Shown one piece after another: positions 1 through 64,000 of a stretch of 64,000 bases of DNA. The notes under the pieces are model-generated. The model searched no databases, had not been told where the DNA came from, and worked only from the letters and a program-made list of their open reading frames with translations. The stretch lies in NCBI GenBank assembly GCA_947441615.1, contig CANEUH010000016.1, positions 25,405-89,404 of the forward strand, read 5' to 3'. The stretch's first letter is position 1. The number at the start of each line of letters is the position of its first letter. Made by a program: the position numbers and the translations under genes. This DNA comes from Bacteriovoracaceae bacterium. Its GTDB lineage: Bacteria; Bdellovibrionota; Bacteriovoracia; Bacteriovoracales; Bacteriovoracaceae.

Positions 1-1
1 T

Positions 2-1021
2 TTTTTTCAGGTAATTTCCTCACATCCCCATGATCTAAAAGAGCTCACACCATTCATTGAGACTACCTATAAAAATGGTCGACTTTGGGTGGTATCAGTT
101 AAGAAATCGGCACCCAAAGAGATTTTTAAATATCTTAAACCTTTAACTGGTGGTGAAAAAAGTTATCTGCATCAACCATTAAGACATAAAAATTTATTGG
201 AATTAGAAAATAGCGAAATTAAAGACATACTTCAAAATGTAGATAAATTTGCGATTAAAAAGGATGTAGAAAAACTTTCATCTTATAGAACCAGAGCAGC
301 GGGCACTCAAGATAATCGAGACGCCCTTCAATTACTTCAAGCCAGGTTCAAAGAAATGGGCTTTGAGGTGAAGGAAGTTTGTCACAGGAGTGATGCCTGT
401 AGTTTTATTGCGGATAAAAAAGGGTCTCAGTTTTCAGATAAAATCTTGATGGTCATGGGACACATTGATTCTGTCGGAGAAGACTTTGCTGGAGCCGATG
501 ATAATGCATCAGGAACAGCAGTTATTCTTGAAATGGCGAGGCTACTTTCCTCTTACTCAAATAAGAAAACGATTAGATTTTTTATTACAAACGGTGAAGA
601 GCAGGGACTTCTCGGGGCCACTTACTATGCCCGTATTCTAGAAAAAGAAAACGCACTCAAGGCCCTATCACTAGTCATCAACATGGATATGGTTGGTTAC
701 AACTCCAATGGTGTTGTTGAATTAGAAACAGATGCCGCCTATGAATCCCTGGCCCAGTGGTTCGCTGGACTTGCAGCTAAATATACTAAACTCACGTCTA
801 AAATAACTTTGGGCGCCTGGGGAAGTGATCACGTTCCTTTTTTAAGGCGCGGAGTTCCTACCATTTTAACAATTGAAAATTGGGATACAAAGACACCTTG
901 TTATCACCAGAAATGTGATAGACCTGAGACTCTAAATTATGATTACGCAGCTGAAATTACAAAATTAAATCTATCTGCTGTCTTAGAAAGAGATCAAGTT
1001 AATTTTCTCACTGAACCCTAG
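2..1021 (+). CDS. M28-family zinc aminopeptidase (5' end outside the window)
   Basis: Predicted metallo-aminopeptidase of the M28 (Zn-dependent exopeptidase) family, removing N-terminal residues from peptides. The five metal/catalytic motifs appear in order: GHIDSVG (about codon 154 from the edge), GADDNASG (about 166), NGEEQGLLG (about 199), NMDMVGY, and GSDHVPF near the C-terminus, so the catalytic domain looks intact. The frame is open without a stop back to base 2, and residues encoded before the internal GTG at 89 read as ordinary protein, so the gene is cut by the window edge and its true start and any signal peptide are not visible. A repeat copy begins 9 bases after its stop. Confidence 0.9.
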   Translation, partial: FFQVISSHPHDLKELTPFIETTYKNGRLWVVSVKKSAPKEIFKYLKPLTGGEKSYLHQPLRHKNLLELENSEIKDILQNVDKFAIKKDVEKLSSYRTRAAGTQDNRDALQLLQARFKEMGFEVKEVCHRSDACSFIADKKGSQFSDKILMVMGHIDSVGEDFAGADDNASGTAVILEMARLLSSYSNKKTIRFFITNGEEQGLLGATYYARILEKENALKALSLVINMDMVGYNSNGVVELETDAAYESLAQWFAGLAAKYTKLTSKITLGAWGSDHVPFLRRGVPTILTIENWDTKTPCYHQKCDRPETLNYDYAAEITKLNLSAVLERDQVNFLTEP

Positions 1022-1029
1022 CTTCCTCT

Positions 1030-1150
1030 AACTGCCCCAGTTGATTGGTGTTAATAAATCTTTTCAATTGTGAACTTTAAAAATTCACCAGTCTCTTCCA
1101 GGTGCAAAGTTTAGTAAACACTATTGAATGATTGCCTGGATGAAGGAAGC
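1030..1150 (+). repeat. Left half of the 236-bp MITE-like repeat (copy B)
   Basis: This stretch aligns base for base with the left half of the complete copy at 34855-35090: the inverted end AACTGCCCCA, then GGTGTTAA, TTGTGAACTT, AAAATTCACCAGTCTC and the hairpin region containing TTTAGTAAACACTA. By eye about 80% identical. The right half is missing. The internal hairpin arms differ in sequence from copy A but still pair. It fills the whole gap between the M28 peptidase and the next gene. Confidence 0.8.
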
Positions 1151-1171
1151 AATTCTCTTATAAGGATGGAT

Positions 1172-1981
1172 ATGAACAAAATTTTAAGTTTGAGTCTACT
1201 TTTGTTACCACTACAACTCGCCCAAGCCGCTGATGGCCGCGATTACGGTTATCTGTCGATTCTCCCCGGTGGACAACAACTATTTAATATTAGCTCGACG
1301 AAAGTGAGCTCTCCTGATCTTAAGGCTTTCGATAAATTGAAAATTAATCCAACTGCACAAGGTGACGAATATACTTGGCAAGTGCCAAAGTCAGGAGAAA
1401 AACAATCACTTGTGGTTGAGTGGTCAGAAGCTCGTTCAAAGTTGGCAAGGGTGACACGTACAGGAAGGATTCCTGGAAAAGCGCCAATAGAAGAGGTCGC
1501 GATTACGAGTCGATTAAAGACGCATGGAGTGCTCGCATCATATACGATATGTAGCGAAGAATTCAAAACAACATTCGGTCTAAAAACACAAAGCTATGGA
1601 AACGTTTGTTCAACCTGGAACAAAGACACTTGTGCCTATGTTAAAAAAATAATTGATGATGGTGAGCTGAGTGAAAAAATTAAAGAGTGCAATGGACTTT
1701 TAAAATCTTTGAATCAGCACCAAGAACGCTTAGCAAATTTGGCCAATAGTGACTATCAAGAGGATCTTAAGGCGTTAAAACGTGTAACTAGTAAAAAGAA
1801 TCAAAAAAATTCATTTGAACTAAGTGCTGATTCAATAGGAAACATAAGCCAGATTTATAGCAGCTATGAAGCTGGTGCCGAGTTATGTAATAAGTTGATG
1901 ACAGGTGGTGATGCACGTTTTGAAGACTCAGATACTTCTTCAACGAGTGATGGTGACGATAAAAAAGCAGTTCAACAGTAA
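1172..1981 (+). CDS. Secreted protein of unknown function
   Basis: Not recognised. The start is placed at the ATG of MNKILSLSLLLLPLQ because AAGGA lies 5-6 bases upstream and this gives a clean Sec signal peptide ending near AQAADG; in-frame ATGs at 1166 and 1124 are possible but would put extra residues before the signal. The mature protein (about 250 residues) has several Cys residues, including CSEEF, NVCSTW and KDTCAY, suggesting disulfides outside the cytoplasm, and ends in an acidic Ser/Thr/Asp-rich tail. The gene sits directly behind a truncated repeat copy and ends at a strong hairpin shared with the convergent gene. Confidence 0.65.
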   Translation: MNKILSLSLLLLPLQLAQAADGRDYGYLSILPGGQQLFNISSTKVSSPDLKAFDKLKINPTAQGDEYTWQVPKSGEKQSLVVEWSEARSKLARVTRTGRIPGKAPIEEVAITSRLKTHGVLASYTICSEEFKTTFGLKTQSYGNVCSTWNKDTCAYVKKIIDDGELSEKIKECNGLLKSLNQHQERLANLANSDYQEDLKALKRVTSKKNQKNSFELSADSIGNISQIYSSYEAGAELCNKLMTGGDARFEDSDTSSTSDGDDKKAVQQ

Positions 1982-1996
1982 GTAGATCCTAAATGA

Positions 1997-2022
1997 AGAA
2001 GAGGGGCCAGTGCCCCTCTTCT
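1997..2022. terminator. Bidirectional hairpin between convergent genes
   Basis: Perfect 11-bp inverted repeat, AGAAGAGGGGC and GCCCCTCTTCT, around a 4-base loop, midway between the convergent stops at 1981 and 2041. There is no long T run, so termination strength is inferred from the stem and position. Confidence 0.6.
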
Positions 2023-2040
2023 GCTCATATCATGCTATTA

Positions 2041-3246
2041 TTAAAAATCTGAAAATTTATAGCGAGCATCTTGATTCACGCGTTTGATATAATCCTCACC
2101 TTCTTTGCGATTAATCACGATTTTTTTCATTAATGGATAAGGACGACCAAGGATTTCATATTTTTCAAACACGGCCTGTATTCCTGGGATGCGAATAACT
2201 TCATCCTGCTTAATAACGACATCAATATCTTTGCCCTTTTTCAGTATTTCTTCATTACTCATATTGTGGATATCCTCATATTGGCGCTCGTACTCTTCAT
2301 CATTCAGATCTTGAATTCGTGAAATCATAACCCTTTTTTTGATTTGAATATTTGCATACCTGATTTCTTCTGATGGAATTTCCTGATTTGCCTCCAGCTC
2401 GATTCTCACTTCATGCATAGAAGATTCTTCAGTATCAAGATCAAAAACAACTACGCGAGTCAAAGTATCAGGCTTAGCTTCATAGAAGAGCTCTGGTAAC
2501 TGCTTAACCCATTCAAATCTTGTTTGATTGACTTGGCTCATTCCTCTTCCGTTTGCATTTTGTCGATAAACTTTTCTAGTGGTTTCAATGCACTTCAGGG
2601 TCACGAACTTTTCGTCTTTTTGATCGTAGCATACTCCCTCTTCTTTGCTCTGAAACATACCCATGCATTGCTTCTTTTCAAACTCTTTACAGTTTGGGAA
2701 TTGCACTTCAAGAGAATTACCGTTCACTGCGCTCCAAAAATTATTCTTTCCTGGAAGAATAGGATCCCATCCACCGGTCGAGATAGCTTGGTAGCCATAC
2801 ATATGAATATAGCGAGCATCTTTTCCTAATCCCTTTAAGAACGTTCTCACATCGTATGGATCATTCATGGCAGAGCATGCTGAGTTATGGATATCAAAAT
2901 AGACTTTGTATTTCTTAACAGAAGGTAATACTTTTTCTTCGATAAATTCATTAGTTTCACGTGAGCTAGACCAATGACCGACATAGCCAAGTTTCACACT
3001 TTTAACATTAGGTCTGTCAGCAAGGACATCTTCAATAGAGTCATCAAGACTAATGGTAATTTTCTCACCACAACTTTGAGTCATGCTCCAAGTTTTGCAA
3101 CCTAACTTAAAGAATTTTATTTCGTTTGAGGGTGAAGTACCTGTTTGGCATATACAGAGATCTCGCTTTTCTGCTGCCAGCGTCGGTTCTGAGTTGAGAC
3201 CAAAAATAGCTAAAGACAATAGAATGAATTGATGTGATTTCCTCAT
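2041..3246 (-). CDS. Secreted protein of unknown function
   Basis: Not assigned to a family. The N-terminus (MRKSHQFILLSLAIFGL, cleavage near TLAAEK) is a Sec signal peptide, and a good ribosome site (AAGGGGAT) precedes the ATG. About eight Cys residues in the first two thirds suggest a disulfide-stabilised exported protein. The segment from about residue 85 to 190 (KLGYVGHWSSS, VYFDIHNSAC, YIHMYGYQAISTGGW) alternates strands and helices and could be a TIM-barrel-like or glycosidase-like fold, but that is a guess. The last third is highly charged. It is divergent from the lipoprotein at 3493, with a palindrome in between. Confidence 0.6.
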   Translation of the reverse strand: MRKSHQFILLSLAIFGLNSEPTLAAEKRDLCICQTGTSPSNEIKFFKLGCKTWSMTQSCGEKITISLDDSIEDVLADRPNVKSVKLGYVGHWSSSRETNEFIEEKVLPSVKKYKVYFDIHNSACSAMNDPYDVRTFLKGLGKDARYIHMYGYQAISTGGWDPILPGKNNFWSAVNGNSLEVQFPNCKEFEKKQCMGMFQSKEEGVCYDQKDEKFVTLKCIETTRKVYRQNANGRGMSQVNQTRFEWVKQLPELFYEAKPDTLTRVVVFDLDTEESSMHEVRIELEANQEIPSEEIRYANIQIKKRVMISRIQDLNDEEYERQYEDIHNMSNEEILKKGKDIDVVIKQDEVIRIPGIQAVFEKYEILGRPYPLMKKIVINRKEGEDYIKRVNQDARYKFSDF

Positions 3247-3325
3247 ATTTTATCCCCTTTTAAACATTGATTGGCTTTAACAAGCAAGATTGAGGCCATT
3301 GATAGGATCAAACGAGGGTAGAAAT

Positions 3326-3342
3326 TGTCTAAAGTTTAGACA
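3326..3342. promoter_or_regulatory. Perfect palindrome, likely operator, in a divergent intergenic region
   Basis: TGTCTAAAGTTTAGACA is an 8+1+8 perfect inverted repeat between two divergent genes for exported proteins. A further half-site TTTAGACA occurs at 3366-3373. The arrangement suggests a dimeric regulator's site; the regulator is unknown. Confidence 0.45.
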
Positions 3343-3443
3343 GTTTAAGTTATGAAATGACACTTTTTAGACAGAGACAAGGATTAGGGATCCATCGAAT
3401 ATTACAGAATGAGGTAAGATCTAACTTTTTCTGGAACTATTAT

Positions 3444-3479
3444 CGATACGGATACGGATACGGATACGGATACGAATAC
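3444..3479 (+). repeat. Hexanucleotide tandem repeat (GGATAC) ahead of a lipoprotein gene
   Basis: Four perfect GGATAC units at 3450-3473 flanked by one imperfect unit on each side (CGATAC, GAATAC), 36 bases in all. The run stops 3 bases before the AGGAG ribosome site of the gene starting at 3493. Unit number could vary by slipped-strand mispairing and change the promoter-to-ribosome-site distance without touching the reading frame. Confidence 0.7.
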
Positions 3480-3492
3480 ATCAGGAGTATGG

Positions 3493-5271
3493 ATGAAATA
3501 TACTTATCTAGCAGCAATTCTTGTAATCGGAATATCTTCCGGATGCTCCTACATGAAAGAAGTTCAACGTGATCCGTCCTCAATTAAAAATCTTAGTTCA
3601 ACTCAAACTTCAAATATTGAGAATGATGATAAGCTCGTGAAGCTTGAGCATCTGGCCCTAGACTGCTTGTATCCTCATTTAAAAAGAGAGTCATCTGGAC
3701 ACAGTCCAGGACATAAACCCGGCATGGGAACAAGGCACCGCTTAGTCAATGAGTTCACTAATTATGAGCTTGAAAGATATTTCGGAATCAGGAAAGAATT
3801 CAAAAAAGAGTGCCCGGAAATCTTACAAGACTACAGTTCAATCGCAGCGGCTCAATCCGCCCAAAATTTGATTTTTCCGACTTATGGTGATGTCTTAAAA
3901 GATGTAATCATACCTGTTAAGCCTATCAAATATGGTAACAATCAATTTAAAATTCCTTTCCAAACGAAGTTAAGCTCAAAAAGGATACGTTCACAGACAG
4001 TGGATCCACAAAAAATCGAGGAATCCATTAGAAAAGAATCGCTAAGAAAGAAACAAGCCACCTGCGAAAGTGAAGAGATGCTTAATGATTTGATTCAATC
4101 TAATAAAATATACGATCATTTGGCATGGAAAGAGATTTTACATTACAAGGGATATGATTGTGCATCATCGATCTATGGCAAACTTTCTCAAGCTTTAAAT
4201 GAAAAAAAAGAACATCGATTTGCTCAGGAAGAATTTGATAACTTGATCGAAAGTCTTAAAAATCCAAATGAACTTAGCCACAACACATTTAAGACGAAGC
4301 TTAATAAAGTACTAAGTCCTAATCACATGATCATACTTTTCCCTAACCTGGGATATGATATCCCGTCAGATCTTCCTCGAGAAAAACTTACGCTTACTGA
4401 ATGGAAGAAAAAGAATTTCTATAGTCCAAGCCTAAAACAACGTTTTGTTAGTGGATATAATATCCAGGGAAAGAAAATTGATCCATATGGCATTAGATTC
4501 GAAATGATTGAGCGTGTTACTGTTGAGGATGCGGCCTCGCAGATAAAAGAATCCGAAAAAAAATTCATTGAAATTTTAAACCGTGAGTTAAAATCTAATC
4601 CTGATACAAGATTCATCATTTTGGGTAGATCGATGGGGGCGCTCGTCGCAAGGGAAGTGTTACAAAAAAACAAAAATACGTTAGTTAATAATAAACTTGT
4701 TCCAAGTGTTATCGAATCTGTCATTTTTATGGGTGGAACTCCGTATGGAAGTGTGATTGCAGACTATAAAGCACGTTTTGATTCGCATGATGAAACCTAT
4801 AAAATGATGACAGATTTCAAGGCAAGCGTTGCAAAATTATTTCTTGATTTACAAAGCTTTTTCACTGGAAACCAATCCCACTTCAAACAACTTATTGAAG
4901 CGGGCAGAGAACGAGAAAATATAAAATCGATGAGTTTCAGAAACTTTGATTCGAGTTTGATAGAGAAAAACACCGGCTCACCTTATAAAGTGGTTAATCT
5001 CATATACTTGAGACCGAGAATAAATGATTATTTTGCTAATTCTAAATTGAGTGAGAATGCGGATTTTGTTTTTCTTCAATGGGCAATGTACGGTCCAACT
5101 GAAGGAAGCTCTCCTCTCTCACATGCCGCTTGGGATACCTCAGATTCTGTTAGGATCTTCCTAAGTACCCATAATCATCTTGCAGGATGGAATCTAACTT
5201 CTGAGGAAAATATTAATTTATTGATTAAAACTTTAGAGTTAACAAGTGAAATAGGATTCATTGAAAAATGA
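3493..5271 (+). CDS. Large lipoprotein with alpha/beta-hydrolase-like domain
   Basis: Outer-membrane or periplasmic lipoprotein: the signal peptide MKYTYLAAILVIGISSGC has a lipobox with Cys18. From about residue 275 the sequence looks like an alpha/beta hydrolase: ILFPNLGYD as the first core strand, then DTRFIILGRSMGALVA (about 370-385) with the nucleophile elbow GRSMG (Ser about 379), and late His residues (STHNHLAGW near the C-terminus) that could complete a triad. The N-terminal 250 residues are charged and unassigned. AGGAG precedes the ATG by 5 bases. I infer an esterase or lipase anchored at the cell surface; substrate unknown. Confidence 0.65.
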   Translation: MKYTYLAAILVIGISSGCSYMKEVQRDPSSIKNLSSTQTSNIENDDKLVKLEHLALDCLYPHLKRESSGHSPGHKPGMGTRHRLVNEFTNYELERYFGIRKEFKKECPEILQDYSSIAAAQSAQNLIFPTYGDVLKDVIIPVKPIKYGNNQFKIPFQTKLSSKRIRSQTVDPQKIEESIRKESLRKKQATCESEEMLNDLIQSNKIYDHLAWKEILHYKGYDCASSIYGKLSQALNEKKEHRFAQEEFDNLIESLKNPNELSHNTFKTKLNKVLSPNHMIILFPNLGYDIPSDLPREKLTLTEWKKKNFYSPSLKQRFVSGYNIQGKKIDPYGIRFEMIERVTVEDAASQIKESEKKFIEILNRELKSNPDTRFIILGRSMGALVAREVLQKNKNTLVNNKLVPSVIESVIFMGGTPYGSVIADYKARFDSHDETYKMMTDFKASVAKLFLDLQSFFTGNQSHFKQLIEAGRERENIKSMSFRNFDSSLIEKNTGSPYKVVNLIYLRPRINDYFANSKLSENADFVFLQWAMYGPTEGSSPLSHAAWDTSDSVRIFLSTHNHLAGWNLTSEENINLLIKTLELTSEIGFIEK

Positions 5272-5354
5272 AGAGCCATTTAAGCCAGCTCTAATTTTTT
5301 CGATCAATGCCAAGTTTCGCAGCTACGATGTCCGTTGCTTAAGTAAAGTGCAAC

Positions 5355-5978
5355 TTAACACCTTTGTATTGTCATCGAAACTTCACGATGGTGGGTTTTA
5401 TCTTTGTCGTCATCTTCGTCAATTATGTGTGCCAAATAGAAACCTAGCTGTTCGATAGAGAGTCGAGTCGTTTCATCTTTAATTACGCCTTCATCATTAA
5501 ATGCTTTATCGGCTTGAGCAACGCAAACATGCTTGGCCAGGACTTGAACATGAATGTTCTCTAGCATTGATTTGGCATGCACTAAGCCTCTGGCACCTCC
5601 TAGGTGTCCAGGGGATGCACTCATGAGTGCAGCCGTTTTATTTTTAAAGCATGAAAGTGGAGCGTCTTCGTCATCGGTCGGTCGACTGACCCAATCAATA
5701 ACGTTTTTAAATACACCCGACATTGAGCTGTTGTATTCAGGTAAGGCGAGGAGGAGTCCATCGTTAGCAAGAAATAATTCTTTAAGTTTCAGGGCATTTT
5801 TCGGGACGCCTTGAAGGTGCTCAAGGTCACCATCGTAAAGGGGTAAGTCAAAATCCGAGAGTTCAATTAAAGTGACCTCAGCACCCGAATCCTTTGCGCC
5901 TGTTACGGCTGATTTTAATATTTTTTTATTAAAAGACCCTTCACGCGTACTTCCTGAAAAAGCCAAGATGTTAGCCAT
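5355..5978 (-). CDS. NADPH-dependent FMN reductase (flavodoxin-like)
   Basis: Cytoplasmic flavoprotein that reduces quinones or free flavin with NAD(P)H. The N-terminal phosphate loop for FMN (ILAFSGSTREGSFN) and the motif LALPEYNSSMSGVFKNVIDW are diagnostic of the NADPH-dependent FMN reductase family; length (207 residues) is typical. A strong ribosome site (AAGGAGG) lies upstream. The C-terminal 30 residues are acidic and Lys/His rich, a small extension beyond the usual fold. Confidence 0.88.
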   Translation of the reverse strand: MANILAFSGSTREGSFNKKILKSAVTGAKDSGAEVTLIELSDFDLPLYDGDLEHLQGVPKNALKLKELFLANDGLLLALPEYNSSMSGVFKNVIDWVSRPTDDEDAPLSCFKNKTAALMSASPGHLGGARGLVHAKSMLENIHVQVLAKHVCVAQADKAFNDEGVIKDETTRLSIEQLGFYLAHIIDEDDDKDKTHHREVSMTIQRC

Positions 5979-6133
5979 ATCCGCCTCCTTGCACCATGCA
6001 ATATGGTCGAATCTAGCAAGTATAAGAATTTAGATATGTTGAATCTTGTGAAAATTCTATGTGGATCTCGTCACAACTCTTGGTGCTAGCATTATTAAAA
6101 TGGCTATTTTACCATCTAATTTTAGGGAATTTT

Positions 6134-6562
6134 ATGAAGCAATACTTTTTAGGCTATGGAATATTAGGTATTTGTTGCGCTTTTTTTGTGGCGGCGTACT
6201 TCATGGGGCCATATTTCTTTGAGTTTTTTTCAATAACAGATCATCAAAAATTTTCTAGTATTGCGCCCGTAGCGATTGGGATCCTTGCTATCGTCGTAGT
6301 CTCAATTTTTTTTGATATGAAAAAATTGAAATTCAGTTTTTTGAACTCAGGCTTATTGTTACCCACTGCTATTTACCTTACGGGAGCAATTTCCGGCTCT
6401 CTCGCCAGTTGGGTCATCAATGGCGAAATGGACTCAGTCTATGCGTGGTTTGTTAAGCCTCTATATTGGCTTACTTTGCTAGGCGTTCCTGCTTCGTTAG
6501 TCGTTGGTGCAGTTTATTTTTTGATTAGAACGAAATTTAGGCGTTTTAGAATAGCATCATAG
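6134..6562 (+). CDS. Small integral membrane protein, unknown
   Basis: About 142 residues with four predicted membrane helices (YFLGYGILGICCAFFVAAYF; VAIGILAIVVVSIFF; LLLPTAIYLTGAISG; WLTLLGVPASLVVGAVYF). The ATG at 6134 is chosen over an in-frame ATG at 6059 because it is preceded by AGGGA and begins directly with Met-Lys-Gln before the first helix. No family recognised. It stands alone between the divergent reductase and a convergent broken operon. Confidence 0.6.
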   Translation: MKQYFLGYGILGICCAFFVAAYFMGPYFFEFFSITDHQKFSSIAPVAIGILAIVVVSIFFDMKKLKFSFLNSGLLLPTAIYLTGAISGSLASWVINGEMDSVYAWFVKPLYWLTLLGVPASLVVGAVYFLIRTKFRRFRIAS

Positions 6563-6613
6563 TCTAAAGTTCTGACTAATAATATAGCCGCATATTCATC
6601 GGGTAACATCTAA

Positions 6614-7073
6614 TCATATGTCACTGATTTCAACCTTCATTTCATTACCTGAATCTTGAAAGCCCATCTTCTTGTAAAATTGATGTGCGGTTAAAGTGGC
6701 TTCAAGAGTAATTTCTTCAACTCTTGATTTTTTTTGCTTCGAATAACATTAAATCAATAATCGATCGTCCGAGATTTTTCTTCAAAACTTTTGTCGTGAG
6801 ATAGAGTGCATAGATGTGCCCTCTTTGAATTCCATCCTTTTCATAAATTTTCAGGTGTCCATAACCTTCAATACTATTTTGCTCATCGACCACCCATACA
6901 TGATCATTATTAATTGAATATTTTCTGCGGATTTCATCATAAGGTCTATGACCCCAGGCTTTAATTTCTTCTGGTGAGTGATCTTTCGAACATACATCTT
7001 GAATTGATTTCATATGAGCTAGATGAATAGCTTCGGCGTCCTCTATTCGAGCTCTTCTGATAAGACATTTCAT
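6614..7073 (-). pseudogene. GNAT acetyltransferase with a frameshift in an A8 run
   Basis: N-terminal 117 residues read as a GNAT N-acetyltransferase (RRARIEDAEAIHLAH start; WVVDEQNSIEGYGHLK; IYALYLTTKVLKKNLGR, the acetyl-CoA-binding core). The frame stops early at 6717, but removing one A from the eight-A run in the coding strand (T8 at about 6728-6735 on +) restores the frame into SRVEEITLEATLTAHQFYKK and MGFQDSG, the expected GNAT C-terminus, ending at 6614. The restored product is about 152 residues, the normal family length. It could be a pseudogene, a slippery expressed gene or a sequencing error. Its ATG overlaps the upstream cyclase fragment stop by 4 bases. Confidence 0.75.
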
Positions 7074-7480
7074 GCAATCAAACCATAGACATCAATGCTT
7101 TCAGTAACACCTTTTAAAAAGACATTTGGAAAAAACTTGAAGCCTTTTTTTACATGATCTTCCAAGTCTAGCCAGATCTCGTGAGTTATCACTAATGGAA
7201 CATCTAGTTCCTTACAAAGGGATTCAAGTCTTGCAGCTCTGTTAACGGTATCCCCAATTATGGTATGTTGTAATTTGTTTCTCGACCCGATGTAACCTTT
7301 TATTAAGAGACCTCGATGGATACCGATTCCAATTCTTAATTCATCTGAGCCTGAAGTCTCGTTGAGGGCTTTAAGTTTCGCAAGCATTCCTAATGCTGCA
7401 GAGACAGACTTCTGATTTTGGAGAGATTTTTCATCATCATTTTCATTCTCTAAATAAGAGAACTCAGTAAATTCAAGCAA
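7070..7480 (-). pseudogene. Truncated class III adenylate/guanylate cyclase domain
   Basis: Encodes the C-terminal half of a class III nucleotide cyclase catalytic domain: RIGIGIHRGLLIKGYIGS, TIIGDTVNRAARLESL and a VITHEIWL-type end. The N-terminal half, with the two metal-binding Asp residues, is not present: the segment before it (LLEFTEFSYLEN) may be a leftover of the domain start, with an in-frame stop immediately upstream and no good ATG or ribosome site. I infer an internally deleted, inactive remnant. It overlaps the GNAT gene by ATGA, so the two were one operon. Confidence 0.65.
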
Positions 7481-7518
7481 GTTTGTTATAAAAAATCATA
7501 TAAAATCTCATAAAAGAT

Positions 7519-7533
7519 GGCCCCATAGGGGCC
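7519..7533 (-). terminator. Hairpin, terminator-like on the minus strand
   Basis: GGCCCC-TAT-GGGGCC followed by ATCTTTTAT on the minus strand. No intact minus-strand gene ends at it, so it probably belonged to a gene now lost from 7540-8000. Confidence 0.45.
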
Positions 7534-7651
7534 AACATAGTATTTCTAGGGTGGAGACCCTGGATGCAGGTATGGATGACATAGCTCTAATTTCGGCTAT
7601 ACTTAGTGTTTCGGACAGCTTGCCATATGGTCCATTCAAGAACAGGTTTAA

Positions 7652-8008
7652 ATGAATAACCCCAGCTGTACATCTACATTCGCATGGTTGGCGTTATCGC
7701 TACTCATCTGTACGCTTGCTGTGTCATGCAGGCGTGTTGGAGGGCCGTCAGCCGATGAAGCCTTGCGATCATCCGTTGAAAGAGCGCTGCCCATAGGAAG
7801 CCCGCGCCAGAACGTCGTGGAGTTCTTCAACTCGAATGGCATGCGCTTTGACTTCAACGAATTGGATTCGAGATATGAGGCACTCCCCTCAAACACACGG
7901 ATTGAATCCACCCTCGTCAAAAGCGATGTAAGCCTGAGAATTTACATCAGCCCAAAAACCAACCTCGTGGAAAGGATCGAAGTTGTACGACTCGCAACAG
8001 GATTTTAG
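7652..8008 (+). CDS. Small lipoprotein of foreign base composition
   Basis: 118 residues with a signal peptide and lipobox (LICTLAVSC, Cys26), so probably a membrane-anchored lipoprotein. The mature part (ALRSSVERALPIGSPRQNV, then VVEFFNSNGMRFDFNELDSR) has no family I recognise. Its codons are GC-rich (about half G+C) and C/G-ending in contrast to the T/A-ending neighbours, a clear sign of horizontal acquisition. It lies in a decayed patch between a cyclase remnant and a repeat fragment. No strong ribosome site is visible, so it may not be expressed well. Confidence 0.5.
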   Translation: MNNPSCTSTFAWLALSLLICTLAVSCRRVGGPSADEALRSSVERALPIGSPRQNVVEFFNSNGMRFDFNELDSRYEALPSNTRIESTLVKSDVSLRIYISPKTNLVERIEVVRLATGF

Positions 8009-8049
8009 TACTGCCATGAACTCTCTGACTAGACTTCTCACTATCTTAA

Positions 8050-8162
8050 TTCTCATAGAAATGTCTTTTGTGTCCTCGTCATGGGCAGTTCTATAAATAA
8101 GCACTAAACCTCGGACATTACTGGTGAATTTTATAGTTCAACACCATTGAATTGGGTTAGTT
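8050..8162 (+). repeat. Right half of the 236-bp MITE-like repeat (copy C)
   Basis: Aligns with the right half of the complete copy at 34855-35090: TTTGTGTCCTCGT, GGGCAGTT, CTCGGACATTACTGGTGAAT, TTCAACACCATTGA and the inverted end TTGGGTTAGTT. The left half is missing. A 26-codon frame with a signal-peptide-like sequence (8016-8096) runs into it. The repeat end supplies the stop codon of the transporter gene that converges on it. Confidence 0.8.
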
Positions 8163-9821
8163 AGTAGGGACCTTTACAAGCATCTTCTTCATCGCTGTAA
8201 ACACGAGATACAGAGCAAGAAGAATAAGAATTAAAGACATAATTGAGTTCATTAGTGAGAAATCAAGGCCAGTGGTTTTCTCAAGATTACTTCTTGTAAT
8301 CTGAATAAGTGCGACCAACGTTGTGATCAAAACAAAAATCATGGGAATGAAAGTAAAAGCGAGGCGCTTTCCATTTTGATGGAGCCAAGCTGAAATCACA
8401 AGAAGAGTCAGAGCTGCTAATAATTGATTGGCGGCACCGAAAAGAGTCCAGAATTGTGACCACATCCCAGAGTCAGTATTGGCCAATATAAGAGCTGAAG
8501 GAAGAATCGTTAAGAGTGTTCCCAAAATGGCTCCTAGTTTTCCACTGAGTCCTGTGAGCTCCTCTATGAGATATCTTCCAAGTCTAGTCGAGACATCTAA
8601 AGTATCAAAAACGAAAGTAGAGAATGCCATCGCTCCAAAAGTCATCGCAAATGGTAAATGCTCTTTTCCAATGATGAGGGTTAAAAATTCACCAATTCCT
8701 CGACCGTAGATGCTCCCCGGCTTAAGTCCCAAGACGTCACTTGGTGCCATCATCATGATAATGGCCAAAGAAATGAGTGCCACAAATCCTTCAGCAAGCA
8801 TCGCCCCATATCCTACGGGGTGAAGATGGGTCTCTTTATCGATTTGCTTGGAGGTTGTTCCAGAGCAGACTAGACCATGAAAGCCAGAGCACGCTCCACA
8901 AGCGATCGTTACAAATAAAAATGGAAAAATAGAACCCGTCATCTTATCAAAGTGAAACCCAGTGAACATAGGTTGTTGAATAGGTTTACCGCTAAAAAAG
9001 AGACCAATTATTCCTAAAAGGAGAACTGAATAAAGAACATAACCACCTAAGTAACCACGAGGTTGGAGAAGTAACCAAACTGGAACCATAGAAGCGAGTC
9101 CACAATAGAGACAAATAAGAAGCGCCCAGTTTGTTTGAGACATTTGAAACCAATGAGAGAAGTATGTCCCTCCCCAGCAAACTCCAAACGTCGCAGGTAC
9201 AAATATTAGGGTATTAAGCCAAAGTGGTGTTTTAAGATTGCGCTCAACTAGCCCCAGAAGGATTGAAAGAAGAAGATAAGAGATCGCTGCCCATGCAACT
9301 GCTCCACCAGGATGAAAATTTAATCCGAGGCCTGAGAGCTCATCTGGAGTAGAGACAAAACTAGAAGCTGTAATATCAGCAAAGGCCACAATAATATAAA
9401 CGAGCGCAATCCAAATAAAGACCATCATGGCCTTACCGGCGCTAGAGCCAAGTTGCTCTCTCGTGATATCGGCAATGGAGTGGGCATGGTGTTTTACGGA
9501 ACAAGTTAAAGAACTAAAGTCATGGACGGCTCCAATAAAGACAACACCAATTGAAATCCACAATAGAGATGGTAGCCAGCCGAACTGTTGGCAGGCAACA
9601 ATGGGGCCTGCGATAGGCCCAGCTGCCGCAATCGCGGAAAAATGTTGAGCAAAAAGATAAAACGGATTCGTTGGAATGTAGTCATTACCGTCTTGATAAG
9701 TATGCGCAGGAGTAACGGTATCTTTATTAAGATTAAAATTTGAAGCGACCCAAGAGCCATATTTAAAATAGCCTATCGTTATAAAAATGAGAAAAAGTAT
9801 AGCGATAAGTGGTAGGCCCAT
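8157..9821 (-). CDS. cstA: CstA-family (carbon starvation) membrane transporter
   Basis: Polytopic inner-membrane protein of the CstA family, members of which take up peptides or pyruvate. Diagnostic sequence near the start: HFSAIAAAGPIAGPIVACQQ (about 60-80) and GAVHDFSSL; later GACSGFHGLVCSGTTSKQ and AFSTFVFDTLDVSTRLGRY. About 14-16 hydrophobic segments. At 554 residues it is the shorter form of the family (E. coli CstA is about 700). Last gene of the sphingolipid-type operon, with no spacer after the FAD oxidase. Its stop codon TAA is formed by the end of a repeat copy (Val-Pro-Thr-Asn-stop). Confidence 0.9.
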   Translation of the reverse strand: MGLPLIAILFLIFITIGYFKYGSWVASNFNLNKDTVTPAHTYQDGNDYIPTNPFYLFAQHFSAIAAAGPIAGPIVACQQFGWLPSLLWISIGVVFIGAVHDFSSLTCSVKHHAHSIADITREQLGSSAGKAMMVFIWIALVYIIVAFADITASSFVSTPDELSGLGLNFHPGGAVAWAAISYLLLSILLGLVERNLKTPLWLNTLIFVPATFGVCWGGTYFSHWFQMSQTNWALLICLYCGLASMVPVWLLLQPRGYLGGYVLYSVLLLGIIGLFFSGKPIQQPMFTGFHFDKMTGSIFPFLFVTIACGACSGFHGLVCSGTTSKQIDKETHLHPVGYGAMLAEGFVALISLAIIMMMAPSDVLGLKPGSIYGRGIGEFLTLIIGKEHLPFAMTFGAMAFSTFVFDTLDVSTRLGRYLIEELTGLSGKLGAILGTLLTILPSALILANTDSGMWSQFWTLFGAANQLLAALTLLVISAWLHQNGKRLAFTFIPMIFVLITTLVALIQITRSNLEKTTGLDFSLMNSIMSLILILLALYLVFTAMKKMLVKVPTN

Positions 9822-11096
9822 TTAGACTCCGAATATTTCTTTTAAATGGTTATTGAGGAAAATGCCGTTTGGATCAAATTCATTTCTGATTTTCATGAAA
9901 TCTTCAAACTTTGGATAAACTTTTAGGAAATCATTTTTCTTTAAAGTATGCCACTTACCCCAATGTGGTCGGCCCTGATTCTTTTTTAAGATTTCCTCTA
10001 TACAGTCAAAATAAGGGCGATAATCCTCTGTAATGTAGGTATGAATGGCAAAATAAACACTGTCACGTTCAAATGAAGGGGACAACCAGATTGAATCCTT
10101 TTTAACAAACCTAATTTCTATCGGTAATAGGGTTTGAAAATTATTTTTCTTAATAGCTTGTCTCATTTCACTAAAAACAGAATGGAATTTATCGATGGGA
10201 AGATTGTACTCCATCTCCATAAACTTAACGTCTCTCTCTGTTGGATAGGCCCGGTGAGACCAATCGATCTTCTCTTCAGGAGATACAAAGGATTGCATCA
10301 CTTTATCAATAAGTTTGTACTTTCCAGTGGAGCTCGCTATTTTATTCAACTGTCGATAAAGCCAGTTTTCAACAAAGACTTCATTAAATTGATGAAAAAG
10401 ATTCTTTGTTGAGACTTCTTCATTTGTTTCATTCATTATCTTCGTGAGTGACCAGTCTCCCACAGGGAAATAAAACATTTCTAAATGCCTGTTCCTGTGT
10501 AGGCGCTCTTCACATTTTTTTACGGCCTCATCGATATTTTCAGTAAAGGTGTTTACTTTAAGTTTATACGAGGGAACTAGTTTCATCGTGATATCTGAAA
10601 TAATCCCTAATGAACCAATGCTTAGGCGAGCGGCTTCAAAATAGGGTGAAGTTTGATCAATAAAAATCTCTTCGCCTTTGCCATTAATCATTGTGAGTGC
10701 TGAGATTTGATTCGCCATAGATTGAAGTCTTAATCCCGTTCCATGGGTTCCTGTACTGGTTGCTCCACCAAGAGATTGTTTATTAATATCCCCTTGATTT
10801 GGTAAAGAGAGATTGTGCTTAAAGCTTTCATCTCCAAAGAGTGATAATTTCGTACCGGCCATGGCTTTAATCGTTTGCTCTTTCGAGTTAACTTCGATCA
10901 CTCCTTGCATGTCATCCAAATGAAGAAAGATTTGATTTGTTTCTATCAGTCCAGTCCAAGAATGTCCTGATCCTCTCGTTCTAATCACTTTCTTTTCTTC
11001 GATGGCACTTTTAATGATTTTTTTTAATTCTTCTTTGGTTTTTGGATTGAAAACTATTGAAGGAGTGAAATTTAAATTACCGGCCCAGTTTCTCAT
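9822..11096 (-). CDS. FAD-linked oxidase of the D-arabinono-1,4-lactone/alditol oxidase type
   Basis: Vanillyl-alcohol-oxidase superfamily flavoenzyme. The FAD domain shows TRGSGHSWTGL (about residues 40-50), where the His matches the covalent FAD attachment site of aldonolactone and alditol oxidases, and GGATSTGTHGTG (about 110-122). The C-terminal substrate domain has the family signature QGRPHWGKWHTL and ends with FDPNGIFLNNHL. No signal peptide, so cytoplasmic. Family members oxidise primary alcohols or sugar lactones using O2. It overlaps the upstream aldolase-like gene by 4 bases and abuts the transporter. In this operon a sphingoid-base C1 alcohol is a possible substrate (inference). 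Confidence 0.85.
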   Translation of the reverse strand: MRNWAGNLNFTPSIVFNPKTKEELKKIIKSAIEEKKVIRTRGSGHSWTGLIETNQIFLHLDDMQGVIEVNSKEQTIKAMAGTKLSLFGDESFKHNLSLPNQGDINKQSLGGATSTGTHGTGLRLQSMANQISALTMINGKGEEIFIDQTSPYFEAARLSIGSLGIISDITMKLVPSYKLKVNTFTENIDEAVKKCEERLHRNRHLEMFYFPVGDWSLTKIMNETNEEVSTKNLFHQFNEVFVENWLYRQLNKIASSTGKYKLIDKVMQSFVSPEEKIDWSHRAYPTERDVKFMEMEYNLPIDKFHSVFSEMRQAIKKNNFQTLLPIEIRFVKKDSIWLSPSFERDSVYFAIHTYITEDYRPYFDCIEEILKKNQGRPHWGKWHTLKKNDFLKVYPKFEDFMKIRNEFDPNGIFLNNHLKEIFGV

Positions 11097-12253
11097 ACGA
11101 ATGTTTTTCCTTCTCCGCGGTAAGTGAGAGCGTAACCTTGGATTCCATCATTCTTTAATAAAATAATGTTATCAAAACGTTCACAAATTTCTCCAGCTTT
11201 TGCGTGACGAAAAAAAACAGAATCTCCCACCTTTAAATTTTCTCTCCCATCATAAGTAAATGGAGTTTGAACTTCTCCAGCTCCCTCAAGGGTTAAAAGA
11301 TTCATTCCCAGAGGTAAAAATGGGGTAGGAGCTTTTTTTCTATCAATAGCGCCAGATCCAATATAACCGCCACCAAAACAAGTATAAATGTTTTCAGTTG
11401 GTTTTCTTACAATCGGAAGACTAAAAAATAGCGCAGGATTTAATTCTAAGTCTTTATAATAATCAAAAAGAACTGGAGCATATAAACCTGATCCAACTGT
11501 GATTTCTGTCACACAATTTTCTTTACCTGTGTCTATGAGGCTTCCTGTGCCGCCGCCATTAACAATTTTTAGTTCAAATCCATCGGCCTTAAGCTGATTG
11601 ACACATTCTTCTCTAAAACTTCTTAATTTTTTAATGGATAATTTTTTTAGAAATCTTACAGCGGCCGATTTCTTATCTGTGACTCCTGCTATCTGAGCTT
11701 CATATCCCATAAGTCCAACGAGTTTGAGATTAGGGCAAAGTTTTAATTTATTCGAAAAAAGTTTTAATTTTTCAGTTGTATTTAGACTCGAGCGATAAAC
11801 ACCAAAATGAAGTTTTGGTAGATCCATGGATAAATCAATGTCGACACATAGATTTAGTGTCGTCTTATATTTTTCACACAGTTCCTGAAGAAGTTCAAGG
11901 TGATCCATAAGATCAACCATGAGAGTAATTTCATTTGGATTCCTGGCGATTTCGTGGAGTGACTTTACATCCATTGAAGGGTATCCCATGAGTATATCTT
12001 TGATCCCTTCATCTCTGAGCCAGATGGCCTCTCTTAGGTCATAAGTCATGACCCCTTGAAAAATACTATTGGAAGTTAGAATTTTTTTAATGATATCTTT
12101 TGAACGAATGGACTTAGTTGCGATTCTTATTTTTTTTTGTGGCGAATTTGAGATGACCCATTCAATATTTTTATCAAAAGCCTCTAAGTCTAGAATAAGG
12201 GTAGGGGAATTGAGTTTCCCTAAAAGTTTTACGTAGTGATGGTACCTATTCAT
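11093..12253 (-). CDS. D-threonine-aldolase-like fold-III PLP enzyme
   Basis: Alanine-racemase-like TIM barrel with a C-terminal beta domain, of the D-threonine aldolase / amino-acid deaminase-aldolase family. PTLILDLEAFDKNIEWV opens the barrel, and IRIATKSIRS carries the candidate PLP-binding Lys (about 46). GGGTGSL (about 237) fits the phosphate-binding region. RHAKAGEICERFD near the C-terminus resembles the metal-binding His/Cys element of D-threonine aldolases. The reaction would split a D-3-hydroxy-amino acid into glycine and an aldehyde. Overlaps both neighbours by 4 bases. Specificity is inferred from family only; a deaminase or racemase activity is the alternative. Confidence 0.8.
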   Translation of the reverse strand: MNRYHHYVKLLGKLNSPTLILDLEAFDKNIEWVISNSPQKKIRIATKSIRSKDIIKKILTSNSIFQGVMTYDLREAIWLRDEGIKDILMGYPSMDVKSLHEIARNPNEITLMVDLMDHLELLQELCEKYKTTLNLCVDIDLSMDLPKLHFGVYRSSLNTTEKLKLFSNKLKLCPNLKLVGLMGYEAQIAGVTDKKSAAVRFLKKLSIKKLRSFREECVNQLKADGFELKIVNGGGTGSLIDTGKENCVTEITVGSGLYAPVLFDYYKDLELNPALFFSLPIVRKPTENIYTCFGGGYIGSGAIDRKKAPTPFLPLGMNLLTLEGAGEVQTPFTYDGRENLKVGDSVFFRHAKAGEICERFDNIILLKNDGIQGYALTYRGEGKTFV

Positions 12254-13110
12254 AAGTGGATTAAGGCCTCAACAGCATGATGATCTGAAAGAGGACAATT
12301 TTTTCCGCCGCTCATTTTACCAATCATTGGGATAGCAGTTTTGTTCATTATCTTTAATGTTGAATTATTATTTCTAGTCCAGATATGGTCCAGCCATTCT
12401 GCTTTTGAGTCTCCCCCTGGAGTTTTATAGCATTCAATTTTAAAACCATTGGTGGATTGAATCTCTCCAAAGAGGGGAGTTGAGTCCATTTTAAGAATCT
12501 GCAGAGATTTTTCATATTCATCCTGTATCATCCCATCAATGTTAAGGTCACCTAAAAGAATTTGAGGAATGCCGTTGGCAAATTTTTCATCTAATAAATC
12601 ATTAATAGTATAAATTTGCTCTCTTCGAGTCTTAATTGCTTCTTCATCTCCCCAGGCCTGCATGTGAGTTGTCGCAACTTGAACAGATTTACCAGATGGT
12701 AGGGTTAGTTCTATCAGGATCACACCTTTTGAGGCAAAGCAATCTGTGTGGACACATGAATGATAATATTTTTTACCTAAGATTCTAAATGGGAATTTAC
12801 TTGCGATAAAAAGACCAGAGTTTAAAACATGTAAAAGATTTTTACCCTTCTTTAGATTGGCCTGAAAAGGGTGAGTCCCTTTTAATTTAAGCGAGATCTC
12901 TTTTTGGAATCTCGTTCTAAAGGCTTCTTGGAGAAAGATGATATCGTGCGGAGTTTTTTCAAGCTTTTCAGCTATGAGTTTCGTTCTTAACTTTTGTTTC
13001 GTGAAATTAATAGGCTTTGGGATCATAAAAACATTCCAAGTTAATACTTTAATCTCTTCACTCATTGCAGTGAATGGAATTAAAAAAATGGCAAGAATTA
13101 ATATTTTCAT
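12250..13110 (-). CDS. Secreted sphingomyelinase-like phosphodiesterase
   Basis: Exported member of the endonuclease/exonuclease/phosphatase fold, closest in style to bacterial sphingomyelinase C. Signal peptide MKILILAIFLIPFTAMSEE. Catalytic motifs: LTWNVFMIPKP (Asn), IIFLQEAF (Glu, metal), VATTHMQAW (His), LLGDLNIDG (Asp/Asn), WLDHIW, and the general-base His in LSDHHAVEAL near the C-terminus. 286 residues, typical of the family. It would cleave a phospho-headgroup from sphingomyelin or ceramide phosphate outside the cytoplasm, feeding ceramide to the ceramidase encoded just upstream, with which it overlaps by 4 bases. Confidence 0.85.
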   Translation of the reverse strand: MKILILAIFLIPFTAMSEEIKVLTWNVFMIPKPINFTKQKLRTKLIAEKLEKTPHDIIFLQEAFRTRFQKEISLKLKGTHPFQANLKKGKNLLHVLNSGLFIASKFPFRILGKKYYHSCVHTDCFASKGVILIELTLPSGKSVQVATTHMQAWGDEEAIKTRREQIYTINDLLDEKFANGIPQILLGDLNIDGMIQDEYEKSLQILKMDSTPLFGEIQSTNGFKIECYKTPGGDSKAEWLDHIWTRNNNSTLKIMNKTAIPMIGKMSGGKNCPLSDHHAVEALIHL

Positions 13111-14726
13111 AAGCTCCTTTTATCAAGTTCATTCGGTGGGAAATGAAACCAATCAAGAGGTGCTTGATAAGAACTCTCTTTACCTAGTGCTTTATTTGTT
13201 AGAAGTGAAAATGCTTTGAGGACTCCTGTTAATGTATTTCTACCGTAAATGGTATGTCCGCCCTCGTAGCATTGTTTGTCATACTCTTCAGGTGTTACGA
13301 TGTAGCCCATAAAGGCATTGGCGTAACTTGAAATAATGACTTCAGTAATACCTAGGCTTAGAAGATCACTAAGAATTTGTTTTTTTAATCTTCTTCCTGA
13401 CATGACAGTTATTTCACCCGGAACAAATGCAATTGCAATTTCTCCCATGATTAGAAGCTGAAAAGGGAGAATAGGAGGTACCCAAGGAAGAGTTTCAAGT
13501 GAATTTGCCTTAGCGGTTTTTCTTAAGGCCTCAAGTGACGGTTCCGGTAATGGGGGAAGCGTTTTCCAAACCTTTAATGGAATCCCTATAAAGGAGCCAG
13601 TTCTATGATCTAGCAAAATATCTTTATTCCCCTGAGCTTCATAAAAATCTTTATAAAACTCTGGTTTGTGAAAGAGGTTATACTTTTTTACAATTCTTGA
13701 AATGATACTAACGACATCTCCAAGTTGTTTAGGTACCCCAGGGCCCTCATCAGTTCCTCTAAAAAAAGCGACTCCATGTGCAGGTGGGCAAACTTCGAGC
13801 GCCATATTAAAAAACGTATGAAAAAACTTAAACTCCTGTCGAATGGGTTTTAAGAATACTATTTTTTCAGCTTCTCGAAATTGAATCTCTCCATTAAATT
13901 CAGTGCTCTCGTATTGATCTTTAAACTTACCACGCATGAGATTCGTTTTTTTATCCCAAATGAAATTGGGAGAAACATCTCCGGCCGAGGCTTGAAAAAA
14001 GAATGCCATCGTCCCAGGATGATTTTTTTCATAAAGCTCAGCAGCGATGCCTTTATTATCGTGGTGAATTCGATTGTTGAAACTTGAAACACTGGTACAA
14101 TGCACTCCGAACCAGTTAAGGAAAGCAAGACATTTTCCCTTTTGAGTGACAAAGGATAGGCCTTCGATTGTTCGTTCTACAGCGAGATGCTTTTCTGCAA
14201 TAGTTCTATGCTTTGCTTCAGGATTAAGCGCGTGCGCCGAAATGGAGCGATTAAACGCAACCTCTTTATCATCAGCTATGGTCGTTCGGCCCCAACTGAC
14301 TTTAGTTAGTTCAGTTCTTTGGGAAGCTTCGGTAATGGCATCAATAATTGAAGTGACTATCTTTTCAAAAATTTTTTTCTGAAATCCAGGAATCGTAAAA
14401 TTATAAAATGGATAATGACTATATCCACCGGGTGCGGAGTGTGTATGCTGGGCAGTTATAACTAAATTATCTAGTCCAATACCCCAATCTGGGAATAGAG
14501 TAGTGATTCTATTTAAAACTTCTTCTTTGATCGCTAAGGTGACAAAGGCCTGCTCAAGGTGAACAATAATGAATTTTGAACTATGGTTTCGAATAAAAAG
14601 CACTCTCGCCCAAAGTGGAGTCGCAATCTCTTGAACTGTATTATGGTGTTGCCCATAGCCCATCATGCCAATGCCAGGGATAAAACAGGTAATATCTCTC
14701 CTACTTAGACCGATCTCTAAATTCAT
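13107..14726 (-). CDS. Neutral ceramidase-family amidase
   Basis: Hydrolyses the amide bond of ceramide to sphingoid base and fatty acid. Starts with the family signature GLSRRDITCFIPGIGMMGYG; QHTHSAPGGYSHYPFYNF carries Zn-binding His residues; ASAGDVSPNFIW holds the catalytic Ser (motif GDVSPN); HTFFNMALEVCPPAHGVAFF and late ANAFMGYIVTPEEY also match the family. At 539 residues it is shorter than the usual roughly 650-700 and seems to lack the C-terminal Ig-like domain. No signal peptide is visible, whereas known bacterial neutral ceramidases are secreted, so it may act in the cytoplasm. First gene of the five-gene operon; no clear ribosome site precedes the ATG. Confidence 0.87.
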   Translation of the reverse strand: MNLEIGLSRRDITCFIPGIGMMGYGQHHNTVQEIATPLWARVLFIRNHSSKFIIVHLEQAFVTLAIKEEVLNRITTLFPDWGIGLDNLVITAQHTHSAPGGYSHYPFYNFTIPGFQKKIFEKIVTSIIDAITEASQRTELTKVSWGRTTIADDKEVAFNRSISAHALNPEAKHRTIAEKHLAVERTIEGLSFVTQKGKCLAFLNWFGVHCTSVSSFNNRIHHDNKGIAAELYEKNHPGTMAFFFQASAGDVSPNFIWDKKTNLMRGKFKDQYESTEFNGEIQFREAEKIVFLKPIRQEFKFFHTFFNMALEVCPPAHGVAFFRGTDEGPGVPKQLGDVVSIISRIVKKYNLFHKPEFYKDFYEAQGNKDILLDHRTGSFIGIPLKVWKTLPPLPEPSLEALRKTAKANSLETLPWVPPILPFQLLIMGEIAIAFVPGEITVMSGRRLKKQILSDLLSLGITEVIISSYANAFMGYIVTPEEYDKQCYEGGHTIYGRNTLTGVLKAFSLLTNKALGKESSYQAPLDWFHFPPNELDKRSL

Positions 14727-14844
14727 AGGTAAAAGTATCTAAAATAAATCAGGAACTGAAAATCAATTTAGTATCTTGATTTGTTTGGTCAGTATTAAAA
14801 TTTGCCTCATTCGTTTTTTTTTTGCGTAATGATACAATTAAAGG

Positions 14845-15708
14845 GTGAAAGCTGATTTAACAACACCTGGATCTTTTGCTCAATCTAAGTCTCTTCGGGC
14901 CGAAACCCGAGGTGTAAAGAATTTGTATCCCAAAGGAATTCCCGGAAAAATACCTTCTTCTAACCCTGATTATAAAGTGGATCTTTCAAGTCATTCAAAA
15001 GTTCCACCTTCACCTTCGTCTGGCAGCTCAATCTCTTTACCGGATCTACCAACTCCTCCAGCACCTTCAGTTCCTGATTTACCAAAAACTGACTTTGCTA
15101 AGGATATGGCCAAAGATGCAGTAAAAGATGAATCAGTAAAAAAATTAGAAAAGATTCAAGAAAAAGAAATAAAAGCTGGCACTTTAAAAAAACCAGCGAT
15201 CATCTTTATCAAGGGTCTTGATGTATTTAGTTCTCCTTTAAAGAGTGAAGGTGGCTACGCTGGAGTTGGTAGGATCGCTGAGGCCATCGAAGGGTCTCGG
15301 ATTTATGGTTGGGATCAAAAAGAAGAGATCATTGAAGAAATAAAAAAAGTTCACAAAGACTATCCAGTTGTCCTAGTTGGGCATAGCTTAGGTGGAGACA
15401 CTGCAGTAGAAATTGCTGATGAACTAGACTCATTAAAAGAAAATTTTAGAAAAGTTGATTTACTCGTTACAGTTGATGCCATTGGATTCTCACATAGTAT
15501 TATTCCTCAAAATGTGAAACAGCACCTAAATGTATTTGGTGAAAATAGCCTTGTTTTAAATGATGGGCCTCATGTCGCTAGAAGAGATGAAAAAACAAAT
15601 GTGAGAAATATTTTATCACCACTCGATCACACGGATATTGATGACGATAAAGAAATTCAATACGAGATTGTGGACTTGATTCAGAAGACTATCGGAACTA
15701 AAACTTAA
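14845..15708 (+). CDS. Alpha/beta hydrolase with Pro-rich N-terminus
   Basis: Starts at a GTG behind AAAGG. Residues 1-100 are low-complexity, Pro/Ser/Lys rich and without a signal peptide. From about residue 115 an alpha/beta-hydrolase core follows: AIIFIKGLDVFSSPL, then YPVVLVGHSLGGDTAVEIAD with the nucleophile elbow GHSLG (Ser about 181), VDLLVTVDAIG, and late His residues (DGPHVARRDE; SPLDHTDID) as candidates for the triad. I infer a lipase/esterase-like enzyme; substrate unknown. Divergent from the ceramidase operon 118 bases away and convergent with the protease, sharing a terminator. Confidence 0.7.
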   Translation: MKADLTTPGSFAQSKSLRAETRGVKNLYPKGIPGKIPSSNPDYKVDLSSHSKVPPSPSSGSSISLPDLPTPPAPSVPDLPKTDFAKDMAKDAVKDESVKKLEKIQEKEIKAGTLKKPAIIFIKGLDVFSSPLKSEGGYAGVGRIAEAIEGSRIYGWDQKEEIIEEIKKVHKDYPVVLVGHSLGGDTAVEIADELDSLKENFRKVDLLVTVDAIGFSHSIIPQNVKQHLNVFGENSLVLNDGPHVARRDEKTNVRNILSPLDHTDIDDDKEIQYEIVDLIQKTIGTKT

Positions 15709-15720
15709 ATTTTTTACAAA

Positions 15721-15746
15721 AAAAAAGCCCCTTGCGGGGCTTTTTT
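15721..15746. terminator. Bidirectional rho-independent terminator
   Basis: AAAAAAGCCCC-TTGC-GGGGCTTTTTT: an 11-bp stem with A and T tracts, so it works in both directions for the convergent hydrolase and protease genes. Confidence 0.9.
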
Positions 15747-15748
15747 GA

Positions 15749-16999
15749 TTAGATTGTATCAGTAACAAGTTTTCCAGTATTAGCAGCATCAAGGTGGTCT
15801 TTTAAGCTTCCGCCTCTTGTACCATCACCTTTCCAAGATGTATTAAGACGTCCGTAGTAATCAGAGAGATCGTTTCCACAAGCAGCACCGCCGCCGTGTA
15901 ATTGACCAACAACTCGGTGATCTTTATTGAATAAAGGAGATCCAGATGATCCTGGTTCAGTTGTTCCTTTATCCCAATCGATAATTCTTACGTGAGTATT
16001 GTCACCAGGTGAGCTTTGTCCACCGTAAGAAGAGATGACTGCATTTTGATTTTCAAATGAGATAGATTTTTCATCAACATTTGGATGGTGAATAGCTACA
16101 GAAGGAGAATCATGACCAGTTAAAGACGCATCCCAACCAGCGTAGTGAACACCCCATTCAGCTTTTGGCTGAGAGTTTAACTTAACAAGTGTAAAATCTG
16201 ATTTTGTTCCAGAAGCAAGATGAACTGAACCAGATTGGAAATCTGTCATCTTACCATCACGAGAGCCACCACACTTTGAAGTTTGGTAGTTCCAATAAGT
16301 CACAAGAGATGGAGCTGATGAAGCAGTGATTCTACAGTGTGCTGCTGTCATGAAATAAGGAGTCTTATCATTTGATGTGTTGTTTACCATGAAACCAGTA
16401 CAGAAAGCCGATCCACCAGTCGAGATCACGGCTACAGAGTTCACTTCTTTTTCCCAGCCTTTAGATTCAGAGCAAGCAACGTCAATGTTACAACTTCCAG
16501 CTTTTAAAGTTGATTGGCCAAAAGTTCTGAAACCTTGTCCAATTTGACCAAGCTCAATGTCAACTTTTGATGCAACAGTTGCAGGAGCAACAACTTCGAT
16601 GATGACATCATCAGACATGATAACTGGAGTCCAAAGTTGGTTGTTTACGTTATTATCCTGAGATGTAAAAGAACGGATAAATTGAGTTCTGTCAGCAGAG
16701 TAAATATTGAGTTCTGCACCTTCAGGAAGATTGAAGCGAGAGAAACCAAAATTTAATGAAACTGCATTCGGAGCTGTCACTTGGTGAGTCCAAACATAAT
16801 CTGTTCCTGACTTTTCCCAAGAAGGCTTAATAGATACTTTGTGAGGAACTGCGAACCGAGGGGCTTCACCTTTTTTCTCATTGGCAACTTCTTGATCGTG
16901 AATAGTATTCACGTCTAGTGGTTGGAAATAAGATGTGTTGATTGCAGAAAAAGCTTCAAAGGACAGGCCTAATACGGCCATAACAGCTAACAGTCTCAT
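15749..16999 (-). CDS. Secreted lysyl-endopeptidase-like serine protease
   Basis: Exported trypsin-fold protease resembling Achromobacter/Lysobacter lysyl endopeptidase. Signal peptide MRLLAVMAVLGLSFEAFS; an N-terminal region of about 170 residues (propeptide, including LNIYSADRTQFIRSF); catalytic domain beginning near SCNIDVACSES. Triad: His in MTAAHCRIT (about 220), Asp in SDFTLVKLNS (about 265), Ser in PGSSGSPLFN (about 350). The C-terminal YGRLNTSWKGDG is typical of the family. AAGGAGGAG precedes the ATG. Probably degrades prey or environmental protein. Confidence 0.9.
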   Translation of the reverse strand: MRLLAVMAVLGLSFEAFSAINTSYFQPLDVNTIHDQEVANEKKGEAPRFAVPHKVSIKPSWEKSGTDYVWTHQVTAPNAVSLNFGFSRFNLPEGAELNIYSADRTQFIRSFTSQDNNVNNQLWTPVIMSDDVIIEVVAPATVASKVDIELGQIGQGFRTFGQSTLKAGSCNIDVACSESKGWEKEVNSVAVISTGGSAFCTGFMVNNTSNDKTPYFMTAAHCRITASSAPSLVTYWNYQTSKCGGSRDGKMTDFQSGSVHLASGTKSDFTLVKLNSQPKAEWGVHYAGWDASLTGHDSPSVAIHHPNVDEKSISFENQNAVISSYGGQSSPGDNTHVRIIDWDKGTTEPGSSGSPLFNKDHRVVGQLHGGGAACGNDLSDYYGRLNTSWKGDGTRGGSLKDHLDAANTGKLVTDTI

Positions 17000-17232
17000 G
17001 TCTCCTCCTTGAGAAATGGTATATGTTAAAAGCTTAGGCCTGAATTGGACTTATGCCATCTTACATTTACTCTCATTGTAAGGACTTATGAAGCTGACAA
17101 AAACTATTGTGTCGGAGATTTTTACAGTTGTTCTGATGGACAAGCTCATACGCACAACCTAAAATTGGCCCTGATTGTTTCAGTCGGCTAATGGATTAAT
17201 TATTTTTTAGAAATCATCTTTGGGAATCACAA

Positions 17233-18474
17233 ATGAGAAAATGGATCTTTCAGTTCATCGTCTTCGGTTTTTATAGCGAATTGGCGTTTTCTTCGGTGAG
17301 TTTAAAACAAGCTTTTGAAGCTGCGCGCGTTAATATGGAATCCATTAAGCGGGCCGAAGCTTTTGTTCAACAGAATGAAGAATTAAAATCCAGGGCCGAG
17401 GCCACCATTAGACCCACAATATCGGGAGTCGCTTCTTACACAAAAATTGATCCCCCGAGTGCGGCCGGAAGAAGCCCCTTCTTGTTGACGCGCCAGTATT
17501 CATACGGCTTCAGGCTTTCTCAGCCCATCGTTAGAGGTGGATCGATTGCTGCCCTTGAATTAGCGAAGGAAAATATTATTTTGGCGCGCTATCAAAAAGA
17601 TGCCTCTGAAATAAATCTTTACCAACTCGTTATCAATTCTTATTACACTTTGGCGCTGGCAAAAAGTGATCTCAATAATGTTTTAGAGCTAAAAAACTTT
17701 AGTCAAGAAAGAGTCAAAGTGATTAGTGATCGCTCGTCAATTGGTAGATCCAGAAGAGGGGAGCTTGTTGAAGCCCAAGCCCAATTGCACATTGCAGAGT
17801 CGCAGTACCAAGAAGCTTTGAATAAACTTCAGGAAGCTCAGAGAATTTTTGAATTTTACACAAGTCTTAATCCAAATGAAGTCAACTTGGAAACTCCACT
17901 AAAACGAGAAACACTTTCTTTAGAGGCCTATCTCCAAAAATTAAAATTAAGACCTGATATTCTTGCCTCAAACCAGCAAACAAAAGTTGCCATGAGACAA
18001 GTTGAAATCGCAAAAGGGTCCCATTACCCACAAGTGGATCTTACGAGTAATTATTTTATCGAACGGACAGGTGTTCTTGCGACTTCAGAATGGGATGTTG
18101 GAGTTGCGGTGATTATTCCTCTCTATCAAGGCGGAGGAGTTCAGGCCGCAGTTAGGCAAGCAGTTGAGGAAAAAAGAATTTCAGAGCTCAGAAAGAATGA
18201 AACCATTAGGGCCGCTGAAAGAGATGTGATGATTAATTACCAAAATCTCATTCAAATAGAAGAACAATTAAAGTCATTAAAAGAAGCATTAAATAAGTCT
18301 GAAGAGGCGTATAGATTAAATAAGAAAGACTATCAGTTTGGTTTAGTTACAAATTTGGACGTTCTCCAATCGATGAACATGTATATTCAAACCAAGCGCT
18401 CCGTCGACACACTAATGGCGATGGGGCATATGAATCAAAAAAATCTTGAGGCCCTTACAGGAGTTCTTCCATGA
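17233..18474 (+). CDS. TolC-family outer-membrane efflux protein
   Basis: Outer-membrane channel subunit. A signal peptide (MRKWIFQFIVFGFYSELAFS) is followed by two tandem halves rich in long coiled-coil helices, as in TolC/OEP proteins (413 residues, normal length). The pattern SLKQAFEAARVNMESIKRAEAF at the mature start and NKKDYQFGLVTNLDVLQ near the end are typical. The stop overlaps the RND pump start by 4 bases, so the two are co-translated. No membrane-fusion protein gene accompanies them. Confidence 0.88.
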   Translation: MRKWIFQFIVFGFYSELAFSSVSLKQAFEAARVNMESIKRAEAFVQQNEELKSRAEATIRPTISGVASYTKIDPPSAAGRSPFLLTRQYSYGFRLSQPIVRGGSIAALELAKENIILARYQKDASEINLYQLVINSYYTLALAKSDLNNVLELKNFSQERVKVISDRSSIGRSRRGELVEAQAQLHIAESQYQEALNKLQEAQRIFEFYTSLNPNEVNLETPLKRETLSLEAYLQKLKLRPDILASNQQTKVAMRQVEIAKGSHYPQVDLTSNYFIERTGVLATSEWDVGVAVIIPLYQGGGVQAAVRQAVEEKRISELRKNETIRAAERDVMINYQNLIQIEEQLKSLKEALNKSEEAYRLNKKDYQFGLVTNLDVLQSMNMYIQTKRSVDTLMAMGHMNQKNLEALTGVLP

Positions 18475-21400
18475 GCTTATCCGATATTTCCATTAAAAAA
18501 CCTGTATTCGCCTGGATGCTCATGGGGGCGTTAATTATTTTTGGTTTTCTTCAAATGAGAAAAATGGGTGTTTCTCAATTGCCAGACGTCGACTTTCCTA
18601 TGGTCAACATATCAGTTGCCTATGAAGGAGCTGCTCCAGAAGTCATGGAATTGGATGTTATTGATCCGATTGAGTCCGCAGTTTTGTCAGTGGAGGGAGT
18701 AAAGACTCTTACTTCTTCAGCTAAATTGGGTTCTGCAAATATTTCAGTTGAATTTAATCTTGATAAAAATATTGATGTTGCGGTCTCTGAGATTCAGGCA
18801 AGAATTAATCAGGCCAATCGTTTTCTTCCAGAAAATATTGATCCACCAATCATTAGTAAAGTTAATCCCGATGATCGACCTATTTTGTGGCTTGCGGTTT
18901 CTTCCGAAACAATGGAACGCAAGGAGATGATGGCGTATGTAAGGGATCATTTAAAAGACCAGTTCCAGACTGTCTCTGGTGTCGCGGATGTCTTTCTTGG
19001 TGGATATGTAGAACCCAATCTCAGAGTTTGGGCGAAGAACGAAAAACTAAATCAGTATCAACTCACTGTGACGGATATTATTTCTGCTATTCAATCGGAG
19101 CATAGAGAATCTCCTTCAGGCTTTATTGAAAATCCAGAAAAAGAAATGAATGTTCGTACACTTGGCGAGGCCACTTCAGTTGATGAATTTAAGAAGCTCC
19201 CTATCATCCGTAGGGGAGGTGCTCCTAATTATGTTCCTATTTTTATGAGGGATGTTGTTGATATTGAGGAAGGACTTGCAGATGTTCGTCGTCTCTCAAG
19301 AGTTCAGGGACTCACTGCAATTGGTCTTGGAATCAGAAAGCAGCGTGGATCAAATGCTGTAGATGTTGCGAAGGGTGTTAGAAAAAAGATGGAGGATATT
19401 TCAAATAATCTTCCACCAGGCTTAAAGATTGGTTTAAACTTTGACTCGACAAAGTTTATTGAAGACTCGATCCATGAGCTCTCCTTTACAATGATTCTCT
19501 CAGCGGTTCTCACCGCTTTTGTATGCTGGCTATTTTTAGGTTCATTTACTGCAACGATTAATGTCATTTTGGCCATTCCGACCTCAATCCTTGGGGCATT
19601 TATTATTTTAAAGTACATGAATTTTACTTTAAATACATTTACGCTACTTGGCCTGTCGCTCTCCATAGGAATCGTTGTGGATGATGCCATTATGGTTCTG
19701 GAAAATATTTACCGTCACCATGAAGAAGGTAAGGATAAGGTAAGATCTTCTTTAGATGGGGCGAATGAAATCTCTTTTGCAGCTTTATCAGCGACAGTAG
19801 CTATTATTGCGATTTTCTTCCCAGTTGCTCTTATGGATGGAATTATTGGAAAATTCTTTTTTCAATTTGGTGTAACCATTTCAGTAGCAGTGGGACTCTC
19901 TTACATTGAAGCTTTGACTCTTACTCCTATGAGAACGAGTCAATTTATGGAGGAGAGTAAACGCCAGACCAAAATTGGGCATGCAGCAGACTTATTTTTT
20001 GAAAAGATTATTAACCTTTATAAATCATCTTTAGACTTCGCCTTAAACCATAGAGTAAAAGTTTTAGTCGCTTCAACTCTCTTTTTTATTGCTTCAATTT
20101 TTCTAGTTAAGTTAATTCCAAAAGAGTTTGTTCCTGCTCAAGATACTTCTTCATTTATGGTGAGAATTAAAACTCCAGATGGTTCGTCTTTGGCCTTTAC
20201 TGATAAAGTGACAAAAGATATTGAAAGCTATTTTTCTAAAAGAGAAGAAGTTCAAAAGTATTTTGTCTCGGTTGGTGGTTTTGGTGGAGGAGGAAGTAGT
20301 GAGTCGAACACAGCGATGATGTTTGTGACTCTCAAGAACCCTAAAGATCGACCAATGGATATAAAATTAAAAAGATCCTTAAAACAAACAGAGCTCATTG
20401 ATATTTATCGAAATGAATTCAAATCCTTTAAAGAAGGAAAAGTTTTTGTTCAGGATACTTCTCAAGGTGGATTTAGTGCATCAGGAAGAGGGTTCCCGGT
20501 GGAATTCACTTTAATTGGTGGCAATTGGCAAACCCTGGTCGGAGCTTCAAAAAAAACGATGGATGAAATGCGACAATCAGGTATTTATACTGATGTTGAC
20601 ACCGATTACAAAGAATCTGTAATGGAAATTCAAATTTTTCCAAACCGCGAGGAAGCAAAACTCCACGGAGTCTCTGTTCAAGAAATTGGAACCACTATCA
20701 ATGCACTTATTGGAGGAGTTATCGTTGGTAAATACTCAAAGGAAGGGCATCGAAATGATATTAGAATAAAAATGGCAAACGCTTCTAAAGATAAAATGGA
20801 TGATCTTAAAAAGATCTACGTTCGAAATACCAGAGGTGAATTAGTTAATCTTTTAGAAGTCGTGACCATTAAAGAGCTTCCTGGAGTTCAAACGATTAAT
20901 AGGCGTCAGCGAAGCCGTGCAGTGACTATTTTTTCTGGAGTTGCCCCTGGGAAATCTCAGGGTGAGGCGCTAGAGAAAGTTCGAGAGATTACAAAGAAGC
21001 ACTTACCACCTGGTTACTCTCTAGTCGAGTCAGGTGCGTCTGAAACATTTAAAGAAACGTTCACAAGTCTACTATTTGCATTAGGAATCGGTATATTAAT
21101 TGCTTATATGATTCTAGGTGCTCAATTTAATAGTTTTATTGATCCAGTCACTGTCCTCGTGGCCCTTCCTTTTAGTATTTCTGGTGCTTTTCTTGGTTTA
21201 TGGGTTCAGGGTCAGTCCTTAAATATGTATTCCATGATTGGACTAATTTTACTTATGGGTATTGTGAAAAAGAATTCAATCCTTCTCGTGGATTTTACAA
21301 ACCAAAGACGTGAAGAGAGTCTTAGTACACTTGATGCATTAAAAGACGCTTGTCCAAAAAGATTACGCCCAATCTTAATGACCACTTTTTCTACTGTCGC

Positions 21401-21566
21401 AGGTGCTGTTCCGTTGGCATTCTCATTGGGTCCTGGTTCAGAGTCACTCAGACCAATGGCCGTCTCAATTATTTGGGGTAGTTTGATTTCAACAGTACTG
21501 ACTTTAGTTGTCGTTCCATCAATGTATTCATTATTCTCTAGAAATAAAGATCATAAGACCCTGTAG
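18471..21566 (+). CDS. RND-family efflux pump inner-membrane subunit
   Basis: AcrB/MexB/MdtC-type proton-driven exporter of 1031 residues. Family features: N-terminal ISIKKPVFAWMLMGALIIFG as TM1, MGVSQLPDVDFP, porter-domain segment VYEGAAPEVME-like, TM4 proton relay LSLSIGIVVDDAIMVLENIYRH (Asp-Asp about 404-405), GGVIVGKYSKEG, and C-terminal LMGIVKKNSILLVDFTNQR with the conserved Lys pair. Two six-helix halves with large periplasmic loops. Substrate not predictable. The periplasmic adaptor must be encoded elsewhere. Confidence 0.92.
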   Translation: MSLSDISIKKPVFAWMLMGALIIFGFLQMRKMGVSQLPDVDFPMVNISVAYEGAAPEVMELDVIDPIESAVLSVEGVKTLTSSAKLGSANISVEFNLDKNIDVAVSEIQARINQANRFLPENIDPPIISKVNPDDRPILWLAVSSETMERKEMMAYVRDHLKDQFQTVSGVADVFLGGYVEPNLRVWAKNEKLNQYQLTVTDIISAIQSEHRESPSGFIENPEKEMNVRTLGEATSVDEFKKLPIIRRGGAPNYVPIFMRDVVDIEEGLADVRRLSRVQGLTAIGLGIRKQRGSNAVDVAKGVRKKMEDISNNLPPGLKIGLNFDSTKFIEDSIHELSFTMILSAVLTAFVCWLFLGSFTATINVILAIPTSILGAFIILKYMNFTLNTFTLLGLSLSIGIVVDDAIMVLENIYRHHEEGKDKVRSSLDGANEISFAALSATVAIIAIFFPVALMDGIIGKFFFQFGVTISVAVGLSYIEALTLTPMRTSQFMEESKRQTKIGHAADLFFEKIINLYKSSLDFALNHRVKVLVASTLFFIASIFLVKLIPKEFVPAQDTSSFMVRIKTPDGSSLAFTDKVTKDIESYFSKREEVQKYFVSVGGFGGGGSSESNTAMMFVTLKNPKDRPMDIKLKRSLKQTELIDIYRNEFKSFKEGKVFVQDTSQGGFSASGRGFPVEFTLIGGNWQTLVGASKKTMDEMRQSGIYTDVDTDYKESVMEIQIFPNREEAKLHGVSVQEIGTTINALIGGVIVGKYSKEGHRNDIRIKMANASKDKMDDLKKIYVRNTRGELVNLLEVVTIKELPGVQTINRRQRSRAVTIFSGVAPGKSQGEALEKVREITKKHLPPGYSLVESGASETFKETFTSLLFALGIGILIAYMILGAQFNSFIDPVTVLVALPFSISGAFLGLWVQGQSLNMYSMIGLILLMGIVKKNSILLVDFTNQRREESLSTLDALKDACPKRLRPILMTTFSTVAGAVPLAFSLGPGSESLRPMAVSIIWGSLISTVLTLVVVPSMYSLFSRNKDHKTL

Positions 21567-21584
21567 ATGGGGTCTTATGATTTT
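21551..21584. terminator. Bidirectional terminator overlapping the RND stop
   Basis: TCATAAGACCC and GGGTCTTATGA form an 11-bp stem around an 8-base loop, followed by TTTT. It contains the RND pump stop codon and reaches the stop of the convergent ABC gene. Confidence 0.8.
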
Positions 21585-22342
21585 AAATTAATGTAGCTTT
21601 CTATTCCTGGCCCAATTTCCCCGAAGTAGTGAACTTTACCTTGGTTTAAAACCAAAAGTTTATTACAAACTTCTTTAATTTGTTCAATTGAGTGGGACAC
21701 AAAGATTGTCGCTCCGGCCGTTTCAATAAAGTTCATCATCCTCTTGGCGATTTTAGTTTTAAAAAACATATCTGCACCATCAAAGACTTCATCAAGAATA
21801 AGAATATCAGTTGTTTTAGATGAAATTAATGATAACAGTAATCGAGACTGCATCCCTTTAGAGTATTGCTTAAATGGCACATCTATAAAGTGGCCAAGTT
21901 CTGAAAAGTCGATCGCCTCATTCACAACTAGATCAATTTCTTTTAATTTTGGAAAAAATAATCGCGCCAAAAGATAGGCGTTCTCTCTTCCAGTTAGTTC
22001 CGGCATAATTCCTGTACCAGAATCAAATATCGCCCTAATTTCTGCCTTGGTTTCAATTTTACCAGACTGTGCTGTCATCATTCCTGCTAGACACCTGCAT
22101 AAAGTGGTTTTACCACTACCATTGACACCAAGAATCCCTAACCGAGTCCCTTTAGACAGTTCAAAACTCACATCATTTAAAGCGTAAAATAATTCTTTCG
22201 TTTTAAAAAAATATTGGATCGGATGTGTAAGAGAGGAAATGAAAACTTCTCTTAGACCTCTATTGGGATAATGTTCTAGCTCAAAATAAACTTTGAGCTG
22301 ACTTACACTTACTATTGGATCAGAGTATTCGGTAGAACTCAT
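21575..22342 (-). CDS. ABC exporter ATPase, polysaccharide/teichoic-acid export type
   Basis: ATP-binding subunit like Wzt/KpsT/TagH. Walker A GILGVNGSGKTTLCR (about residues 58-72), signature YSKGMQSRLLLSL, Walker B DILILDEVFDGAD, H-loop FVSHSIEQI. Start placed at the ATG of MSSTEYSD because AGGAG lies just upstream; a longer frame to 22387 would overlap the permease by 68 bases. Overlaps the permease gene by 23 bases, so the pair is co-translated. It lacks the C-terminal carbohydrate-binding extension of long Wzt proteins. Probably exports a surface glycan. Confidence 0.88.
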   Translation of the reverse strand: MSSTEYSDPIVSVSQLKVYFELEHYPNRGLREVFISSLTHPIQYFFKTKELFYALNDVSFELSKGTRLGILGVNGSGKTTLCRCLAGMMTAQSGKIETKAEIRAIFDSGTGIMPELTGRENAYLLARLFFPKLKEIDLVVNEAIDFSELGHFIDVPFKQYSKGMQSRLLLSLISSKTTDILILDEVFDGADMFFKTKIAKRMMNFIETAGATIFVSHSIEQIKEVCNKLLVLNQGKVHYFGEIGPGIESYINLKS

Positions 22343-23084
22343 TTCTTCTCCTGCGCCAAGTGTAAAATGAAAGAGAAATAAAACCAATCGCCACGGCCAT
22401 ACCCTTTAGAACTGCAATAAAAAATATGCCAATGTCATTTTGATAAATAACTGATCTGAATGGGTCTATGAGATAATTAATGGGATTAAAATTAATCATC
22501 CATTGATATTCATGGGGCACAAATTCTTTTGGATAAAAAACTGGGGTCAGAAAGAAGAGAAGATTAAAAATAAACCCCATAACAAAGTTAAGATCTCTAA
22601 AAAACACATTGAGAATACTTAAAGTAATCGTAATGCCCAAACTACCTAGAAAAAGTGGTACAAGAGCAATCGGGATGAGAAGTAGACTTAAAAACGATCG
22701 GTCTGAAAGGAGATAAAGAGGTAATAAGATCAGGATAAAACTAGCGATAAAATTTAAAAAACCATCAAGGACCTGAGAGGATAATATGACCATCGGGTTA
22801 ATCTTGAAGGAACGCAAGAGCTGAGACAGGTTAACAAAGACTGGGGTACCCATTTGAATCGTAGTGGTTAGAAATATCCAAGGAAGTAATCCACCAATGA
22901 GAAAAAGAAAATAGTCGGGTAAGTCGAGTTTTAAAAACTTTTTGAATACAAGGCTTTGAACTCCAAACATCAATAGGGGATTAAGAATCACCCAAATAAA
23001 TCCTGCCCATGTCTTCCTATACCTCGATTTTATAGAGGCGAGAGTTAATTCTCTAATTTGGATCAATTCTTCATTTAAAGACAT
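22320..23084 (-). CDS. ABC-2 permease for polysaccharide export
   Basis: Inner-membrane subunit of the KpsM/Wzm/TagG type: IKSRYRKTWAGFIWVILNPLL at the N-terminus and six membrane helices; VFFRDLNFVMGFIFNLLFFL and TPVFYPKEFVP in the second half are characteristic of the ABC2_membrane family. 254 residues, normal length. Partner of the ATPase that follows. No glycan-synthesis genes are adjacent, so the exported glycan is unknown. Confidence 0.88.
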   Translation of the reverse strand: MSLNEELIQIRELTLASIKSRYRKTWAGFIWVILNPLLMFGVQSLVFKKFLKLDLPDYFLFLIGGLLPWIFLTTTIQMGTPVFVNLSQLLRSFKINPMVILSSQVLDGFLNFIASFILILLPLYLLSDRSFLSLLLIPIALVPLFLGSLGITITLSILNVFFRDLNFVMGFIFNLLFFLTPVFYPKEFVPHEYQWMINFNPINYLIDPFRSVIYQNDIGIFFIAVLKGMAVAIGFISLSFYTWRRRRNEFYRIL

Positions 23085-23179
23085 AATTTCATTATATCCA
23101 GTAAACTTTTTACCGCAACAAGTTTGAAAAAAGGCGTACAGATGTTTTTTTAGTCCTTCACTTCATTTATCATCAAAGG

Positions 23180-23560
23180 ATGATTATTTTTGAATTGCTG
23201 GTTACAGTAGCGCTTGTTATTTTGATTTGGATGATTCAAGTTCTCCATTACCCAAGCTTTCTCTTCGTAGATAAAACTGAATTTTCAAAATTCGAGGCTT
23301 TCCACACGAAACGTATTTCAATCTTAGTACTTCCATTAATGGTGAGTGAATTGATCTTGGGTTTGTTTCATTTAAACTATCTTATTTTGGGGATCATCGT
23401 TCTTATTTGGTTAAGTACTTTTTTTATCCAAGTACCCTGCCATGAAAAGTTAAAATTTGGGTTTGATAAATTAACCATTGAAAGACTGATTTTTACCAAC
23501 TGGATCCGAACCTCTCTTTGGACCTTAAAACTCATTATTTTATTAGTTCAGCTACCTTAG
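23180..23560 (+). CDS. Four-helix integral membrane protein
   Basis: 126 residues with four predicted membrane helices and short loops. Conserved-looking polar residues at helix ends (FEAFHTKRIS, STFFIQVPCHEKL, FTNWIRTSLWTLK) suggest a small membrane-embedded enzyme or carrier rather than filler, somewhat like DUF1772-type proteins, but I cannot assign it. Stands alone, AAAGGATG upstream. Confidence 0.55.
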   Translation: MIIFELLVTVALVILIWMIQVLHYPSFLFVDKTEFSKFEAFHTKRISILVLPLMVSELILGLFHLNYLILGIIVLIWLSTFFIQVPCHEKLKFGFDKLTIERLIFTNWIRTSLWTLKLIILLVQLP

Positions 23561-23666
23561 TGAGCAAATTGGTTATAGCGAAGAAGAATGTTTTTCTGAT
23601 TCAAGGTGAAAGCTCTAGGCAAAAAGTTATTTTGGTAGAGCTCTCTTAGTGAAGAATTATCTAAAA

Positions 23667-24602
23667 TTAAATATTAAGGCTTTTATTTATTGATGGAAGT
23701 ACCTGATCAATACGAAGAACAACTTCCCCCCATTGAATTGGCCCAGCTTCCTCACCGCTAAGGCAGTTGTTTCCGTTCTCGTCACACTTATTGAGAACCA
23801 TACAGCTCTTAGAATCATTTTTATTCGAGAGGACATAATCAGTTTTACCTTGGATAAGGATTCCCTCGATCATACCTGTTCTGGCATCAAAAACAGCTGA
23901 TCCAGAGTTCCCGTGAAATGTATCCAAAGTCGTAGAAAATCTTGTCTGATCAATATTTTTTGTGACCTTTCCACCTGGAGCGATTTTAGTAGGTAGTCCA
24001 CTTGGGTGACCAATCACAACTAGCTCTGTCGAATTTGAAACTTTACCTGAAGTTCTAAATTTAAGTGGCTGTCTACCAACGACTTTTCGATCAAGCTTTA
24101 TAACCGCGAAATCGAGTATATCTGATAGTTCAGCAGCAATAACTTGCTTACAGAGATAGATATTAGAAATGGGGATCTTTGAAGTTGGATTGTGAGAAGA
24201 TGATTTCATATCAAGGTCAAAAACCCACGCAAATGATTTACAAACTTGTTCTGGGGTTGCAAAAGACTTATAGCAGTGACCAGCTGTCACTAGTGTATCA
24301 GGGCCAACGAGAAAGCCTGAGCACATTGCGGCAGTAGGTTGTTGTGAGAAAGTTTCATTTGCACAGATATTTTGTGATCTTTCAAGAGTCGGAACTTCTT
24401 TTAAACTATAGAAATTCTTATCAGAATTTCTCTGAAACATTGCAGTTTGAACCATCCCTGCAGTTGATTTCGCTAATGTTAGATGTAAGGAATGAGAAAC
24501 TTGGTAAATGTCCTGGCGGTTGTCTTTACCATAAATGACATCAATTCCGGCCTGGGCGTTAAATGTGATGATCAAAGAGGTCATCGCCAGAATTTTTTTC
24601 AT
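23667..24602 (-). CDS. Secreted trypsin/V8-like serine protease
   Basis: Exported chymotrypsin-fold protease of 311 residues. Signal peptide MKKILAMTSLIITFNAQAG; mature start GIDVIYGKDNRQDIYQ. Triad: His in LVTAGHCYKSF, Asp in LDFAVIKLDR, Ser in FHGNSGSAVFD. Several Cys pairs. Clearly paralogous to the protease part of the ankyrin fusion at 49352 (shared VIYGKDNR / VIYGQDNR start, CSGFLVGPD / CSGFLIAPD, IGHPSGLPTK / IGSPSGLPLK). AAGGAGACTT precedes the ATG. Confidence 0.87.
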   Translation of the reverse strand: MKKILAMTSLIITFNAQAGIDVIYGKDNRQDIYQVSHSLHLTLAKSTAGMVQTAMFQRNSDKNFYSLKEVPTLERSQNICANETFSQQPTAAMCSGFLVGPDTLVTAGHCYKSFATPEQVCKSFAWVFDLDMKSSSHNPTSKIPISNIYLCKQVIAAELSDILDFAVIKLDRKVVGRQPLKFRTSGKVSNSTELVVIGHPSGLPTKIAPGGKVTKNIDQTRFSTTLDTFHGNSGSAVFDARTGMIEGILIQGKTDYVLSNKNDSKSCMVLNKCDENGNNCLSGEEAGPIQWGEVVLRIDQVLPSINKSLNI

Positions 24603-24722
24603 TTAAGTCTCCTTCTAGGGGCCGTTTTTGGCTGGCCCTTTATTCCAAAGTAAGAAGGCTTTGAAAACTAACTTTTTCTGACAAATTCCTGACAGTGTAA
24701 AAAAACTTTAGTGCGGTGCAAT

Positions 24723-24748
24723 AAAAAAGGGCCCCGATGGGGCCCTTT
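24723..24748 (-). terminator. Rho-independent terminator of the HiPIP gene
   Basis: On the minus strand AAAGGGCCCC-ATC-GGGGCCCTTTTTT: 10-bp stem, 3-base loop and a T6 run, 20 bases after the HiPIP stop. Confidence 0.85.
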
Positions 24749-24769
24749 GGAGGATAGTTTCTTGAATAA

Positions 24770-25081
24770 CTAAGCTTTTTTCGCCCACATATTACAGTAA
24801 GCTCCTTCTTTTGCTTTTGGAGCGGCGGCAGACTTCATAGCATTTTTCATGGCCGGAAGAGTACAGTCACCAGCACCAGCAGCGCCGGCCTTATACCATT
24901 TACAAGTTCCACAAATTTTTCCGTTACCGGCCTGAGGTGAAACTTCTTTATAGCCAAGTTTTCCAACAGCAATGAACACGTCTGCAGCTAGAGCATTCGA
25001 CATAATTCCACTTGCTTTACCAATGACAGTTGATACTGCTGCAAATAAAATAGAACCTTTTAAAAAATCTCTTCTTTTCAT
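24770..25081 (-). CDS. High-potential iron-sulfur protein (HiPIP), Tat-exported
   Basis: Small periplasmic electron carrier with one [4Fe-4S] cluster. The Tat signal MKRRDFLKGSILFAA fixes the start at 25081. The four cluster Cys are in CGTC (57, 60), GDCTLP (73) and AYCNMW (96), the HiPIP spacing. Mature protein of about 70 residues. Own promoter and terminator, so monocistronic. HiPIPs usually serve as donors to terminal oxidases or reductases; the partner is not here. Confidence 0.9.
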   Translation of the reverse strand: MKRRDFLKGSILFAAVSTVIGKASGIMSNALAADVFIAVGKLGYKEVSPQAGNGKICGTCKWYKAGAAGAGDCTLPAMKNAMKSAAAPKAKEGAYCNMWAKKA

Positions 25082-25235
25082 ACTTTGCCTTTTGTTAAAG
25101 AAATAACCGAAAATCAAGATAAATTGTAACTCGATTTTAGCACATTTTTTTTCTGTTTTAAGAGGGAAAAATTGATTTAAAAGTTTGTTTCATATGCCAA
25201 ACTTTTGCATGATAATTCGAGCAATTGTTTAGAAA

Positions 25236-26408
25236 ATGAATAGACATTCATTCTATAAAAAAATTACACTTTTCTATATGAAAACTCGGACTAAATCATT
25301 TAACTTTATTGATCTTTTTAGTGGCTGTGGCGGACTTTCTTGCGGATTGGAGATGGCCGGCCATAAGTGTCTTTTAGGTGTGGATGCAAATCAAGATGCT
25401 ATAAAATCTTTTGCGGCCAACCATCACAATGCTTCTGTTTTTTTGGGTGATATTAAAAAGCTTTCTGAGAAAAAACTTAATGAACTTCTTAAAGGTAAAA
25501 GAGTTGATTTAGTTGTTGGAGGCCCGCCATGTCAGGGCTTTTCGACAGTGGGTAAGGGTGTTGTTCATGATGAGAGAAATCAACTTTTTAAAGAATTTGT
25601 AAGGATCGTTAGAGTCACTAATCCAAAAGTTATTATTTTTGAAAATGTCACAGGTCTGGTCGCTAAAAAGAATCAGGTTATTCTTCGACAAATCTTCACT
25701 TATTTTGAAAAGCTGGGCTACAACATGGATGCACGAGTGTTGTCCGCCGAAGAGTTTGGTGTGCCTGAAAAGCGGCGCCGAACCATCATCATGGGAGTAA
25801 AAGGGGGAGAGTGCCTTTTTCCTGAGGTTTCTCATGGTGTTCGCTCAGGTAAAAAAGTTAAAACAGTTTCTGATGCTTTAAAAAACTTAAAGGCATCAAA
25901 TGGAAAGTGTTATAATCATAATTTAGAATTAGCAGAAATTAAAAATACTGAAGATCGCGAAAGACTAATGCACATCCCACCGGGGAAGGGAATTCGATAC
26001 GAAGAAGATGAAAAGTCTTATCTTCCAAAAAAACTTCGTTATGGGATTAATTGGAAGACTCTCAGAGAAAATCGATTTAGGCAAACTCGTTTGCAGCGCT
26101 TACCACTATCTGAGCCTTCACCAACCATTCTAACTTCAAGGACTAGTTATTATCACCCGATAGAGCCTAGATATTTAACTCCCCGTGAGGCAGCTGCTTG
26201 TCAAAGTTTTCCGAATGATTTTGTCTTTCATGGGTCACAGACGGCGGTTTTTAGACAAATAGGGAATGCCGTTCCTCCTCTTTTAGCTGAGGCCCTTGGG
26301 GAGATTATAAAAAAGATTCAATTTAAAAAAGGTTTATCAAAAAAGAAAAGCCTCGATCATTCTTTAACACAAAACGCCTTTCATTATAACGGATCAACTT
26401 TTTTATGA
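25236..26408 (+). CDS. DNA (cytosine-5) methyltransferase, orphan
   Basis: C5-cytosine methylase with all major motifs in order: I FIDLFSGCGGLSCGLEMAG, IV GGPPCQGFSTVGKG with the catalytic Cys (about 97), VI IIFENVTGLV (Glu-Asn-Val about 136), VIII QTRLQRLPLSEPSPTI, IX LTPREAAACQSFP, X RQIGNAVPPLLAEALG. Length 390, normal for a Dcm/M.HpaII-type enzyme. No restriction endonuclease neighbours it; its stop overlaps the AmpG start by 4 bases, so it is expressed with a permease. An alternative ATG at 25278 (MKTRTKSFNF) is possible; neither start has a clear ribosome site. Confidence 0.93.
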   Translation: MNRHSFYKKITLFYMKTRTKSFNFIDLFSGCGGLSCGLEMAGHKCLLGVDANQDAIKSFAANHHNASVFLGDIKKLSEKKLNELLKGKRVDLVVGGPPCQGFSTVGKGVVHDERNQLFKEFVRIVRVTNPKVIIFENVTGLVAKKNQVILRQIFTYFEKLGYNMDARVLSAEEFGVPEKRRRTIIMGVKGGECLFPEVSHGVRSGKKVKTVSDALKNLKASNGKCYNHNLELAEIKNTEDRERLMHIPPGKGIRYEEDEKSYLPKKLRYGINWKTLRENRFRQTRLQRLPLSEPSPTILTSRTSYYHPIEPRYLTPREAAACQSFPNDFVFHGSQTAVFRQIGNAVPPLLAEALGEIIKKIQFKKGLSKKKSLDHSLTQNAFHYNGSTFL

Positions 26409-27640
26409 TCGAAACCTTAAAAAAGATAGTTAGCCCTAGAATGCTCTCTATGCTTCTTATGGGGTACAGTGCCGGTCTTCCATTGTTATTGATTGGTTCA
26501 ACTCTTCAGGCATGGATGACCGATGAAGGAGTTGATTTAACCTCAATCGGAATGGTTTCACTTATTGGTTTTCCGTATGTGATTAAGTTTTTATGGGCGC
26601 CACTTCTTGATCGGTATAAGCTCCCCCTCTTTTCAAGAAGAAAGGGGTGGATGTTTCTCTTTCAAATACTCATAGTTATCTCAATCCTTTGTCTCTCCTT
26701 TACTGATCCCAGGACAAATTTAACTTTGGTTTGCTTTTGGGCCTTCCTTATTGCCCTTTTTTCTTCATCTCAAGACGTTGTCCTTGATGCTTACAGAAGA
26801 GAGATTTTACCGGATGAAGAGCTTGGCCTAGGCTCTTCACTTTATGTTACGGGGTACAGGCTTGCGATGCTCGTTTCTGGGGCCTTTGCCCTTTATTTGG
26901 CCGATCAAATTCCATGGAAGGATGTCTATCTTTGGCTTTCAGCCTTCATGCTTCCATCCATACTTTTTACATTTTTATCACCAACTGAATCAGACAATAT
27001 CCCTGTTCCACAAAGTTTAAAGTCTGCAGTCGTAGGTCCTTTAAAAGATTTTTTTACAAGAAAAGGCGCCTGGATCATTCTTCTTTTTATTTTGTTTTAT
27101 AAAGTCGGGGATAGCATGGCCTCTAATATGACGACGCCGTTCATTTTAGATATCGGCTATACCAAGACTGACATTGCGGGTGTTGCGAAGACCTTTGGAA
27201 TGATTGCGACTATTTTGGGTGGTATTTTGGGTGGCGCCATGATGCTCAAATTGAATATGAGATTGTCTCTCATCTTTTTTGGTATCCTCCAAGCTGTTTC
27301 TACTTTAGGTTTTTCTATTCTTCCTTCCCTCCCAGTTAGTTTCACTTCGCTAGCTATTGTGATTGCATTTGAGAATCTAGCAAGTGGAATGGGGACAGCA
27401 GCTTATTCCGCCTATATGGCAAGTCTAACCAATAAACAATTCACAGCAACTCAGTATGCTCTTTTGACTGCTCTGATGGGAATACCCAGAGTGATCCTTT
27501 CAAGTCCCACCGGTTGGATGGCAAAAGTGATGGGGTGGGAGTTCTTTTTTGTAGCTTGTACACTTTTTGCAGTGCCAGGATTAATTTTATTATTAGCTGT
27601 CTTTAAGTTAGATAAGCCAGTTAAGAAAGCCACAATCTAG
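26405..27640 (+). CDS. ampG: AmpG-type muropeptide permease (MFS)
   Basis: Twelve-helix major-facilitator transporter matching AmpG, which imports anhydro-muropeptides for cell-wall recycling. Signature regions: LLMGYSAGLPLLLIGSTLQAW, GFPYVIKFLWAPLLDRY, FSSSQDVVLDAYRREIL, and GYTKTDIAGVAKTFGM. 411 residues. In a predator this would recover peptidoglycan fragments. Coupled to the methyltransferase by an ATGA overlap; its 3' end overlaps the convergent ankyrin gene by 33 bases. Confidence 0.9.
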   Translation: MIETLKKIVSPRMLSMLLMGYSAGLPLLLIGSTLQAWMTDEGVDLTSIGMVSLIGFPYVIKFLWAPLLDRYKLPLFSRRKGWMFLFQILIVISILCLSFTDPRTNLTLVCFWAFLIALFSSSQDVVLDAYRREILPDEELGLGSSLYVTGYRLAMLVSGAFALYLADQIPWKDVYLWLSAFMLPSILFTFLSPTESDNIPVPQSLKSAVVGPLKDFFTRKGAWIILLFILFYKVGDSMASNMTTPFILDIGYTKTDIAGVAKTFGMIATILGGILGGAMMLKLNMRLSLIFFGILQAVSTLGFSILPSLPVSFTSLAIVIAFENLASGMGTAAYSAYMASLTNKQFTATQYALLTALMGIPRVILSSPTGWMAKVMGWEFFFVACTLFAVPGLILLLAVFKLDKPVKKATI

Positions 27641-28789
27641 ACTTCTTCTAATTTTCTTGTTTGCTTCTTTTTCACTTGGAGTCGATAATTTTGACGCCAT
27701 TTCTTTTGCGATCGTGCAGGCATTGAAGGTGATTTTTTTTCCATCTTTTCTGAATGTATATTTTTCAACCGCCGAATAGGAAAGTAATAGATCGACGATA
27801 TCAGGGTTATTCAATTGAACAGCATGTATAAGTGCTGATCTTCCCTCTTTATCAAGAAGCTGGGGATTTGCCTCTGAAGAAAGATAAAGATTCGCAAATC
27901 CTTTTTTCTGCCGGACAGTTGCTTTGATGAGTGGTGTTTGTTCCGCTTCTTCTGGTCCATTGACGTTAGACTGGTTGTTGATAAGAATTTCAGCGCTTCT
28001 GATTGCGCTCGGTTCATTTTTCACTTCCACAAGTAACGCCAAAGGATTGATCGACTGATAAATCTTATCAGAAGCAATTTTGGGGAAACGGGTTATAAGC
28101 GAATTTAATTTTTTAAAGTCTCCCTGAGTGATGATATTTCTATAAGTCGTTAAATCCGGAGCGCCCGATTCTAGATCCATAATACTCATGAGTGCTTCAA
28201 TCGATTGAGTAAGTCCTTTCTCTTGAGCGATTTTAAGGGGACTCTTCTCTCTATTATCTAAGGTATAGATGTTGGCGCCTTGACGAATCAAGATAAGAGC
28301 GATTTCATCATTTGAATTTTTAAGAGCAACGTGAAGTGCTGTATCACCATTCATCTCTTTTTTTTCTAGATCAACTTTGTAATCTAAAAGAACTTTCACT
28401 GAATTAACTTGTGAACTATTCACTGCCGCAATGAGTGGAGTTTCTTTATTGATATTTGGCCGATCCAAGTCAGCACCTTTTTCTATAAGGTAATTTCTGA
28501 TGGTTCTGAAATCTTTTTTAATCGAAATGATGAGAAATGTTTCTCCGCTCTCACTCAAAGTTTGATTGAGATCTATGCCAGGATTTTCAATGATGATTTT
28601 CTTTACAGCTGGAAAATTATTTTCACTTAGCGATTTTTTTAATTCTTTTAGCGCCTTAAAATGAACTTCCGCCAAAGTAGGGGATAGGTTATCGACAGAT
28701 TTTTTCTCATCCATTTCAGCTTTTTTTCCGCAAGAAATAAATGAAAGGACTGTGATTCCTAAAATAAAATGGTTCAACTTTAATTTCAT
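27608..28789 (-). CDS. Ankyrin-repeat lipoprotein
   Basis: Signal peptide with lipobox (LSFISC, Cys20), then about eight ankyrin repeats from residue 60 on. Good repeats: GETFLIISIKKDFRTIRNYL, NKETPLIAAVNSSQVNSVKV, GDTALHVALKNSNDEIAL, GRSALIHAVQLNNPDIVDLL. Ends in a Cys-containing tail (ACTIAKEM, RRSLDCGFL). Ankyrin domains bind proteins, so an anchored periplasmic or outer-membrane adaptor is likely. Related in repeat style to the protease fusion at 49352. Confidence 0.85.
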   Translation of the reverse strand: MKLKLNHFILGITVLSFISCGKKAEMDEKKSVDNLSPTLAEVHFKALKELKKSLSENNFPAVKKIIIENPGIDLNQTLSESGETFLIISIKKDFRTIRNYLIEKGADLDRPNINKETPLIAAVNSSQVNSVKVLLDYKVDLEKKEMNGDTALHVALKNSNDEIALILIRQGANIYTLDNREKSPLKIAQEKGLTQSIEALMSIMDLESGAPDLTTYRNIITQGDFKKLNSLITRFPKIASDKIYQSINPLALLVEVKNEPSAIRSAEILINNQSNVNGPEEAEQTPLIKATVRQKKGFANLYLSSEANPQLLDKEGRSALIHAVQLNNPDIVDLLLSYSAVEKYTFRKDGKKITFNACTIAKEMASKLSTPSEKEANKKIRRSLDCGFLNWLI

Positions 28790-28856
28790 GATCTGGATGA
28801 TAGTTTGAGATAGTGTCGAGATGGGGAGAATCTGATCTTTTAGGAAAATTTTACAA

Positions 28857-28882
28857 ATAGGGGTCCCTTCCGGAACCCCTAT
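28857..28882 (-). terminator. Probable terminator after the minus-strand lipoprotein gene
   Basis: ATAGGGGT and ACCCCTAT arms with an inner CC/GG pairing, followed on the minus strand by TTTGTAAAATTTT. Lies 18 bases after the stop of the gene ending at 28900. Confidence 0.55.
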
Positions 28883-28899
28883 CGTATTGATTTTACTTA

Positions 28900-29559
28900 T
28901 TAGTAAACGACACCTGGATTGCGTTTTGAAAGCTCAATGAGGCGGTTAAGTTGTTTATCTTTTAAAGCATCAAGATTTAAAAGAATAACACCACCAGCTT
29001 TGTAACCACGAATTTCATCATTTCCAACTAGGCCTAGGAACCCAACTCTTTTTTGGTTCATTGTTACGTTCCAGTACCCTGACATTCCAGCTGTTTCAAA
29101 GCCAACCGGGATCCATAAACCAAATAATTGTTTGTGGTAATAAAATGAAACATCATTCCATTCTGTATCGATACGGAGTGAATTTTCTAGACGACCTCCT
29201 GGAACTCCTGGAAGTGCACGGCCATCTGGTAAATAGTTACCGTCGCCAACGCCAATGGAAATGGATTTTAAATCTTCAACATCCATATAAATTTGTAAAA
29301 GCATTCCTCCATCAATCATATTTGGAGCAAATTCCATAAATGAATGTTTTGTTTTAGGAATCGGAACTTTTAGTCCAGCATCGACTTGCATGTTGAGAAA
29401 TTTGAAAGTCATGAGAACTTGTCCATCAACAACATTAAAGGCCGGGCCCTTTACACCATTAATTTCAGGAAGACCGCCAGCATCTTGGCCGCAACCTGGT
29501 GTGAGTAAAATAGCGACCATCAGAACCATCGCTTTCAGTGAAATTAACCATCTTTTCAT
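28900..29559 (-). CDS. Lipoprotein of unknown function
   Basis: Start placed at the ATG of MKRWLISLKAM, since AAAGGATGG provides the ribosome site; the upstream in-frame ATG lies inside that site. Signal peptide with lipobox LLTPGC. The 190-residue mature part is beta-rich (VVDGQVLMTFKFLNMQVDAG, YWNVTMNQKRVGFLGLVG) with many Gly residues and no recognised domain. Probably a periplasmic or outer-membrane structural lipoprotein. Confidence 0.6.
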   Translation of the reverse strand: MKRWLISLKAMVLMVAILLTPGCGQDAGGLPEINGVKGPAFNVVDGQVLMTFKFLNMQVDAGLKVPIPKTKHSFMEFAPNMIDGGMLLQIYMDVEDLKSISIGVGDGNYLPDGRALPGVPGGRLENSLRIDTEWNDVSFYYHKQLFGLWIPVGFETAGMSGYWNVTMNQKRVGFLGLVGNDEIRGYKAGGVILLNLDALKDKQLNRLIELSKRNPGVVY

Positions 29560-29741
29560 AATTACCATCCTTTGGATTAAAAAATCCTAAATGTTTAGCC
29601 ATTTTATTGTCGGATTAAAATTAAACGCAACTGAGGAACTTTTTTCTAAGACAGATGAAGAGGATTATTGGATAATTTTGCCTATGAAAAATGAGTAAAT
29701 ATGGATCCATTTTGGCACCATTTTGATGGAGAGTTTTTGAT

Positions 29742-30554
29742 ATGAAAATCACCGGTCTGCTCTCTAAGATGTCGACAAAATCTGAAGAAATTGTTCGCTA
29801 TACCTTACCTTTTCAGGAGGGGCATTTTGACCTTAATTCTCTTCTTGGAAAGGAGATTAAACTAACGCACTCGGGCAAGATTATTTGTGGCAATTGTAGC
29901 AAACAGATAAAAAAATCCTATGCCGAGGGGTATTGTTACCCTTGTACCATGAAGCTTGCTGCTTGTGATCTTTGTATTCTCAAACCAGAGTTGTGCCATT
30001 ATGAAAAAGGTACTTGCCGAGAGCCAACTTGGGGAGAAGAGCATTGCTTAAAACCCCATACTATTTATCTCGCTAACTCTTCTGGTTTAAAAGTTGGAAT
30101 CACTCGTAAAGTAAATGTTCCCTACCGTTGGATAGATCAAGGAGCAACTGAAGCTCTGCCTATTATTGAAGTGAGTGATCGATTAACCTCAGGGCGAATT
30201 GAAGTTCTTTTTAAAAAACATATTGCAGATAAGACAGACTGGAGAAAGATGCTTAAGGGCGAACCAAGTCCTATTGATCTAAATGAATGGAAAGAAAAAC
30301 TGTTAAAAGAATTGGAAGGAGAACTAGAGAATCATCAATATAAAGTACTAAATGAGTCGGTTCAAAAATTTCATTATCCTATTCTTAAGTATCCTGAAAA
30401 AGTTTCATCCATCTCACTTGATAAAACACCAGAATTTTCTGGAGTTCTTTTAGGCATCAAAGGTCAGTATTTAATTTTTGATCACGGCGTATTAAATGTT
30501 CGTTCACATACAGGGTATGAAATGACTCTAGAGGAAATCCATGCAACAACCTAA
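29742..30554 (+). CDS. DUF2797 protein with zinc-ribbon-like cysteines
   Basis: Matches the DUF2797 family by its layout: GKIICGNCSKQIKKSY with two CxxC-like pairs (ICGNC, YCYPC), then a Cys-rich segment (ACDLCILKPELC, GTCREP, EHCLKPH), then the conserved HTIYLANSSGLKVGITRK and YRWIDQGA. The HTIYLANSSGLKVGITR segment recalls GIY-YIG nuclease folds, but function is not established. Overlaps the aminopeptidase gene by 14 bases, so co-expressed. Confidence 0.8.
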   Translation: MKITGLLSKMSTKSEEIVRYTLPFQEGHFDLNSLLGKEIKLTHSGKIICGNCSKQIKKSYAEGYCYPCTMKLAACDLCILKPELCHYEKGTCREPTWGEEHCLKPHTIYLANSSGLKVGITRKVNVPYRWIDQGATEALPIIEVSDRLTSGRIEVLFKKHIADKTDWRKMLKGEPSPIDLNEWKEKLLKELEGELENHQYKVLNESVQKFHYPILKYPEKVSSISLDKTPEFSGVLLGIKGQYLIFDHGVLNVRSHTGYEMTLEEIHATT

Positions 30555-33150
30555 AACAATTTACTTAAAAGATTACAAACCTTCTGACTTTATTGTTGAT
30601 TCAATTGACTTAGAAGTTGATATTTATAATGACCACACTGTGATCTCTTCTCAGCTTTCAATCTTTAAGAGGGAAGAACTTATTGGAAAAAAATTTAACT
30701 TAGAACTCAATGGTGAAGGTCTTGAGCTTCTGGAGTTAAAATTAAATGGAGAAGTTCTGCCTCATGAAGCTTATCAGCTTTCATCAGATAAACTTGTTAT
30801 CCTTAATCTTGATAAAGATTCGTTTATATTAAATATTAAAAACAAAATTGACCCTAAAAATAACAAAGCACTTGAAGGGTTTTATCAGTCAGGACCTCAG
30901 CTTTGTACTCAGTGCGAACCTGAAGGGTTTAGAAGGATCACTTATTTCATTGATCGTCCTGACGTCATGGCAAAATTTAAAACCAAAATGATTGCTGATA
31001 AATCTGTTTTTCCATTCCTTCTATCTAATGGAAACAGAATAGAATCTGGCGAACTTAACGATGGGAGGCATTGGGCCCTTTGGGAGGATCCATTTAGAAA
31101 ACCATGCTATTTATTTGCCATGGTTGCTGGTGATTTTGATATTGCCAAGGATAGTTTTACAACCAAGTCTGGTCGTAAAGTTGAACTTGAAATTTATGTT
31201 GATAAAGGAAACCTTTTTAAAACTCCTCATGCGATGGAGTCCCTCAAGCAAAGCATGAAATGGGATGAAGAGACTTTTGGACTTGAGTATGATTTAGACA
31301 TCTACATGATTGTTGCGGTTGATTCATTTAACATGGGGGCGATGGAAAATAAGGGTCTTAATATTTTTAACTCTAGCTACACACTCGCTGATGAAAAAAG
31401 TGCTACGGACCATGATTTCCAAAACATCCAAGGTGTTATTGGCCATGAGTATTTTCATAACTGGACTGGAAATCGTGTGACTTGTAGAGATTGGTTTCAA
31501 TTGACACTAAAAGAAGGGTTAACAGTCTTTAGAGACCAGGAATTTTCATCTGACATGCTTTCTCGAGCGGTTAAAAGACTAGAGGATGTTCGGTTACTCA
31601 AAGAGTCTCAATTTGCTGAGGATGCTGGCCCCCTAAGTCATCCGATTAGACCTTCCAGTTATATTGAGATTAATAATTTCTACACACGAACAGTTTATGA
31701 AAAAGGATCTGAAGTCATCAGGATGATCCGTACTCTGATTGGAAAAGAGAATTTTAGAAAGGGGATGGATAAATATTTTGAACTTTTTGATGGGAAAGCC
31801 GTTACGACGGAGGACTTCCTTCACGCCATGGAGATCGCAAGTGGAGTGGATTTATCGCAATTTAAAAACTGGTACTCGAGACCTGGAACTCCTTTAATTA
31901 TTGTAAGGAGCAAGGACCTTGGTGATGAGTTAGTTCTTGATATTGAGCAGAAGTACCCCCCGACGACCCACAAAGTTCCAGAAGGTAATGTTCTTCATAT
32001 GCCTTTTGTGGTCGGTCTCTTAAATAAAGATACAAATGAGGTAACAGAAAAACGTTTAGAAATTAAATCTTTAAAAGAGTCCTTTCGATTCCCTAAAAAA
32101 GGTAGCGTGATCCCCTCATTAAACCGAGGCTTTTCAGCACCTGTTCATATTGATTACCCATACTCGATTGCAGATCTTATAAGTCTTATGAGTTTTGAAA
32201 CTGATCCCTATTGCCGTTTTGATGCCACTCAAAAGATTTATCAACACTTATTAATCCAAGAAATTAACAGTTATAAAAAGACGGGAGAATTATTTAAGGA
32301 GCTTAATAAAGAATTCGTGGATGCTTTCAGAGTTCTTTTAGAAGACCGTCAGATTGACTTATCTTTTAAGTCTTACCTTTTAGAGCTTCCTAGCGAGAAT
32401 ATTCTTTCTCAAGAAATCGGCCACCCCGATTTTGATGCGATTCATCTCGTTCACTCTCATCTCAAAAAACAACTTGGACTAACTTTTCAAGATTGGTTTT
32501 TAAATGAACATCGTTCACTTTTGAGTCAAGCTTCATTTGAACTCACTCCCAAGGCGTTTGGTCAGCGTTCCTTAAGAAATCAGTGCCTAAGTTTTTTAGT
32601 GGCAAGCCAAACGAGTTCCGGAAAAGACGCTTTAAAATCCCATTATTTTAATGCAAAAAATATGACTGAAGAGATTTGTGGTCTTCAGCAATACATTTCA
32701 ACAGGTATAGATCTTGAGCATGAGGCGATCGCTTCGTTTTATAAAAAGTGGAAGCATGATTCTCTGGTGATGCAAAAATGGTTCTCAGCACTAGCTGCCT
32801 TTACTCCTAAAGATTTGGCCCTTTCTAGAATTTCAACAATAGAGAAGGATCCACTCTTTAAGAAGGAAGTACCAAATTACCTTAGGTCTCTGTACCTTCA
32901 GTTCTCTAAAAATAACCTCAACTCTTTCCATGCCGTGGATGGGCTAGGATACAAGTTTTTAGCAGATAAAATACAGTGGATGGATAGTTTTAATCCTCAA
33001 GTTGCCTCAAGAGTAGCAAGTGCATTTTCTTTGATTAATAAACTCGATGATAATCGTAAGGACAAGATGAAGTCGGCTTTGGTTTATTTGATGCAAAACA
33101 AGCCATCGAGAGATACTTATGAGGTTATTTCGAAGTACCTATCTCAATAG
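30541..33150 (+). CDS. pepN: Aminopeptidase N (M1 family)
   Basis: Zinc aminopeptidase of the E. coli PepN type, 869 residues, full length. Exopeptidase motif GAMEN in DSFNMGAMENKGLNIFN (about 266) and zinc motif HEYFHNW (HExxH, about 301) with the third ligand Glu in LKEGLTVFRDQEF. The N-terminal beta domain includes RRITYFIDRPDVMAKF, and a long helical C-terminal domain follows. Cytoplasmic; degrades peptides after endoproteolysis, fitting the many exported proteases nearby. Confidence 0.95.
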   Translation: MQQPKTIYLKDYKPSDFIVDSIDLEVDIYNDHTVISSQLSIFKREELIGKKFNLELNGEGLELLELKLNGEVLPHEAYQLSSDKLVILNLDKDSFILNIKNKIDPKNNKALEGFYQSGPQLCTQCEPEGFRRITYFIDRPDVMAKFKTKMIADKSVFPFLLSNGNRIESGELNDGRHWALWEDPFRKPCYLFAMVAGDFDIAKDSFTTKSGRKVELEIYVDKGNLFKTPHAMESLKQSMKWDEETFGLEYDLDIYMIVAVDSFNMGAMENKGLNIFNSSYTLADEKSATDHDFQNIQGVIGHEYFHNWTGNRVTCRDWFQLTLKEGLTVFRDQEFSSDMLSRAVKRLEDVRLLKESQFAEDAGPLSHPIRPSSYIEINNFYTRTVYEKGSEVIRMIRTLIGKENFRKGMDKYFELFDGKAVTTEDFLHAMEIASGVDLSQFKNWYSRPGTPLIIVRSKDLGDELVLDIEQKYPPTTHKVPEGNVLHMPFVVGLLNKDTNEVTEKRLEIKSLKESFRFPKKGSVIPSLNRGFSAPVHIDYPYSIADLISLMSFETDPYCRFDATQKIYQHLLIQEINSYKKTGELFKELNKEFVDAFRVLLEDRQIDLSFKSYLLELPSENILSQEIGHPDFDAIHLVHSHLKKQLGLTFQDWFLNEHRSLLSQASFELTPKAFGQRSLRNQCLSFLVASQTSSGKDALKSHYFNAKNMTEEICGLQQYISTGIDLEHEAIASFYKKWKHDSLVMQKWFSALAAFTPKDLALSRISTIEKDPLFKKEVPNYLRSLYLQFSKNNLNSFHAVDGLGYKFLADKIQWMDSFNPQVASRVASAFSLINKLDDNRKDKMKSALVYLMQNKPSRDTYEVISKYLSQ

Positions 33151-33154
33151 TGAA

Positions 33155-33253
33155 CTATTTCTTTTTTACTGGCACCGGCCTTAGGGTCGGTGTCGCTTTA
33201 ATAACAGCTGCTGTGCCAGCAATGACCAATATTCCTGCAACGATGAGTTCCAT
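33155..33253 (-). CDS. Small single-span membrane protein (32 residues)
   Basis: A short frame with an excellent ribosome site (AAGGAGAC, 5-6 bases before the ATG). The product begins MELIVAGILVIAGTAAVIKA, one membrane helix, followed by a basic Pro/Arg/Lys tail (TPTLRPVPVKKK). Hydrophobic helix plus basic cytoplasmic tail is typical of real small membrane proteins. It ends just after the pepN stop, convergent with it. No homologue known to me. Confidence 0.55.
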   Translation of the reverse strand: MELIVAGILVIAGTAAVIKATPTLRPVPVKKK

Positions 33254-33418
33254 ATAAAGTCTCCTTCCGGGGGACATATGAGTCTTATCGACACTTTCTC
33301 TTTTTATTTTGCTACTAAGATGACTGGATTCAAGCTTTTTCTCCTCAAACCCTTGAAAATAGTGCTACACTCTAAGGGATCTCTAATGGATTCAATGACT
33401 TAACTAAACAGGATGGAT

Positions 33419-34846
33419 ATGCAGGCCATACTATCACTAAGGCAAAAAGCTCTAAAAATTAATCTCGCTAAGAAGTATTACGGAACTTTCGCAGAAATAG
33501 GCGCGGGCCAGGAAGTTGCAAGGCACTTTTTCCAGGCCGGTGGATCATCAGGATCGATTGCAAAAACCATCTCTGCTTACGACATGACTTTCTCCGATTC
33601 CATTTATGGGAAAGAACCCTTTGGGCGCTATGTTTCTCAATCTAGACTCCTTCAAATGCTAGAAAAAGAGTTCCAGCTTTTAGATGAAAGACTTAGTGAC
33701 AGCCGAGGTAAGGACCACGCATTTTTTGTTTTTGCAGATACAGTGGCGGCCTTAAATTTTCAAAGAACGAACGACGCTCACGGCTGGCTTGGGATGCGTT
33801 TTCAAACCACTCCCGGCTCAGAAGTTTCTGATGTCGTTATTCACGTGAGAATGCTGGATCCGCAAAATGTTCTTCAGCAAGATGCTCTTGGTATTATTGG
33901 GTTAAATTTGGTTTATGCTTCATTATTTCTTCAAGAAGATCCCGAAGCTTTTATACGCTCTTTGATGGATCATTTGGATAACACAAGAATTGAAATTAAT
34001 TTCATTCGATTTGGTGGTAAGGCCTTTGTTGGAATCGATAATCGACTGATGAACCTTTACTTACTTAATCAAGAATACACTCAGGCGATCATGTTTGATG
34101 AAGAAGGTCATGTCGCTCTTCCGAATGATATTCTTTATAAAAAAGACGTTTTGGTTGTGAGAGGATCTTATCGTCCACCGACGTTAGTTAGTTTTGACAT
34201 GATTAAAACGGGACTCACTAATTTCGCAAGCGATATAGGCCAGTCCGATCAAGATATTGTGACGATTTCTGAAATAACCATGTCTACACTTAAAGCTGAC
34301 AGTGGTGAAATAGCGAAAGAAGATTTTTTGGCCCGGGTTGATTTGATGTGTAGTATGGGGCAAAAAGTTTTAATTACAAATTTTCCTCAATACTACAAAC
34401 TCTCTAGTTACTTTTCCCAATTAAATGTTCCTCATTTGGGCCTCGTCCTTGGAATTTACAATTTCCAGCAGATCTTTACGGATAAGTATTCCAATGTTGA
34501 GGGAGGGATCCTTGGAGCTCTAGGGCAGCTTTTTCGAGAGAATGTCAAAGTTTATATCTATCCCTATAAATCTGAGAAGGGTTCAATTGAGACCCTTTTT
34601 AATTTGGTTGTTCCAGCTGAATTTAATCATCTTCTAGATCACTTGAAGGGGATGAAGCAGATTCACAATGTCGAAGGATTTAATAAAGATATCCTTCATA
34701 TTTATTCTTCCAAAGTTCTACAGATGATTGTTCAAAATGAGCCAGGCTGGGAGGAGATGGTGCCTCCATCTGTCGCAAAGGCGATTAACGACAAATGTCT
34801 CTTTGGACATCCCTGTTTTGTTGGTAAGAAAAATGGGATGGTTTAA
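33419..34846 (+). CDS. Conserved cytoplasmic protein of unknown function
   Basis: 475 residues, no signal or membrane segments. The N-terminal block YYGTFAEIGAGQEVARHFFQ followed by GGSSGSIAKTISAYDMTFSD recurs in a widespread bacterial family that I recall being annotated inconsistently (including as a nicotinate-nucleotide adenylyltransferase), so I leave function open. Start at the second ATG, 5 bases after AGGA; an ATG at 33413 is the alternative. A complete MITE-like element begins 8 bases after the stop. Confidence 0.7.
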   Translation: MQAILSLRQKALKINLAKKYYGTFAEIGAGQEVARHFFQAGGSSGSIAKTISAYDMTFSDSIYGKEPFGRYVSQSRLLQMLEKEFQLLDERLSDSRGKDHAFFVFADTVAALNFQRTNDAHGWLGMRFQTTPGSEVSDVVIHVRMLDPQNVLQQDALGIIGLNLVYASLFLQEDPEAFIRSLMDHLDNTRIEINFIRFGGKAFVGIDNRLMNLYLLNQEYTQAIMFDEEGHVALPNDILYKKDVLVVRGSYRPPTLVSFDMIKTGLTNFASDIGQSDQDIVTISEITMSTLKADSGEIAKEDFLARVDLMCSMGQKVLITNFPQYYKLSSYFSQLNVPHLGLVLGIYNFQQIFTDKYSNVEGGILGALGQLFRENVKVYIYPYKSEKGSIETLFNLVVPAEFNHLLDHLKGMKQIHNVEGFNKDILHIYSSKVLQMIVQNEPGWEEMVPPSVAKAINDKCLFGHPCFVGKKNGMV

Positions 34847-34854
34847 TTAAACTT

Positions 34855-35090
34855 AACTGACCCAATTGAATGGTGTTAAAAAATCGTTTCATTTGTGAAC
34901 TTAAAAATTCACCAGTCTCATCCTGGCGCAAGATTTAGTAAACACTACTGAGCTAGTGCCAGGATGAATCAAGTAAATATAGTAGAAAGGGTTTTTGTGT
35001 CCTCGTTCAGGGCAGTTTCTCAAAATAAGTTTTAAATCTCGGACATTACTGGTGAATTTTAAGATTCAACACCATTGATATGGGTCAGTT
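34855..35090. mobile_element. Complete 236-bp MITE-like element (copy A)
   Basis: Ends are inverted repeats: AACTGACCCA at 34855 and TGGGTCAGTT at 35081-35090, extending inward with GGTGTT and AAAATTCACCAGT matched on both sides over about 60 bases with gaps. Inside, TCATCCTGGCGC (about 34918) pairs with GTGCCAGGATGA (about 34957). An 11-bp direct repeat TAATTAAACTT flanks it (34844-34854 and 35093-35103), compatible with a target duplication, although the right copy starts 2 bases outside the inverted end. It carries only a 23-residue frame (34964-35035), so it is non-autonomous. Half copies lie at 1030 and 8050. Confidence 0.75.
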
Positions 35091-35564
35091 CATAATTAAA
35101 CTTGGGTTCTCTAATTCAAGGAGTTTTTTTTTCATCACTTCCCCTCCTTGATAAGAGTAGGGATTTTTAATTCCTGTGACTCTGTGACAAGGTATCATGA
35201 TGGGTAAGGGGTTATTTCGACAAGCACTTCCTATCGCTTGGTAGGCCTTCGAATTAATTGATAAACCAAGGTCCTTATAGGTTCTTGTCTCTCCATAAGG
35301 AATTCTTTTTATCTCTTGTAGAATTTTGTCATGAAATGGATTCAGTTCGTAAAGTTTCAAGGGAAGATTCAGCTCCTGAGTTAACCCATTTAAGTATGAA
35401 TAAACCTCGTGATAACAGTTGATTGAAAATTTATTTTCTTGTGAGGGGACTGTATCTTGGGAAAATTGGATTGAAATAATTTCGTCATCAAAAGTTGTTA
35501 TTAATTTTAAACAACCAATAATTGGGAGTGTTGGAAGAATAATAGTCTTGAATTGTTCTTTCAT
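35085..35564 (-). CDS. ogt: Methylated-DNA-protein cysteine methyltransferase
   Basis: Suicide DNA-repair protein removing alkyl groups from O6-alkylguanine. Active-site motif PIMIPCHRVTG with acceptor Cys126, preceded by the helix-turn-helix region IPYGETRTYKDLG and SKAYQAIGSACRNNPLP. 159 residues from the ATG at 35564, chosen because the longer frame to 35627 would overlap the divergent ligase gene. The stop codon TGA lies inside the inverted end of the MITE-like element, so the last residues may be supplied by the insertion. Confidence 0.92.
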   Translation of the reverse strand: MKEQFKTIILPTLPIIGCLKLITTFDDEIISIQFSQDTVPSQENKFSINCYHEVYSYLNGLTQELNLPLKLYELNPFHDKILQEIKRIPYGETRTYKDLGLSINSKAYQAIGSACRNNPLPIMIPCHRVTGIKNPYSYQGGEVMKKKLLELENPSLIMN

Positions 35565-35589
35565 GTTCTTATGTTTATCATAATTATAA

Positions 35590-36474
35590 ATGAAAGTCCT
35601 GACTTCACCTTTTTTAAATCCCTTCATAAACCTTGCCCTAGAGGATTATTTTCTTAGATCTCAAGATGATCTTCCTATTTTATTTTTTTATGTGAATCGT
35701 CCGTGCGTTGTCTTAGGTCGGTTTCAAAATCCATGGCTAGAGACGAATCTATCTTATTTGGTTAACAATGATATTTGGCTTGTAAGAAGGCAAAGTGGCG
35801 GGGGATGTGTCTTCCACGATGAAGGGAATTTAAATTTTAGTTTTATCACACCATCTGGAACAATTGATCGAACCAAACATGCTGAACTTTTAAAAGAGGC
35901 CTTTAAAAAAGCGGATATCCATTTAACGATCTCTCCTCGAAATGACTTATGGCTTAACGATTTAGCTGGAATTCCCAAAAAGATTTCTGGATCAGCTTAT
36001 AAACAAACAAAGGATGCCTCCTTTCATCATGGGACATTTTTAGTAAGTTCTGACCTTAATAAGCTTGAAGAAAGCTTAAAGCACACTCTTGTTCCAAAAA
36101 GCTCAAAGTCTATTTCCTCTGTGCGCTCAAAGGTTATTTCACTTCAAGAAATTCATCCTGGTGTTGAAATTAAAGACGTGATTGATCTCGTATCGCATTA
36201 TCTGAATACGATTCCCATCGAGCTCACAGGAGAGTATCTCTCCCATCCCTTAGTTCAGGATAGTTTTAATCAATTGATTCACTGGGATTGGTTATGGGGT
36301 GAGACTCCACTATTTGAGCTTCAAAATGGACTTGAAGTTAGAAAGGGGATTATCCAATCAACTGGTAAAAAATTTGATCGAGATTCGATGAGAAATGAGT
36401 TAGATCAAGCCGATGTAGAGCGATTTTTTCCAGACTTTAGTGAGCAGCACAGGTCGAGCAACCAGATTTTTTAG
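35590..36474 (+). CDS. Lipoate-protein ligase A
   Basis: Attaches scavenged lipoate to E2 and H proteins, in the cytoplasm. Family signature: NLALEDYFLRSQ, CVVLGRFQNPWLETN, RRQSGGGCVFHDEGNLNFSF (lipoyl-AMP binding), and KKISGSAYKQTKD with the catalytic Lys region; HGTFLVSSDLNKL follows. 294 residues, with a short C-terminal accessory domain. Divergent from ogt with a 25-base spacer; no ribosome site is obvious. Its 3' end overlaps the convergent small gene by 38 bases. Confidence 0.9.
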   Translation: MKVLTSPFLNPFINLALEDYFLRSQDDLPILFFYVNRPCVVLGRFQNPWLETNLSYLVNNDIWLVRRQSGGGCVFHDEGNLNFSFITPSGTIDRTKHAELLKEAFKKADIHLTISPRNDLWLNDLAGIPKKISGSAYKQTKDASFHHGTFLVSSDLNKLEESLKHTLVPKSSKSISSVRSKVISLQEIHPGVEIKDVIDLVSHYLNTIPIELTGEYLSHPLVQDSFNQLIHWDWLWGETPLFELQNGLEVRKGIIQSTGKKFDRDSMRNELDQADVERFFPDFSEQHRSSNQIF

Positions 36475-36712
36475 CAGTCTGATCATTGAGGGTCCAGTCA
36501 CCGTAATTTGAGTTTAAATAAAGACAAGCTTCAGTTAATGAGTCAAAGTTTGACTGAAAGATCTCTTTTTCTTCATCCTTAATAACAGTGACGTAATATT
36601 GAAATTCGTTCACTTCCAAAGACTCTGGGTCTGCCCCAAACGTGATCAAGGCCATGAAATTTTTGTTTTCATACCTTGTATATGACCAATTCTCTAGATT
36701 AACTCGTTGCAT
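36437..36712 (-). CDS. Small protein with C-terminal CxxC
   Basis: 91 residues, cytoplasmic by composition (no signal). The middle (MALITFGADPESLEVNEFQY, then YVTVIKDEEKEIFQ) looks like a compact alpha/beta domain. The extreme C-terminus, SGCSTCAAH, is a likely metal- or redox-active Cys pair with a His. No family recognised. The overlap with the lipoate ligase 3' end (38 bases, convergent) is unusual but both frames look coding. Confidence 0.5.
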   Translation of the reverse strand: MQRVNLENWSYTRYENKNFMALITFGADPESLEVNEFQYYVTVIKDEEKEIFQSNFDSLTEACLYLNSNYGDWTLNDQTAKKSGCSTCAAH

Positions 36713-36807
36713 CCGACACTCTTCATCAAGTAAACTCTTGTATTAAGATTATTCTTAGTCTATATTGTTCCAACTTTTAAGTAAATGATTACCATTGCGA
36801 GGATTTT

Positions 36808-36984
36808 ATGGCCAAGGGACCACGAGTTATTGTGACTTTAGAATGTACAGAAGCTAGAAAAGAGGGTGCTTCACCTTCTCGTTATACAACTTCAAAAAAC
36901 AAAAAGACGACTCCAGAGCGTCTTGAAATGAAAAAGTATAACCCGAATCTTCGTCGTCATACTGTTCACAAAGAAATTAAATAA
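36808..36984 (+). CDS. rpmG: 50S ribosomal protein L33
   Basis: 58-residue protein starting [19 protein letters not shown] and containing [19 protein letters not shown] then [12 protein letters not shown], the L33 signature. It has only one of the four zinc-ribbon Cys residues (LEC), so this is the zinc-independent (C-minus) form. Start at the ATG behind GCGAGGA. A terminator follows at 37008. Confidence 0.93.
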
Positions 36985-37007
36985 TTTTCTGAAAAAGATT
37001 TTTATGC

Positions 37008-37037
37008 AAAAAGGGACTCTTTCAGGGTCCCTTTTTT
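37008..37037 (+). terminator. Rho-independent terminator after rpmG
   Basis: AAAAAGGGAC and GTCCCTTTTT stem with a 9-base loop, followed by a T run. The A tract on the other side lets it serve the convergent DUF4340 gene, whose stop overlaps it. Confidence 0.85.
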
Positions 37038-38031
37038 ATTTGAGGTCAGTTGATTTTGTATTGAGAATTTTTAGTTCGTCCTTATCAATAAGAACAAAAG
37101 ATTGCTTCTCGTCTGTCGATAGAGCATAAGTGTCGCTTTTAACGACGTTCATTGAAGGAATTTCACTTTTCACATGTCCAATGACGTATGTTCTAACTCC
37201 CTGGCCAGAAATGAGTTTTAAACTCCATGAAGGGAGGGAGAGAGTTTGTTCCATGAAAGATTTTTGCTCATTATTTAATTTATCTAAAATAGATGAACTT
37301 TTGATCTCTTCAATTTTTTCAAAAAACTTTCGCACCTTTGAGTCTGATAACTGAACAGCATTTTGATCCAGCCACAGATTGTCTTTTCTAATAAGTTTAA
37401 GTCTCAGACCTTCTTCTGAGTAAATTTCTACTGATTGAAGGGAGTCAATATTGAGAGCAAGAACTTTTGATTCCACTAATTGAGCGAGATCATAGCTCTC
37501 AAGTGCCATTTCAATCGGGTCAATTTGATAAATCTGATCCTGGCCAGTAAGTGAAAGATAGGCAGAGTTATCAATAGGGTTAACGAGACCCATCTTGATT
37601 TCGATACTTTTATCAAAAGAATTGGTGAAATTTAGAGTAAGAGTTGGATTATCGAGAGAGAAACTTGTGATGTTAATTGGTTCTAATCGATAAAAGTTTC
37701 TCACTCTAATAGCACTTAGGGCGTCAATGATTCTTGAGACAACGTTTCCTTTAAGTTTTAGTGCTTGTGGTTCAAGCATTTGCCAAGGGCCTACAAGTTC
37801 ACCGTCTGGGTGAGTATTTTCAAAAAGAAATGTTCCATGCTTATTGGTCAATTTTAAATTTTTTAATTGCTTGAGTTCAGTTACCGGAGCTGGATTCGCA
37901 TAGATTTGAGCAATATCAACTTCGGGAGTTTGAGATTCAAATACTTCTGCAAATAATCCCAAGAATATGAGGATAAAGAAAAAAAAGACAACAAGTGCGG
38001 TAGATAGTGAAGGTCTGATAATTGATTTCAT
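37036..38031 (-). CDS. DUF4340-type membrane-anchored protein
   Basis: N-terminal membrane anchor (STALVVFFFFILIFLGLFA) followed by an external domain of repeated beta-alpha units as in DUF4340: LKLTNKHGTFLFENTHPDGE, ALSAIRVRNFYRL, VNPIDNSAYLSLTGQDQIYQ, LQSVEIYSEEGLRLKLI. Family members often accompany GldG-like ABC transporter genes, which are not present here. Start at the ATG of MKSIIRP (38031); the longer TTG frame is unlikely. It follows the PilZ-like gene after 18 bases, so one transcript is probable. Confidence 0.78.
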   Translation of the reverse strand: MKSIIRPSLSTALVVFFFFILIFLGLFAEVFESQTPEVDIAQIYANPAPVTELKQLKNLKLTNKHGTFLFENTHPDGELVGPWQMLEPQALKLKGNVVSRIIDALSAIRVRNFYRLEPINITSFSLDNPTLTLNFTNSFDKSIEIKMGLVNPIDNSAYLSLTGQDQIYQIDPIEMALESYDLAQLVESKVLALNIDSLQSVEIYSEEGLRLKLIRKDNLWLDQNAVQLSDSKVRKFFEKIEEIKSSSILDKLNNEQKSFMEQTLSLPSWSLKLISGQGVRTYVIGHVKSEIPSMNVVKSDTYALSTDEKQSFVLIDKDELKILNTKSTDLK

Positions 38032-38049
38032 ACGATCATTATACAAAGA

Positions 38050-38820
38050 TTAAACACCAAGTGTATCGTCTTGTGCCCCTGACGTCGTATTTTTATTCCC
38101 TGAGATTGTTGGTTCAATGGATTTTAAAAAATTTCTTAGATTATCTCTTTCTCCCGGAATCGAGAAAGCAAACTTACATTGAATCCGGTAGTCAGGTTTA
38201 GTTGAGCTAATAATTCTACTTCTCATGGCATAATGATGGCAGTACGTTACATCAGCAGTCATCATGAAATTTTTGGGGATCAAAAATTCTACCGTTACGG
38301 ACTGACCTTGAAGAAACTTATCTTTTGTAAAGCTAAGCATTGAATCCATATTGATGTCTGAGAGAAGAATAAACCCGTAGGAGATTTTCTCTAGATCTGG
38401 AGCTTGTCTTTGGTAAGGTCGATCAAGAATAGGGTTTGGTTTTTTAGTATCTAGACCTTGCATCGCCTGTTCAGCAATGATCTCTTCTGCTTGATTTAAA
38501 TTTTTATTCCCTTCTTCTGGATTGGCCTCTTGAGCTTTTACTTCTTCAACTGGTTCTTCTTTTTTTGCTTCTTCACTAACTTCTTCCATCATCGAAACCA
38601 TTCCATCATTAGTGGCCTCTTTCAGTTGAACCACATTATCGGGTTGAGAAGTGTTTAAGTTATAAAATTTTTTTATATCATCAATGAAGAGGGGAACTCC
38701 GGCGGCTTCGCATTCCTTGATTCTTCGTTCAATGGCCGCTTCAATTTCATCACGGAGACTCCAAAGACGAATAGAAATTTTTTTGACTTCAACAGGATGG
38801 CCACTTTTATTATGGATCAT
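38050..38820 (-). CDS. PilZ-like domain protein
   Basis: 256 residues. The N-terminus (RLWSLRDEIEAAIERRIKEC) is helical; residues about 75-130 are acidic, low-complexity linker (EEVSEEAKKEEPVEEVKAQE). The C-terminal 120 residues resemble a PilZ beta-barrel: YQRQAPDLEKISYGFILLSD, DINMDSM in the D/NxSxxG position, QGQSVTVEFLIPKNF, then strand pairs ending DYRIQCKFAFSI. Canonical RxxxR is not clear, so c-di-GMP binding is uncertain. Likely cytoplasmic regulator of surface or motility functions. Confidence 0.55.
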   Translation of the reverse strand: MIHNKSGHPVEVKKISIRLWSLRDEIEAAIERRIKECEAAGVPLFIDDIKKFYNLNTSQPDNVVQLKEATNDGMVSMMEEVSEEAKKEEPVEEVKAQEANPEEGNKNLNQAEEIIAEQAMQGLDTKKPNPILDRPYQRQAPDLEKISYGFILLSDINMDSMLSFTKDKFLQGQSVTVEFLIPKNFMMTADVTYCHHYAMRSRIISSTKPDYRIQCKFAFSIPGERDNLRNFLKSIEPTISGNKNTTSGAQDDTLGV

Positions 38821-39001
38821 GATTTTTCCTCTCAGTCTCTATTTTCACCTAGATCTAGATTTTATTAAAGGGTGGAAATTTCTTTCGATAAATTCCCTTT
38901 ATAATTGACTTTGCGCGTAAGCCTTTTTTACCTTCATGTAAAAAAACCAATAAATCTTACAATCGAGGGATAGAGAAATTTTTTTTGAGCTAGGAGAGCG
39001 A

Positions 39002-40720
39002 ATGAAAAAAGTGTCCATGTTGGGATTTTTGGGGCTAGCGGTTCTTTCTACAAGTGCTTTTGCGAAAATGTCGGGGCAGGATGCTCCTTATTTCCCTGGA
39101 GAAGTGTTAGTTAAGGTTCACCAAGGTGAGGAATCAAGACTCCTGAATAAACTTAACCGCCTGGGATCTGAAGTCAAAAGATCCATGAAGCTTTTATCTG
39201 GTAGTTACTTCCTACTTAAAACTCATTCACTCGCGACGAGCTCTCTTGTTTCTCTATTGGAAAATCAGCCAGAGGTTGATTTTGCTGAACCCAACTACAT
39301 TTATAAAATGATCGGTTCAACCCCGACTGTTGAAAGTATTCTGACTGGATCGATCAGTGAAAACTATAGTTCAATGGCCCCAACTGATCCTCTTTATGGA
39401 AAACTCTGGGGACTAAAAAATACTGGCTCAAATGAGCCAGATAGAAATGGTGGAAGCTCAACAACCCCTGGAGTCTCTGGTGCGGATGTTGAGGCCGAGA
39501 AAGTGTGGTCCATTACTCGCGGGTCAAAGAAAGTAGTCGTAGCTGTTATTGATACTGGTATTGATTACAATCACCCGGACTTAAAAAACAATATTTGGAT
39601 CAATGAAAAAGAGATCCCTGGAAATAATATCGATGATGACTCTAATGGGTACGTAGATGACATCCACGGATGGAATGCTCACGGTAAAAACGGAAATCCC
39701 ATGGACGGGAATTCCCATGGAACCCATTGCGCAGGAACCATTGGAGCTGAACATAATAACGGCATTGGTGTTGCGGGAGTGATGTCAGACGTGACTCTTA
39801 TGGCAGTTAAGTTTCTCTCTGATGAAGGTTCAGGGTCCCTTGCTGATGCAGTTGAGGCCATTGACTATGCTACAAAAATGAATGTCGATGTGATGTCGAA
39901 CTCATGGGGAGGAGGAGGATTTTCTCAGGCCCTTGAGAACTCCATTAAGGCCGCTAAAGATAAGGGTATCGTTTTTGTTGCAGCGGCCGGGAATGATAAT
40001 AGTAACAACGACTCTAGGCCCTCTTATCCAGCGACATACCAAGTGGATAACGTGATTAGCGTTGCCTCTCATACAGCTCAAGATGTTCTTTCTTCTTTTT
40101 CAAACCTAGGAAAAAGAACGGTTCATGTCGCTGCTCCTGGATCCAATGTTTTATCTTCTACACCAAATGGTGAATATAAAGTTTACTCTGGAACTTCCAT
40201 GGCAACTCCCCATGTCTCAGGAGTTGTGGGACTTCTTATCTCTGAGATTGGGCGTCTTCCAGTTCTAGAGCTACGAAACCGCTTAATGGCGACGACTGTT
40301 CCGGTTTCTTCTTATAGAAAGACAACGGTAGCTGGTGGCCGAGTGAGTGCTTATAATTTCCTTACTGACACACGTATTCCTCGCCAGGGGCCAGATGAAA
40401 ATGCATGGAGAGTTGAAAAGCTTTCTGAGGTTTTTGAGACAAGTCACCCATACTTAGATAATACCAAGCTTACTAAAAAATACTCTTTTCCTGGTGCAAA
40501 GTACGTGAAGCTTGTGATTGAAAAATATGATACCGAATCAAGTTATGATTTTATTACGATCAAAGATGCTAAGGGAGCGGTCGTCGAGAAAATTTCTGGT
40601 TCTGGTCAGAAATATGAAACTGATTACGCTGAGACTGATTCCATCAGCATTGAATTCTCTTCTGATTCAAGCCAAACCAAATGGGGAACAGTCATTAGAG
40701 AAGCAAAAGTCATTTACTAA
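39002..40720 (+). CDS. Secreted subtilisin-like serine protease
   Basis: Exported S8 protease of 572 residues. Signal peptide MKKVSMLGFLGLAVLSTSAFA; I9-type propeptide (PGEVLVKVHQGEESRLLNKL to VDFAEPNYIY); catalytic triad Asp in VAVIDTGIDYNHPDL, His in NSHGTHCAGTIG, Ser in SGTSMATPHVSGV. The C-terminal 110 residues (YVKLVIEKYDTESSYDFITI, IEFSSDSSQTKWG) form a CUB-like beta domain. Ribosome site TAGGAGAG. Likely a prey-degrading or matrix protease. Confidence 0.93.
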   Translation: MKKVSMLGFLGLAVLSTSAFAKMSGQDAPYFPGEVLVKVHQGEESRLLNKLNRLGSEVKRSMKLLSGSYFLLKTHSLATSSLVSLLENQPEVDFAEPNYIYKMIGSTPTVESILTGSISENYSSMAPTDPLYGKLWGLKNTGSNEPDRNGGSSTTPGVSGADVEAEKVWSITRGSKKVVVAVIDTGIDYNHPDLKNNIWINEKEIPGNNIDDDSNGYVDDIHGWNAHGKNGNPMDGNSHGTHCAGTIGAEHNNGIGVAGVMSDVTLMAVKFLSDEGSGSLADAVEAIDYATKMNVDVMSNSWGGGGFSQALENSIKAAKDKGIVFVAAAGNDNSNNDSRPSYPATYQVDNVISVASHTAQDVLSSFSNLGKRTVHVAAPGSNVLSSTPNGEYKVYSGTSMATPHVSGVVGLLISEIGRLPVLELRNRLMATTVPVSSYRKTTVAGGRVSAYNFLTDTRIPRQGPDENAWRVEKLSEVFETSHPYLDNTKLTKKYSFPGAKYVKLVIEKYDTESSYDFITIKDAKGAVVEKISGSGQKYETDYAETDSISIEFSSDSSQTKWGTVIREAKVIY

Positions 40721-40758
40721 AAAAAAAAGGGCCCACATTCGTGGGCCCGAAACTTTTT
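40721..40758 (+). terminator. Terminator after the subtilase gene
   Basis: A-tract, then GGGCCCAC-ATTC-GTGGGCCC with an 8-bp perfect stem, then GAAACTTTTTATT. It lies between convergent subtilase and rpmB and can serve both. Confidence 0.8.
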
Positions 40759-40778
40759 ATTGTGAAGGTTTACTACAA

Positions 40779-41000
40779 TTATTTGTAGTATTTACGTAAA
40801 AATTTAGAAAGACCCATTTTATCTAAAGTCTTGATTGTCGACGTAGCAAGCTTAAGACGGATTGTTTGACCTGATTCAGGATCAAAAATTTTCTTCGTTT
40901 TAAGATTTGGTTGCTTGAAAGTACGTGTCTTGATGTTTGAGTGAGACACTTTATGGTTTGCCTGACGGCTTTTCCCAGTAAGATCACATTGACGTGCCAT
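40779..41000 (-). CDS. rpmB: 50S ribosomal protein L28
   Basis: 73 residues: MARQCDLTGKSRQANHKVSH, NIKTRTFKQPNLKTKKIF, and GQTIRLKLATSTIKTLDKMG are the L28 family pattern. Monocistronic, convergent with the subtilase. The start matches the family N-terminus exactly. Confidence 0.95.
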   Translation of the reverse strand: MARQCDLTGKSRQANHKVSHSNIKTRTFKQPNLKTKKIFDPESGQTIRLKLATSTIKTLDKMGLSKFLRKYYK

Positions 41001-41160
41001 AAATAGTTCCTTGTCGTTAGTCTTTAATTATAAAGTCCGATGAAGTTAACTTTTATTCGGCACCTTGGCAAGAGTAAAACTGAAGAATTTTGTGGACTTA
41101 ACTCTTTGTCGGTTTCATACTCATTTCATTTCAAATTTCATTCTTAAAAGGTGGTCTTTC

Positions 41161-43461
41161 ATGTCACTTAAGCCCTTGAATATTAAATCAAAACTTCTAG
41201 AAGCTCCTAAATCAAATCCTCTCTACTCAGTTATGATTAAGGACGCAAAGCAGAAAGATATTTCTCTCGCTCATCCAAAGGCGACTAGGTCTTTGATTGC
41301 ACTCATGGATTTAGCGGCCGTCAACGGTGGTGCTGCTTGTCACTGGGGAGGACCTTCGGCGATGACAGAAACATGGACGGCCCTTCATGGAATCATGTTT
41401 AAAGAAAAAAATTGGTTTGAAAAATTTAATTTCGTCAATGATATCGGTCACGCAGAGAATGGTATTTATGCTTTAAGAACTGTTCTTGGTTACGGAGACC
41501 TTACTTTAGAGACCTTGAAAGGCTTTCGATCTATTCAATCAAGACTAACTGGTCACGGTGAATCTCATCTTTATCCAGAGGGTGTCCTTTTATCAAATGG
41601 GCCTCTAGGTTCTGCACTTCCCCAGGCCCAGGGACTTGCTGTTGGAGATAAAATTTCTGGTAAGAAAAGAACGACTATATGTTCTGTTTCTGATGGCGCC
41701 TCAATGGAAGGAGAGGCGAAAGAAGCCTTTGCAGCTATTCCAGGGCTAGCTAGTAAAGGGAAATTGAATCCTTTCGTCCTTTTACTTTCAGACAACAATA
41801 CAAAGCTTGGTGGAAGAATTGATAAAGATTCATTTTCTATGCAACCCACTTTTGATTCCCTAGGGGCCCAGGGGTGGGAAGTTGTAAAAGTTGATAATGG
41901 TCATGATCTTGAGAAGATTTATCACACTGTTGATGAGGTGATTCATCAAGCTGAAAAAAATCCTTCTAGGCCTATTTGTGTGTGGATTAAAACCATTAAA
42001 GGTTATGGGGTTAAGTCAACTGCCGAGTCATCTTCGGGTGGACATGGCTTCCCACTAAAAGCTTATGACGTAGGAATTCATCAATTTTTAAAAGAGATTT
42101 GGGGAGATGAAGAAGTTCCAGCTGAACTTACTTCTTGGGCACAAGAATTAACTGTGAGTCCAGAAAAGAAAGAATCAACTGGACCCAAAAAAGATAAGAT
42201 CCAAATTGGTGTGAGTAAGGCGCTTTCAAAAGCTGTCAAAGAGGGCCTTCCCGTTTTCTCTATAAGCTCCGACCTTCAAAGCTCAACTGGGCTTAAGGCG
42301 TTTCACACTGAGTTTCCTGACCGATTTATTGATATTGGGGTTGCTGAGTCAAATATGATTTCTACTGCGATTGGAATGTCGAAAGCAGGACTCATCCCAG
42401 TAGTCGATACATTTGCTGCCTTTGGAGTAACCAAAGGAAACCTTCCTTTAATTATGGGTTCACTTTCTCAGGCACCCGTGATTGCAGTATTTTCACACAC
42501 TGGCTTTCAAGATGCTGCAGACGGGGCTTCCCACCAGTCCCTCACTTATCTAAGTGCTCTTTCGAGTATTCCTCATTTAAATGTCGTTAACGTTGCCTCT
42601 GCTAAAGAAGCTGAGGAGTATATTTACTCAGCTGTTAAACAAATCGCAACTGATAGAGAGAGTGGAAAAGATGGAGAGTCTTACATCTTTTTTATTGGCC
42701 GAGAAAATTTCGCCTTAGAAGTTAAAGAGGGTCTTATTTATGATCTTCATGAGCCTCAATTATTAGTTTCTGGAAATGATGGGGCGATCGTGGTTTCAGG
42801 TTCACTTGTTTCTAAGGGACTTGAGGCAGCCGAAAAATTAAAAGAAAAAAATATTCATGTTTCCGTTATTAACCATAGCTTTGTAAATAAGTCAGACTTT
42901 AAGCAAATTGGTGACTGGATCGAAGACAGTGGCTCAAAACTAGTCACTGTTGAAGATCATCAACTTATTGGGGGAATGGGCTCTCAACTCGTTCACCAAC
43001 TTAAATTACTCGGGTATGAATTTGAAGTTTCAACTCTCGCTGTTAAAGGAGAGTTTGGTCAAAGTGCATATTCTGCTGATGAATTGTATGCTAAGCACCA
43101 TCTCGATTCTAATGCTATTATCGTTGCTGTCGAAAATTTCCATAGCAAAGGAAGCTTTATGAATTTTGATAAAGAAGTATTAAAAACTAAGTGGAAAGAT
43201 GTTTCCGTTGAAGCAAAGAAAAAATGGGATTCAATTTCTGAAAAAGATCTTGATAAAGTTAAAGGTAACGCTGTAGCGATGGTTTCTTTAATTCAAGAAA
43301 AATTTGGAATCTCTAAAGAAGATGCTGCTAAAAAAGTTGAAGAGCTTCTTTCTAAATACCCAAAAGATGAAATCAAAGCAAAGGTTGGCGAAACGGCCAT
43401 GAAAGCTCTTGGTACAGCGAATAGCATCATTGGCCAAGTGAAATCAAAAATTAAAAAGTAA
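41161..43461 (+). CDS. tkt: Transketolase with C-terminal CsbD-like domain
   Basis: Thiamine-diphosphate enzyme of the pentose phosphate pathway. Motifs: LTGHGESHLYPEGVLLSNGP and GSALPQAQGLAVG, the ThDP-binding VSDGASMEGEAKEAF ... LLLSDNN, and in the pyrimidine domain FPDRFIDIGVAESNMIS and SHTGFQDAADGASHQS. After the normal transketolase C-domain, residues about 674-733 (LKTKWKDVSVEAKKKWDSIS, EKDLDKVKGN, LIQEKFGISKEDAAKKVEEL) match the small stress protein CsbD almost end to end, followed by a Lys-rich tail. This fusion is unusual. Start at ATG 41161 behind AAGGTGG; the longer frame from 41065 is rejected. Confidence 0.9.
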   Translation: MSLKPLNIKSKLLEAPKSNPLYSVMIKDAKQKDISLAHPKATRSLIALMDLAAVNGGAACHWGGPSAMTETWTALHGIMFKEKNWFEKFNFVNDIGHAENGIYALRTVLGYGDLTLETLKGFRSIQSRLTGHGESHLYPEGVLLSNGPLGSALPQAQGLAVGDKISGKKRTTICSVSDGASMEGEAKEAFAAIPGLASKGKLNPFVLLLSDNNTKLGGRIDKDSFSMQPTFDSLGAQGWEVVKVDNGHDLEKIYHTVDEVIHQAEKNPSRPICVWIKTIKGYGVKSTAESSSGGHGFPLKAYDVGIHQFLKEIWGDEEVPAELTSWAQELTVSPEKKESTGPKKDKIQIGVSKALSKAVKEGLPVFSISSDLQSSTGLKAFHTEFPDRFIDIGVAESNMISTAIGMSKAGLIPVVDTFAAFGVTKGNLPLIMGSLSQAPVIAVFSHTGFQDAADGASHQSLTYLSALSSIPHLNVVNVASAKEAEEYIYSAVKQIATDRESGKDGESYIFFIGRENFALEVKEGLIYDLHEPQLLVSGNDGAIVVSGSLVSKGLEAAEKLKEKNIHVSVINHSFVNKSDFKQIGDWIEDSGSKLVTVEDHQLIGGMGSQLVHQLKLLGYEFEVSTLAVKGEFGQSAYSADELYAKHHLDSNAIIVAVENFHSKGSFMNFDKEVLKTKWKDVSVEAKKKWDSISEKDLDKVKGNAVAMVSLIQEKFGISKEDAAKKVEELLSKYPKDEIKAKVGETAMKALGTANSIIGQVKSKIKK

Positions 43462-43470
43462 TGATTCTTT

Positions 43471-43499
43471 GGAGCTGGTGATCTCATCAGCTCCTTTTT
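43471..43499 (+). terminator. Terminator after transketolase
   Basis: GGAGCTGGTGA pairs with TCATCAGCTCC (11 bp, one G-T wobble), followed by TTTTT. The convergent oxygenase gene begins its 3' end at the T run. Confidence 0.85.
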
Positions 43500-43976
43500 C
43501 TAAGAACACCACCCAGCGATAATGATTCTCCTACCTTCTGTCACTTGGTGAATCTTGTGTTCATACCCATAAACACCAGTAAGAAATAAGATGATGTCTC
43601 CAAAACCCGGGGTGGGTATTTCATCGAATTCACTTGATCCTTTGGACCTAATGCCGAGTCTTCCTCCTGAAATTTGCTCAGGATTTATAGTAAGAGAGAG
43701 TGAAAACGCAAAGACTCTTGAGCCATCATCATGCCAGATTCCGTCTTCTTCCCAGTCATTTTGAGAGTCTCTGATACTAATAATAAATTCAATTGAATTA
43801 AACTCATGATAGGTTGAAAGAAATTGAAAGAGCCCTCCACCTTTATGGGAGAGCTTTTTAAATTTTTCATCAAGAAGAGACCATTGTTCTTCTTGGACGT
43901 ATCTCAAGACGACTTCAGGGAGTTGAAATTTTTCAAGATGGTAGCCCCTTTTAAATAGCTCAGGGGACTTAAGCAT
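43500..43976 (-). CDS. 2OG-Fe(II) oxygenase
   Basis: 158-residue dioxygenase of the prolyl-4-hydroxylase-like superfamily. Iron ligands HxD in IWHDDGSRVFAFSLSL (His-Asp-Asp), distal His in YGYEHKIHQVTEGRRI with the 2-oxoglutarate-binding Arg six residues on. GGRLGIRS and FGDIILFL are typical barrel strands. Start at 43976 (ATG inside an 8-base overlap with the SPL gene); the longer frame is unlikely. Third gene of the operon with the nucleosidase and the radical-SAM protein. Confidence 0.78.
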   Translation of the reverse strand: MLKSPELFKRGYHLEKFQLPEVVLRYVQEEQWSLLDEKFKKLSHKGGGLFQFLSTYHEFNSIEFIISIRDSQNDWEEDGIWHDDGSRVFAFSLSLTINPEQISGGRLGIRSKGSSEFDEIPTPGFGDIILFLTGVYGYEHKIHQVTEGRRIIIAGWCS

Positions 43977-44985
43977 TGTCTTCCATACAAAGATAAATTT
44001 TATCCTCAGGGATACCATGTCTAATGGATAATTCTTTTATGGTATTCATCATCCACATTCTCATGGGCCTATGGTAGCGAACTTTACCGTCAAAACTTTT
44101 TATCATAGGCCCAGTATGAATGACAGAGTCTGGATAGTTTCTTTCAACCTCTCTATAAACTTCTTTGGTAAATCTCACGACTCCAAGGGAGAGATATTTT
44201 AGATGTGTCGTTAGTGTTTCATTTTTAAGATGAATCAATAATTCTTCATAACAATCTTTAAATTGATCCTCATAAACGATTGGGTCAAAGTGGATACCAA
44301 TGGGCCAGCCAAGTTCATGCAATGTTCTCATCACTTTTATTCTTGAAGGAACACTCGGAGTCTTTAGATCCACTCTTTTGGCAATACTTATGGGAGAGAG
44401 AGAAAAACTAATAATAAAATTAGAAAGGGGAGTCAGGAGTTCAAGTTCTTTAGTGTTAACAGATTTTGTTCTAAGCTCAATCATGGCATTTGGATTATTT
44501 TTACAAAAATCGTGATACAAAGAGAGCTCACCCGTTAAGTGAGTCAGTGCCAGAGAGTCAGAAAATTCACCAGCATGAAACCAGACTCGTTCACCCTTTT
44601 TGGAATCCACTAATCGCTGCATCTCTTCAATAATGTCTTCGTGATTCACAAAGAGAACGATGTCTGGGGTATTAAAGTATCCTTGAAGGTAGCAGTACTG
44701 GCACTCGTAGATACAGTTATAAGCGTGGATAAAGTAATAATGGGATTCCCCGCTTGTCCCATAGGCGTCAGGTGCTTCTTTAAGAAGTTGTCCCTCTTTT
44801 CTTGCGATAAATAGATTGAGAGAGTCTCTTTTATGGAGATAGGGCTTTTTACTTCGACCCCAGAGATCACTATAGTTTTCGATGAAAATAGGGGTGCGAT
44901 TCATTTTCTTTAAAATGCCATCGACTCGAGGTAAATCCTTGATCCTTTCTTCAACATAGATTTCATTCCACATTGAGTTCACCAT
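43969..44985 (-). CDS. Spore-photoproduct-lyase-family radical SAM protein
   Basis: SPL-like radical SAM enzyme, 338 residues. The cluster motif is CIYECQYC (Cys91, 95, 98; Cx3Cx2C), preceded by YYFIHAYN and followed by YLQGYFNTPDIVLFVN, as in SplB-like proteins. Later IELRTKSVNTKEL and GIHFDPIVYED fit the barrel. SPL enzymes repair the UV-induced spore photoproduct in DNA; in non-sporulating bacteria the substrate is not always known. Overlaps the nucleosidase gene by 23 bases and the oxygenase by 8. Confidence 0.87.
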   Translation of the reverse strand: MVNSMWNEIYVEERIKDLPRVDGILKKMNRTPIFIENYSDLWGRSKKPYLHKRDSLNLFIARKEGQLLKEAPDAYGTSGESHYYFIHAYNCIYECQYCYLQGYFNTPDIVLFVNHEDIIEEMQRLVDSKKGERVWFHAGEFSDSLALTHLTGELSLYHDFCKNNPNAMIELRTKSVNTKELELLTPLSNFIISFSLSPISIAKRVDLKTPSVPSRIKVMRTLHELGWPIGIHFDPIVYEDQFKDCYEELLIHLKNETLTTHLKYLSLGVVRFTKEVYREVERNYPDSVIHTGPMIKSFDGKVRYHRPMRMWMMNTIKELSIRHGIPEDKIYLCMEDNA

Positions 44986-45970
44986 TCATGAGTTTAGTAA
45001 ACTTATTTAAAGAAATCTTTTTGAGTGAACTGATTTTTTCTTCAATCTCAAGATCATTTTTCGCTTCAAAACTAATGATTGCCTTTGGGTTTTCCCAGTT
45101 GGGATCGGTCTGAATGCGAAGTCCTACCTGGTTGAATTCGTCGATGAGATTTTTTTGAGCATCCAGAAGAATTTTTTTTGTTGGATCAAGTAAATGCTCA
45201 AGTTTCTCTAAAAGGATTTTACTCTTCTCTTTTGGATTTATTTCAAGCGAGATGATTTTATCAATTTCAGCAATTGATAAAATGTCCTCTTGGTTCTTTT
45301 GAAGTTTTACTTCAAGTTTCCCCATAATCGATTTAAAGCGATGACTCGAGGTAAAAGTGAAATAAAATCCTGGAAGGGGGAGATCCTTTGAGTGATGAGT
45401 TTCTGAAGAAATAAGTGAAGGAATTTTTTCAGAAAGTTTTAAACTAAACTCATAGGCCTCGTCTTTCACGAGTTCACAGGCATTATTTGTTCCCGCATAG
45501 TCTGAGATCATTTTATAAGAACGAAAAGGAATAGAGGCCATTTTCGCGGCCATTGCGACTCCCCAGGCCTCGCGGTCAACGATGCTCCCAAGCCCCTTCA
45601 GAATTTGCGCTTTATTTTTATCCAGGATTCTTTCAAAGCTCGTTAAGCAGTCTAATCCCGTCTGGAGAGATGGGAATGATCTAAACTGAGGTTTTTGATC
45701 GTTAATGAGGTAAATGCTTCTGACTGGAACAAAGTCCCCCACCTTAAGCTCTTCAGTGAGTGTTCCAGCAATTCCTAGGTTAATGATTTCTTTAATTTCA
45801 AACATTGGGATAGTAAGGGCGGTCTTAGTCGCCGCCTCAAAAGGGCCCTCTCCAGTGATGAGTAAAACCAGGGTCTCGTTTTTAAAGAGATCTGGTCTCA
45901 GTTTTTCTAATCCAAATTGATCGATGGTGGCCTGGGCTTCACCGAGATGGGCCATTGTGATAAGATACAT
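44963..45970 (-). CDS. Nucleosidase (MTA/SAH nucleosidase-like) with C-terminal extension
   Basis: N-terminal 200 residues match the nucleoside phosphorylase / MTA-SAH nucleosidase fold: LLITGEGPFEAATKTAL, EIINLGIAGTLTEELKVGDF, IVDREAWGVAMAAKMASIPF with the catalytic Glu region, MISDYAGT with the catalytic Asp. The last 110-130 residues are an unassigned charged helical extension. Such enzymes hydrolyse 5'-deoxyadenosine, the by-product of radical SAM chemistry, which would explain the operon with the SPL-like enzyme (inference). Confidence 0.78.
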   Translation of the reverse strand: MYLITMAHLGEAQATIDQFGLEKLRPDLFKNETLVLLITGEGPFEAATKTALTIPMFEIKEIINLGIAGTLTEELKVGDFVPVRSIYLINDQKPQFRSFPSLQTGLDCLTSFERILDKNKAQILKGLGSIVDREAWGVAMAAKMASIPFRSYKMISDYAGTNNACELVKDEAYEFSLKLSEKIPSLISSETHHSKDLPLPGFYFTFTSSHRFKSIMGKLEVKLQKNQEDILSIAEIDKIISLEINPKEKSKILLEKLEHLLDPTKKILLDAQKNLIDEFNQVGLRIQTDPNWENPKAIISFEAKNDLEIEEKISSLKKISLNKFTKLMNGELNVE

Positions 45971-46026
45971 ACCTGAACTTTGCTTGTTCGGGTGTTTATT
46001 GTCAATAATCTGTCTTGGGGTACAGG

Positions 46027-46965
46027 ATGATCACTAAGTTAAATTCTCGATTTAATGAAACCACTCCTGTTATTACTTTTGGGGGAGCTTCCCTTAGTGG
46101 TGAGGGCGGTGGCTACGGCTTCGGGGAAATGTCCGAAAAAAACGCTGAAAAATTGATTCATGCGGCCTTTGATCATGGGATCACTCTTTTTGATACGGCC
46201 CCTATCTATGGATTTGGGTTATCTGAGGAAAGACTTGGAAGGTATCTTCCAAAGAAAGCACAAGTTGTTTCTAAGTCCGGAGTGGATTGGCATGAGTCAA
46301 AGAGAGTGAACATGTCGAACGCTCCTGAAGTCACTGAAAAAATGCTTCACCAAAGTCTTAAGAGGCTTCAAAGGGAACAAATTGATTTCTACATGGTTCA
46401 CTGGCCTGATTCTAGGGTTGATATCAGAGTTCCTTTAGAGGTTTTAAAAACGGCACAGGCCGAGGGAAAAATTAAGCATATAGGGCTTTGTAATACCAAT
46501 TTAATTGATCTCAAGAGGGCCAGTGAGATCTGTGAGATTGATGCTATTCAAAGTGAGCTTAATTTATTTAATCAGATGCCTTTTGATTCACTAGATCGTC
46601 AATGGGAAGATAAGTTTAGTATGGGGTGGGGAACTTTTGATAAGGGCATTTTATCCGGTCGAGTAAAGGCCGATCGAAAGTTTAATCCAGAAGATTGTAG
46701 ATCTTGGGCACCATGGTGGAATAAAAAAGAAGTTCTTCTTAAAGTTGAAAGGACTCAAAGACTCGCACAAATTCTGAGTGAATTTGATTTAAGTCTTTCA
46801 GCATTCTGTATTCATTACAATCTTAACTATTATGGTCTTTCAACTTGTTTAATTGGGTTTAAATCGCCGTCGGATATTCTTGAGGTAGTATCAAATTTAC
46901 AAACGAACATCTCAAAAGAGAAAATAGAGGAGGTTCTAGGTCTTTGGAATAAAACTCGTTCATAG
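46027..46965 (+). CDS. Aldo/keto reductase
   Basis: NADPH-dependent TIM-barrel oxidoreductase. FDTAPIYGFGLSEERLG holds the catalytic Asp and Tyr; VVSKSGVDW the Lys position; FYMVHWPDSRVDI the His; IGLCNTNLIDLKRASE the middle strand. 312 residues from the ATG at 46027; the extended TTG start is unlikely. The substrate is not predictable. Nine bases separate it from the XRE regulator that follows, which may control it. Confidence 0.88.
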   Translation: MITKLNSRFNETTPVITFGGASLSGEGGGYGFGEMSEKNAEKLIHAAFDHGITLFDTAPIYGFGLSEERLGRYLPKKAQVVSKSGVDWHESKRVNMSNAPEVTEKMLHQSLKRLQREQIDFYMVHWPDSRVDIRVPLEVLKTAQAEGKIKHIGLCNTNLIDLKRASEICEIDAIQSELNLFNQMPFDSLDRQWEDKFSMGWGTFDKGILSGRVKADRKFNPEDCRSWAPWWNKKEVLLKVERTQRLAQILSEFDLSLSAFCIHYNLNYYGLSTCLIGFKSPSDILEVVSNLQTNISKEKIEEVLGLWNKTRS

Positions 46966-46974
46966 GAAGTGTTT

Positions 46975-47838
46975 ATGAATGAACTTGAGGTCTCCATCGG
47001 GCCACTTATGAAAGCGGCCAGAAAATTTAGAAAATTCAATCAATCTGATGTCGCTGATGCCATAGGGTGCTCACAAAGTGCTCTCTCAAAAATGGAGCAC
47101 AATCTCCTCGTCCCTTCTGCCCCTCAATGGTTTTTATTCGCTCGCTTCACCGCCATTCCTCCTGAGACGCTTGAGACTGGTTTCATCGACCGGCATTCAA
47201 AGGTTAAATTTAATAGTGATCAAGTCTCCTTAGGTTTTAAGATCCCAAAAAGGTATAGGGCCTTTAGGTCCGAAAAGGTTCGGGAGCTTTATCCCTTCCT
47301 TCAGTATTTAGAGAAAAAAATGACTCCACCACTGCATCTTGAGTACATGAAATCTTTAAGCCTTGACCCTGAGTTTTTTATTGATTTTGATAATCTCATT
47401 AATTTTCAACTGATCCTTGATACCATTGATTATTTTATAAAACTTGGAAAGAACACTCACGAGGACATTCAAGAAATCGTCCGTTTTGGACAAAACGATG
47501 TTTACTGGGATCACTTTGGAGTTGAATGGAAGGCACTTTCTGATGTAAACACTGTTTTAAAGGAATTTTCGAATCAGCAGGTTTTTTTTCAAACTGATTT
47601 TCAATTAAAAGTTGAGACCATCTCAGAGAAAACGACGATTAGTTATTTCCCTGAGTATCACTTAAAGCAGCTCTCTTCTGGTATAAAACGAGAAACAATT
47701 GATTTTCTTAACTCCTACAGGGAAGCAACTCTAGAGAATCTTATCCAAAAAGTTCTTGGAAAGAACATGCTTTTTGAGCTTCAGCCTCAAGTGAGTACCT
47801 CGTTATTTGGAGCAAGGTTTCTTCTTAAGGCCGCTTAA
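46975..47838 (+). CDS. XRE-family regulator with large C-terminal domain
   Basis: N-terminal HTH: LMKAARKFRKFNQSDVADAI then GCSQSALSKMEHN (about residues 10-45), a clear helix-turn-helix of the Cro/CI type. The remaining 230 residues have no recognised fold (DNLINFQLILDTIDYFIKLG region mostly helical). Start at ATG 46975 behind AGGAAG. Its 3' end overlaps the convergent nucleotidase by 4 bases. Regulated target unknown; the adjacent reductase is a candidate. Confidence 0.78.
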   Translation: MNELEVSIGPLMKAARKFRKFNQSDVADAIGCSQSALSKMEHNLLVPSAPQWFLFARFTAIPPETLETGFIDRHSKVKFNSDQVSLGFKIPKRYRAFRSEKVRELYPFLQYLEKKMTPPLHLEYMKSLSLDPEFFIDFDNLINFQLILDTIDYFIKLGKNTHEDIQEIVRFGQNDVYWDHFGVEWKALSDVNTVLKEFSNQQVFFQTDFQLKVETISEKTTISYFPEYHLKQLSSGIKRETIDFLNSYREATLENLIQKVLGKNMLFELQPQVSTSLFGARFLLKAA

Positions 47839-49205
47839 TTCTCGTGGGGGAGAGTCTTTTTTCTTGGCCGGTAATAAGTTCTCGGAGAATACTCAGCAAA
47901 GTCTGAAATTTTAGACATGTAGATACATGCGTATTTTTCAATTTGTCCTGCCAGACGACTTGGTTCAACTCCGGCCCTCATTGTCTCTCCCCAATAATGG
48001 TTAAAGTTTTGAGAGTGAGCACGGATAAGTTTTCCAATTTTTTTGTCTACTTTTTCAATTTTTTTAAATTGAGCTTGAACTTTTTCTTTGTCGGGTTTTT
48101 TACTCTTCTCAATCTCTTTATCAAACAATTGGTCGAGTTTTTGCTCAAGATCAATTTTTTCTGACATTAATTTATTTATTTCTAAAGAAAGGTCTGCACT
48201 TTTATTTAACCCATCAATCTCCGCAATGAGTTCATCAATAACGAGAGCTGTTCTCCAGTTACATGTTTTTTTAATTTGTAAAACATCTCCATAAATATGG
48301 TCCCCTAGATAGAGGATTTGTTCTCCTGATAATCCAGAATTTTTCTGAACACTCTGAGCGTTTCCTCCCTGGTAGATCCCATCTTCGATTTTTCCGTGGT
48401 GATTTCTCATAAGACCAGTGGAGGGATCAATTTGAAGAAGTGGCATCTTGTCAGTAAAAAATCGAGGCTTACTAGCGGCCGTAATCACAAGGTTAAATAA
48501 CTCTGACCAACTTTTATGCTCTTTTAAAAAAGGATTGATAGCGTAATCAAGAAGTAACTTAGAGTATTCGAAATCTGAATTCGTAATAACCCAAAGTTTT
48601 TTTCCATGTTTTTTAAAGCGCTCAAGAGAATGAACGATTTCTGGATCCTGGATGATGTACTTTTTAACATTCTTTCGTACCTGACCCTTTAAGGAGCCGT
48701 CTCGATGTGAAGTGTCTAGCGCCTCCAAGATATCTTGTTCAATCGTTTTATAATCAGCCAGATTAAGTTCAGGGTGGTTATCTTTTAAGTCCACGATCTG
48801 CATGTAGAGAACACAATAAGCTATCGAGAAAGTGGTATCAACGATAGAGAATCTTTCTGAATCATTGAGATCAATCACAAGTCCCTGATAAATTTTTTGT
48901 TGAGTTTTAAAATCCATTTCACTTAGACCGTGATAGGCATGCTTCACTTTACTATAAGTGGAGAGTTTTAAAATATTTCCATGGGGCTTATCGATGACGA
49001 GTCCGCGAATAGCGAGATTGATTGAAAACTTTAAGTCACCCACAACCTTTGGATAATTTTTAATTTCGATAAGCTTTTTTTGCATCTCTTTATAAGTGGT
49101 TTCTTCAAACGCGCCTGAATCATACCTCACGAGGGTATAGTCCATATCAAAGCCGATCGCCGCAATTTGCTTCATGTTGAGTGTTCTGTTGACGTAAATT
49201 CCCAT
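47835..49205 (-). CDS. HAD-IG family 5'-nucleotidase (IMP-GMP type)
   Basis: Cytosolic purine 5'-nucleotidase-like HAD hydrolase, 456 residues. HAD motif I is GFDMDYTLVRYDSGAFEE (nucleophile Asp, acid Asp), motif II LWVITNSDFEYSKLLLDY, motif III/IV region YLGDHIYGDVLQIKKTCNW. These match the eukaryotic cN-II-like group found sporadically in bacteria including Bdellovibrionota. A Lys-rich coiled segment (about 335-385) sits near the C-terminus. Monocistronic. Confidence 0.88.
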   Translation of the reverse strand: MGIYVNRTLNMKQIAAIGFDMDYTLVRYDSGAFEETTYKEMQKKLIEIKNYPKVVGDLKFSINLAIRGLVIDKPHGNILKLSTYSKVKHAYHGLSEMDFKTQQKIYQGLVIDLNDSERFSIVDTTFSIAYCVLYMQIVDLKDNHPELNLADYKTIEQDILEALDTSHRDGSLKGQVRKNVKKYIIQDPEIVHSLERFKKHGKKLWVITNSDFEYSKLLLDYAINPFLKEHKSWSELFNLVITAASKPRFFTDKMPLLQIDPSTGLMRNHHGKIEDGIYQGGNAQSVQKNSGLSGEQILYLGDHIYGDVLQIKKTCNWRTALVIDELIAEIDGLNKSADLSLEINKLMSEKIDLEQKLDQLFDKEIEKSKKPDKEKVQAQFKKIEKVDKKIGKLIRAHSQNFNHYWGETMRAGVEPSRLAGQIEKYACIYMSKISDFAEYSPRTYYRPRKKTLPHEN

Positions 49206-49351
49206 GCTTACCTTCTGTTTCGGAGTGATTTAAGTGTCCACTTTTACAAACTTTCAGTCAAATAGAGAGATTTTACACTCTGCGTTAGTTTTGGCGATAA
49301 CTTCAATCAAATTAAGTTATAACTAACCTACGCATAATTAAGGAGTAGGGA

Positions 49352-50674
49352 ATGAATCTTCATGTGGGTTTAGTGGTTTTAGGGGCTCTTGCCTTTTCTC
49401 AGATATCATTCGGAAGAGTGATTTATGGCCAGGACAACCGAGTCGAAGTCAGTGACGCCACTCCTTTCCAGCAAAAGCTCGCAAAATCCGCTGCCTCTAT
49501 GGTCTCAAATCTAGTCATTACACGAGATCCAAATAGGCCAGGTGTTGTTCAACTTGGTCAACTCACTCTTAAAGATTGGCTCGAATCGATGGAAGACAAT
49601 AAAAGACAAAAGTCCATTCAAACCGATGGGCCGACTGAGACTTCAGCGAAACTTTCATTTTGTGAGGGAGAGCGATTTGTTAATCAACCAAATCCCGGAA
49701 CTTGTAGTGGATTTTTAATTGCCCCAGATCTAATCATTACAGCAGGTCACTGCGTACAGGATGCTAATTTTTGTACTGACAATAGTTGGGTTTTTGGATT
49801 TGAGTATGACAGCACCACAAAATCTGCGGGTAAAGATATAAAAGAATCCGATGTCTATCATTGCAAAAGGGTCATTTCGAACGCACTCAATATGTCTTTA
49901 GGATTAGACTATGCCCTGGTTCAACTCGATCGCAGGGTAACAGACCGAGGGCCACTAGAAATCTCAATTAATGATAAAATCCAAGATCAAACGGAGCTAT
50001 TTATTATAGGTTCTCCTTCAGGGCTTCCACTAAAAGTTGCTGGTGGTGCTAACGTTAGAACGAACACTCATCCTTATTTTTTCTCAGCGAACCTTGATAG
50101 TTTCCAGGGTAATTCTGGCTCAGGTGTTTTTAATGCAAGTTCGGGTGTGATTGAGGGGATCTTAGTTAGAGGGGAGCAGGACTATGTTTTAAATAAAGAA
50201 AAAGGGTGTGTTGAAGCAAAAAAATGCGCCAACAACACTTGCCGTGGAGAGGATGTAACAAGATTAACGGCGATTCCAGAGGTAGGGATTCAGGGGGCAC
50301 TTAATCGAGCAGCTGAAAGTGGTAATATTAAAAATTTAGAAAAGTTATTAAGCTTAAATGTTTGGATCGATTTTTATTCTAAAGATGGTCAGAGTGCTCT
50401 TTTAAAGGCAGTCAAAGCTGGAAAAATTAACTCTGTTGAGTTTCTCATTTCAAAAGGTGCTGATGTTAATCTTCAGGACTCTAATGGAGAGACTTCACTT
50501 CATCTTCTCGCTTCGATTTCCAATTCGACGGAAATGATGAACTTACTTTTAAAAAACAAGGCACGAGTTGATATCAAAAATAACGCTGGTGAAACGGCAC
50601 TCATGAAAGCTATCAGTGCAAAAAACACTAAAGCGATAAAAATTCTTTCCTCTTTAGTTAGTCAGGTCAACTAA
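49352..50674 (+). CDS. Secreted trypsin-like protease fused to ankyrin repeats
   Basis: Signal peptide (MNLHVGLVVLGALAFSQISFG), then a chymotrypsin-fold protease: His in LIITAGHCVQD (about 132), Asp in GLDYALVQLDR (about 187), Ser in FQGNSGSGVFN (about 256). From residue about 310 to the end are four ankyrin repeats: GIQGALNRAAESGNIKNLEK, GQSALLKAVKAGKINSVEF, GETSLHLLASISNSTEMMN, GETALMKAISAKNTKAIKI. The protease part is paralogous to the gene at 23667, which lacks ankyrins. Ribosome site AAGGAG. The ankyrins may target the protease to a partner. Confidence 0.88.
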   Translation: MNLHVGLVVLGALAFSQISFGRVIYGQDNRVEVSDATPFQQKLAKSAASMVSNLVITRDPNRPGVVQLGQLTLKDWLESMEDNKRQKSIQTDGPTETSAKLSFCEGERFVNQPNPGTCSGFLIAPDLIITAGHCVQDANFCTDNSWVFGFEYDSTTKSAGKDIKESDVYHCKRVISNALNMSLGLDYALVQLDRRVTDRGPLEISINDKIQDQTELFIIGSPSGLPLKVAGGANVRTNTHPYFFSANLDSFQGNSGSGVFNASSGVIEGILVRGEQDYVLNKEKGCVEAKKCANNTCRGEDVTRLTAIPEVGIQGALNRAAESGNIKNLEKLLSLNVWIDFYSKDGQSALLKAVKAGKINSVEFLISKGADVNLQDSNGETSLHLLASISNSTEMMNLLLKNKARVDIKNNAGETALMKAISAKNTKAIKILSSLVSQVN

Positions 50675-51714
50675 TGCTGATGATTGTGCGGGTGAGGAAT
50701 CTTTTTTAAAGCAGAATCAATTTCTTGGCCAAGATTTTTTATGACTTCAATGCTTGGTTTATTATGCACGCAATGGTGTTCTGCTGGGGGAAGAGTGGTT
50801 TTTCTTCCTACTGCACTTTCAATATTCCTAAGAATCGCTTCTTCATAGATTGGATAAATAGTATCGTCTTCATAACCCTTCATGATTGAAGATTGATAAG
50901 GTCTCCATCCAGGGAGAGCCTCATTGTTACAAGAACCACCTCGAAAAAGTCCAAGAGGCTGAAGGCCTATATTCATTTTAACGAGTGATTGAGATCCAAG
51001 GTCTGATCCAGAAGTAATGAGCTGCTTAATTGGAATTTGCCCCATCCAATGGACTTCTCGAGCGTGTTTAGATCTTGCAAGTGAGTCCGTTTTATAGGGA
51101 GGTGTATCTTTAAAATAAACGACATTCGCACTTGAGACAGGACTTTCGCAGTAAACACTTTGCTCAGATTTAGAGTAATCATATTCATCATCAAGTCCAT
51201 AGGTATGAAGCATCTCATGAAACATGGTCTGAATTGGATAATCCATGGATGCAACAGGAATATCACCTCCAGCACCACCAGAGCCTTTTGAAGTAAAGGC
51301 AAGGGACAGGTGAGCATCATAATTCGACTGAGTTTTATAAATTAAATCTCTATTGCACGTGATAATTCTTGGAGATGATGGATGATCGTTTTTGCAATTC
51401 ATTTTTTCGGCATCCATCGAGACAAGTTCAATTTGAAGACTATCCCCCATGCGACTAAATGGAGGTTTTGTGATGAGATAATTTTTGAATTCACTGGCCT
51501 TTGAGTAGGCCTCAGAGTCAGTAACGATAATAATCTTATAAGGCTTTGATGTTTTCACTTCTGTTCGTGAGGATTTGGAGACTGGGCCATTCGCAGGTTT
51601 TGCAGAAAGAGTATTTTCCTTCAGGGCGATAGCTGGTTTCGGAACGAGGTTTTGTCCCCAAGAATTAAAAGATAAACTCAAGATTAAAGCGAAAAAAGCG
51701 ACTTTTCTTTTCAT
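50671..51714 (-). CDS. Secreted M64-like metallopeptidase
   Basis: Exported (MKRKVAFFALILSLSFNSWG signal) zinc peptidase with the motif TMFHEMLHTYGLDDEYDY (about 165-180): HExxHxxGLxDEY, as in M64/IgA-peptidase-type enzymes. Upstream KIIIVTDSEAYSKASEFKN is the typical early strand of that family. Several Cys residues. Its stop overlaps the convergent protease-ankyrin stop, and its start overlaps the next small gene by 4 bases, so the two are coupled. Confidence 0.78.
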   Translation of the reverse strand: MKRKVAFFALILSLSFNSWGQNLVPKPAIALKENTLSAKPANGPVSKSSRTEVKTSKPYKIIIVTDSEAYSKASEFKNYLITKPPFSRMGDSLQIELVSMDAEKMNCKNDHPSSPRIITCNRDLIYKTQSNYDAHLSLAFTSKGSGGAGGDIPVASMDYPIQTMFHEMLHTYGLDDEYDYSKSEQSVYCESPVSSANVVYFKDTPPYKTDSLARSKHAREVHWMGQIPIKQLITSGSDLGSQSLVKMNIGLQPLGLFRGGSCNNEALPGWRPYQSSIMKGYEDDTIYPIYEEAILRNIESAVGRKTTLPPAEHHCVHNKPSIEVIKNLGQEIDSALKKIPHPHNHQH

Positions 51715-52124
51715 AACTTCGCCTCAGAAATGATTTTATTTTTTTGTATATTTTTTATTTTGATAAAGGCACCTTTGTGCCAACTTGGGAGAAACGAATC
51801 AATGTATAACTTCGTTTGTGGTCTTACTCCGCCTGACCACTTACCATTATCTTCAGGATGGTCCCAAAAAGTATAGAAGGAACGGTAGATCTTAGTGGAG
51901 AATTTATTGTTATTTTTTGTAATGATAATTTCTAAATTAGCATTTGGTGGTGTGACGAGATCTTCACAGAATTTTTCAGAAGTAGAATCAATTTTTGTAA
52001 GCTCTAAACCTCTGGTCTTTAAATCAATGATTGCATAGAAGTGATACAGATCTTTACATTCAGCGGATGAATCTCTGGAGTTGATAAAAAAAATAAATGT
52101 AGCAAAAATGCAAAATAATCTCAT
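51711..52124 (-). CDS. Small secreted protein coupled to the M64-like peptidase
   Basis: 137 residues with a signal peptide (MRLFCIFATFIFFINSRDSS) and two Cys in the mature part (ECKDL, KFCEDL). Beta-rich, ends in a basic segment. No family recognised. Because the peptidase start overlaps its stop, it may be a chaperone, inhibitor or substrate of that peptidase (inference). Confidence 0.55.
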   Translation of the reverse strand: MRLFCIFATFIFFINSRDSSAECKDLYHFYAIIDLKTRGLELTKIDSTSEKFCEDLVTPPNANLEIIITKNNNKFSTKIYRSFYTFWDHPEDNGKWSGGVRPQTKLYIDSFLPSWHKGAFIKIKNIQKNKIISEAKL

Positions 52125-52317
52125 CCAATCTATTCTAATTTAGAGCATCATTTATTAAAAGAGAGGCGATCTTTTCCTAATGATTTCAAGATATTGAGCC
52201 AGTTATTAGGGACTTAGACTTGTTATATTCATGCCATTCATGGTCATTGACTTGGTGATTGCCAGAAAGAGTGAAGCTTGTAAACCTATGGAAGTTATCA
52301 TTTTAAAAGGAGTTATT

Positions 52318-52641
52318 ATGAAAAAGTTTATCGCCCTCGCTCTATTGGTTTTCTCGTTTGCTTCAATTGCAGCAACAGTTAAAGTGACATCATTTAACTA
52401 TGTCCGTAATCAAAATGACCTCTATCATCCTCTTGCAGAGCTTTGTGGTTTGGTTGAAGGAGCAACATCGGCCCCATCATTTGTTCGGGTGTTAGTTGAT
52501 CCAAAGAGCAAAGAACCTGCTTCTTACAATACAATTGCAGGAAAGGATGGGAAATTCTGCTTAGCAGTTATCACTTTTCGTGGGAATGCAGAGGTTAGCC
52601 TAATGAATGAAAATGCTTCAACTGAGGCCTTCATTAAGTAA
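52318..52641 (+). CDS. Small secreted protein
   Basis: 107 residues; ATG chosen for its ribosome site (AAAGGAG) and the signal peptide MKKFIALALLVFSFASIAA. The mature 88 residues include two Cys (LCGLVEG, FCLAVI) and look beta-rich (VKVTSFNYVRNQNDLYH). Unknown function. The upstream part of the longer frame (52231) is not supported. Confidence 0.55.
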   Translation: MKKFIALALLVFSFASIAATVKVTSFNYVRNQNDLYHPLAELCGLVEGATSAPSFVRVLVDPKSKEPASYNTIAGKDGKFCLAVITFRGNAEVSLMNENASTEAFIK

Positions 52642-52703
52642 AAAGCTCTTGCTCAATTTGAGAGATTTTTATAAATTAGAAACCTAAATTCTTCTTATAG
52701 TTT

Positions 52704-52779
<76 letters not shown>

Positions 52780-52792
52780 AATTTCCGATAAT

Positions 52793-52820
52793 AAAAAGCC
52801 GAGTTACCTCGGCTTTTTTT
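52793..52820 (+). terminator. tRNA-Ala terminator
   Basis: AAAAAGCCGAG-TTAC-CTCGGCTTTTT, 11-bp stem with T7. A diverged copy is at 56708-56734. Confidence 0.88.
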
Positions 52821-53075
52821 ATGCCTTTAGCAAACTACAACAAAATCAATAATTAACAGTATCGAGGAGTTATCTAGGGCCTCGTCTGTAGTCACGGTCA
52901 GAAGTCTCCAGAGGTCTCTCTGGTTTGCTATATCTGGCTATCTTTTTGGCTATGACCGTACCCCCTAAAAAACCGTACCCCTTTTGATTTTCAAAAAGTG
53001 GCGATTTTGGGGCTTAACCATACGAAATTTTTTTGAGAGCGGACGCTGGCAGACAAACATCCTTAAGGAGGAAAC
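52821..53075. other. Gene-free stretch with repeated ACCGTACCCC
   Basis: No convincing gene. ACCGTACCCC occurs twice (52955-52964, 52972-52981), 17 bases start to start, which would suit recombinase arm-type sites next to attL. A minus-strand open frame through 52860-52985 is too short to name. GGACGCTGGCAGACAAA (53041) recurs with one change at 56567. Confidence 0.35.
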
Positions 53076-53687
53076 ATGACCACGTCATTGCAACAAGAAA
53101 AGATCAATATCTCTCATGTAAAAGCGCTTAAGCGTGCACGGGAGATAATGAAGGTGACTCGTATTGAAATGGCCAGGAGGCTTAATCTAAGTCTTGAAAC
53201 TATTAAAAAATACGAAAAGGGTGGTGCCGTTATTGATGAGAGGAAAATTCAAATTTACCTTAAGGCCCTTGATTTAACCGATGAGGACTATCAGAAAATA
53301 AAGAAAGGGAAAGGCATCACCAGAAGCAGGAAGCAGAAAACAGTGTTCTCCAATTCACAGAGGAGAAGCTACAAGAAAGTTATTACAAAAGAGGTGAGGG
53401 TACTTAGAATTCTGAGGCAGATGAAAAATCTCTCCCAGGATCATGCCTCGTCTTTTTGTGGGTACTCTCGTCCATCAATTGGCCATATTGAAAATGGTAG
53501 GATTGAGCTTGATCAAGATCGGATTCAGCACATTGTTGAAAGTTATGGGCATTCATTATCTGAATTTGAAAGGCTCATGAAAGAGGATGTTTTGAGAGAT
53601 GAAATTTTGGATGCTGCAATTGAGAAGATGAAGTTCCTTCCAGAAGAAAAGCTTAAACTCGTGTGTTCTTTAATTCAAAGTTTTTAA
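53076..53687 (+). CDS. Double-HTH XRE regulator
   Basis: 203 residues with two Cro/CI-type HTH domains: residues about 12-65 (ALKRAREIMKVTRIEMARRL, LSLETIKKYEKG) and about 105-165 (VRVLRILRQMKNLSQDHASS, GYSRPSIGHIENGRIEL). Ribosome site TAAGGAGG. Intact member of a family with two decayed copies at 56860 and 63639 (shared RRSYKKVITKEV). First gene of the tRNA-Ala island; probably regulates island genes or itself. Confidence 0.82.
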   Translation: MTTSLQQEKINISHVKALKRAREIMKVTRIEMARRLNLSLETIKKYEKGGAVIDERKIQIYLKALDLTDEDYQKIKKGKGITRSRKQKTVFSNSQRRSYKKVITKEVRVLRILRQMKNLSQDHASSFCGYSRPSIGHIENGRIELDQDRIQHIVESYGHSLSEFERLMKEDVLRDEILDAAIEKMKFLPEEKLKLVCSLIQSF

Positions 53688-53797
53688 GTCGTGATTACAA
53701 GTGCTTAAGTACCAATACTTAAGGTTGTTCAGTCATAAAGATAAATCATAAAGAATCCGATGAAATATAGGTTTATTTGTTTAAATAGGAAATGACT

Positions 53798-55342
53798 ATG
53801 AGTAAGATTTTTGTTCTTTCATTTTTGCTCCTGCTTTCAGCTTGCGAGAATACCATAGATGTCAAATCGAATTCCTTAACGACCCAACCTTCAAGTCTGG
53901 CATTAGACGGAAATGGTTCTTCTACTGTTGCAAGCAGTGAAACAACCCTTACCCTCACCGCTCCTACCGAAGAATTATGGAATGAGGTCACTATTGATCT
54001 TGGAGCGGACTTCACTGCATCTAACATTTGTAGCGGGAGCACAATCTTCGGACGTGCGGGAACAGCACTTTGTGGGGGATGGGGATCGATTTGGACAGTG
54101 ACTCCATTTTCTATAGACGATTCAAATGTCGGCACACGTACTGGAACAACTTTTACTATCAATGCTCCGGCCGATACCGCTTATAATACGATCACACTTG
54201 ATCTGGGATCTGACTTCGCGGATTCCAACCTTTGTGTAACTAAATCCATTTTAAATCTTTCGGGAACTGCAGTCTGTCAGGGAGCAAGTGGTGGAACCAA
54301 TGCTTCAGCAGCAAATGTTTTAACAGGAGCATATTTTTGGGATTCCACTGGTGTGAGTACTCAAGGATCGATGGCAAACCAAGGAGAGGTCAATCTCAAC
54401 ACTTCGGCCATTCCGGGGGCGGGATTCTACTCTTCCCTCACACTTTCATTGACAGCAAGTGATATATGTACTGGTAAATCCATCTTTGGAAATGCGGGAA
54501 CAGCGCTTTGCAATAGTGTCTTCGCTGACCTCATGGGCTCAACTATGTACCGAGATCCGGCTACCGCACAGATGACTCTTTCCACAGAAACTTCGACCTC
54601 AAGCTATGCTTCTGGCTACCGTGATGTTCCTGATGTCACCAAAGATGATGATGGATACGATAGTTTGTCTCCCGTTATCAAAGCAACTCGACCAGCGACC
54701 ACTTGCGGAACAACCCAGACCACAATAGCAGCAAGAGTTGCCCACTGCCTAGCTCAAAACCCAACCACGGCAACATGGGATGGCGCCACTAAAGGGACAT
54801 CCTCTGAAGGCACATGGAAACTTGTCACAAGAACCGCTTCCGCAAAAGAAGTTTGGAGGGACGAGAGAACAGGGCTTCTCTGGGGTGACAATGCTGGATA
54901 TCACTCCTGGTGCCGCGCCAGCGGTAATGCTCAAACAGCAGCTCAAGACGGAACAGGCTCAGGAATTTGCGATCCTTCAGATCCTAATGGATATGGTGCT
55001 CAAGACTCATCTCCAACTAGTGTCTGCGCAGAAACCGCTGGACTCTCTCCCGCTCTGGGCAATGAAGACTGGGGCACTGGTGTTTATGACGGCACAAAGG
55101 GTAGCATGGGGGCAGGCTCTACACCTTCTGTCAGATGGAGGCTTCCGACAATCAATGACTACAAGATCGCAGACGCCAATGGAATAAGATTCGTACTGCC
55201 GAGTAAACAGTATATGTTTTGGTCCGCGAGTGTCCACTCTTTTTATCGTGACTTCGCGTGGTACTTCGACGGTAACCTCGGCTACATCAACGTTGACAAC
55301 CGCTACGCCAGCTACTATGCGGTTCGTTGCGTGGGTCGCTGA
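53798..55342 (+). CDS. DUF1566 lipoprotein, likely DGR variable protein
   Basis: Lipoprotein (SFLLLLSAC, lipobox Cys17) of about 514 residues. Three repeats of a Cys/Gly unit (ICSGSTIFGRAGTALC, LCVTKSILNLSGTAVC, ICTGKSIFGNAGTALC) precede a C-terminal DUF1566 C-type-lectin-like domain (LLWGDNAGYHSWC; RWRLPTINDYKIADANG; FWSASVHSFYRDFAWYFDG; ending AVRCVGR). The last 40 codons are strikingly C-ending, the pattern left by adenine mutagenesis of AAC codons in diversity-generating retroelements. Higher GC than the neighbours. Start at the second ATG, 7 bases after AGGA. Probably displays a variable ligand-binding surface. Confidence 0.8.
   Translation: MSKIFVLSFLLLLSACENTIDVKSNSLTTQPSSLALDGNGSSTVASSETTLTLTAPTEELWNEVTIDLGADFTASNICSGSTIFGRAGTALCGGWGSIWTVTPFSIDDSNVGTRTGTTFTINAPADTAYNTITLDLGSDFADSNLCVTKSILNLSGTAVCQGASGGTNASAANVLTGAYFWDSTGVSTQGSMANQGEVNLNTSAIPGAGFYSSLTLSLTASDICTGKSIFGNAGTALCNSVFADLMGSTMYRDPATAQMTLSTETSTSSYASGYRDVPDVTKDDDGYDSLSPVIKATRPATTCGTTQTTIAARVAHCLAQNPTTATWDGATKGTSSEGTWKLVTRTASAKEVWRDERTGLLWGDNAGYHSWCRASGNAQTAAQDGTGSGICDPSDPNGYGAQDSSPTSVCAETAGLSPALGNEDWGTGVYDGTKGSMGAGSTPSVRWRLPTINDYKIADANGIRFVLPSKQYMFWSASVHSFYRDFAWYFDGNLGYINVDNRYASYYAVRCVGR
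55210..55342 (+). other. Candidate DGR variable region (VR)
   Basis: The 3' end of the DUF1566 gene. Among the last 40 codons about 22 end in C (TTC, TAC, GAC, CTC, ATC, AAC, CGC, GCC, AGC), unlike the T/A-ending codons of the genome, and the block ends in a GC-rich stretch that could be the initiation-of-mutagenic-homing site. The template repeat is not in the window. Confidence 0.6.
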
Positions 55343-55376
55343 GGCGTGTATAAAACTCGGATGATTCAGATTTATT

Positions 55377-55396
55377 GCCTGCCCGGGAGGGCAGGC
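55377..55396. promoter_or_regulatory. Hairpin of DGR-homing type downstream of VR
   Basis: GCCTGCCC-GGGA-GGGCAGGC: 8-bp stem and a GGGA loop, which fits the 4-base GRNA loop and 7-10-bp stem described for DGR target hairpins just after the variable region. 34 bases after the stop codon. Confidence 0.6.
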
Positions 55397-55405
55397 GTTG
55401 ATTCT

Positions 55406-55428
55406 GCCGCGGGAAGCGCGGCATTTTT
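55406..55428 (+). terminator. Terminator-like hairpin after the DUF1566 gene
   Basis: GCCGCG-GGAAG-CGCGGC followed by ATTTTT. Confidence 0.6.
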
Positions 55429-55440
55429 ATCGGAACTTCT

Positions 55441-55599
55441 ATGACACGCTTTCAGCACTTACCTCTGTTCCAAAAAACTTATTCTTTCTCTAAAGAAATT
55501 TACCGCCTCAAGCTGAAGCTGCCCAAAAACCTGAAGCATGACCTGGGTTCGGATCTTTTCAAATCCGCTCTTCGGAGCAGAGTACTGACAATATTATAA
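55441..55599 (+). pseudogene. avd: Truncated avd (DGR accessory four-helix protein)
   Basis: 52 codons from an ATG: TRFQHLPLFQKTYSFSKEIY, then LKLPKNLKHDLGSDLFKSAL, then a stop. This matches the first helices of Avd/four-helix-bundle proteins that follow DGR target genes (usual length about 110-130 residues), so at least half is missing. No ribosome site is clear. No reverse transcriptase follows. Confidence 0.6.
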
Positions 55600-55680
55600 C
55601 ACTGTTTAGATAAAATTTCGGGTAGTTAGGCGTACTAGATTGGGCCCTAACTACCTGTATTTAATGAAAGGCTTGAATGA

Positions 55681-55700
55681 TTGTACTTTATAAAGTACAA
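55681..55700. promoter_or_regulatory. 20-bp palindromic operator of the toxin-antitoxin operon
   Basis: TTGTACTTTATAAAGTACAA is its own reverse complement over all 20 bases, 27 bases before the toxin start. It fits autoregulation by the antitoxin or TA complex. Confidence 0.7.
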
Positions 55701-55726
55701 TTTGAAATAAGCCGATAGGAGTATCG

Positions 55727-56125
55727 GTGGAGCAAAGAGAAAAGAAAATCCACGCTGTCTTTTACAAATCAGAAAGTGGCAACGAGCCTGTAAAAGATGA
55801 ACTTTTAATACTTGGCCGCCCAACAAAAACGACGATCGGTGAGGATATTAAGTTTATTGAATATAACTGGAAAGTTGATACGCCTTATGTTGATCAACTT
55901 AAAAAAGGAAACGGTTCAACTGAGAAGACGATTTATGAAGTCAGATCTAAAGTTAAAGATGGAAACAACAAAAAAGAATACCGAACTCTCTTTTTTGTGT
56001 TTGAAAACTTAATGGTCCTAACTCATTTATTTTTGAAGAAGACCCAAAAGACTCCCAATGCTGAAATCGATGTCGCTTGGGATAGAATGAAAAGATGGAT
56101 GAAAGATCAAAGGAGCAAGTCATGA
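55727..56125 (+). CDS. HigB/Gp49-like toxin
   Basis: 132 residues of the RelE-superfamily HigB/phage Gp49-like group: IYEVRSKVKDGNNKKEYR is the core strand pair, followed by RTLFFVFENLMVLTHLFLKK and TPNAEIDVAWDRMKRW. Such toxins cleave mRNA on the ribosome. Start at the GTG behind TAGGAGT. The stop overlaps the antitoxin ATG by 4 bases (toxin first, as in higBA). Confidence 0.82.
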   Translation: MEQREKKIHAVFYKSESGNEPVKDELLILGRPTKTTIGEDIKFIEYNWKVDTPYVDQLKKGNGSTEKTIYEVRSKVKDGNNKKEYRTLFFVFENLMVLTHLFLKKTQKTPNAEIDVAWDRMKRWMKDQRSKS

Positions 56126-56427
56126 AAAAAAATAAACACACGGGAAGCTCGTTTGATGAATTTTTAAAAGAAGAAGACATCTATGAAGAAGTAACCGCTC
56201 GTGCTTTGAAAAAGACTAGCATCTATGAGCTTGAAAAAATTGTTGCTGGGACTCGAGGTTTGAAAAGTAAAATCCGTGATGCCTTAAATGGCAGTCCATC
56301 TATGGTTGAAAGAGTATTAAGTGATAATCCTCACGTCGAATATGAGACTCTTGTTAGAGCTGGATTAAGTGTTGGATACGCACCAGTAATTAGCTGGGTT
56401 CCAGTTGATAAGCTTAAAAAAGCCTAG
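56122..56427 (+). CDS. HigA-like antitoxin, unusual C-terminal part
   Basis: 101 residues. The N-terminus GSSFDEFLKEEDIYEEVTARA is the typical HigA start. The expected classical HTH is not obvious; the C-terminal part (VERVLSDNPHVEYETLVRAG, LSVGYAPVISWVPVD) is different from common HigA. Ribosome site AAAGGAG. Presumed to bind the palindrome at 55681. Confidence 0.7.
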   Translation: MKKNKHTGSSFDEFLKEEDIYEEVTARALKKTSIYELEKIVAGTRGLKSKIRDALNGSPSMVERVLSDNPHVEYETLVRAGLSVGYAPVISWVPVDKLKKA

Positions 56428-56687
56428 TCTAGAGTTTTATAATATTTTTCTTTTTTCTTTCTTTCATTTTCTGCAGCGCAACAAATTATCATCGTTTTTT
56501 CTAATTGCATTTTTTTCTGCGTATTTCAAGAGTGTTTTTTGGCGGGGGAACTCTTAGAATATATAAGGACGCTGGCAAACAAAAGTACTGAACAGAAATA
56601 TAAACAAACGTCTCTCTTCATCTCTGTAGTTAGCTATCAAAGGCTAATTTATTAGATAAGAAGTGGATTTAACTGAAAATGAGTCTC

Positions 56688-56701
56688 CTCCACCAAATTT
56701 C
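56688..56701 (+). repeat. Candidate attR: duplicate of the tRNA-Ala 3' end
   Basis: CTCCACCAAATTTC identical to 52772-52785. The sequence just 5' of it does not form a tRNA. The two copies bound about 3.9 kb. Confidence 0.65.
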
Positions 56702-56707
56702 TAATAG

Positions 56708-56734
56708 AAAAGCCGACCTTATGTCGGCTTTTTT
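56708..56734 (+). terminator. Duplicate of the tRNA terminator
   Basis: AAAAGCCGAC and GTCGGCTTTT stem with T run; diverged copy of the terminator at 52793. Confidence 0.75.
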
Positions 56735-56859
56735 GTGCCCATCAATCAACATCATGAAATTAATAATCAATCATTTATCAATGAGTGCCTGAATTCCTTT
56801 CTCTAAACCATTATCTCAGAGAGCGTCCGCTAGCACTTAACTAAGAAAAGGAGTCTGCC

Positions 56860-57195
56860 ATGAACACGCTCTCCAACATGGACCGCATGAATTTATCCAA
56901 TGTAAAGGTCTTACGAAGGGTCAGAGAACAGCTCAAGCTAACCAAAGTTGAGCCGGCGAGAAAGCTTAAGGTTTCTGTTAAGACCATAGACCGAATTGAA
57001 AATGGAGAAGGCCCAATAACAGAAAGCAAGATCAACGAAGTTCTTAGCTCTCTAGGGATAAGAGTTGAGGAGTTTTTAAAGGTCAAGAAATGTCGAGGCT
57101 CATTTCGAAAGAAGCGAGAAAGGCTTGTTCCATAAAATGCTTTTAGGCGGAGTTATAAACATGTCATCACCAAAGAGGTGCAGGTTCTCAAGCTC
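56860..57195 (+). pseudogene. Decayed copy of the XRE regulator gene
   Basis: Open for 91 codons (56860-57135): MNLSNVKVLRRVREQLKLTK, then VSVKTIDRIENGEGPI, one HTH domain matching the first half of the intact gene at 53076. A frameshift and stop follow, after which LRRSYKHVITKEVQVLK is still readable at about 57138-57195, the linker of the intact protein; the second HTH is lost. Good ribosome site (AAAAGGAG), so the single-HTH fragment could still be made. The copy at 63639 is close to it in DNA sequence. Confidence 0.7.
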
Positions 57196-57379
57196 TGGCA
57201 TTTCAATATCAAAAATCAAACTAATCGGGCATAGGTATCTGCTATAATTCTTTTAAAAATTGGTGTGGTTCTTTAAAGGCATCAATTTGGTAATTGCAAT
57301 TTTTAATGTGAGATTTAAAAATCAAATGATTGGTAGTCATATCATCAACTAAAACAATTCTTTTCTGACTAGATGTCAT
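57185..57379 (-). pseudogene. Response-regulator receiver domain remnant
   Basis: A 45-codon frame (57379 down to 57242) encodes KRIVLVDDMTTNHLIFKSHI and YQIDAFKEPHQFLKEL, the start of a CheY-like receiver with its acidic Asp pair. After a stop, another frame at about 57225-57190 gives ISLIFDIEMPELEN, the phospho-acceptor strand (Asp). So the gene is frameshifted and then cut off at its junction with the XRE remnant. A ribosome site (AAGAGGA) survives. Confidence 0.65.
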
Positions 57380-57460
57380 GAAATCCTCTTTTTTATAATT
57401 TTTTTGCCTTTTTAGTGATTTTCTTGAAAGCTTTTGGGTATTTTGATGTAAATTATTTAT

Positions 57461-58708
57461 ATGATGTCTAGTTTGGTGAACGGTTTACTCTACTCCAAGA
57501 GAAAAATAGCAGTTATTTTACCTTTAGAGGATGGGTACTGGCCGAGTTGTCAAAATATTCTTAATAATTTGATTTCGGCGTTTATATCTGTAAATGACAA
57601 ACTTGATTTTGAGTTTTTTAGATTTAGTGGAGATGCCACAGAAGAATTTATCAGTTCAATACTAAATTCCCATCAATCTACTCATTTTGAACATCTTTTA
57701 TATCTAGATCCTTACCATCACCCTTCAAATTTTTTTGAAAAAATTTTCAGCATCTCAAGCTTAAAGAATATAAAGTTGAGTGTGGTTGTTTATGGTAATT
57801 TTCTTAAGGATTTTATCAAGTGGCATTCTTTTTTAATATCTAATCAAAATGAAATGAGTCTTATTGTTGCCTCTGATGCTCAGAAGAAATTATTGGAGCA
57901 ATTTTTTTTAGCTGACATTCATGTCATACCATTTCCTGTGGACTCATCTGTCTTTCATCAAAAAAAACGTAGTCATGGGAAAAATGGAAATGATTTAATT
58001 TTTGTTTTTGCCGGCAGGCTTTCTCATCAGAAAAACATTTATTCTTTGATAAAGTTTTTTGCAAAAGCCAAAGACGAAAACGTTCTAGGCAAGGATTTTA
58101 AACTAAAACTTATTGGTCATTTTGATGACCTATACCTTCCATTTTCTGATTCCTCTGCCCCTCTTGGAACTTATTTTCATGAAATTTTTTATGCTCTAAA
58201 GAGGGAAGTCTGCGCTGATTTTTTTGAAAATCACGTCCAGTTTTTGGGTTCACTTTCACCACAAGAATTAGCTCAAGAATTTGGAATATGTGATATTTTT
58301 ATTTCTTTAAGTACTTTTAGTCATGAAGATTTTGGTCTTGCCGCGGCTGAGGCTTTAGAATCAGGCCTATACGCCATCTTGACCAAATGGGGGGGGCATT
58401 CATCTTTTAAAAATCTTTATCCCGAAAGAGTTAGTCTGATTGATTTGGTGCCTTCGTCCACAAGCTTTGAATTGAGATTTGATGATTTCAAAAAAGTTCT
58501 TTTAGAAACAGTTTCTAATTATGAATCTAAAATTTACCATTCAGTCCTTAACCAAAAACATATTGCAGACTTATACTTGAGTCATTTCTCGACTTGTAAG
58601 CCTAGTATCCCTCAAGTTTTAACTAATTCACATGATTTGATGCTCAAAGTGAGAGCTTCAGAAAATGACAAATACTCACTTGAGGTTTTAAAAAATTATG
58701 CTCAATGA
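57461..58708 (+). CDS. GT4-type glycosyltransferase
   Basis: Retaining GT-B glycosyltransferase, 415 residues. Donor-binding half shows LIFVFAGRLSHQKNIYSLIK (about 180-200) and the EX7E-like FSHEDFGLAAAEALESGLYA (about 287-306). No membrane segment, so it acts in the cytoplasm on a soluble acceptor. First gene of the Pro-Gly peptide cassette, starting only about 80 bases after the receiver remnant; no ribosome site is clear, and a weak TTGAAA / TGTAAA promoter pair ends 8 bases before the ATG, so it may be leaderless. It overlaps the next gene by 11 bases. Possible role: glycosylating hydroxylated residues of the peptide (inference). Confidence 0.85.
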   Translation: MMSSLVNGLLYSKRKIAVILPLEDGYWPSCQNILNNLISAFISVNDKLDFEFFRFSGDATEEFISSILNSHQSTHFEHLLYLDPYHHPSNFFEKIFSISSLKNIKLSVVVYGNFLKDFIKWHSFLISNQNEMSLIVASDAQKKLLEQFFLADIHVIPFPVDSSVFHQKKRSHGKNGNDLIFVFAGRLSHQKNIYSLIKFFAKAKDENVLGKDFKLKLIGHFDDLYLPFSDSSAPLGTYFHEIFYALKREVCADFFENHVQFLGSLSPQELAQEFGICDIFISLSTFSHEDFGLAAAEALESGLYAILTKWGGHSSFKNLYPERVSLIDLVPSSTSFELRFDDFKKVLLETVSNYESKIYHSVLNQKHIADLYLSHFSTCKPSIPQVLTNSHDLMLKVRASENDKYSLEVLKNYAQ

Positions 58709-59585
58709 TTTATTTGATTTTAAATTAACTAAGGACTTCCTCTCTCATCGGGCCCCTCTTTTTAGAAGCTTTCAGGGGTTTTCTGAGCAGGTAGGGATTT
58801 TATCAGATGATTATTTTTCTCTTCTAAACCCAATGTTTTCTATCTGTATTGATGATCTTTCAGTCTTGTCACCGTACAAGGTTGTTTCTTTTCGAGATGG
58901 CTTTTTAGGTTTAGGCTGTTTTTTTTCTCGTTTCCCACTCCCTCCAAAGAACTTTCGAACTTTTATCGGTGTCCCGGCCTATCTAGCTTCTGTGGTCCCA
59001 AAATATTGGAGAGAACATATTTATTTTTATCAGTTCAAATTAAAAAAACCTGGTGCCAGTCAATTTTTGACAATTTTCCAATTACCTGATTTAGATTACG
59101 GATTTGGAAATACGAGACAATTAAATAAAATCGAGGGGCTAGTTCAAGATAATGATTTTCAAGATTTTTCGAAAGTGGATTTAAATCTATCTCATTTTTT
59201 TTCACAGGATCACATTGACTCTTTTGATTTTAAAGCTAGATCTGTTCCCCTTGAGGATTTACTCTCAAAGATTGATCTTAAAGGACATTATGCTTTTTTT
59301 CCAATTGAGCCCTTTGTCGTTTATGATCATTTTTTAATTCATGCATTGATGTCAAAAAATGCTCAAGTAATGACACCTTTAATCTCTATGAGAGTAGATG
59401 ATAAATATGATTTATCTCTTTTTCACGAAGTTCATATTTCATTCATGCCTCCCCGGGACTTCGGAGATACTTTTAAAGATTTTTTAAGAGTCTGGAATGG
59501 TTCCAATGATCTTTTTTTTAGAGATCCAACGTCTCTTAAAAAATATCGTGAACTTTTTGAGAAAGAGTTTATTCTAAGAAAATAA
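58698..59585 (+). CDS. Unknown protein of the Pro-Gly peptide cassette
   Basis: 295 residues, not recognised. No signal or membrane helices; rich in Phe, Tyr, Asp. Notable segments: LSHRAPLFRSFQGFSEQVGI, VPKYWREHIYFYQFKLKKPG, LPDLDYGFGNTRQLNKIEG, YAFFPIEPFVVYDHFLIHAL. Overlaps the glycosyltransferase by 11 bases, so co-translated, and its 3' end overlaps the antisense pqqD-like gene by 17 bases. Probably a tailoring or scaffold protein of the same pathway. Confidence 0.65.
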   Translation: MLNDLFDFKLTKDFLSHRAPLFRSFQGFSEQVGILSDDYFSLLNPMFSICIDDLSVLSPYKVVSFRDGFLGLGCFFSRFPLPPKNFRTFIGVPAYLASVVPKYWREHIYFYQFKLKKPGASQFLTIFQLPDLDYGFGNTRQLNKIEGLVQDNDFQDFSKVDLNLSHFFSQDHIDSFDFKARSVPLEDLLSKIDLKGHYAFFPIEPFVVYDHFLIHALMSKNAQVMTPLISMRVDDKYDLSLFHEVHISFMPPRDFGDTFKDFLRVWNGSNDLFFRDPTSLKKYRELFEKEFILRK

Positions 59586-59865
59586 TTTTTTCTTCTTTAA
59601 GTTGATTTATGAAGTTATTGAAATCATTTTCAAACTTATCATGATTTGGCTTAAGTTTTTCTAGGCATTCTTGGTAAAGAGTTGCAGTACTTATTTTTTC
59701 GGCACCTTTCTCGTCAATCATCTTCCAGATTTTTGCAGCGAGACCATTAATTTTAAAATAGTGATTATCTTCATTTAGGAAAACAATAAAGATCTCTGTT
59801 CCTTCTAAGTTTGTTTTAAAGATGACTTCCTCACTGACTTTAAAGTTAAAACTCTGGCCTGACAC
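59569..59865 (-). CDS. PqqD-like RiPP recognition element protein
   Basis: 98 residues matching the PqqD/RRE fold: VSEEVIFKTNLEGTEIFIVF as the first strands, then HYFKINGLAAKIWKMIDEKG, the hallmark PqqD segment (L/I-N-x-x-A-x-x-I-W), and a C-terminal helix pair ending FINQLKEEKIIFLE. PqqD proteins bind leader peptides and present them to modifying enzymes. GTG start with GGAGA 6 bases upstream. It lies antisense, overlapping the 3' end of the unknown gene. Confidence 0.82.
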   Translation of the reverse strand: MSGQSFNFKVSEEVIFKTNLEGTEIFIVFLNEDNHYFKINGLAAKIWKMIDEKGAEKISTATLYQECLEKLKPNHDKFENDFNNFINQLKEEKIIFLE

Positions 59866-59896
59866 AAATTCTCCGATTTCAGCTGTTTATTTTCCT

Positions 59897-60796
59897 ATGC
59901 CTTCATTATACGATGATGAGGTGAGCATAATCAAAAAATTCGAAGAAAATTTATTAAATGCGTGGTCCCAGAAGGGCTTTGATCTAGGTCTTTTTCCAGA
60001 TCTTTCTGCAGAGCTTCTTAAAGAAACTCATTTTCCAGATCCCATGCTTCTCCTGCAAGAATCATTATTTGATATGCCTTTTAGAAGTCAGAATCACTCC
60101 CGAGGGGTGTTTGCTGATCTGCCATTTACTTTGGTTAAAAACGAGCATTTTAGTATTGATCTTTTTGTGTGGCTTCATGCTCATACCTCTATTCATGATC
60201 ATCCTTTTGTAGGGGCTTTTAAGATCCTGCATGGTTCTTCGAGGCATTTAGAGTACGATTTTAACCATTTGGAAGAGTTAGAGAGTTGGCTTCTTAAAGG
60301 GGAGCTTGTGGTTAGAAATGATGAAATGATTCAAAAAGATCATGTTCAGAAAGTTACTTTGGGGCACTCCTATATTCATCAAGTTCTGCATCTTGATAGG
60401 CCCTCTGTTACTCTTATCGTCAAATCCAATCGAGTTCGTGATTTTTTTGACTACATCTATCCGAAGTATGCTTGGGTTGATGTTCGACCTCATGAGGATG
60501 CTTATAAAAAAATGTCCTTGGTTTCGAGTTATTTCCAGTTTCACTACGATTCTGACTCAAAAAATTGTCAGCTACTGCTGGAAAAGACATTTGAGCAGCT
60601 GTCGGCTAAAGATCTTTTTTTAATGTCTTATAATTATAAGCCTTTATATCCTAGCTCTAAGTTCGAGGAAGCTCTAGAAAGGCTTTTTTCGCAAGACTTA
60701 AAGCGTTTTCATTGGTATAATGATGTGTGCCAAGAACGTGTGAAGCATTTAAATTATATTAATGAAATGAGCTCATTAATGCGGAAGGTACCGTGA
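59897..60796 (+). CDS. Cupin of the 3-His type (paralogue 1)
   Basis: 299 residues. Cupin motif 1 is TSIHDHPFVGAFKILHG (His100, His102) and motif 2 SYIHQVLHLDRPSVTLIV (His161), the three-His iron site and spacing of thiol-dioxygenase-like cupins; the helical C-terminal 110 residues are unassigned. Paralogous to the gene at 61052 over most of its length (both carry LPFTL.., SIHDH, GAFK.L). Start at 59897 gives the same length as the paralogue; a frame to 59822 exists but would overlap pqqD antisense. It overlaps the precursor gene by 4 bases. The precursor has no Cys, so a thiol dioxygenase reaction on it is excluded. Confidence 0.75.
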   Translation: MPSLYDDEVSIIKKFEENLLNAWSQKGFDLGLFPDLSAELLKETHFPDPMLLLQESLFDMPFRSQNHSRGVFADLPFTLVKNEHFSIDLFVWLHAHTSIHDHPFVGAFKILHGSSRHLEYDFNHLEELESWLLKGELVVRNDEMIQKDHVQKVTLGHSYIHQVLHLDRPSVTLIVKSNRVRDFFDYIYPKYAWVDVRPHEDAYKKMSLVSSYFQFHYDSDSKNCQLLLEKTFEQLSAKDLFLMSYNYKPLYPSSKFEEALERLFSQDLKRFHWYNDVCQERVKHLNYINEMSSLMRKVP

Positions 60797-61050
60797 GTGA
60801 TAATTCAAAATTAAATCAAGAGTCGGAGTATTTTTTTGGTGAGCTTAAAAAAATTGAGCTTTCTGAGGATGATACTGCGGTGGTTTTTTCTGCTACCCCT
60901 GGACCAGGCCCTGGAAGAACGACCCCAGGCTTTCCTATAGGTCTACCTGTTATGGTCGGTCCTAGTCCTGGTCCTGGTAGTCCTGGTCCTGGTAGTCCTG
61001 GTCCTAATGGGCCTGGTCCATCTCCATTTAGACCGGCCCCTATGTATTGA
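60793..61050 (+). CDS. Candidate RiPP precursor with collagen-like Pro-Gly core
   Basis: 85 residues from a GTG that overlaps the cupin stop by 4 bases. Residues 1-34 are a charged leader (SEYFFGELKKIELSEDDTAV region) without a signal peptide. Residues 35-85 are a core with 18 Pro, 13 Gly, no Cys or Lys, ten Pro-Gly steps and a C-terminal FRPAPMY. The DNA holds three 15-bp tandem units AGTCCTGGTCCTGGT (60964-61008, the last ending AAT) encoding Ser-Pro-Gly-Pro-Gly. Small size, leader/core layout, and position between modifying enzymes and a PqqD-like protein indicate a RiPP precursor. Confidence 0.75.
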   Translation: MSDNSKLNQESEYFFGELKKIELSEDDTAVVFSATPGPGPGRTTPGFPIGLPVMVGPSPGPGSPGPGSPGPNGPGPSPFRPAPMY

Positions 61051-61051
61051 G

Positions 61052-61942
61052 ATGACACTTCAGTTAGAAATAAAAAATCTCATCGAAAGAGTTGAATCAA
61101 GGGTCAATGATCTCAATTTTAATGTTCAAGATTTTCCTTCCTTGGCCACCGAACTTTTAAGGACTTTCGACTGGAATTTCAATCATCTTGAATTTCAAGA
61201 CTACCTCAATTCCCTTGGGCCGCTTCCTCGACAAAGTTTTGCAAGGGATGAGTTTGGAGAATTGCCTTTTACCCTTTTTCAGCATGAGAAGTTTCACCTA
61301 GATATTTATGTCTGGAATAATAATGAAACCTCCATACATGATCACCATTTCTGTGGTGCTTTTAAGCTCCTCGCAGGTCAGTCACTTCAAGTGACTTATC
61401 ATTTTGAAGAAGGGAGAAATGTCTCTCCATTGGTGGATGTGGGGACTTTAACCAAGATCAGCACCTGCTATCTTAATCAAGGTGATGTTCAAGAAATCCA
61501 ATTAGGTGAAAAATTTATTCATCGGGTGATCCATTTAGATTTTCCCACGGTGACTTTTATTTTAAGGACCCCAGATCTTAAAGATAATTTATATTCTTAT
61601 TGGTCATCAGGTTTACGTTTGAAATTTAACTTTGATCATCCAAAAATGATAAAGACACTTGATTTCTTTGATTCCATTCTCGTTTTCCATCAAGATGATC
61701 AAGATCAGAGTTTTGTAGAGAAACTCATTTATCCTATTTTAGATCAGTTTACTGTGGTTGAAATGGCGGCATGTCTCCTGAGGATGAGGTTATTTGTATC
61801 TGAACCAGTTCATAAAATGATCAAAGACTATGCTTTAAAATCTCCTTTAGCATCTGACTATGAATTGATGTTAAGTTCAATAAACAATGAGCAGAAAATG
61901 ATTCATAAATTATTATTTTTAAAGTACGTCACAAGGGCATAA
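61052..61942 (+). CDS. Cupin of the 3-His type (paralogue 2)
   Basis: 296 residues from the ATG one base after the precursor stop, so translation is coupled to it. Motif 1 TSIHDHHFCGAFKLLAG (His96, His98), motif 2 KFIHRVIHLDFPTVTFIL (His157). Paralogue of the gene on the other side of the precursor. The C-terminal half is helical (VEKLIYPILDQFTVVEMAAC). Likely a non-haem iron oxygenase or binding protein for the peptide. Confidence 0.75.
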   Translation: MTLQLEIKNLIERVESRVNDLNFNVQDFPSLATELLRTFDWNFNHLEFQDYLNSLGPLPRQSFARDEFGELPFTLFQHEKFHLDIYVWNNNETSIHDHHFCGAFKLLAGQSLQVTYHFEEGRNVSPLVDVGTLTKISTCYLNQGDVQEIQLGEKFIHRVIHLDFPTVTFILRTPDLKDNLYSYWSSGLRLKFNFDHPKMIKTLDFFDSILVFHQDDQDQSFVEKLIYPILDQFTVVEMAACLLRMRLFVSEPVHKMIKDYALKSPLASDYELMLSSINNEQKMIHKLLFLKYVTRA

Positions 61943-61944
61943 AA

Positions 61945-62862
61945 ATGCGTTTAAAAGATATTTTAGGCGGCATGGATCCTTCTCAATTTGTCCCAGAATT
62001 ATTGTTACCTGGGACACTTAAATTTTTTTCTCAATCGTTTAGGCCAGAGTGGATTATCCCTTTGGAGAAATTAGAAGATTATATTAAGAATCCTGCTCAT
62101 AAGAATTCTTTATCTCGGACATATCAAGGTCAGTTTTTCCCTCTTGTTCCCCATGGCGTTCAAGAAGAGTCTTTCTATCAAATGATTGCTCCCTTTCATG
62201 GAGCTGATCTGTGGAGAGCAATAACAAAAAATGACTCCTCAATTCATTTTCAAAATATTTTTGAATTCTGGCCTGAGCTAAAAACATTGAGTCTTGATCT
62301 TTTTAAATACACACCTTTTGGTGGCCAGTCTTACATGGTTCTATCTCATAATGTGCCTGTATCTTCATTTGGTCACCATAGTGATCCCATGGATTTATTT
62401 GCGATCCAACTTTACGGCACTAAACGTTGGAAGTTTGCCCTTGATCCTGAAGGAAACCCTTATTGTCCAGTGGAATCTGGTATCCCTTATGATCCTCTCG
62501 ACTCGGACCAAAAGTTTACTGAGTTTATTGTGAGTCCTGGCGATGTCTTGTTTGTGCCTTTCCAGATGACTCATTTTGTGGAGCAAGTTGGAAACGAACC
62601 ATCAGTTCATATCGTTTTGGGAATTACTAGAAATTTTAAGATGCAGCTTAATAATTATCTTAATATGCTTTTAAGGAAGGAGCTTTTTGACAATCAAAGC
62701 CCTTATGAATTGAGAGATCATCTTGAATCTTTTGAACATGATTTAAAAACCTTTGAGTCGAAATTGAAAATATTTTCTGAGAAATTTAAACATCAAGAAG
62801 TTTTAAAATCTTTTTTGAAAAATTCTGATGCCTATAACATCATCCGTTCTAAGAAGGGATAG
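61945..62862 (+). CDS. JmjC-type 2OG-Fe(II) oxygenase
   Basis: 305 residues of the JmjC/ribosomal-oxygenase (NO66-like) type. FGHHSDPMDLFAIQLYGTKR holds the iron HxD (His145, Asp147) and the candidate 2-oxoglutarate Lys160 (GTKRWKF); distal His210 in VPFQMTHFVEQVG; SPGDVLFVPF is the standard strand. A helical C-terminal dimerisation-like region follows. Such enzymes hydroxylate Asn, Asp, His, Arg or Pro in proteins. Two bases separate it from the upstream and from the downstream gene. Confidence 0.85.
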   Translation: MRLKDILGGMDPSQFVPELLLPGTLKFFSQSFRPEWIIPLEKLEDYIKNPAHKNSLSRTYQGQFFPLVPHGVQEESFYQMIAPFHGADLWRAITKNDSSIHFQNIFEFWPELKTLSLDLFKYTPFGGQSYMVLSHNVPVSSFGHHSDPMDLFAIQLYGTKRWKFALDPEGNPYCPVESGIPYDPLDSDQKFTEFIVSPGDVLFVPFQMTHFVEQVGNEPSVHIVLGITRNFKMQLNNYLNMLLRKELFDNQSPYELRDHLESFEHDLKTFESKLKIFSEKFKHQEVLKSFLKNSDAYNIIRSKKG

Positions 62863-62864
62863 AT

Positions 62865-63362
62865 ATGATTCCTGTTTTAAAATTAAGTCATATTTTAGCG
62901 GAAGAAGACTTTAACTATACTTTAAGCTGTATTAATAGATTTTGGAAAAGTCGAAATAAACTGATGTCTTTTGATAATGATATGTTTTATCGCTATTACT
63001 TGCATAATCCAAGTTTCTTGAAAGTTATGCATAAAAAACTTCTTCCATTGGCCCAAGAGAAATTTAAGACTGAGCTTAAAATAAGTTACTCTTTTTTGAG
63101 TATGTATAATAAAGGAATAGGAATCTGCCCCCTTCACACCGACAGGCCCCAATGCCGTTATTCGATTGATCTATGTTTGGATCAAATAAACCCTTGGCCC
63201 ATCTTTATTAATAACGTTGAATATATCCTGCAACCCAATGAGGCCCTCTTTTACTCAGGCGTTGAGCATCCTCACTACCGCAATAAAATTCAACCAGATA
63301 ACTACGTTTCCCTAGCTTTTTTCCACTTCGTAGATCCAGATTTTGAAGGCGATTTAAACTGA
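62865..63362 (+). CDS. Second 2OG-Fe(II) oxygenase, prolyl-hydroxylase-like
   Basis: 165 residues. Double-stranded beta-helix with HxD in CPLHTDRPQCRYSIDLCL (His91, Asp93) and distal His135/His137 in SGVEHPHYRN; the 2OG-binding basic residue may be Arg139. EALFYSG and NYVSLAFFHFVD are typical strands. Last gene of the cassette. With ten X-Pro-Gly sites in the precursor, proline hydroxylation is an attractive reaction (inference). Confidence 0.75.
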   Translation: MIPVLKLSHILAEEDFNYTLSCINRFWKSRNKLMSFDNDMFYRYYLHNPSFLKVMHKKLLPLAQEKFKTELKISYSFLSMYNKGIGICPLHTDRPQCRYSIDLCLDQINPWPIFINNVEYILQPNEALFYSGVEHPHYRNKIQPDNYVSLAFFHFVDPDFEGDLN

Positions 63363-63448
63363 TCCTATCTTTGTGAATTGGTTTACTCAGGTTTTCTCCC
63401 GTTTTACCGATAAGACCCTAGTTCTAATCTTTCCAAGGGGGAGGCGCT

Positions 63449-63637
63449 TTGAAGCCTTCTATTGCTTTAATTATTGCTGTCATGGCCTTGTCCCATGAGG
63501 CAAGTGCACAGTGTGACCAATTCTAAAGTGTTGGGCCTGGTATTATTGAGTGCCCCTCAGAAATTCCTCCTGAAGTCTTGAGTTTTTATCATCAAAAATC
63601 TTTTAAGCTTGAAGATCCAATTGGTGACATAGCCCTC
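63449..63637 (+). pseudogene. Remnant of a secreted protein gene
   Basis: A strong ribosome site (AAGGGGGAGG) precedes a TTG start encoding a signal peptide (KPSIALIIAVMALSHEASAQ). An in-frame stop at 63524 ends it after 25 codons; the same frame continues as GPGIIECPSEIPPEVLSFYH up to the XRE remnant. So this is the 5' end of a secreted-protein gene cut by a stop and by the join with XRE sequence. Confidence 0.5.
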
Positions 63638-63638
63638 A

Positions 63639-63845
63639 TGAATTTATCGAATGCAAAGCCCTTACGAAGGGTCAGAGAACAGCTCAAAGTCACCAGTTGC
63701 GCTCTATGGATAAGCGCTGAAGATTTTTCGATGGCAAAGAGTCGAGCATTATCTCCAAGAAAGCGGGCGTGTCTTGTAACAGAAAATACTCTTAGGCGAA
63801 GTTATAAAAATGTCATTACCAGAGAGGTGCAGGTTTTCAAGACCT
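63639..63845 (+). pseudogene. Second decayed copy of the XRE regulator gene
   Basis: MNLSNAKPLRRVREQLKVT is nearly the same as the copy at 56886, in DNA as well as protein; the middle is deleted or scrambled; then LRRSYKNVITREVQVFK matches the linker of the intact gene at 53076. Lies in direct orientation on the other side of the Pro-Gly cassette. Confidence 0.7.
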
Positions 63846-63969
63846 TCAATTAACTGGAATCTCTAACAAATTTGTGGGTATTTAAGTAGTTGAAGGGCCT
63901 TCCAGAGGCTGAGTAAAATAAAAGGACTCTCACATCTTTTTATTAACTTAAGCCAAGGCAGGCCCAGCT

Positions 63970-64000
63970 ATGTACTTACCACGAGTCATTAAAAAACACA
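63970..64000 (+). CDS. Possible gene start running off the window
   Basis: ATG at 63970 opens a frame (MYLPRVIKKH) to the window end, with AAGGCAGG about 8 bases upstream. Too short to identify. Confidence 0.3.
   Translation, partial: MYLPRVIKKH

Follow-up and report, generated by a model that had tools for sequence, protein, structure and literature searches.

In the window (the whole stretch of 64,000 nucleotides that was analysed, from a contig of a Bacteriovoracaceae bacterium), open reading frames and Pfam matches uphold a real gene cassette of about 6 kb and most of the gene calls made for it. It begins on the plus strand with a GT4 glycosyltransferase gene (57461–58708; PF00534, E 5.5e-18, 65.5 bits), whose end overlaps by 11 bases with the gene for a 295-aa protein without a family match (58698–59585, plus strand). 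The gene for a PqqD-like protein, a predicted leader-binding protein (59569–59865; PF05402), lies on the minus strand, flanked on both sides by plus-strand genes and with a Shine-Dalgarno-like GGAG upstream of its GTG, which corrects the earlier gene call. All the genes that follow are on the plus strand: CupA, a 3-His thiol-dioxygenase-like cupin with an uncertain start codon (59897–60796); an 85-aa precursor peptide with a GTG start and GGAAGG upstream (60793–61050); CupB, a 3-His cupin of the same family with a C-terminal helical part (61052–61942); a JmjC_2 oxygenase (61945–62862); and a short oxygenase with an HxD...H motif, predicted to be of the 2OG-Fe(II) type (62865–63362). Downstream of 59897 the junctions are tight, that is, an overlap of 4 bases followed by gaps of 1, 2 and 2 bases. 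The glycosyltransferase, the protein without known family, the PqqD-like protein, the two 3-His cupins, the Pro-Gly-rich peptide and the JmjC enzyme of the preliminary description were all found (by Pfam, open reading frames and alignment of the His residues), and what had to be revised in it are the strand of the PqqD-like gene, the assignment of the final gene to the 2OG enzymes, the collagen-like wording and the claimed absence of a protease or exporter.

The cassette lies in a block (57190–63642) shared with another genome, G024, at 96% identity over 6459 nt, whereas the matched parts of one other chromosomal stretch are only 67–71% identical to G024. This difference suggests that the block is horizontally shared and was recently transferred. 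Its left edge carries an XRE-HTH element (56860–57192, plus strand; PF01381) and its right edge a degraded second copy of it (63627–63841, plus strand), with segments 86% and 75% identical; further matches to the element in the assembly occur only at this right edge.

The precursor peptide and related cassettes

The 85-aa peptide looks like a leader-core RiPP precursor, in a sense that conservation divides it into a leader (approximately residues 1–33, 60793–60891) and a Pro-rich core (approximately residues 34–85, 60892–61047), the border between the two being drawn from conservation. Among seven database variants (the window precursor included), mean identity is 0.91 in the leader versus 0.49 in the rest. 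None of the seven cores contains Lys, Asp, Glu or Cys, and each has two or three Arg. Pro and Gly make up 60% of the window core, and over the entire ORF their fraction is 0.38, next to 0.40 for its antisense shadow and 0.28 for the following one among the 230 window ORFs of 40–120 aa; the plus-strand reading is backed by the occurrence of this leader in database proteins. The preliminary description had called this a collagen-like Pro-Gly peptide, a term that we abandon, since the core varies, the longest Gly-X-Y run is of three triplets, there is no Pfam match to a collagen family, and three of the variants (P0011–P0013) are almost devoid of Pro-Gly. The latter retain Pro, have lost most Gly and have at most two Gly-Pro in the core, so that Pro-Gly is not a fixed target.

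The same genome contains a second cassette (L005) with genes for a YcaO protein (PF02624, 45.9 bits, over cut-off, with a weak TOMM SagD match), a short oxygenase homologous to that of the window, a PqqD-like protein, a cupin and a leader-related precursor ending in GPFGPFGS. With a profile built without it, this precursor is the best non-self match in the 3.26-Mb genome, at an E-value of only 0.106, and the score of its alignment with the window leader was reached by none of 2000 shuffles. In two other genomes, G019 and G113, there are cassettes comprising JmjC, GT4, PqqD-like and cupin genes and a leader-bearing short ORF with no Pro-Gly core. Their precursors are not among the matches (up to E 10) of a profile made of window-type leaders only, and their leader link rests on shuffle tests with hand-cut leader pieces (5 and 7 of 2000); other pairs fail the same test (window with G113a, 1791 of 2000; L005 with G113a, 1568; L005 with G019, 541). 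Two further precursor-like ORFs, far from the cassette, were found in G113 by the leader profile (E 4.5e-10 and 1.5e-4); they were outside the training set of the profile, although two of its rows come from the same genome. The preliminary description had regarded homologous clusters without a short Pro-Gly ORF as contrary to its reading. The G019 and G113 clusters are such, and this refutes the emphasis on Pro-Gly; the leader-guided part stands, as both have leader-bearing ORFs. The G115 locus (L058, on a 5.7-kb contig) is a weak candidate for a related cassette: it has a Pro-rich ORF unmatched by the leader profiles and a PqqD-like protein below cut-off.

One leader search (A4) gave matches in 64 of 129 genomes at E 1, all of which, outside G000, G024, G019 and G113, had E-values of at least 0.0057 and were taken as chance. 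Weak matches of another (A13) comprised G234, G299, G090 and G016; the two inspected, G234 and G299, were likewise attributed to chance, one being antisense over the end of a flagellar gene and the other antisense to a 646-aa ORF.

Predicted modifying enzymes

The PqqD-like protein scores 35.8 bits against PF05402 (cut-off 23.4). Matches to this family below the cut-off are unspecific (at E 1 they appear in 13 of 14 control genomes, versus 3 of 14 over the cut-off), a limit that applies to the PqqD-like proteins of L005, G019 and G115, all under the cut-off (16.6 bits in G115). The window protein would bind the leader motif EYFFGEL and present the core to the enzymes.

CupA and CupB, with 26% identity, belong to one family in which H96, H98 and H157, of the type that binds metal, are invariant (alignment of eight members). 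The family has no match in Pfam up to E 10 or in NCBIfam. Like cysteine and other thiol dioxygenases, these cupins have the three metal-type His and, in the predicted structure, a similar fold (Foldseek E 9e-9); a thiol-dioxygenase fold with a 3-His iron site is predicted for both. The profile match to CDO chains is weak (E 0.0084). Unlike those enzymes, they carry extra C-terminal helices, they lack the Pfam match and their neighbours are peptide-modifying genes: one relative (L118) adjoins an aKG-HExxH peptide beta-hydroxylase and another (L056, from Sphingomonadales) a DynA-type radical SAM maturase, both over cut-off. Orphan copies without a cassette also occur among the 22 inspected loci, and CupB has no match in plasmids. 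The window precursor contains no Cys, which excludes a thiol of this peptide, and only of this peptide, as the cupin substrate. Because of this, CupA and CupB are proposed to oxidise non-thiol residues of the core.

The JmjC_2 oxygenase (PF08007, 51.8 bits, cut-off 22) has its nearest solved structures in NO66, MINA and the L16 arginine hydroxylase, and H145, D147 and H210 are invariant in four sequences; it might hydroxylate arginine or a neighbouring side chain. For the short oxygenase, Pfam gives nothing up to E 10. A profile comparison links it weakly to Tet-like dioxygenases (E 0.0087), and H91, D93, R94, H137 and R139 are invariant in five sequences (the window protein, its counterpart in L005 and three homologues from phages). 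The PHROGs label of its family, “ferrochelatase”, disagrees with the 2OG-Fe(II) assignment of the preliminary description; we regard this label as the less probable one, because neither the protein nor the three phage homologues match Pfam up to E 10 and the HxD...H motif is invariant. The 2OG-Fe(II) type is kept as a weak assignment, and the enzyme may hydroxylate prolines. GT4 genes are likewise present in the G024, G019, G113 and G115 loci, and the glycosyltransferase could put a sugar on a newly formed hydroxyl. As for the 295-aa protein, it has no match in Pfam, NCBIfam or PHROGs, only three database relatives besides itself and a poor AF2 model (pLDDT 38.7). Proteins in a similar position in G019 and G113 seemed homologous by eye, a relationship without significance in the profile scores (in G113, E 0.012 versus 0.022 for one shuffled decoy; in G019, outside the best 25).

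Neither a protease nor an exporter could be recognised among the cassette genes, nor in the 19 kb around those of G024 (ORFs read by eye, without family search), and no Peptidase_C39 was found in the genome itself (about 92% complete). The preliminary description had extended this absence to the window, which does contain a subtilase (39002–40720), an M1 peptidase (30541–33150) and an AcrB-type (RND) pump (18471–21566), all of them at least 16 kb from the cassette. Removal of the leader might fall to a protease encoded elsewhere in the genome, such as its TldD/TldE pair, which 10 of 14 control genomes also have.

Possible product and relation to known systems

Considered together, a leader-core precursor, a PqqD-like protein and four enzymes predicted to be iron oxygenases make it likely, judging from sequence, that the cassette produces a multiply oxidised, possibly glycosylated, Pro-rich ribosomal peptide and stands for a new family of RiPP cassettes. 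Three traits expected of a RiPP are there: a conserved leader with a variable core, adjacent genes for predicted modifying enzymes and a PqqD domain over cut-off, a domain that many but not all RiPP pathways have; moreover, such cassettes recur with differing enzymes and differing cores. Five loci suggest two tentative pairings of enzyme and core, 2OG with Gly-Pro and JmjC with Arg. The RiPP-like reading of the preliminary description is hence retained on the basis of the leader/core split, the PqqD domain, the oxygenases, L005 and the unlinked leader ORFs of G113, stripped of its emphasis on Pro-Gly.

Other explanations fare worse. The peptide could be bound and left unmodified, as a regulator or cargo, with the oxygenases acting elsewhere (e.g., on a surface glycan or a free amino acid), which would fit the GT4 and its 295-aa partner, conceivable in a glycan pathway, and the orphan cupins; nevertheless, this is unlikely, given that enzyme set and core change together across the (few) cassettes and that the YcaO of L005, like the HExxH and DynA-type enzymes encoded beside the cupins, is a peptide modifier by family. 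It is improbable too that the peptide is a scaffold cut up to yield a small cofactor or metallophore, as in PQQ, with PqqD as chaperone: the PqqD domain, the several oxygenases and the lack of a recognised dedicated exporter or protease in the cassette would agree with it, but core length and residues vary among close relatives, G113 has several different precursor-like ORFs, and PF05402 takes in many RRE domains unrelated to PQQ, according to PMC12710340. A collagen-like structural or surface protein, hydroxylated and glycosylated, has very little probability in spite of the Pro and Gly content and the predicted hydroxylase and glycosyltransferase genes, given the short Gly-X-Y run, the Pfam result, the Gly-poor P0011–P0013 and the G019 and G113 precursors.

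Among known systems, the biphenomycin-type clusters (bip/bpm/pbs), as PMC12707348 and PMC12257519 describe them, likewise combine a RiPP-recognition protein with several iron oxygenases, among them a JmjC enzyme acting on the precursor (BipG, a gamma-Orn hydroxylase; PMC12707348) and, in bip/bpm, an aKG-HExxH hydroxylase. In contrast to them, the window cassette has a different precursor with a Pro-rich core, 3-His thiol-dioxygenase-like cupins and a GT4, and Pfam and NCBIfam reveal no MNIO, B12 radical SAM, arginase or TldD family in its eight proteins. YcaO and radical SAM are also absent among them (Pfam), which separates the cassette from YcaO-dependent RiPPs, in spite of L005 (YcaO, PqqD-like gene, leader-related precursor), and from dynobactin-type clusters (NF041298, NF041295), in spite of L056, where the cupin relative adjoins a maturase of the DynA type (564.9 bits against a cut-off of 450) and a precursor that resembles those of dynobactins but scores under its own cut-off. 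Thiazole chemistry on the window core is excluded by its lack of Cys. Some animal proline-rich antimicrobial peptides carry glycosylation. The cores resemble such peptides in being Pro-rich and Arg-containing, without acidic residues, and differ in having only two or three Arg each and in their bacterial leader and modifying cassette.

A broader and rather doubtful interpretation would have it that Bdellovibrionota possess a new class of RiPPs, whose recruited enzymes of thiol-dioxygenase fold oxidise non-thiol residues of a leader-tethered Pro/Arg core, giving bacterial counterparts of those animal peptides, with cores and tailoring enzymes swapped between horizontally moving cassettes and unlinked precursors served in trans. 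The gene set is undescribed among the matches listed in open-licence literature (subscription papers fall outside this scope), and the titles and abstract openings of the Bdellovibrionota literature, among the matches listed, name no such cluster. If the main reading, that of a leader-guided RiPP cassette, is right, a RiPP family would be added from relatives of predatory bacteria, together with a family of oxygenases that neither Pfam nor NCBIfam matches and whose predicted fold is that of thiol dioxygenases, although this substrate peptide offers them no thiol. The leader profile is a ready means for finding more precursors, unlinked ones included, and, since relatives of the cupins also lie in neighbourhoods of the HExxH and dynobactin types, the characterisation of a single cupin could shed light on several clusters.

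Putative precursor peptide and cassette layout

A database search with the 85-aa precursor peptide (60793-61050) recovered seven proteins, the window's own included. Across these seven variants, residues 1-33 are almost invariant (MSDNSKLNQESEYFFGELKKIELSEDDTAGVFS), with a mean pairwise identity of 0.91, versus 0.49 beyond them. LPVMV(A/G)P is present in all seven, the remaining tail being free and Pro-rich. This motif, which includes a conserved Met, is the longest core segment common to the whole set, and it is possibly a modification or recognition site. Four variants are of the Pro-Gly type, and the other three (P0011-P0013) carry one PG dipeptide apiece, with Phe, Ser and Arg among the residues used instead. 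Lys, Asp, Glu and Cys are absent from all seven cores, each of which has two or three Arg, and the acidic residues (8) are confined to the leader. The preliminary description of the peptide as collagen-like does not hold, since Gly residues mostly recur at intervals of 2-3 and the Gly-X-Y run reaches at most 3 triplets. From established RiPP biology, we infer that the fixed leader and variable Pro-rich core represent the anatomy of a RiPP precursor.

All eight genes originally named (57461-63362) are present in the window, whose end is the end of the contig. CupA, peptide, CupB, JmjC and short oxygenase follow in this order, and their reported close packing stands as regards the gaps (1, 2 and 2 bases), the overlap occurring once and measuring 4 bases. 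The PqqD-like gene (59569-59865), in turn, needs correcting to the minus strand, with plus-strand genes on either side. For CupA, 59897 is an uncertain start: at the window's Met, the protein of the related genome G024 carries Thr. The GC fraction of the peptide gene is 0.48, versus 0.30-0.38 in the other cassette genes. A protease and an exporter, said to be missing from the window, do occur in it: a subtilase, an M1 peptidase and an AcrB-type pump were found, each at least 16 kb from the cassette (eight other window proteins scanned).

Related cassettes and their leaders

The full cassette is present in G024 (JAIYBW010000004.1), with 72% identity for the peptide and 92-99% for the other seven proteins. 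G019 (CANFNN010000067.1, Bacteriovoracaceae; L045/L057), assigned like G024 to the window's genus, encodes two cupins, a TylF-type methyltransferase, a leader-bearing 56-aa ORF, JmjC, GT4, a 305-aa unknown protein and a PqqD-like protein (14 bits, under the cut-off). The cassette of a further relative, G113 (L064), comprises PqqD (40.5 bits), JmjC, GT4, a 180-aa unknown protein, two leader-bearing ORFs and a cupin. G115 (L058) is a candidate for a further related cassette: on its short contig, a cupin, GT4 and an AMP-binding protein accompany a KLEPK-repeat ORF and a PqqD-like gene that matches weakly.

Within the window's own genome, a CupB search returned three more cupins: CupA, one on C17 (L005) and one on C9. 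The last (L006, 8470-9408) is a single cupin of the CupA/CupB family without a cassette; the family has a match in 24 of 26 same-genus genomes. L005 is a second cassette, with a YcaO (PF02624, 45.9 bits, cut-off 25.7), a homologue of the window's short oxygenase, a PqqD-like gene on the minus strand (18.4 bits, under the cut-off) and a cupin. About 1.7 kb upstream, directly before a GT2 gene, lies an ORF of 56 aa whose leader is related and whose core reads ...INCIGPITFGPFGPFGS. With a profile of window-type leaders alone, this ORF was the top non-self match genome-wide, but at E 0.106; its alignment score to the window leader was reached by 0 of 2000 shuffles. PqqD matches in this genome are those of the window, the only one over the cut-off, and L005, and two others of 15.1 and 12.7 bits; such weak matches are uninformative because 13 of 14 control genomes match at E 1. 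In both cassettes PqqD is antisense between plus-strand genes (59569-59897; L005 7907-8228), its start 31 bases from the cupin start in the window and 9 in L005, a shared non-contiguous operon layout with little space for two promoters.

The profile of window-type leaders did not find the precursor ORFs of G019 and G113. A six-sequence leader profile, two rows of which came from G113, matched 8 of 368 phylum genomes at E ≤0.01. In G113 it yielded new short ORFs on C60 (E 4.5e-10) and C86 (E 1.5e-4), both retaining KKEYxFxxL...LLLRAYARI and ending in new C-termini; with those two rows in the profile, the success counts as out-of-sample inside G113 but not between genomes. No convincing cassette-protein match was found in the 12 and 19 kb surrounding them. 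These stand-alone ORFs with the cassette leader (L140, 2761-2916; L141, 9542-9745) are possible trans-acting substrates. With leader pieces delimited by hand and 2000 shuffles per pair, the score was reached 5 times for window-G019, 7 for window-G113b, 3 for L005-G113b, 2 for G019-G113a and never for G019-G113b or G113a-G113b; window-G113a (1791), L005-G113a (1568) and L005-G019 (541) failed.

Oxygenases and proposed pathway

In the proposed pathway, the PqqD-like protein would bind the leader, the core would then be presented to four oxygenases in turn, GT4 would add a sugar, and an unlinked protease would cut off the leader. A TldD/TldE pair is located on C9 of the same genome, such proteins matching in 10 of 14 control genomes; a C39 peptidase was not found in this genome.

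JmjC retains H145, D147 and H210 in four sequences, and the solved structures closest to its profile are NO66, MINA and the L16 arginine hydroxylase. RiPP pathways already have known JmjC members: BipG hydroxylates Orn (PMC12707348), and PMC12710340 mentions JmjC homologues of bacteria in RiPP-like settings. The last cassette gene encodes a short HxD...H protein, for which a 2OG oxygenase is weakly favoured. Relatives of its L005 homologue turn up in 113 phage records, for the most part cyanophages, and the 40 matches listed are annotated as 'ferrochelatase', '2OG-Fe(II) oxygenase' or hypothetical. The phrog_2954 phage proteins (L123, L126, L127), labelled ferrochelatase, have an invariant HxD...H motif and gave no Pfam match at E 10 or below; they may be 2OG oxygenases.

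All three cassettes with a Gly-Pro core, those of the window, G024 and L005, contain the short oxygenase, for which BLAST gave no match in the stretches of G019 and G113. JmjC occurs in the four cassettes with Arg in or near the core, and has no match in L005, whose core is without Arg. Enzyme roles drawn from this pairing are a guess, a hypothesis formed post hoc on five loci and, for G019 and G113, on a tentative leader/core border.

Mobility and novelty

Over 6459 nt, the block 57190-63642 shares 96.0% identity with G024 DNA, against 67-71% for matched parts of 29742-36474; with a background from one stretch, the block is best read as a recent horizontal transfer. Copies of an XRE-HTH element abut both edges (56860-57192 and 63627-63841, the right one degraded), with no further matches elsewhere in the assembly, and the edges keep stubs of the genes flanking the cassette in G024. 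To the left (55727-56427), a HigB-like toxin (PF05973) precedes a small protein placed as an antitoxin usually is.

Cupin relatives also occur in other cluster types. A recurrent set in other Bdellovibrionota (L118 7832-11392; L046, L117, L119) joins a 366-aa cupin and a transporter-like protein to a 285-311-aa protein, which in L118 is an aKG-HExxH hydroxylase. In L118 and L119 a small NIQ(K/N)(I/V)VRS peptide sequence precedes the set, which looks like another RiPP-like cluster type. In Sphingomonadales, L056 (7014-18250) combines a DynA-type radical SAM, a B12 radical SAM, a dynobactin-like peptide, transporter-like proteins and a CupB relative.

The combination of two thiol-dioxygenase-like cupins, JmjC, HxD...H oxygenase, GT4, minus-strand PqqD and a Pro-rich core was not found described in the open-licence literature searched. 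We read the window cassette as probably of the RiPP kind, a variant by its gene set, with a fair chance of representing a new RiPP class.
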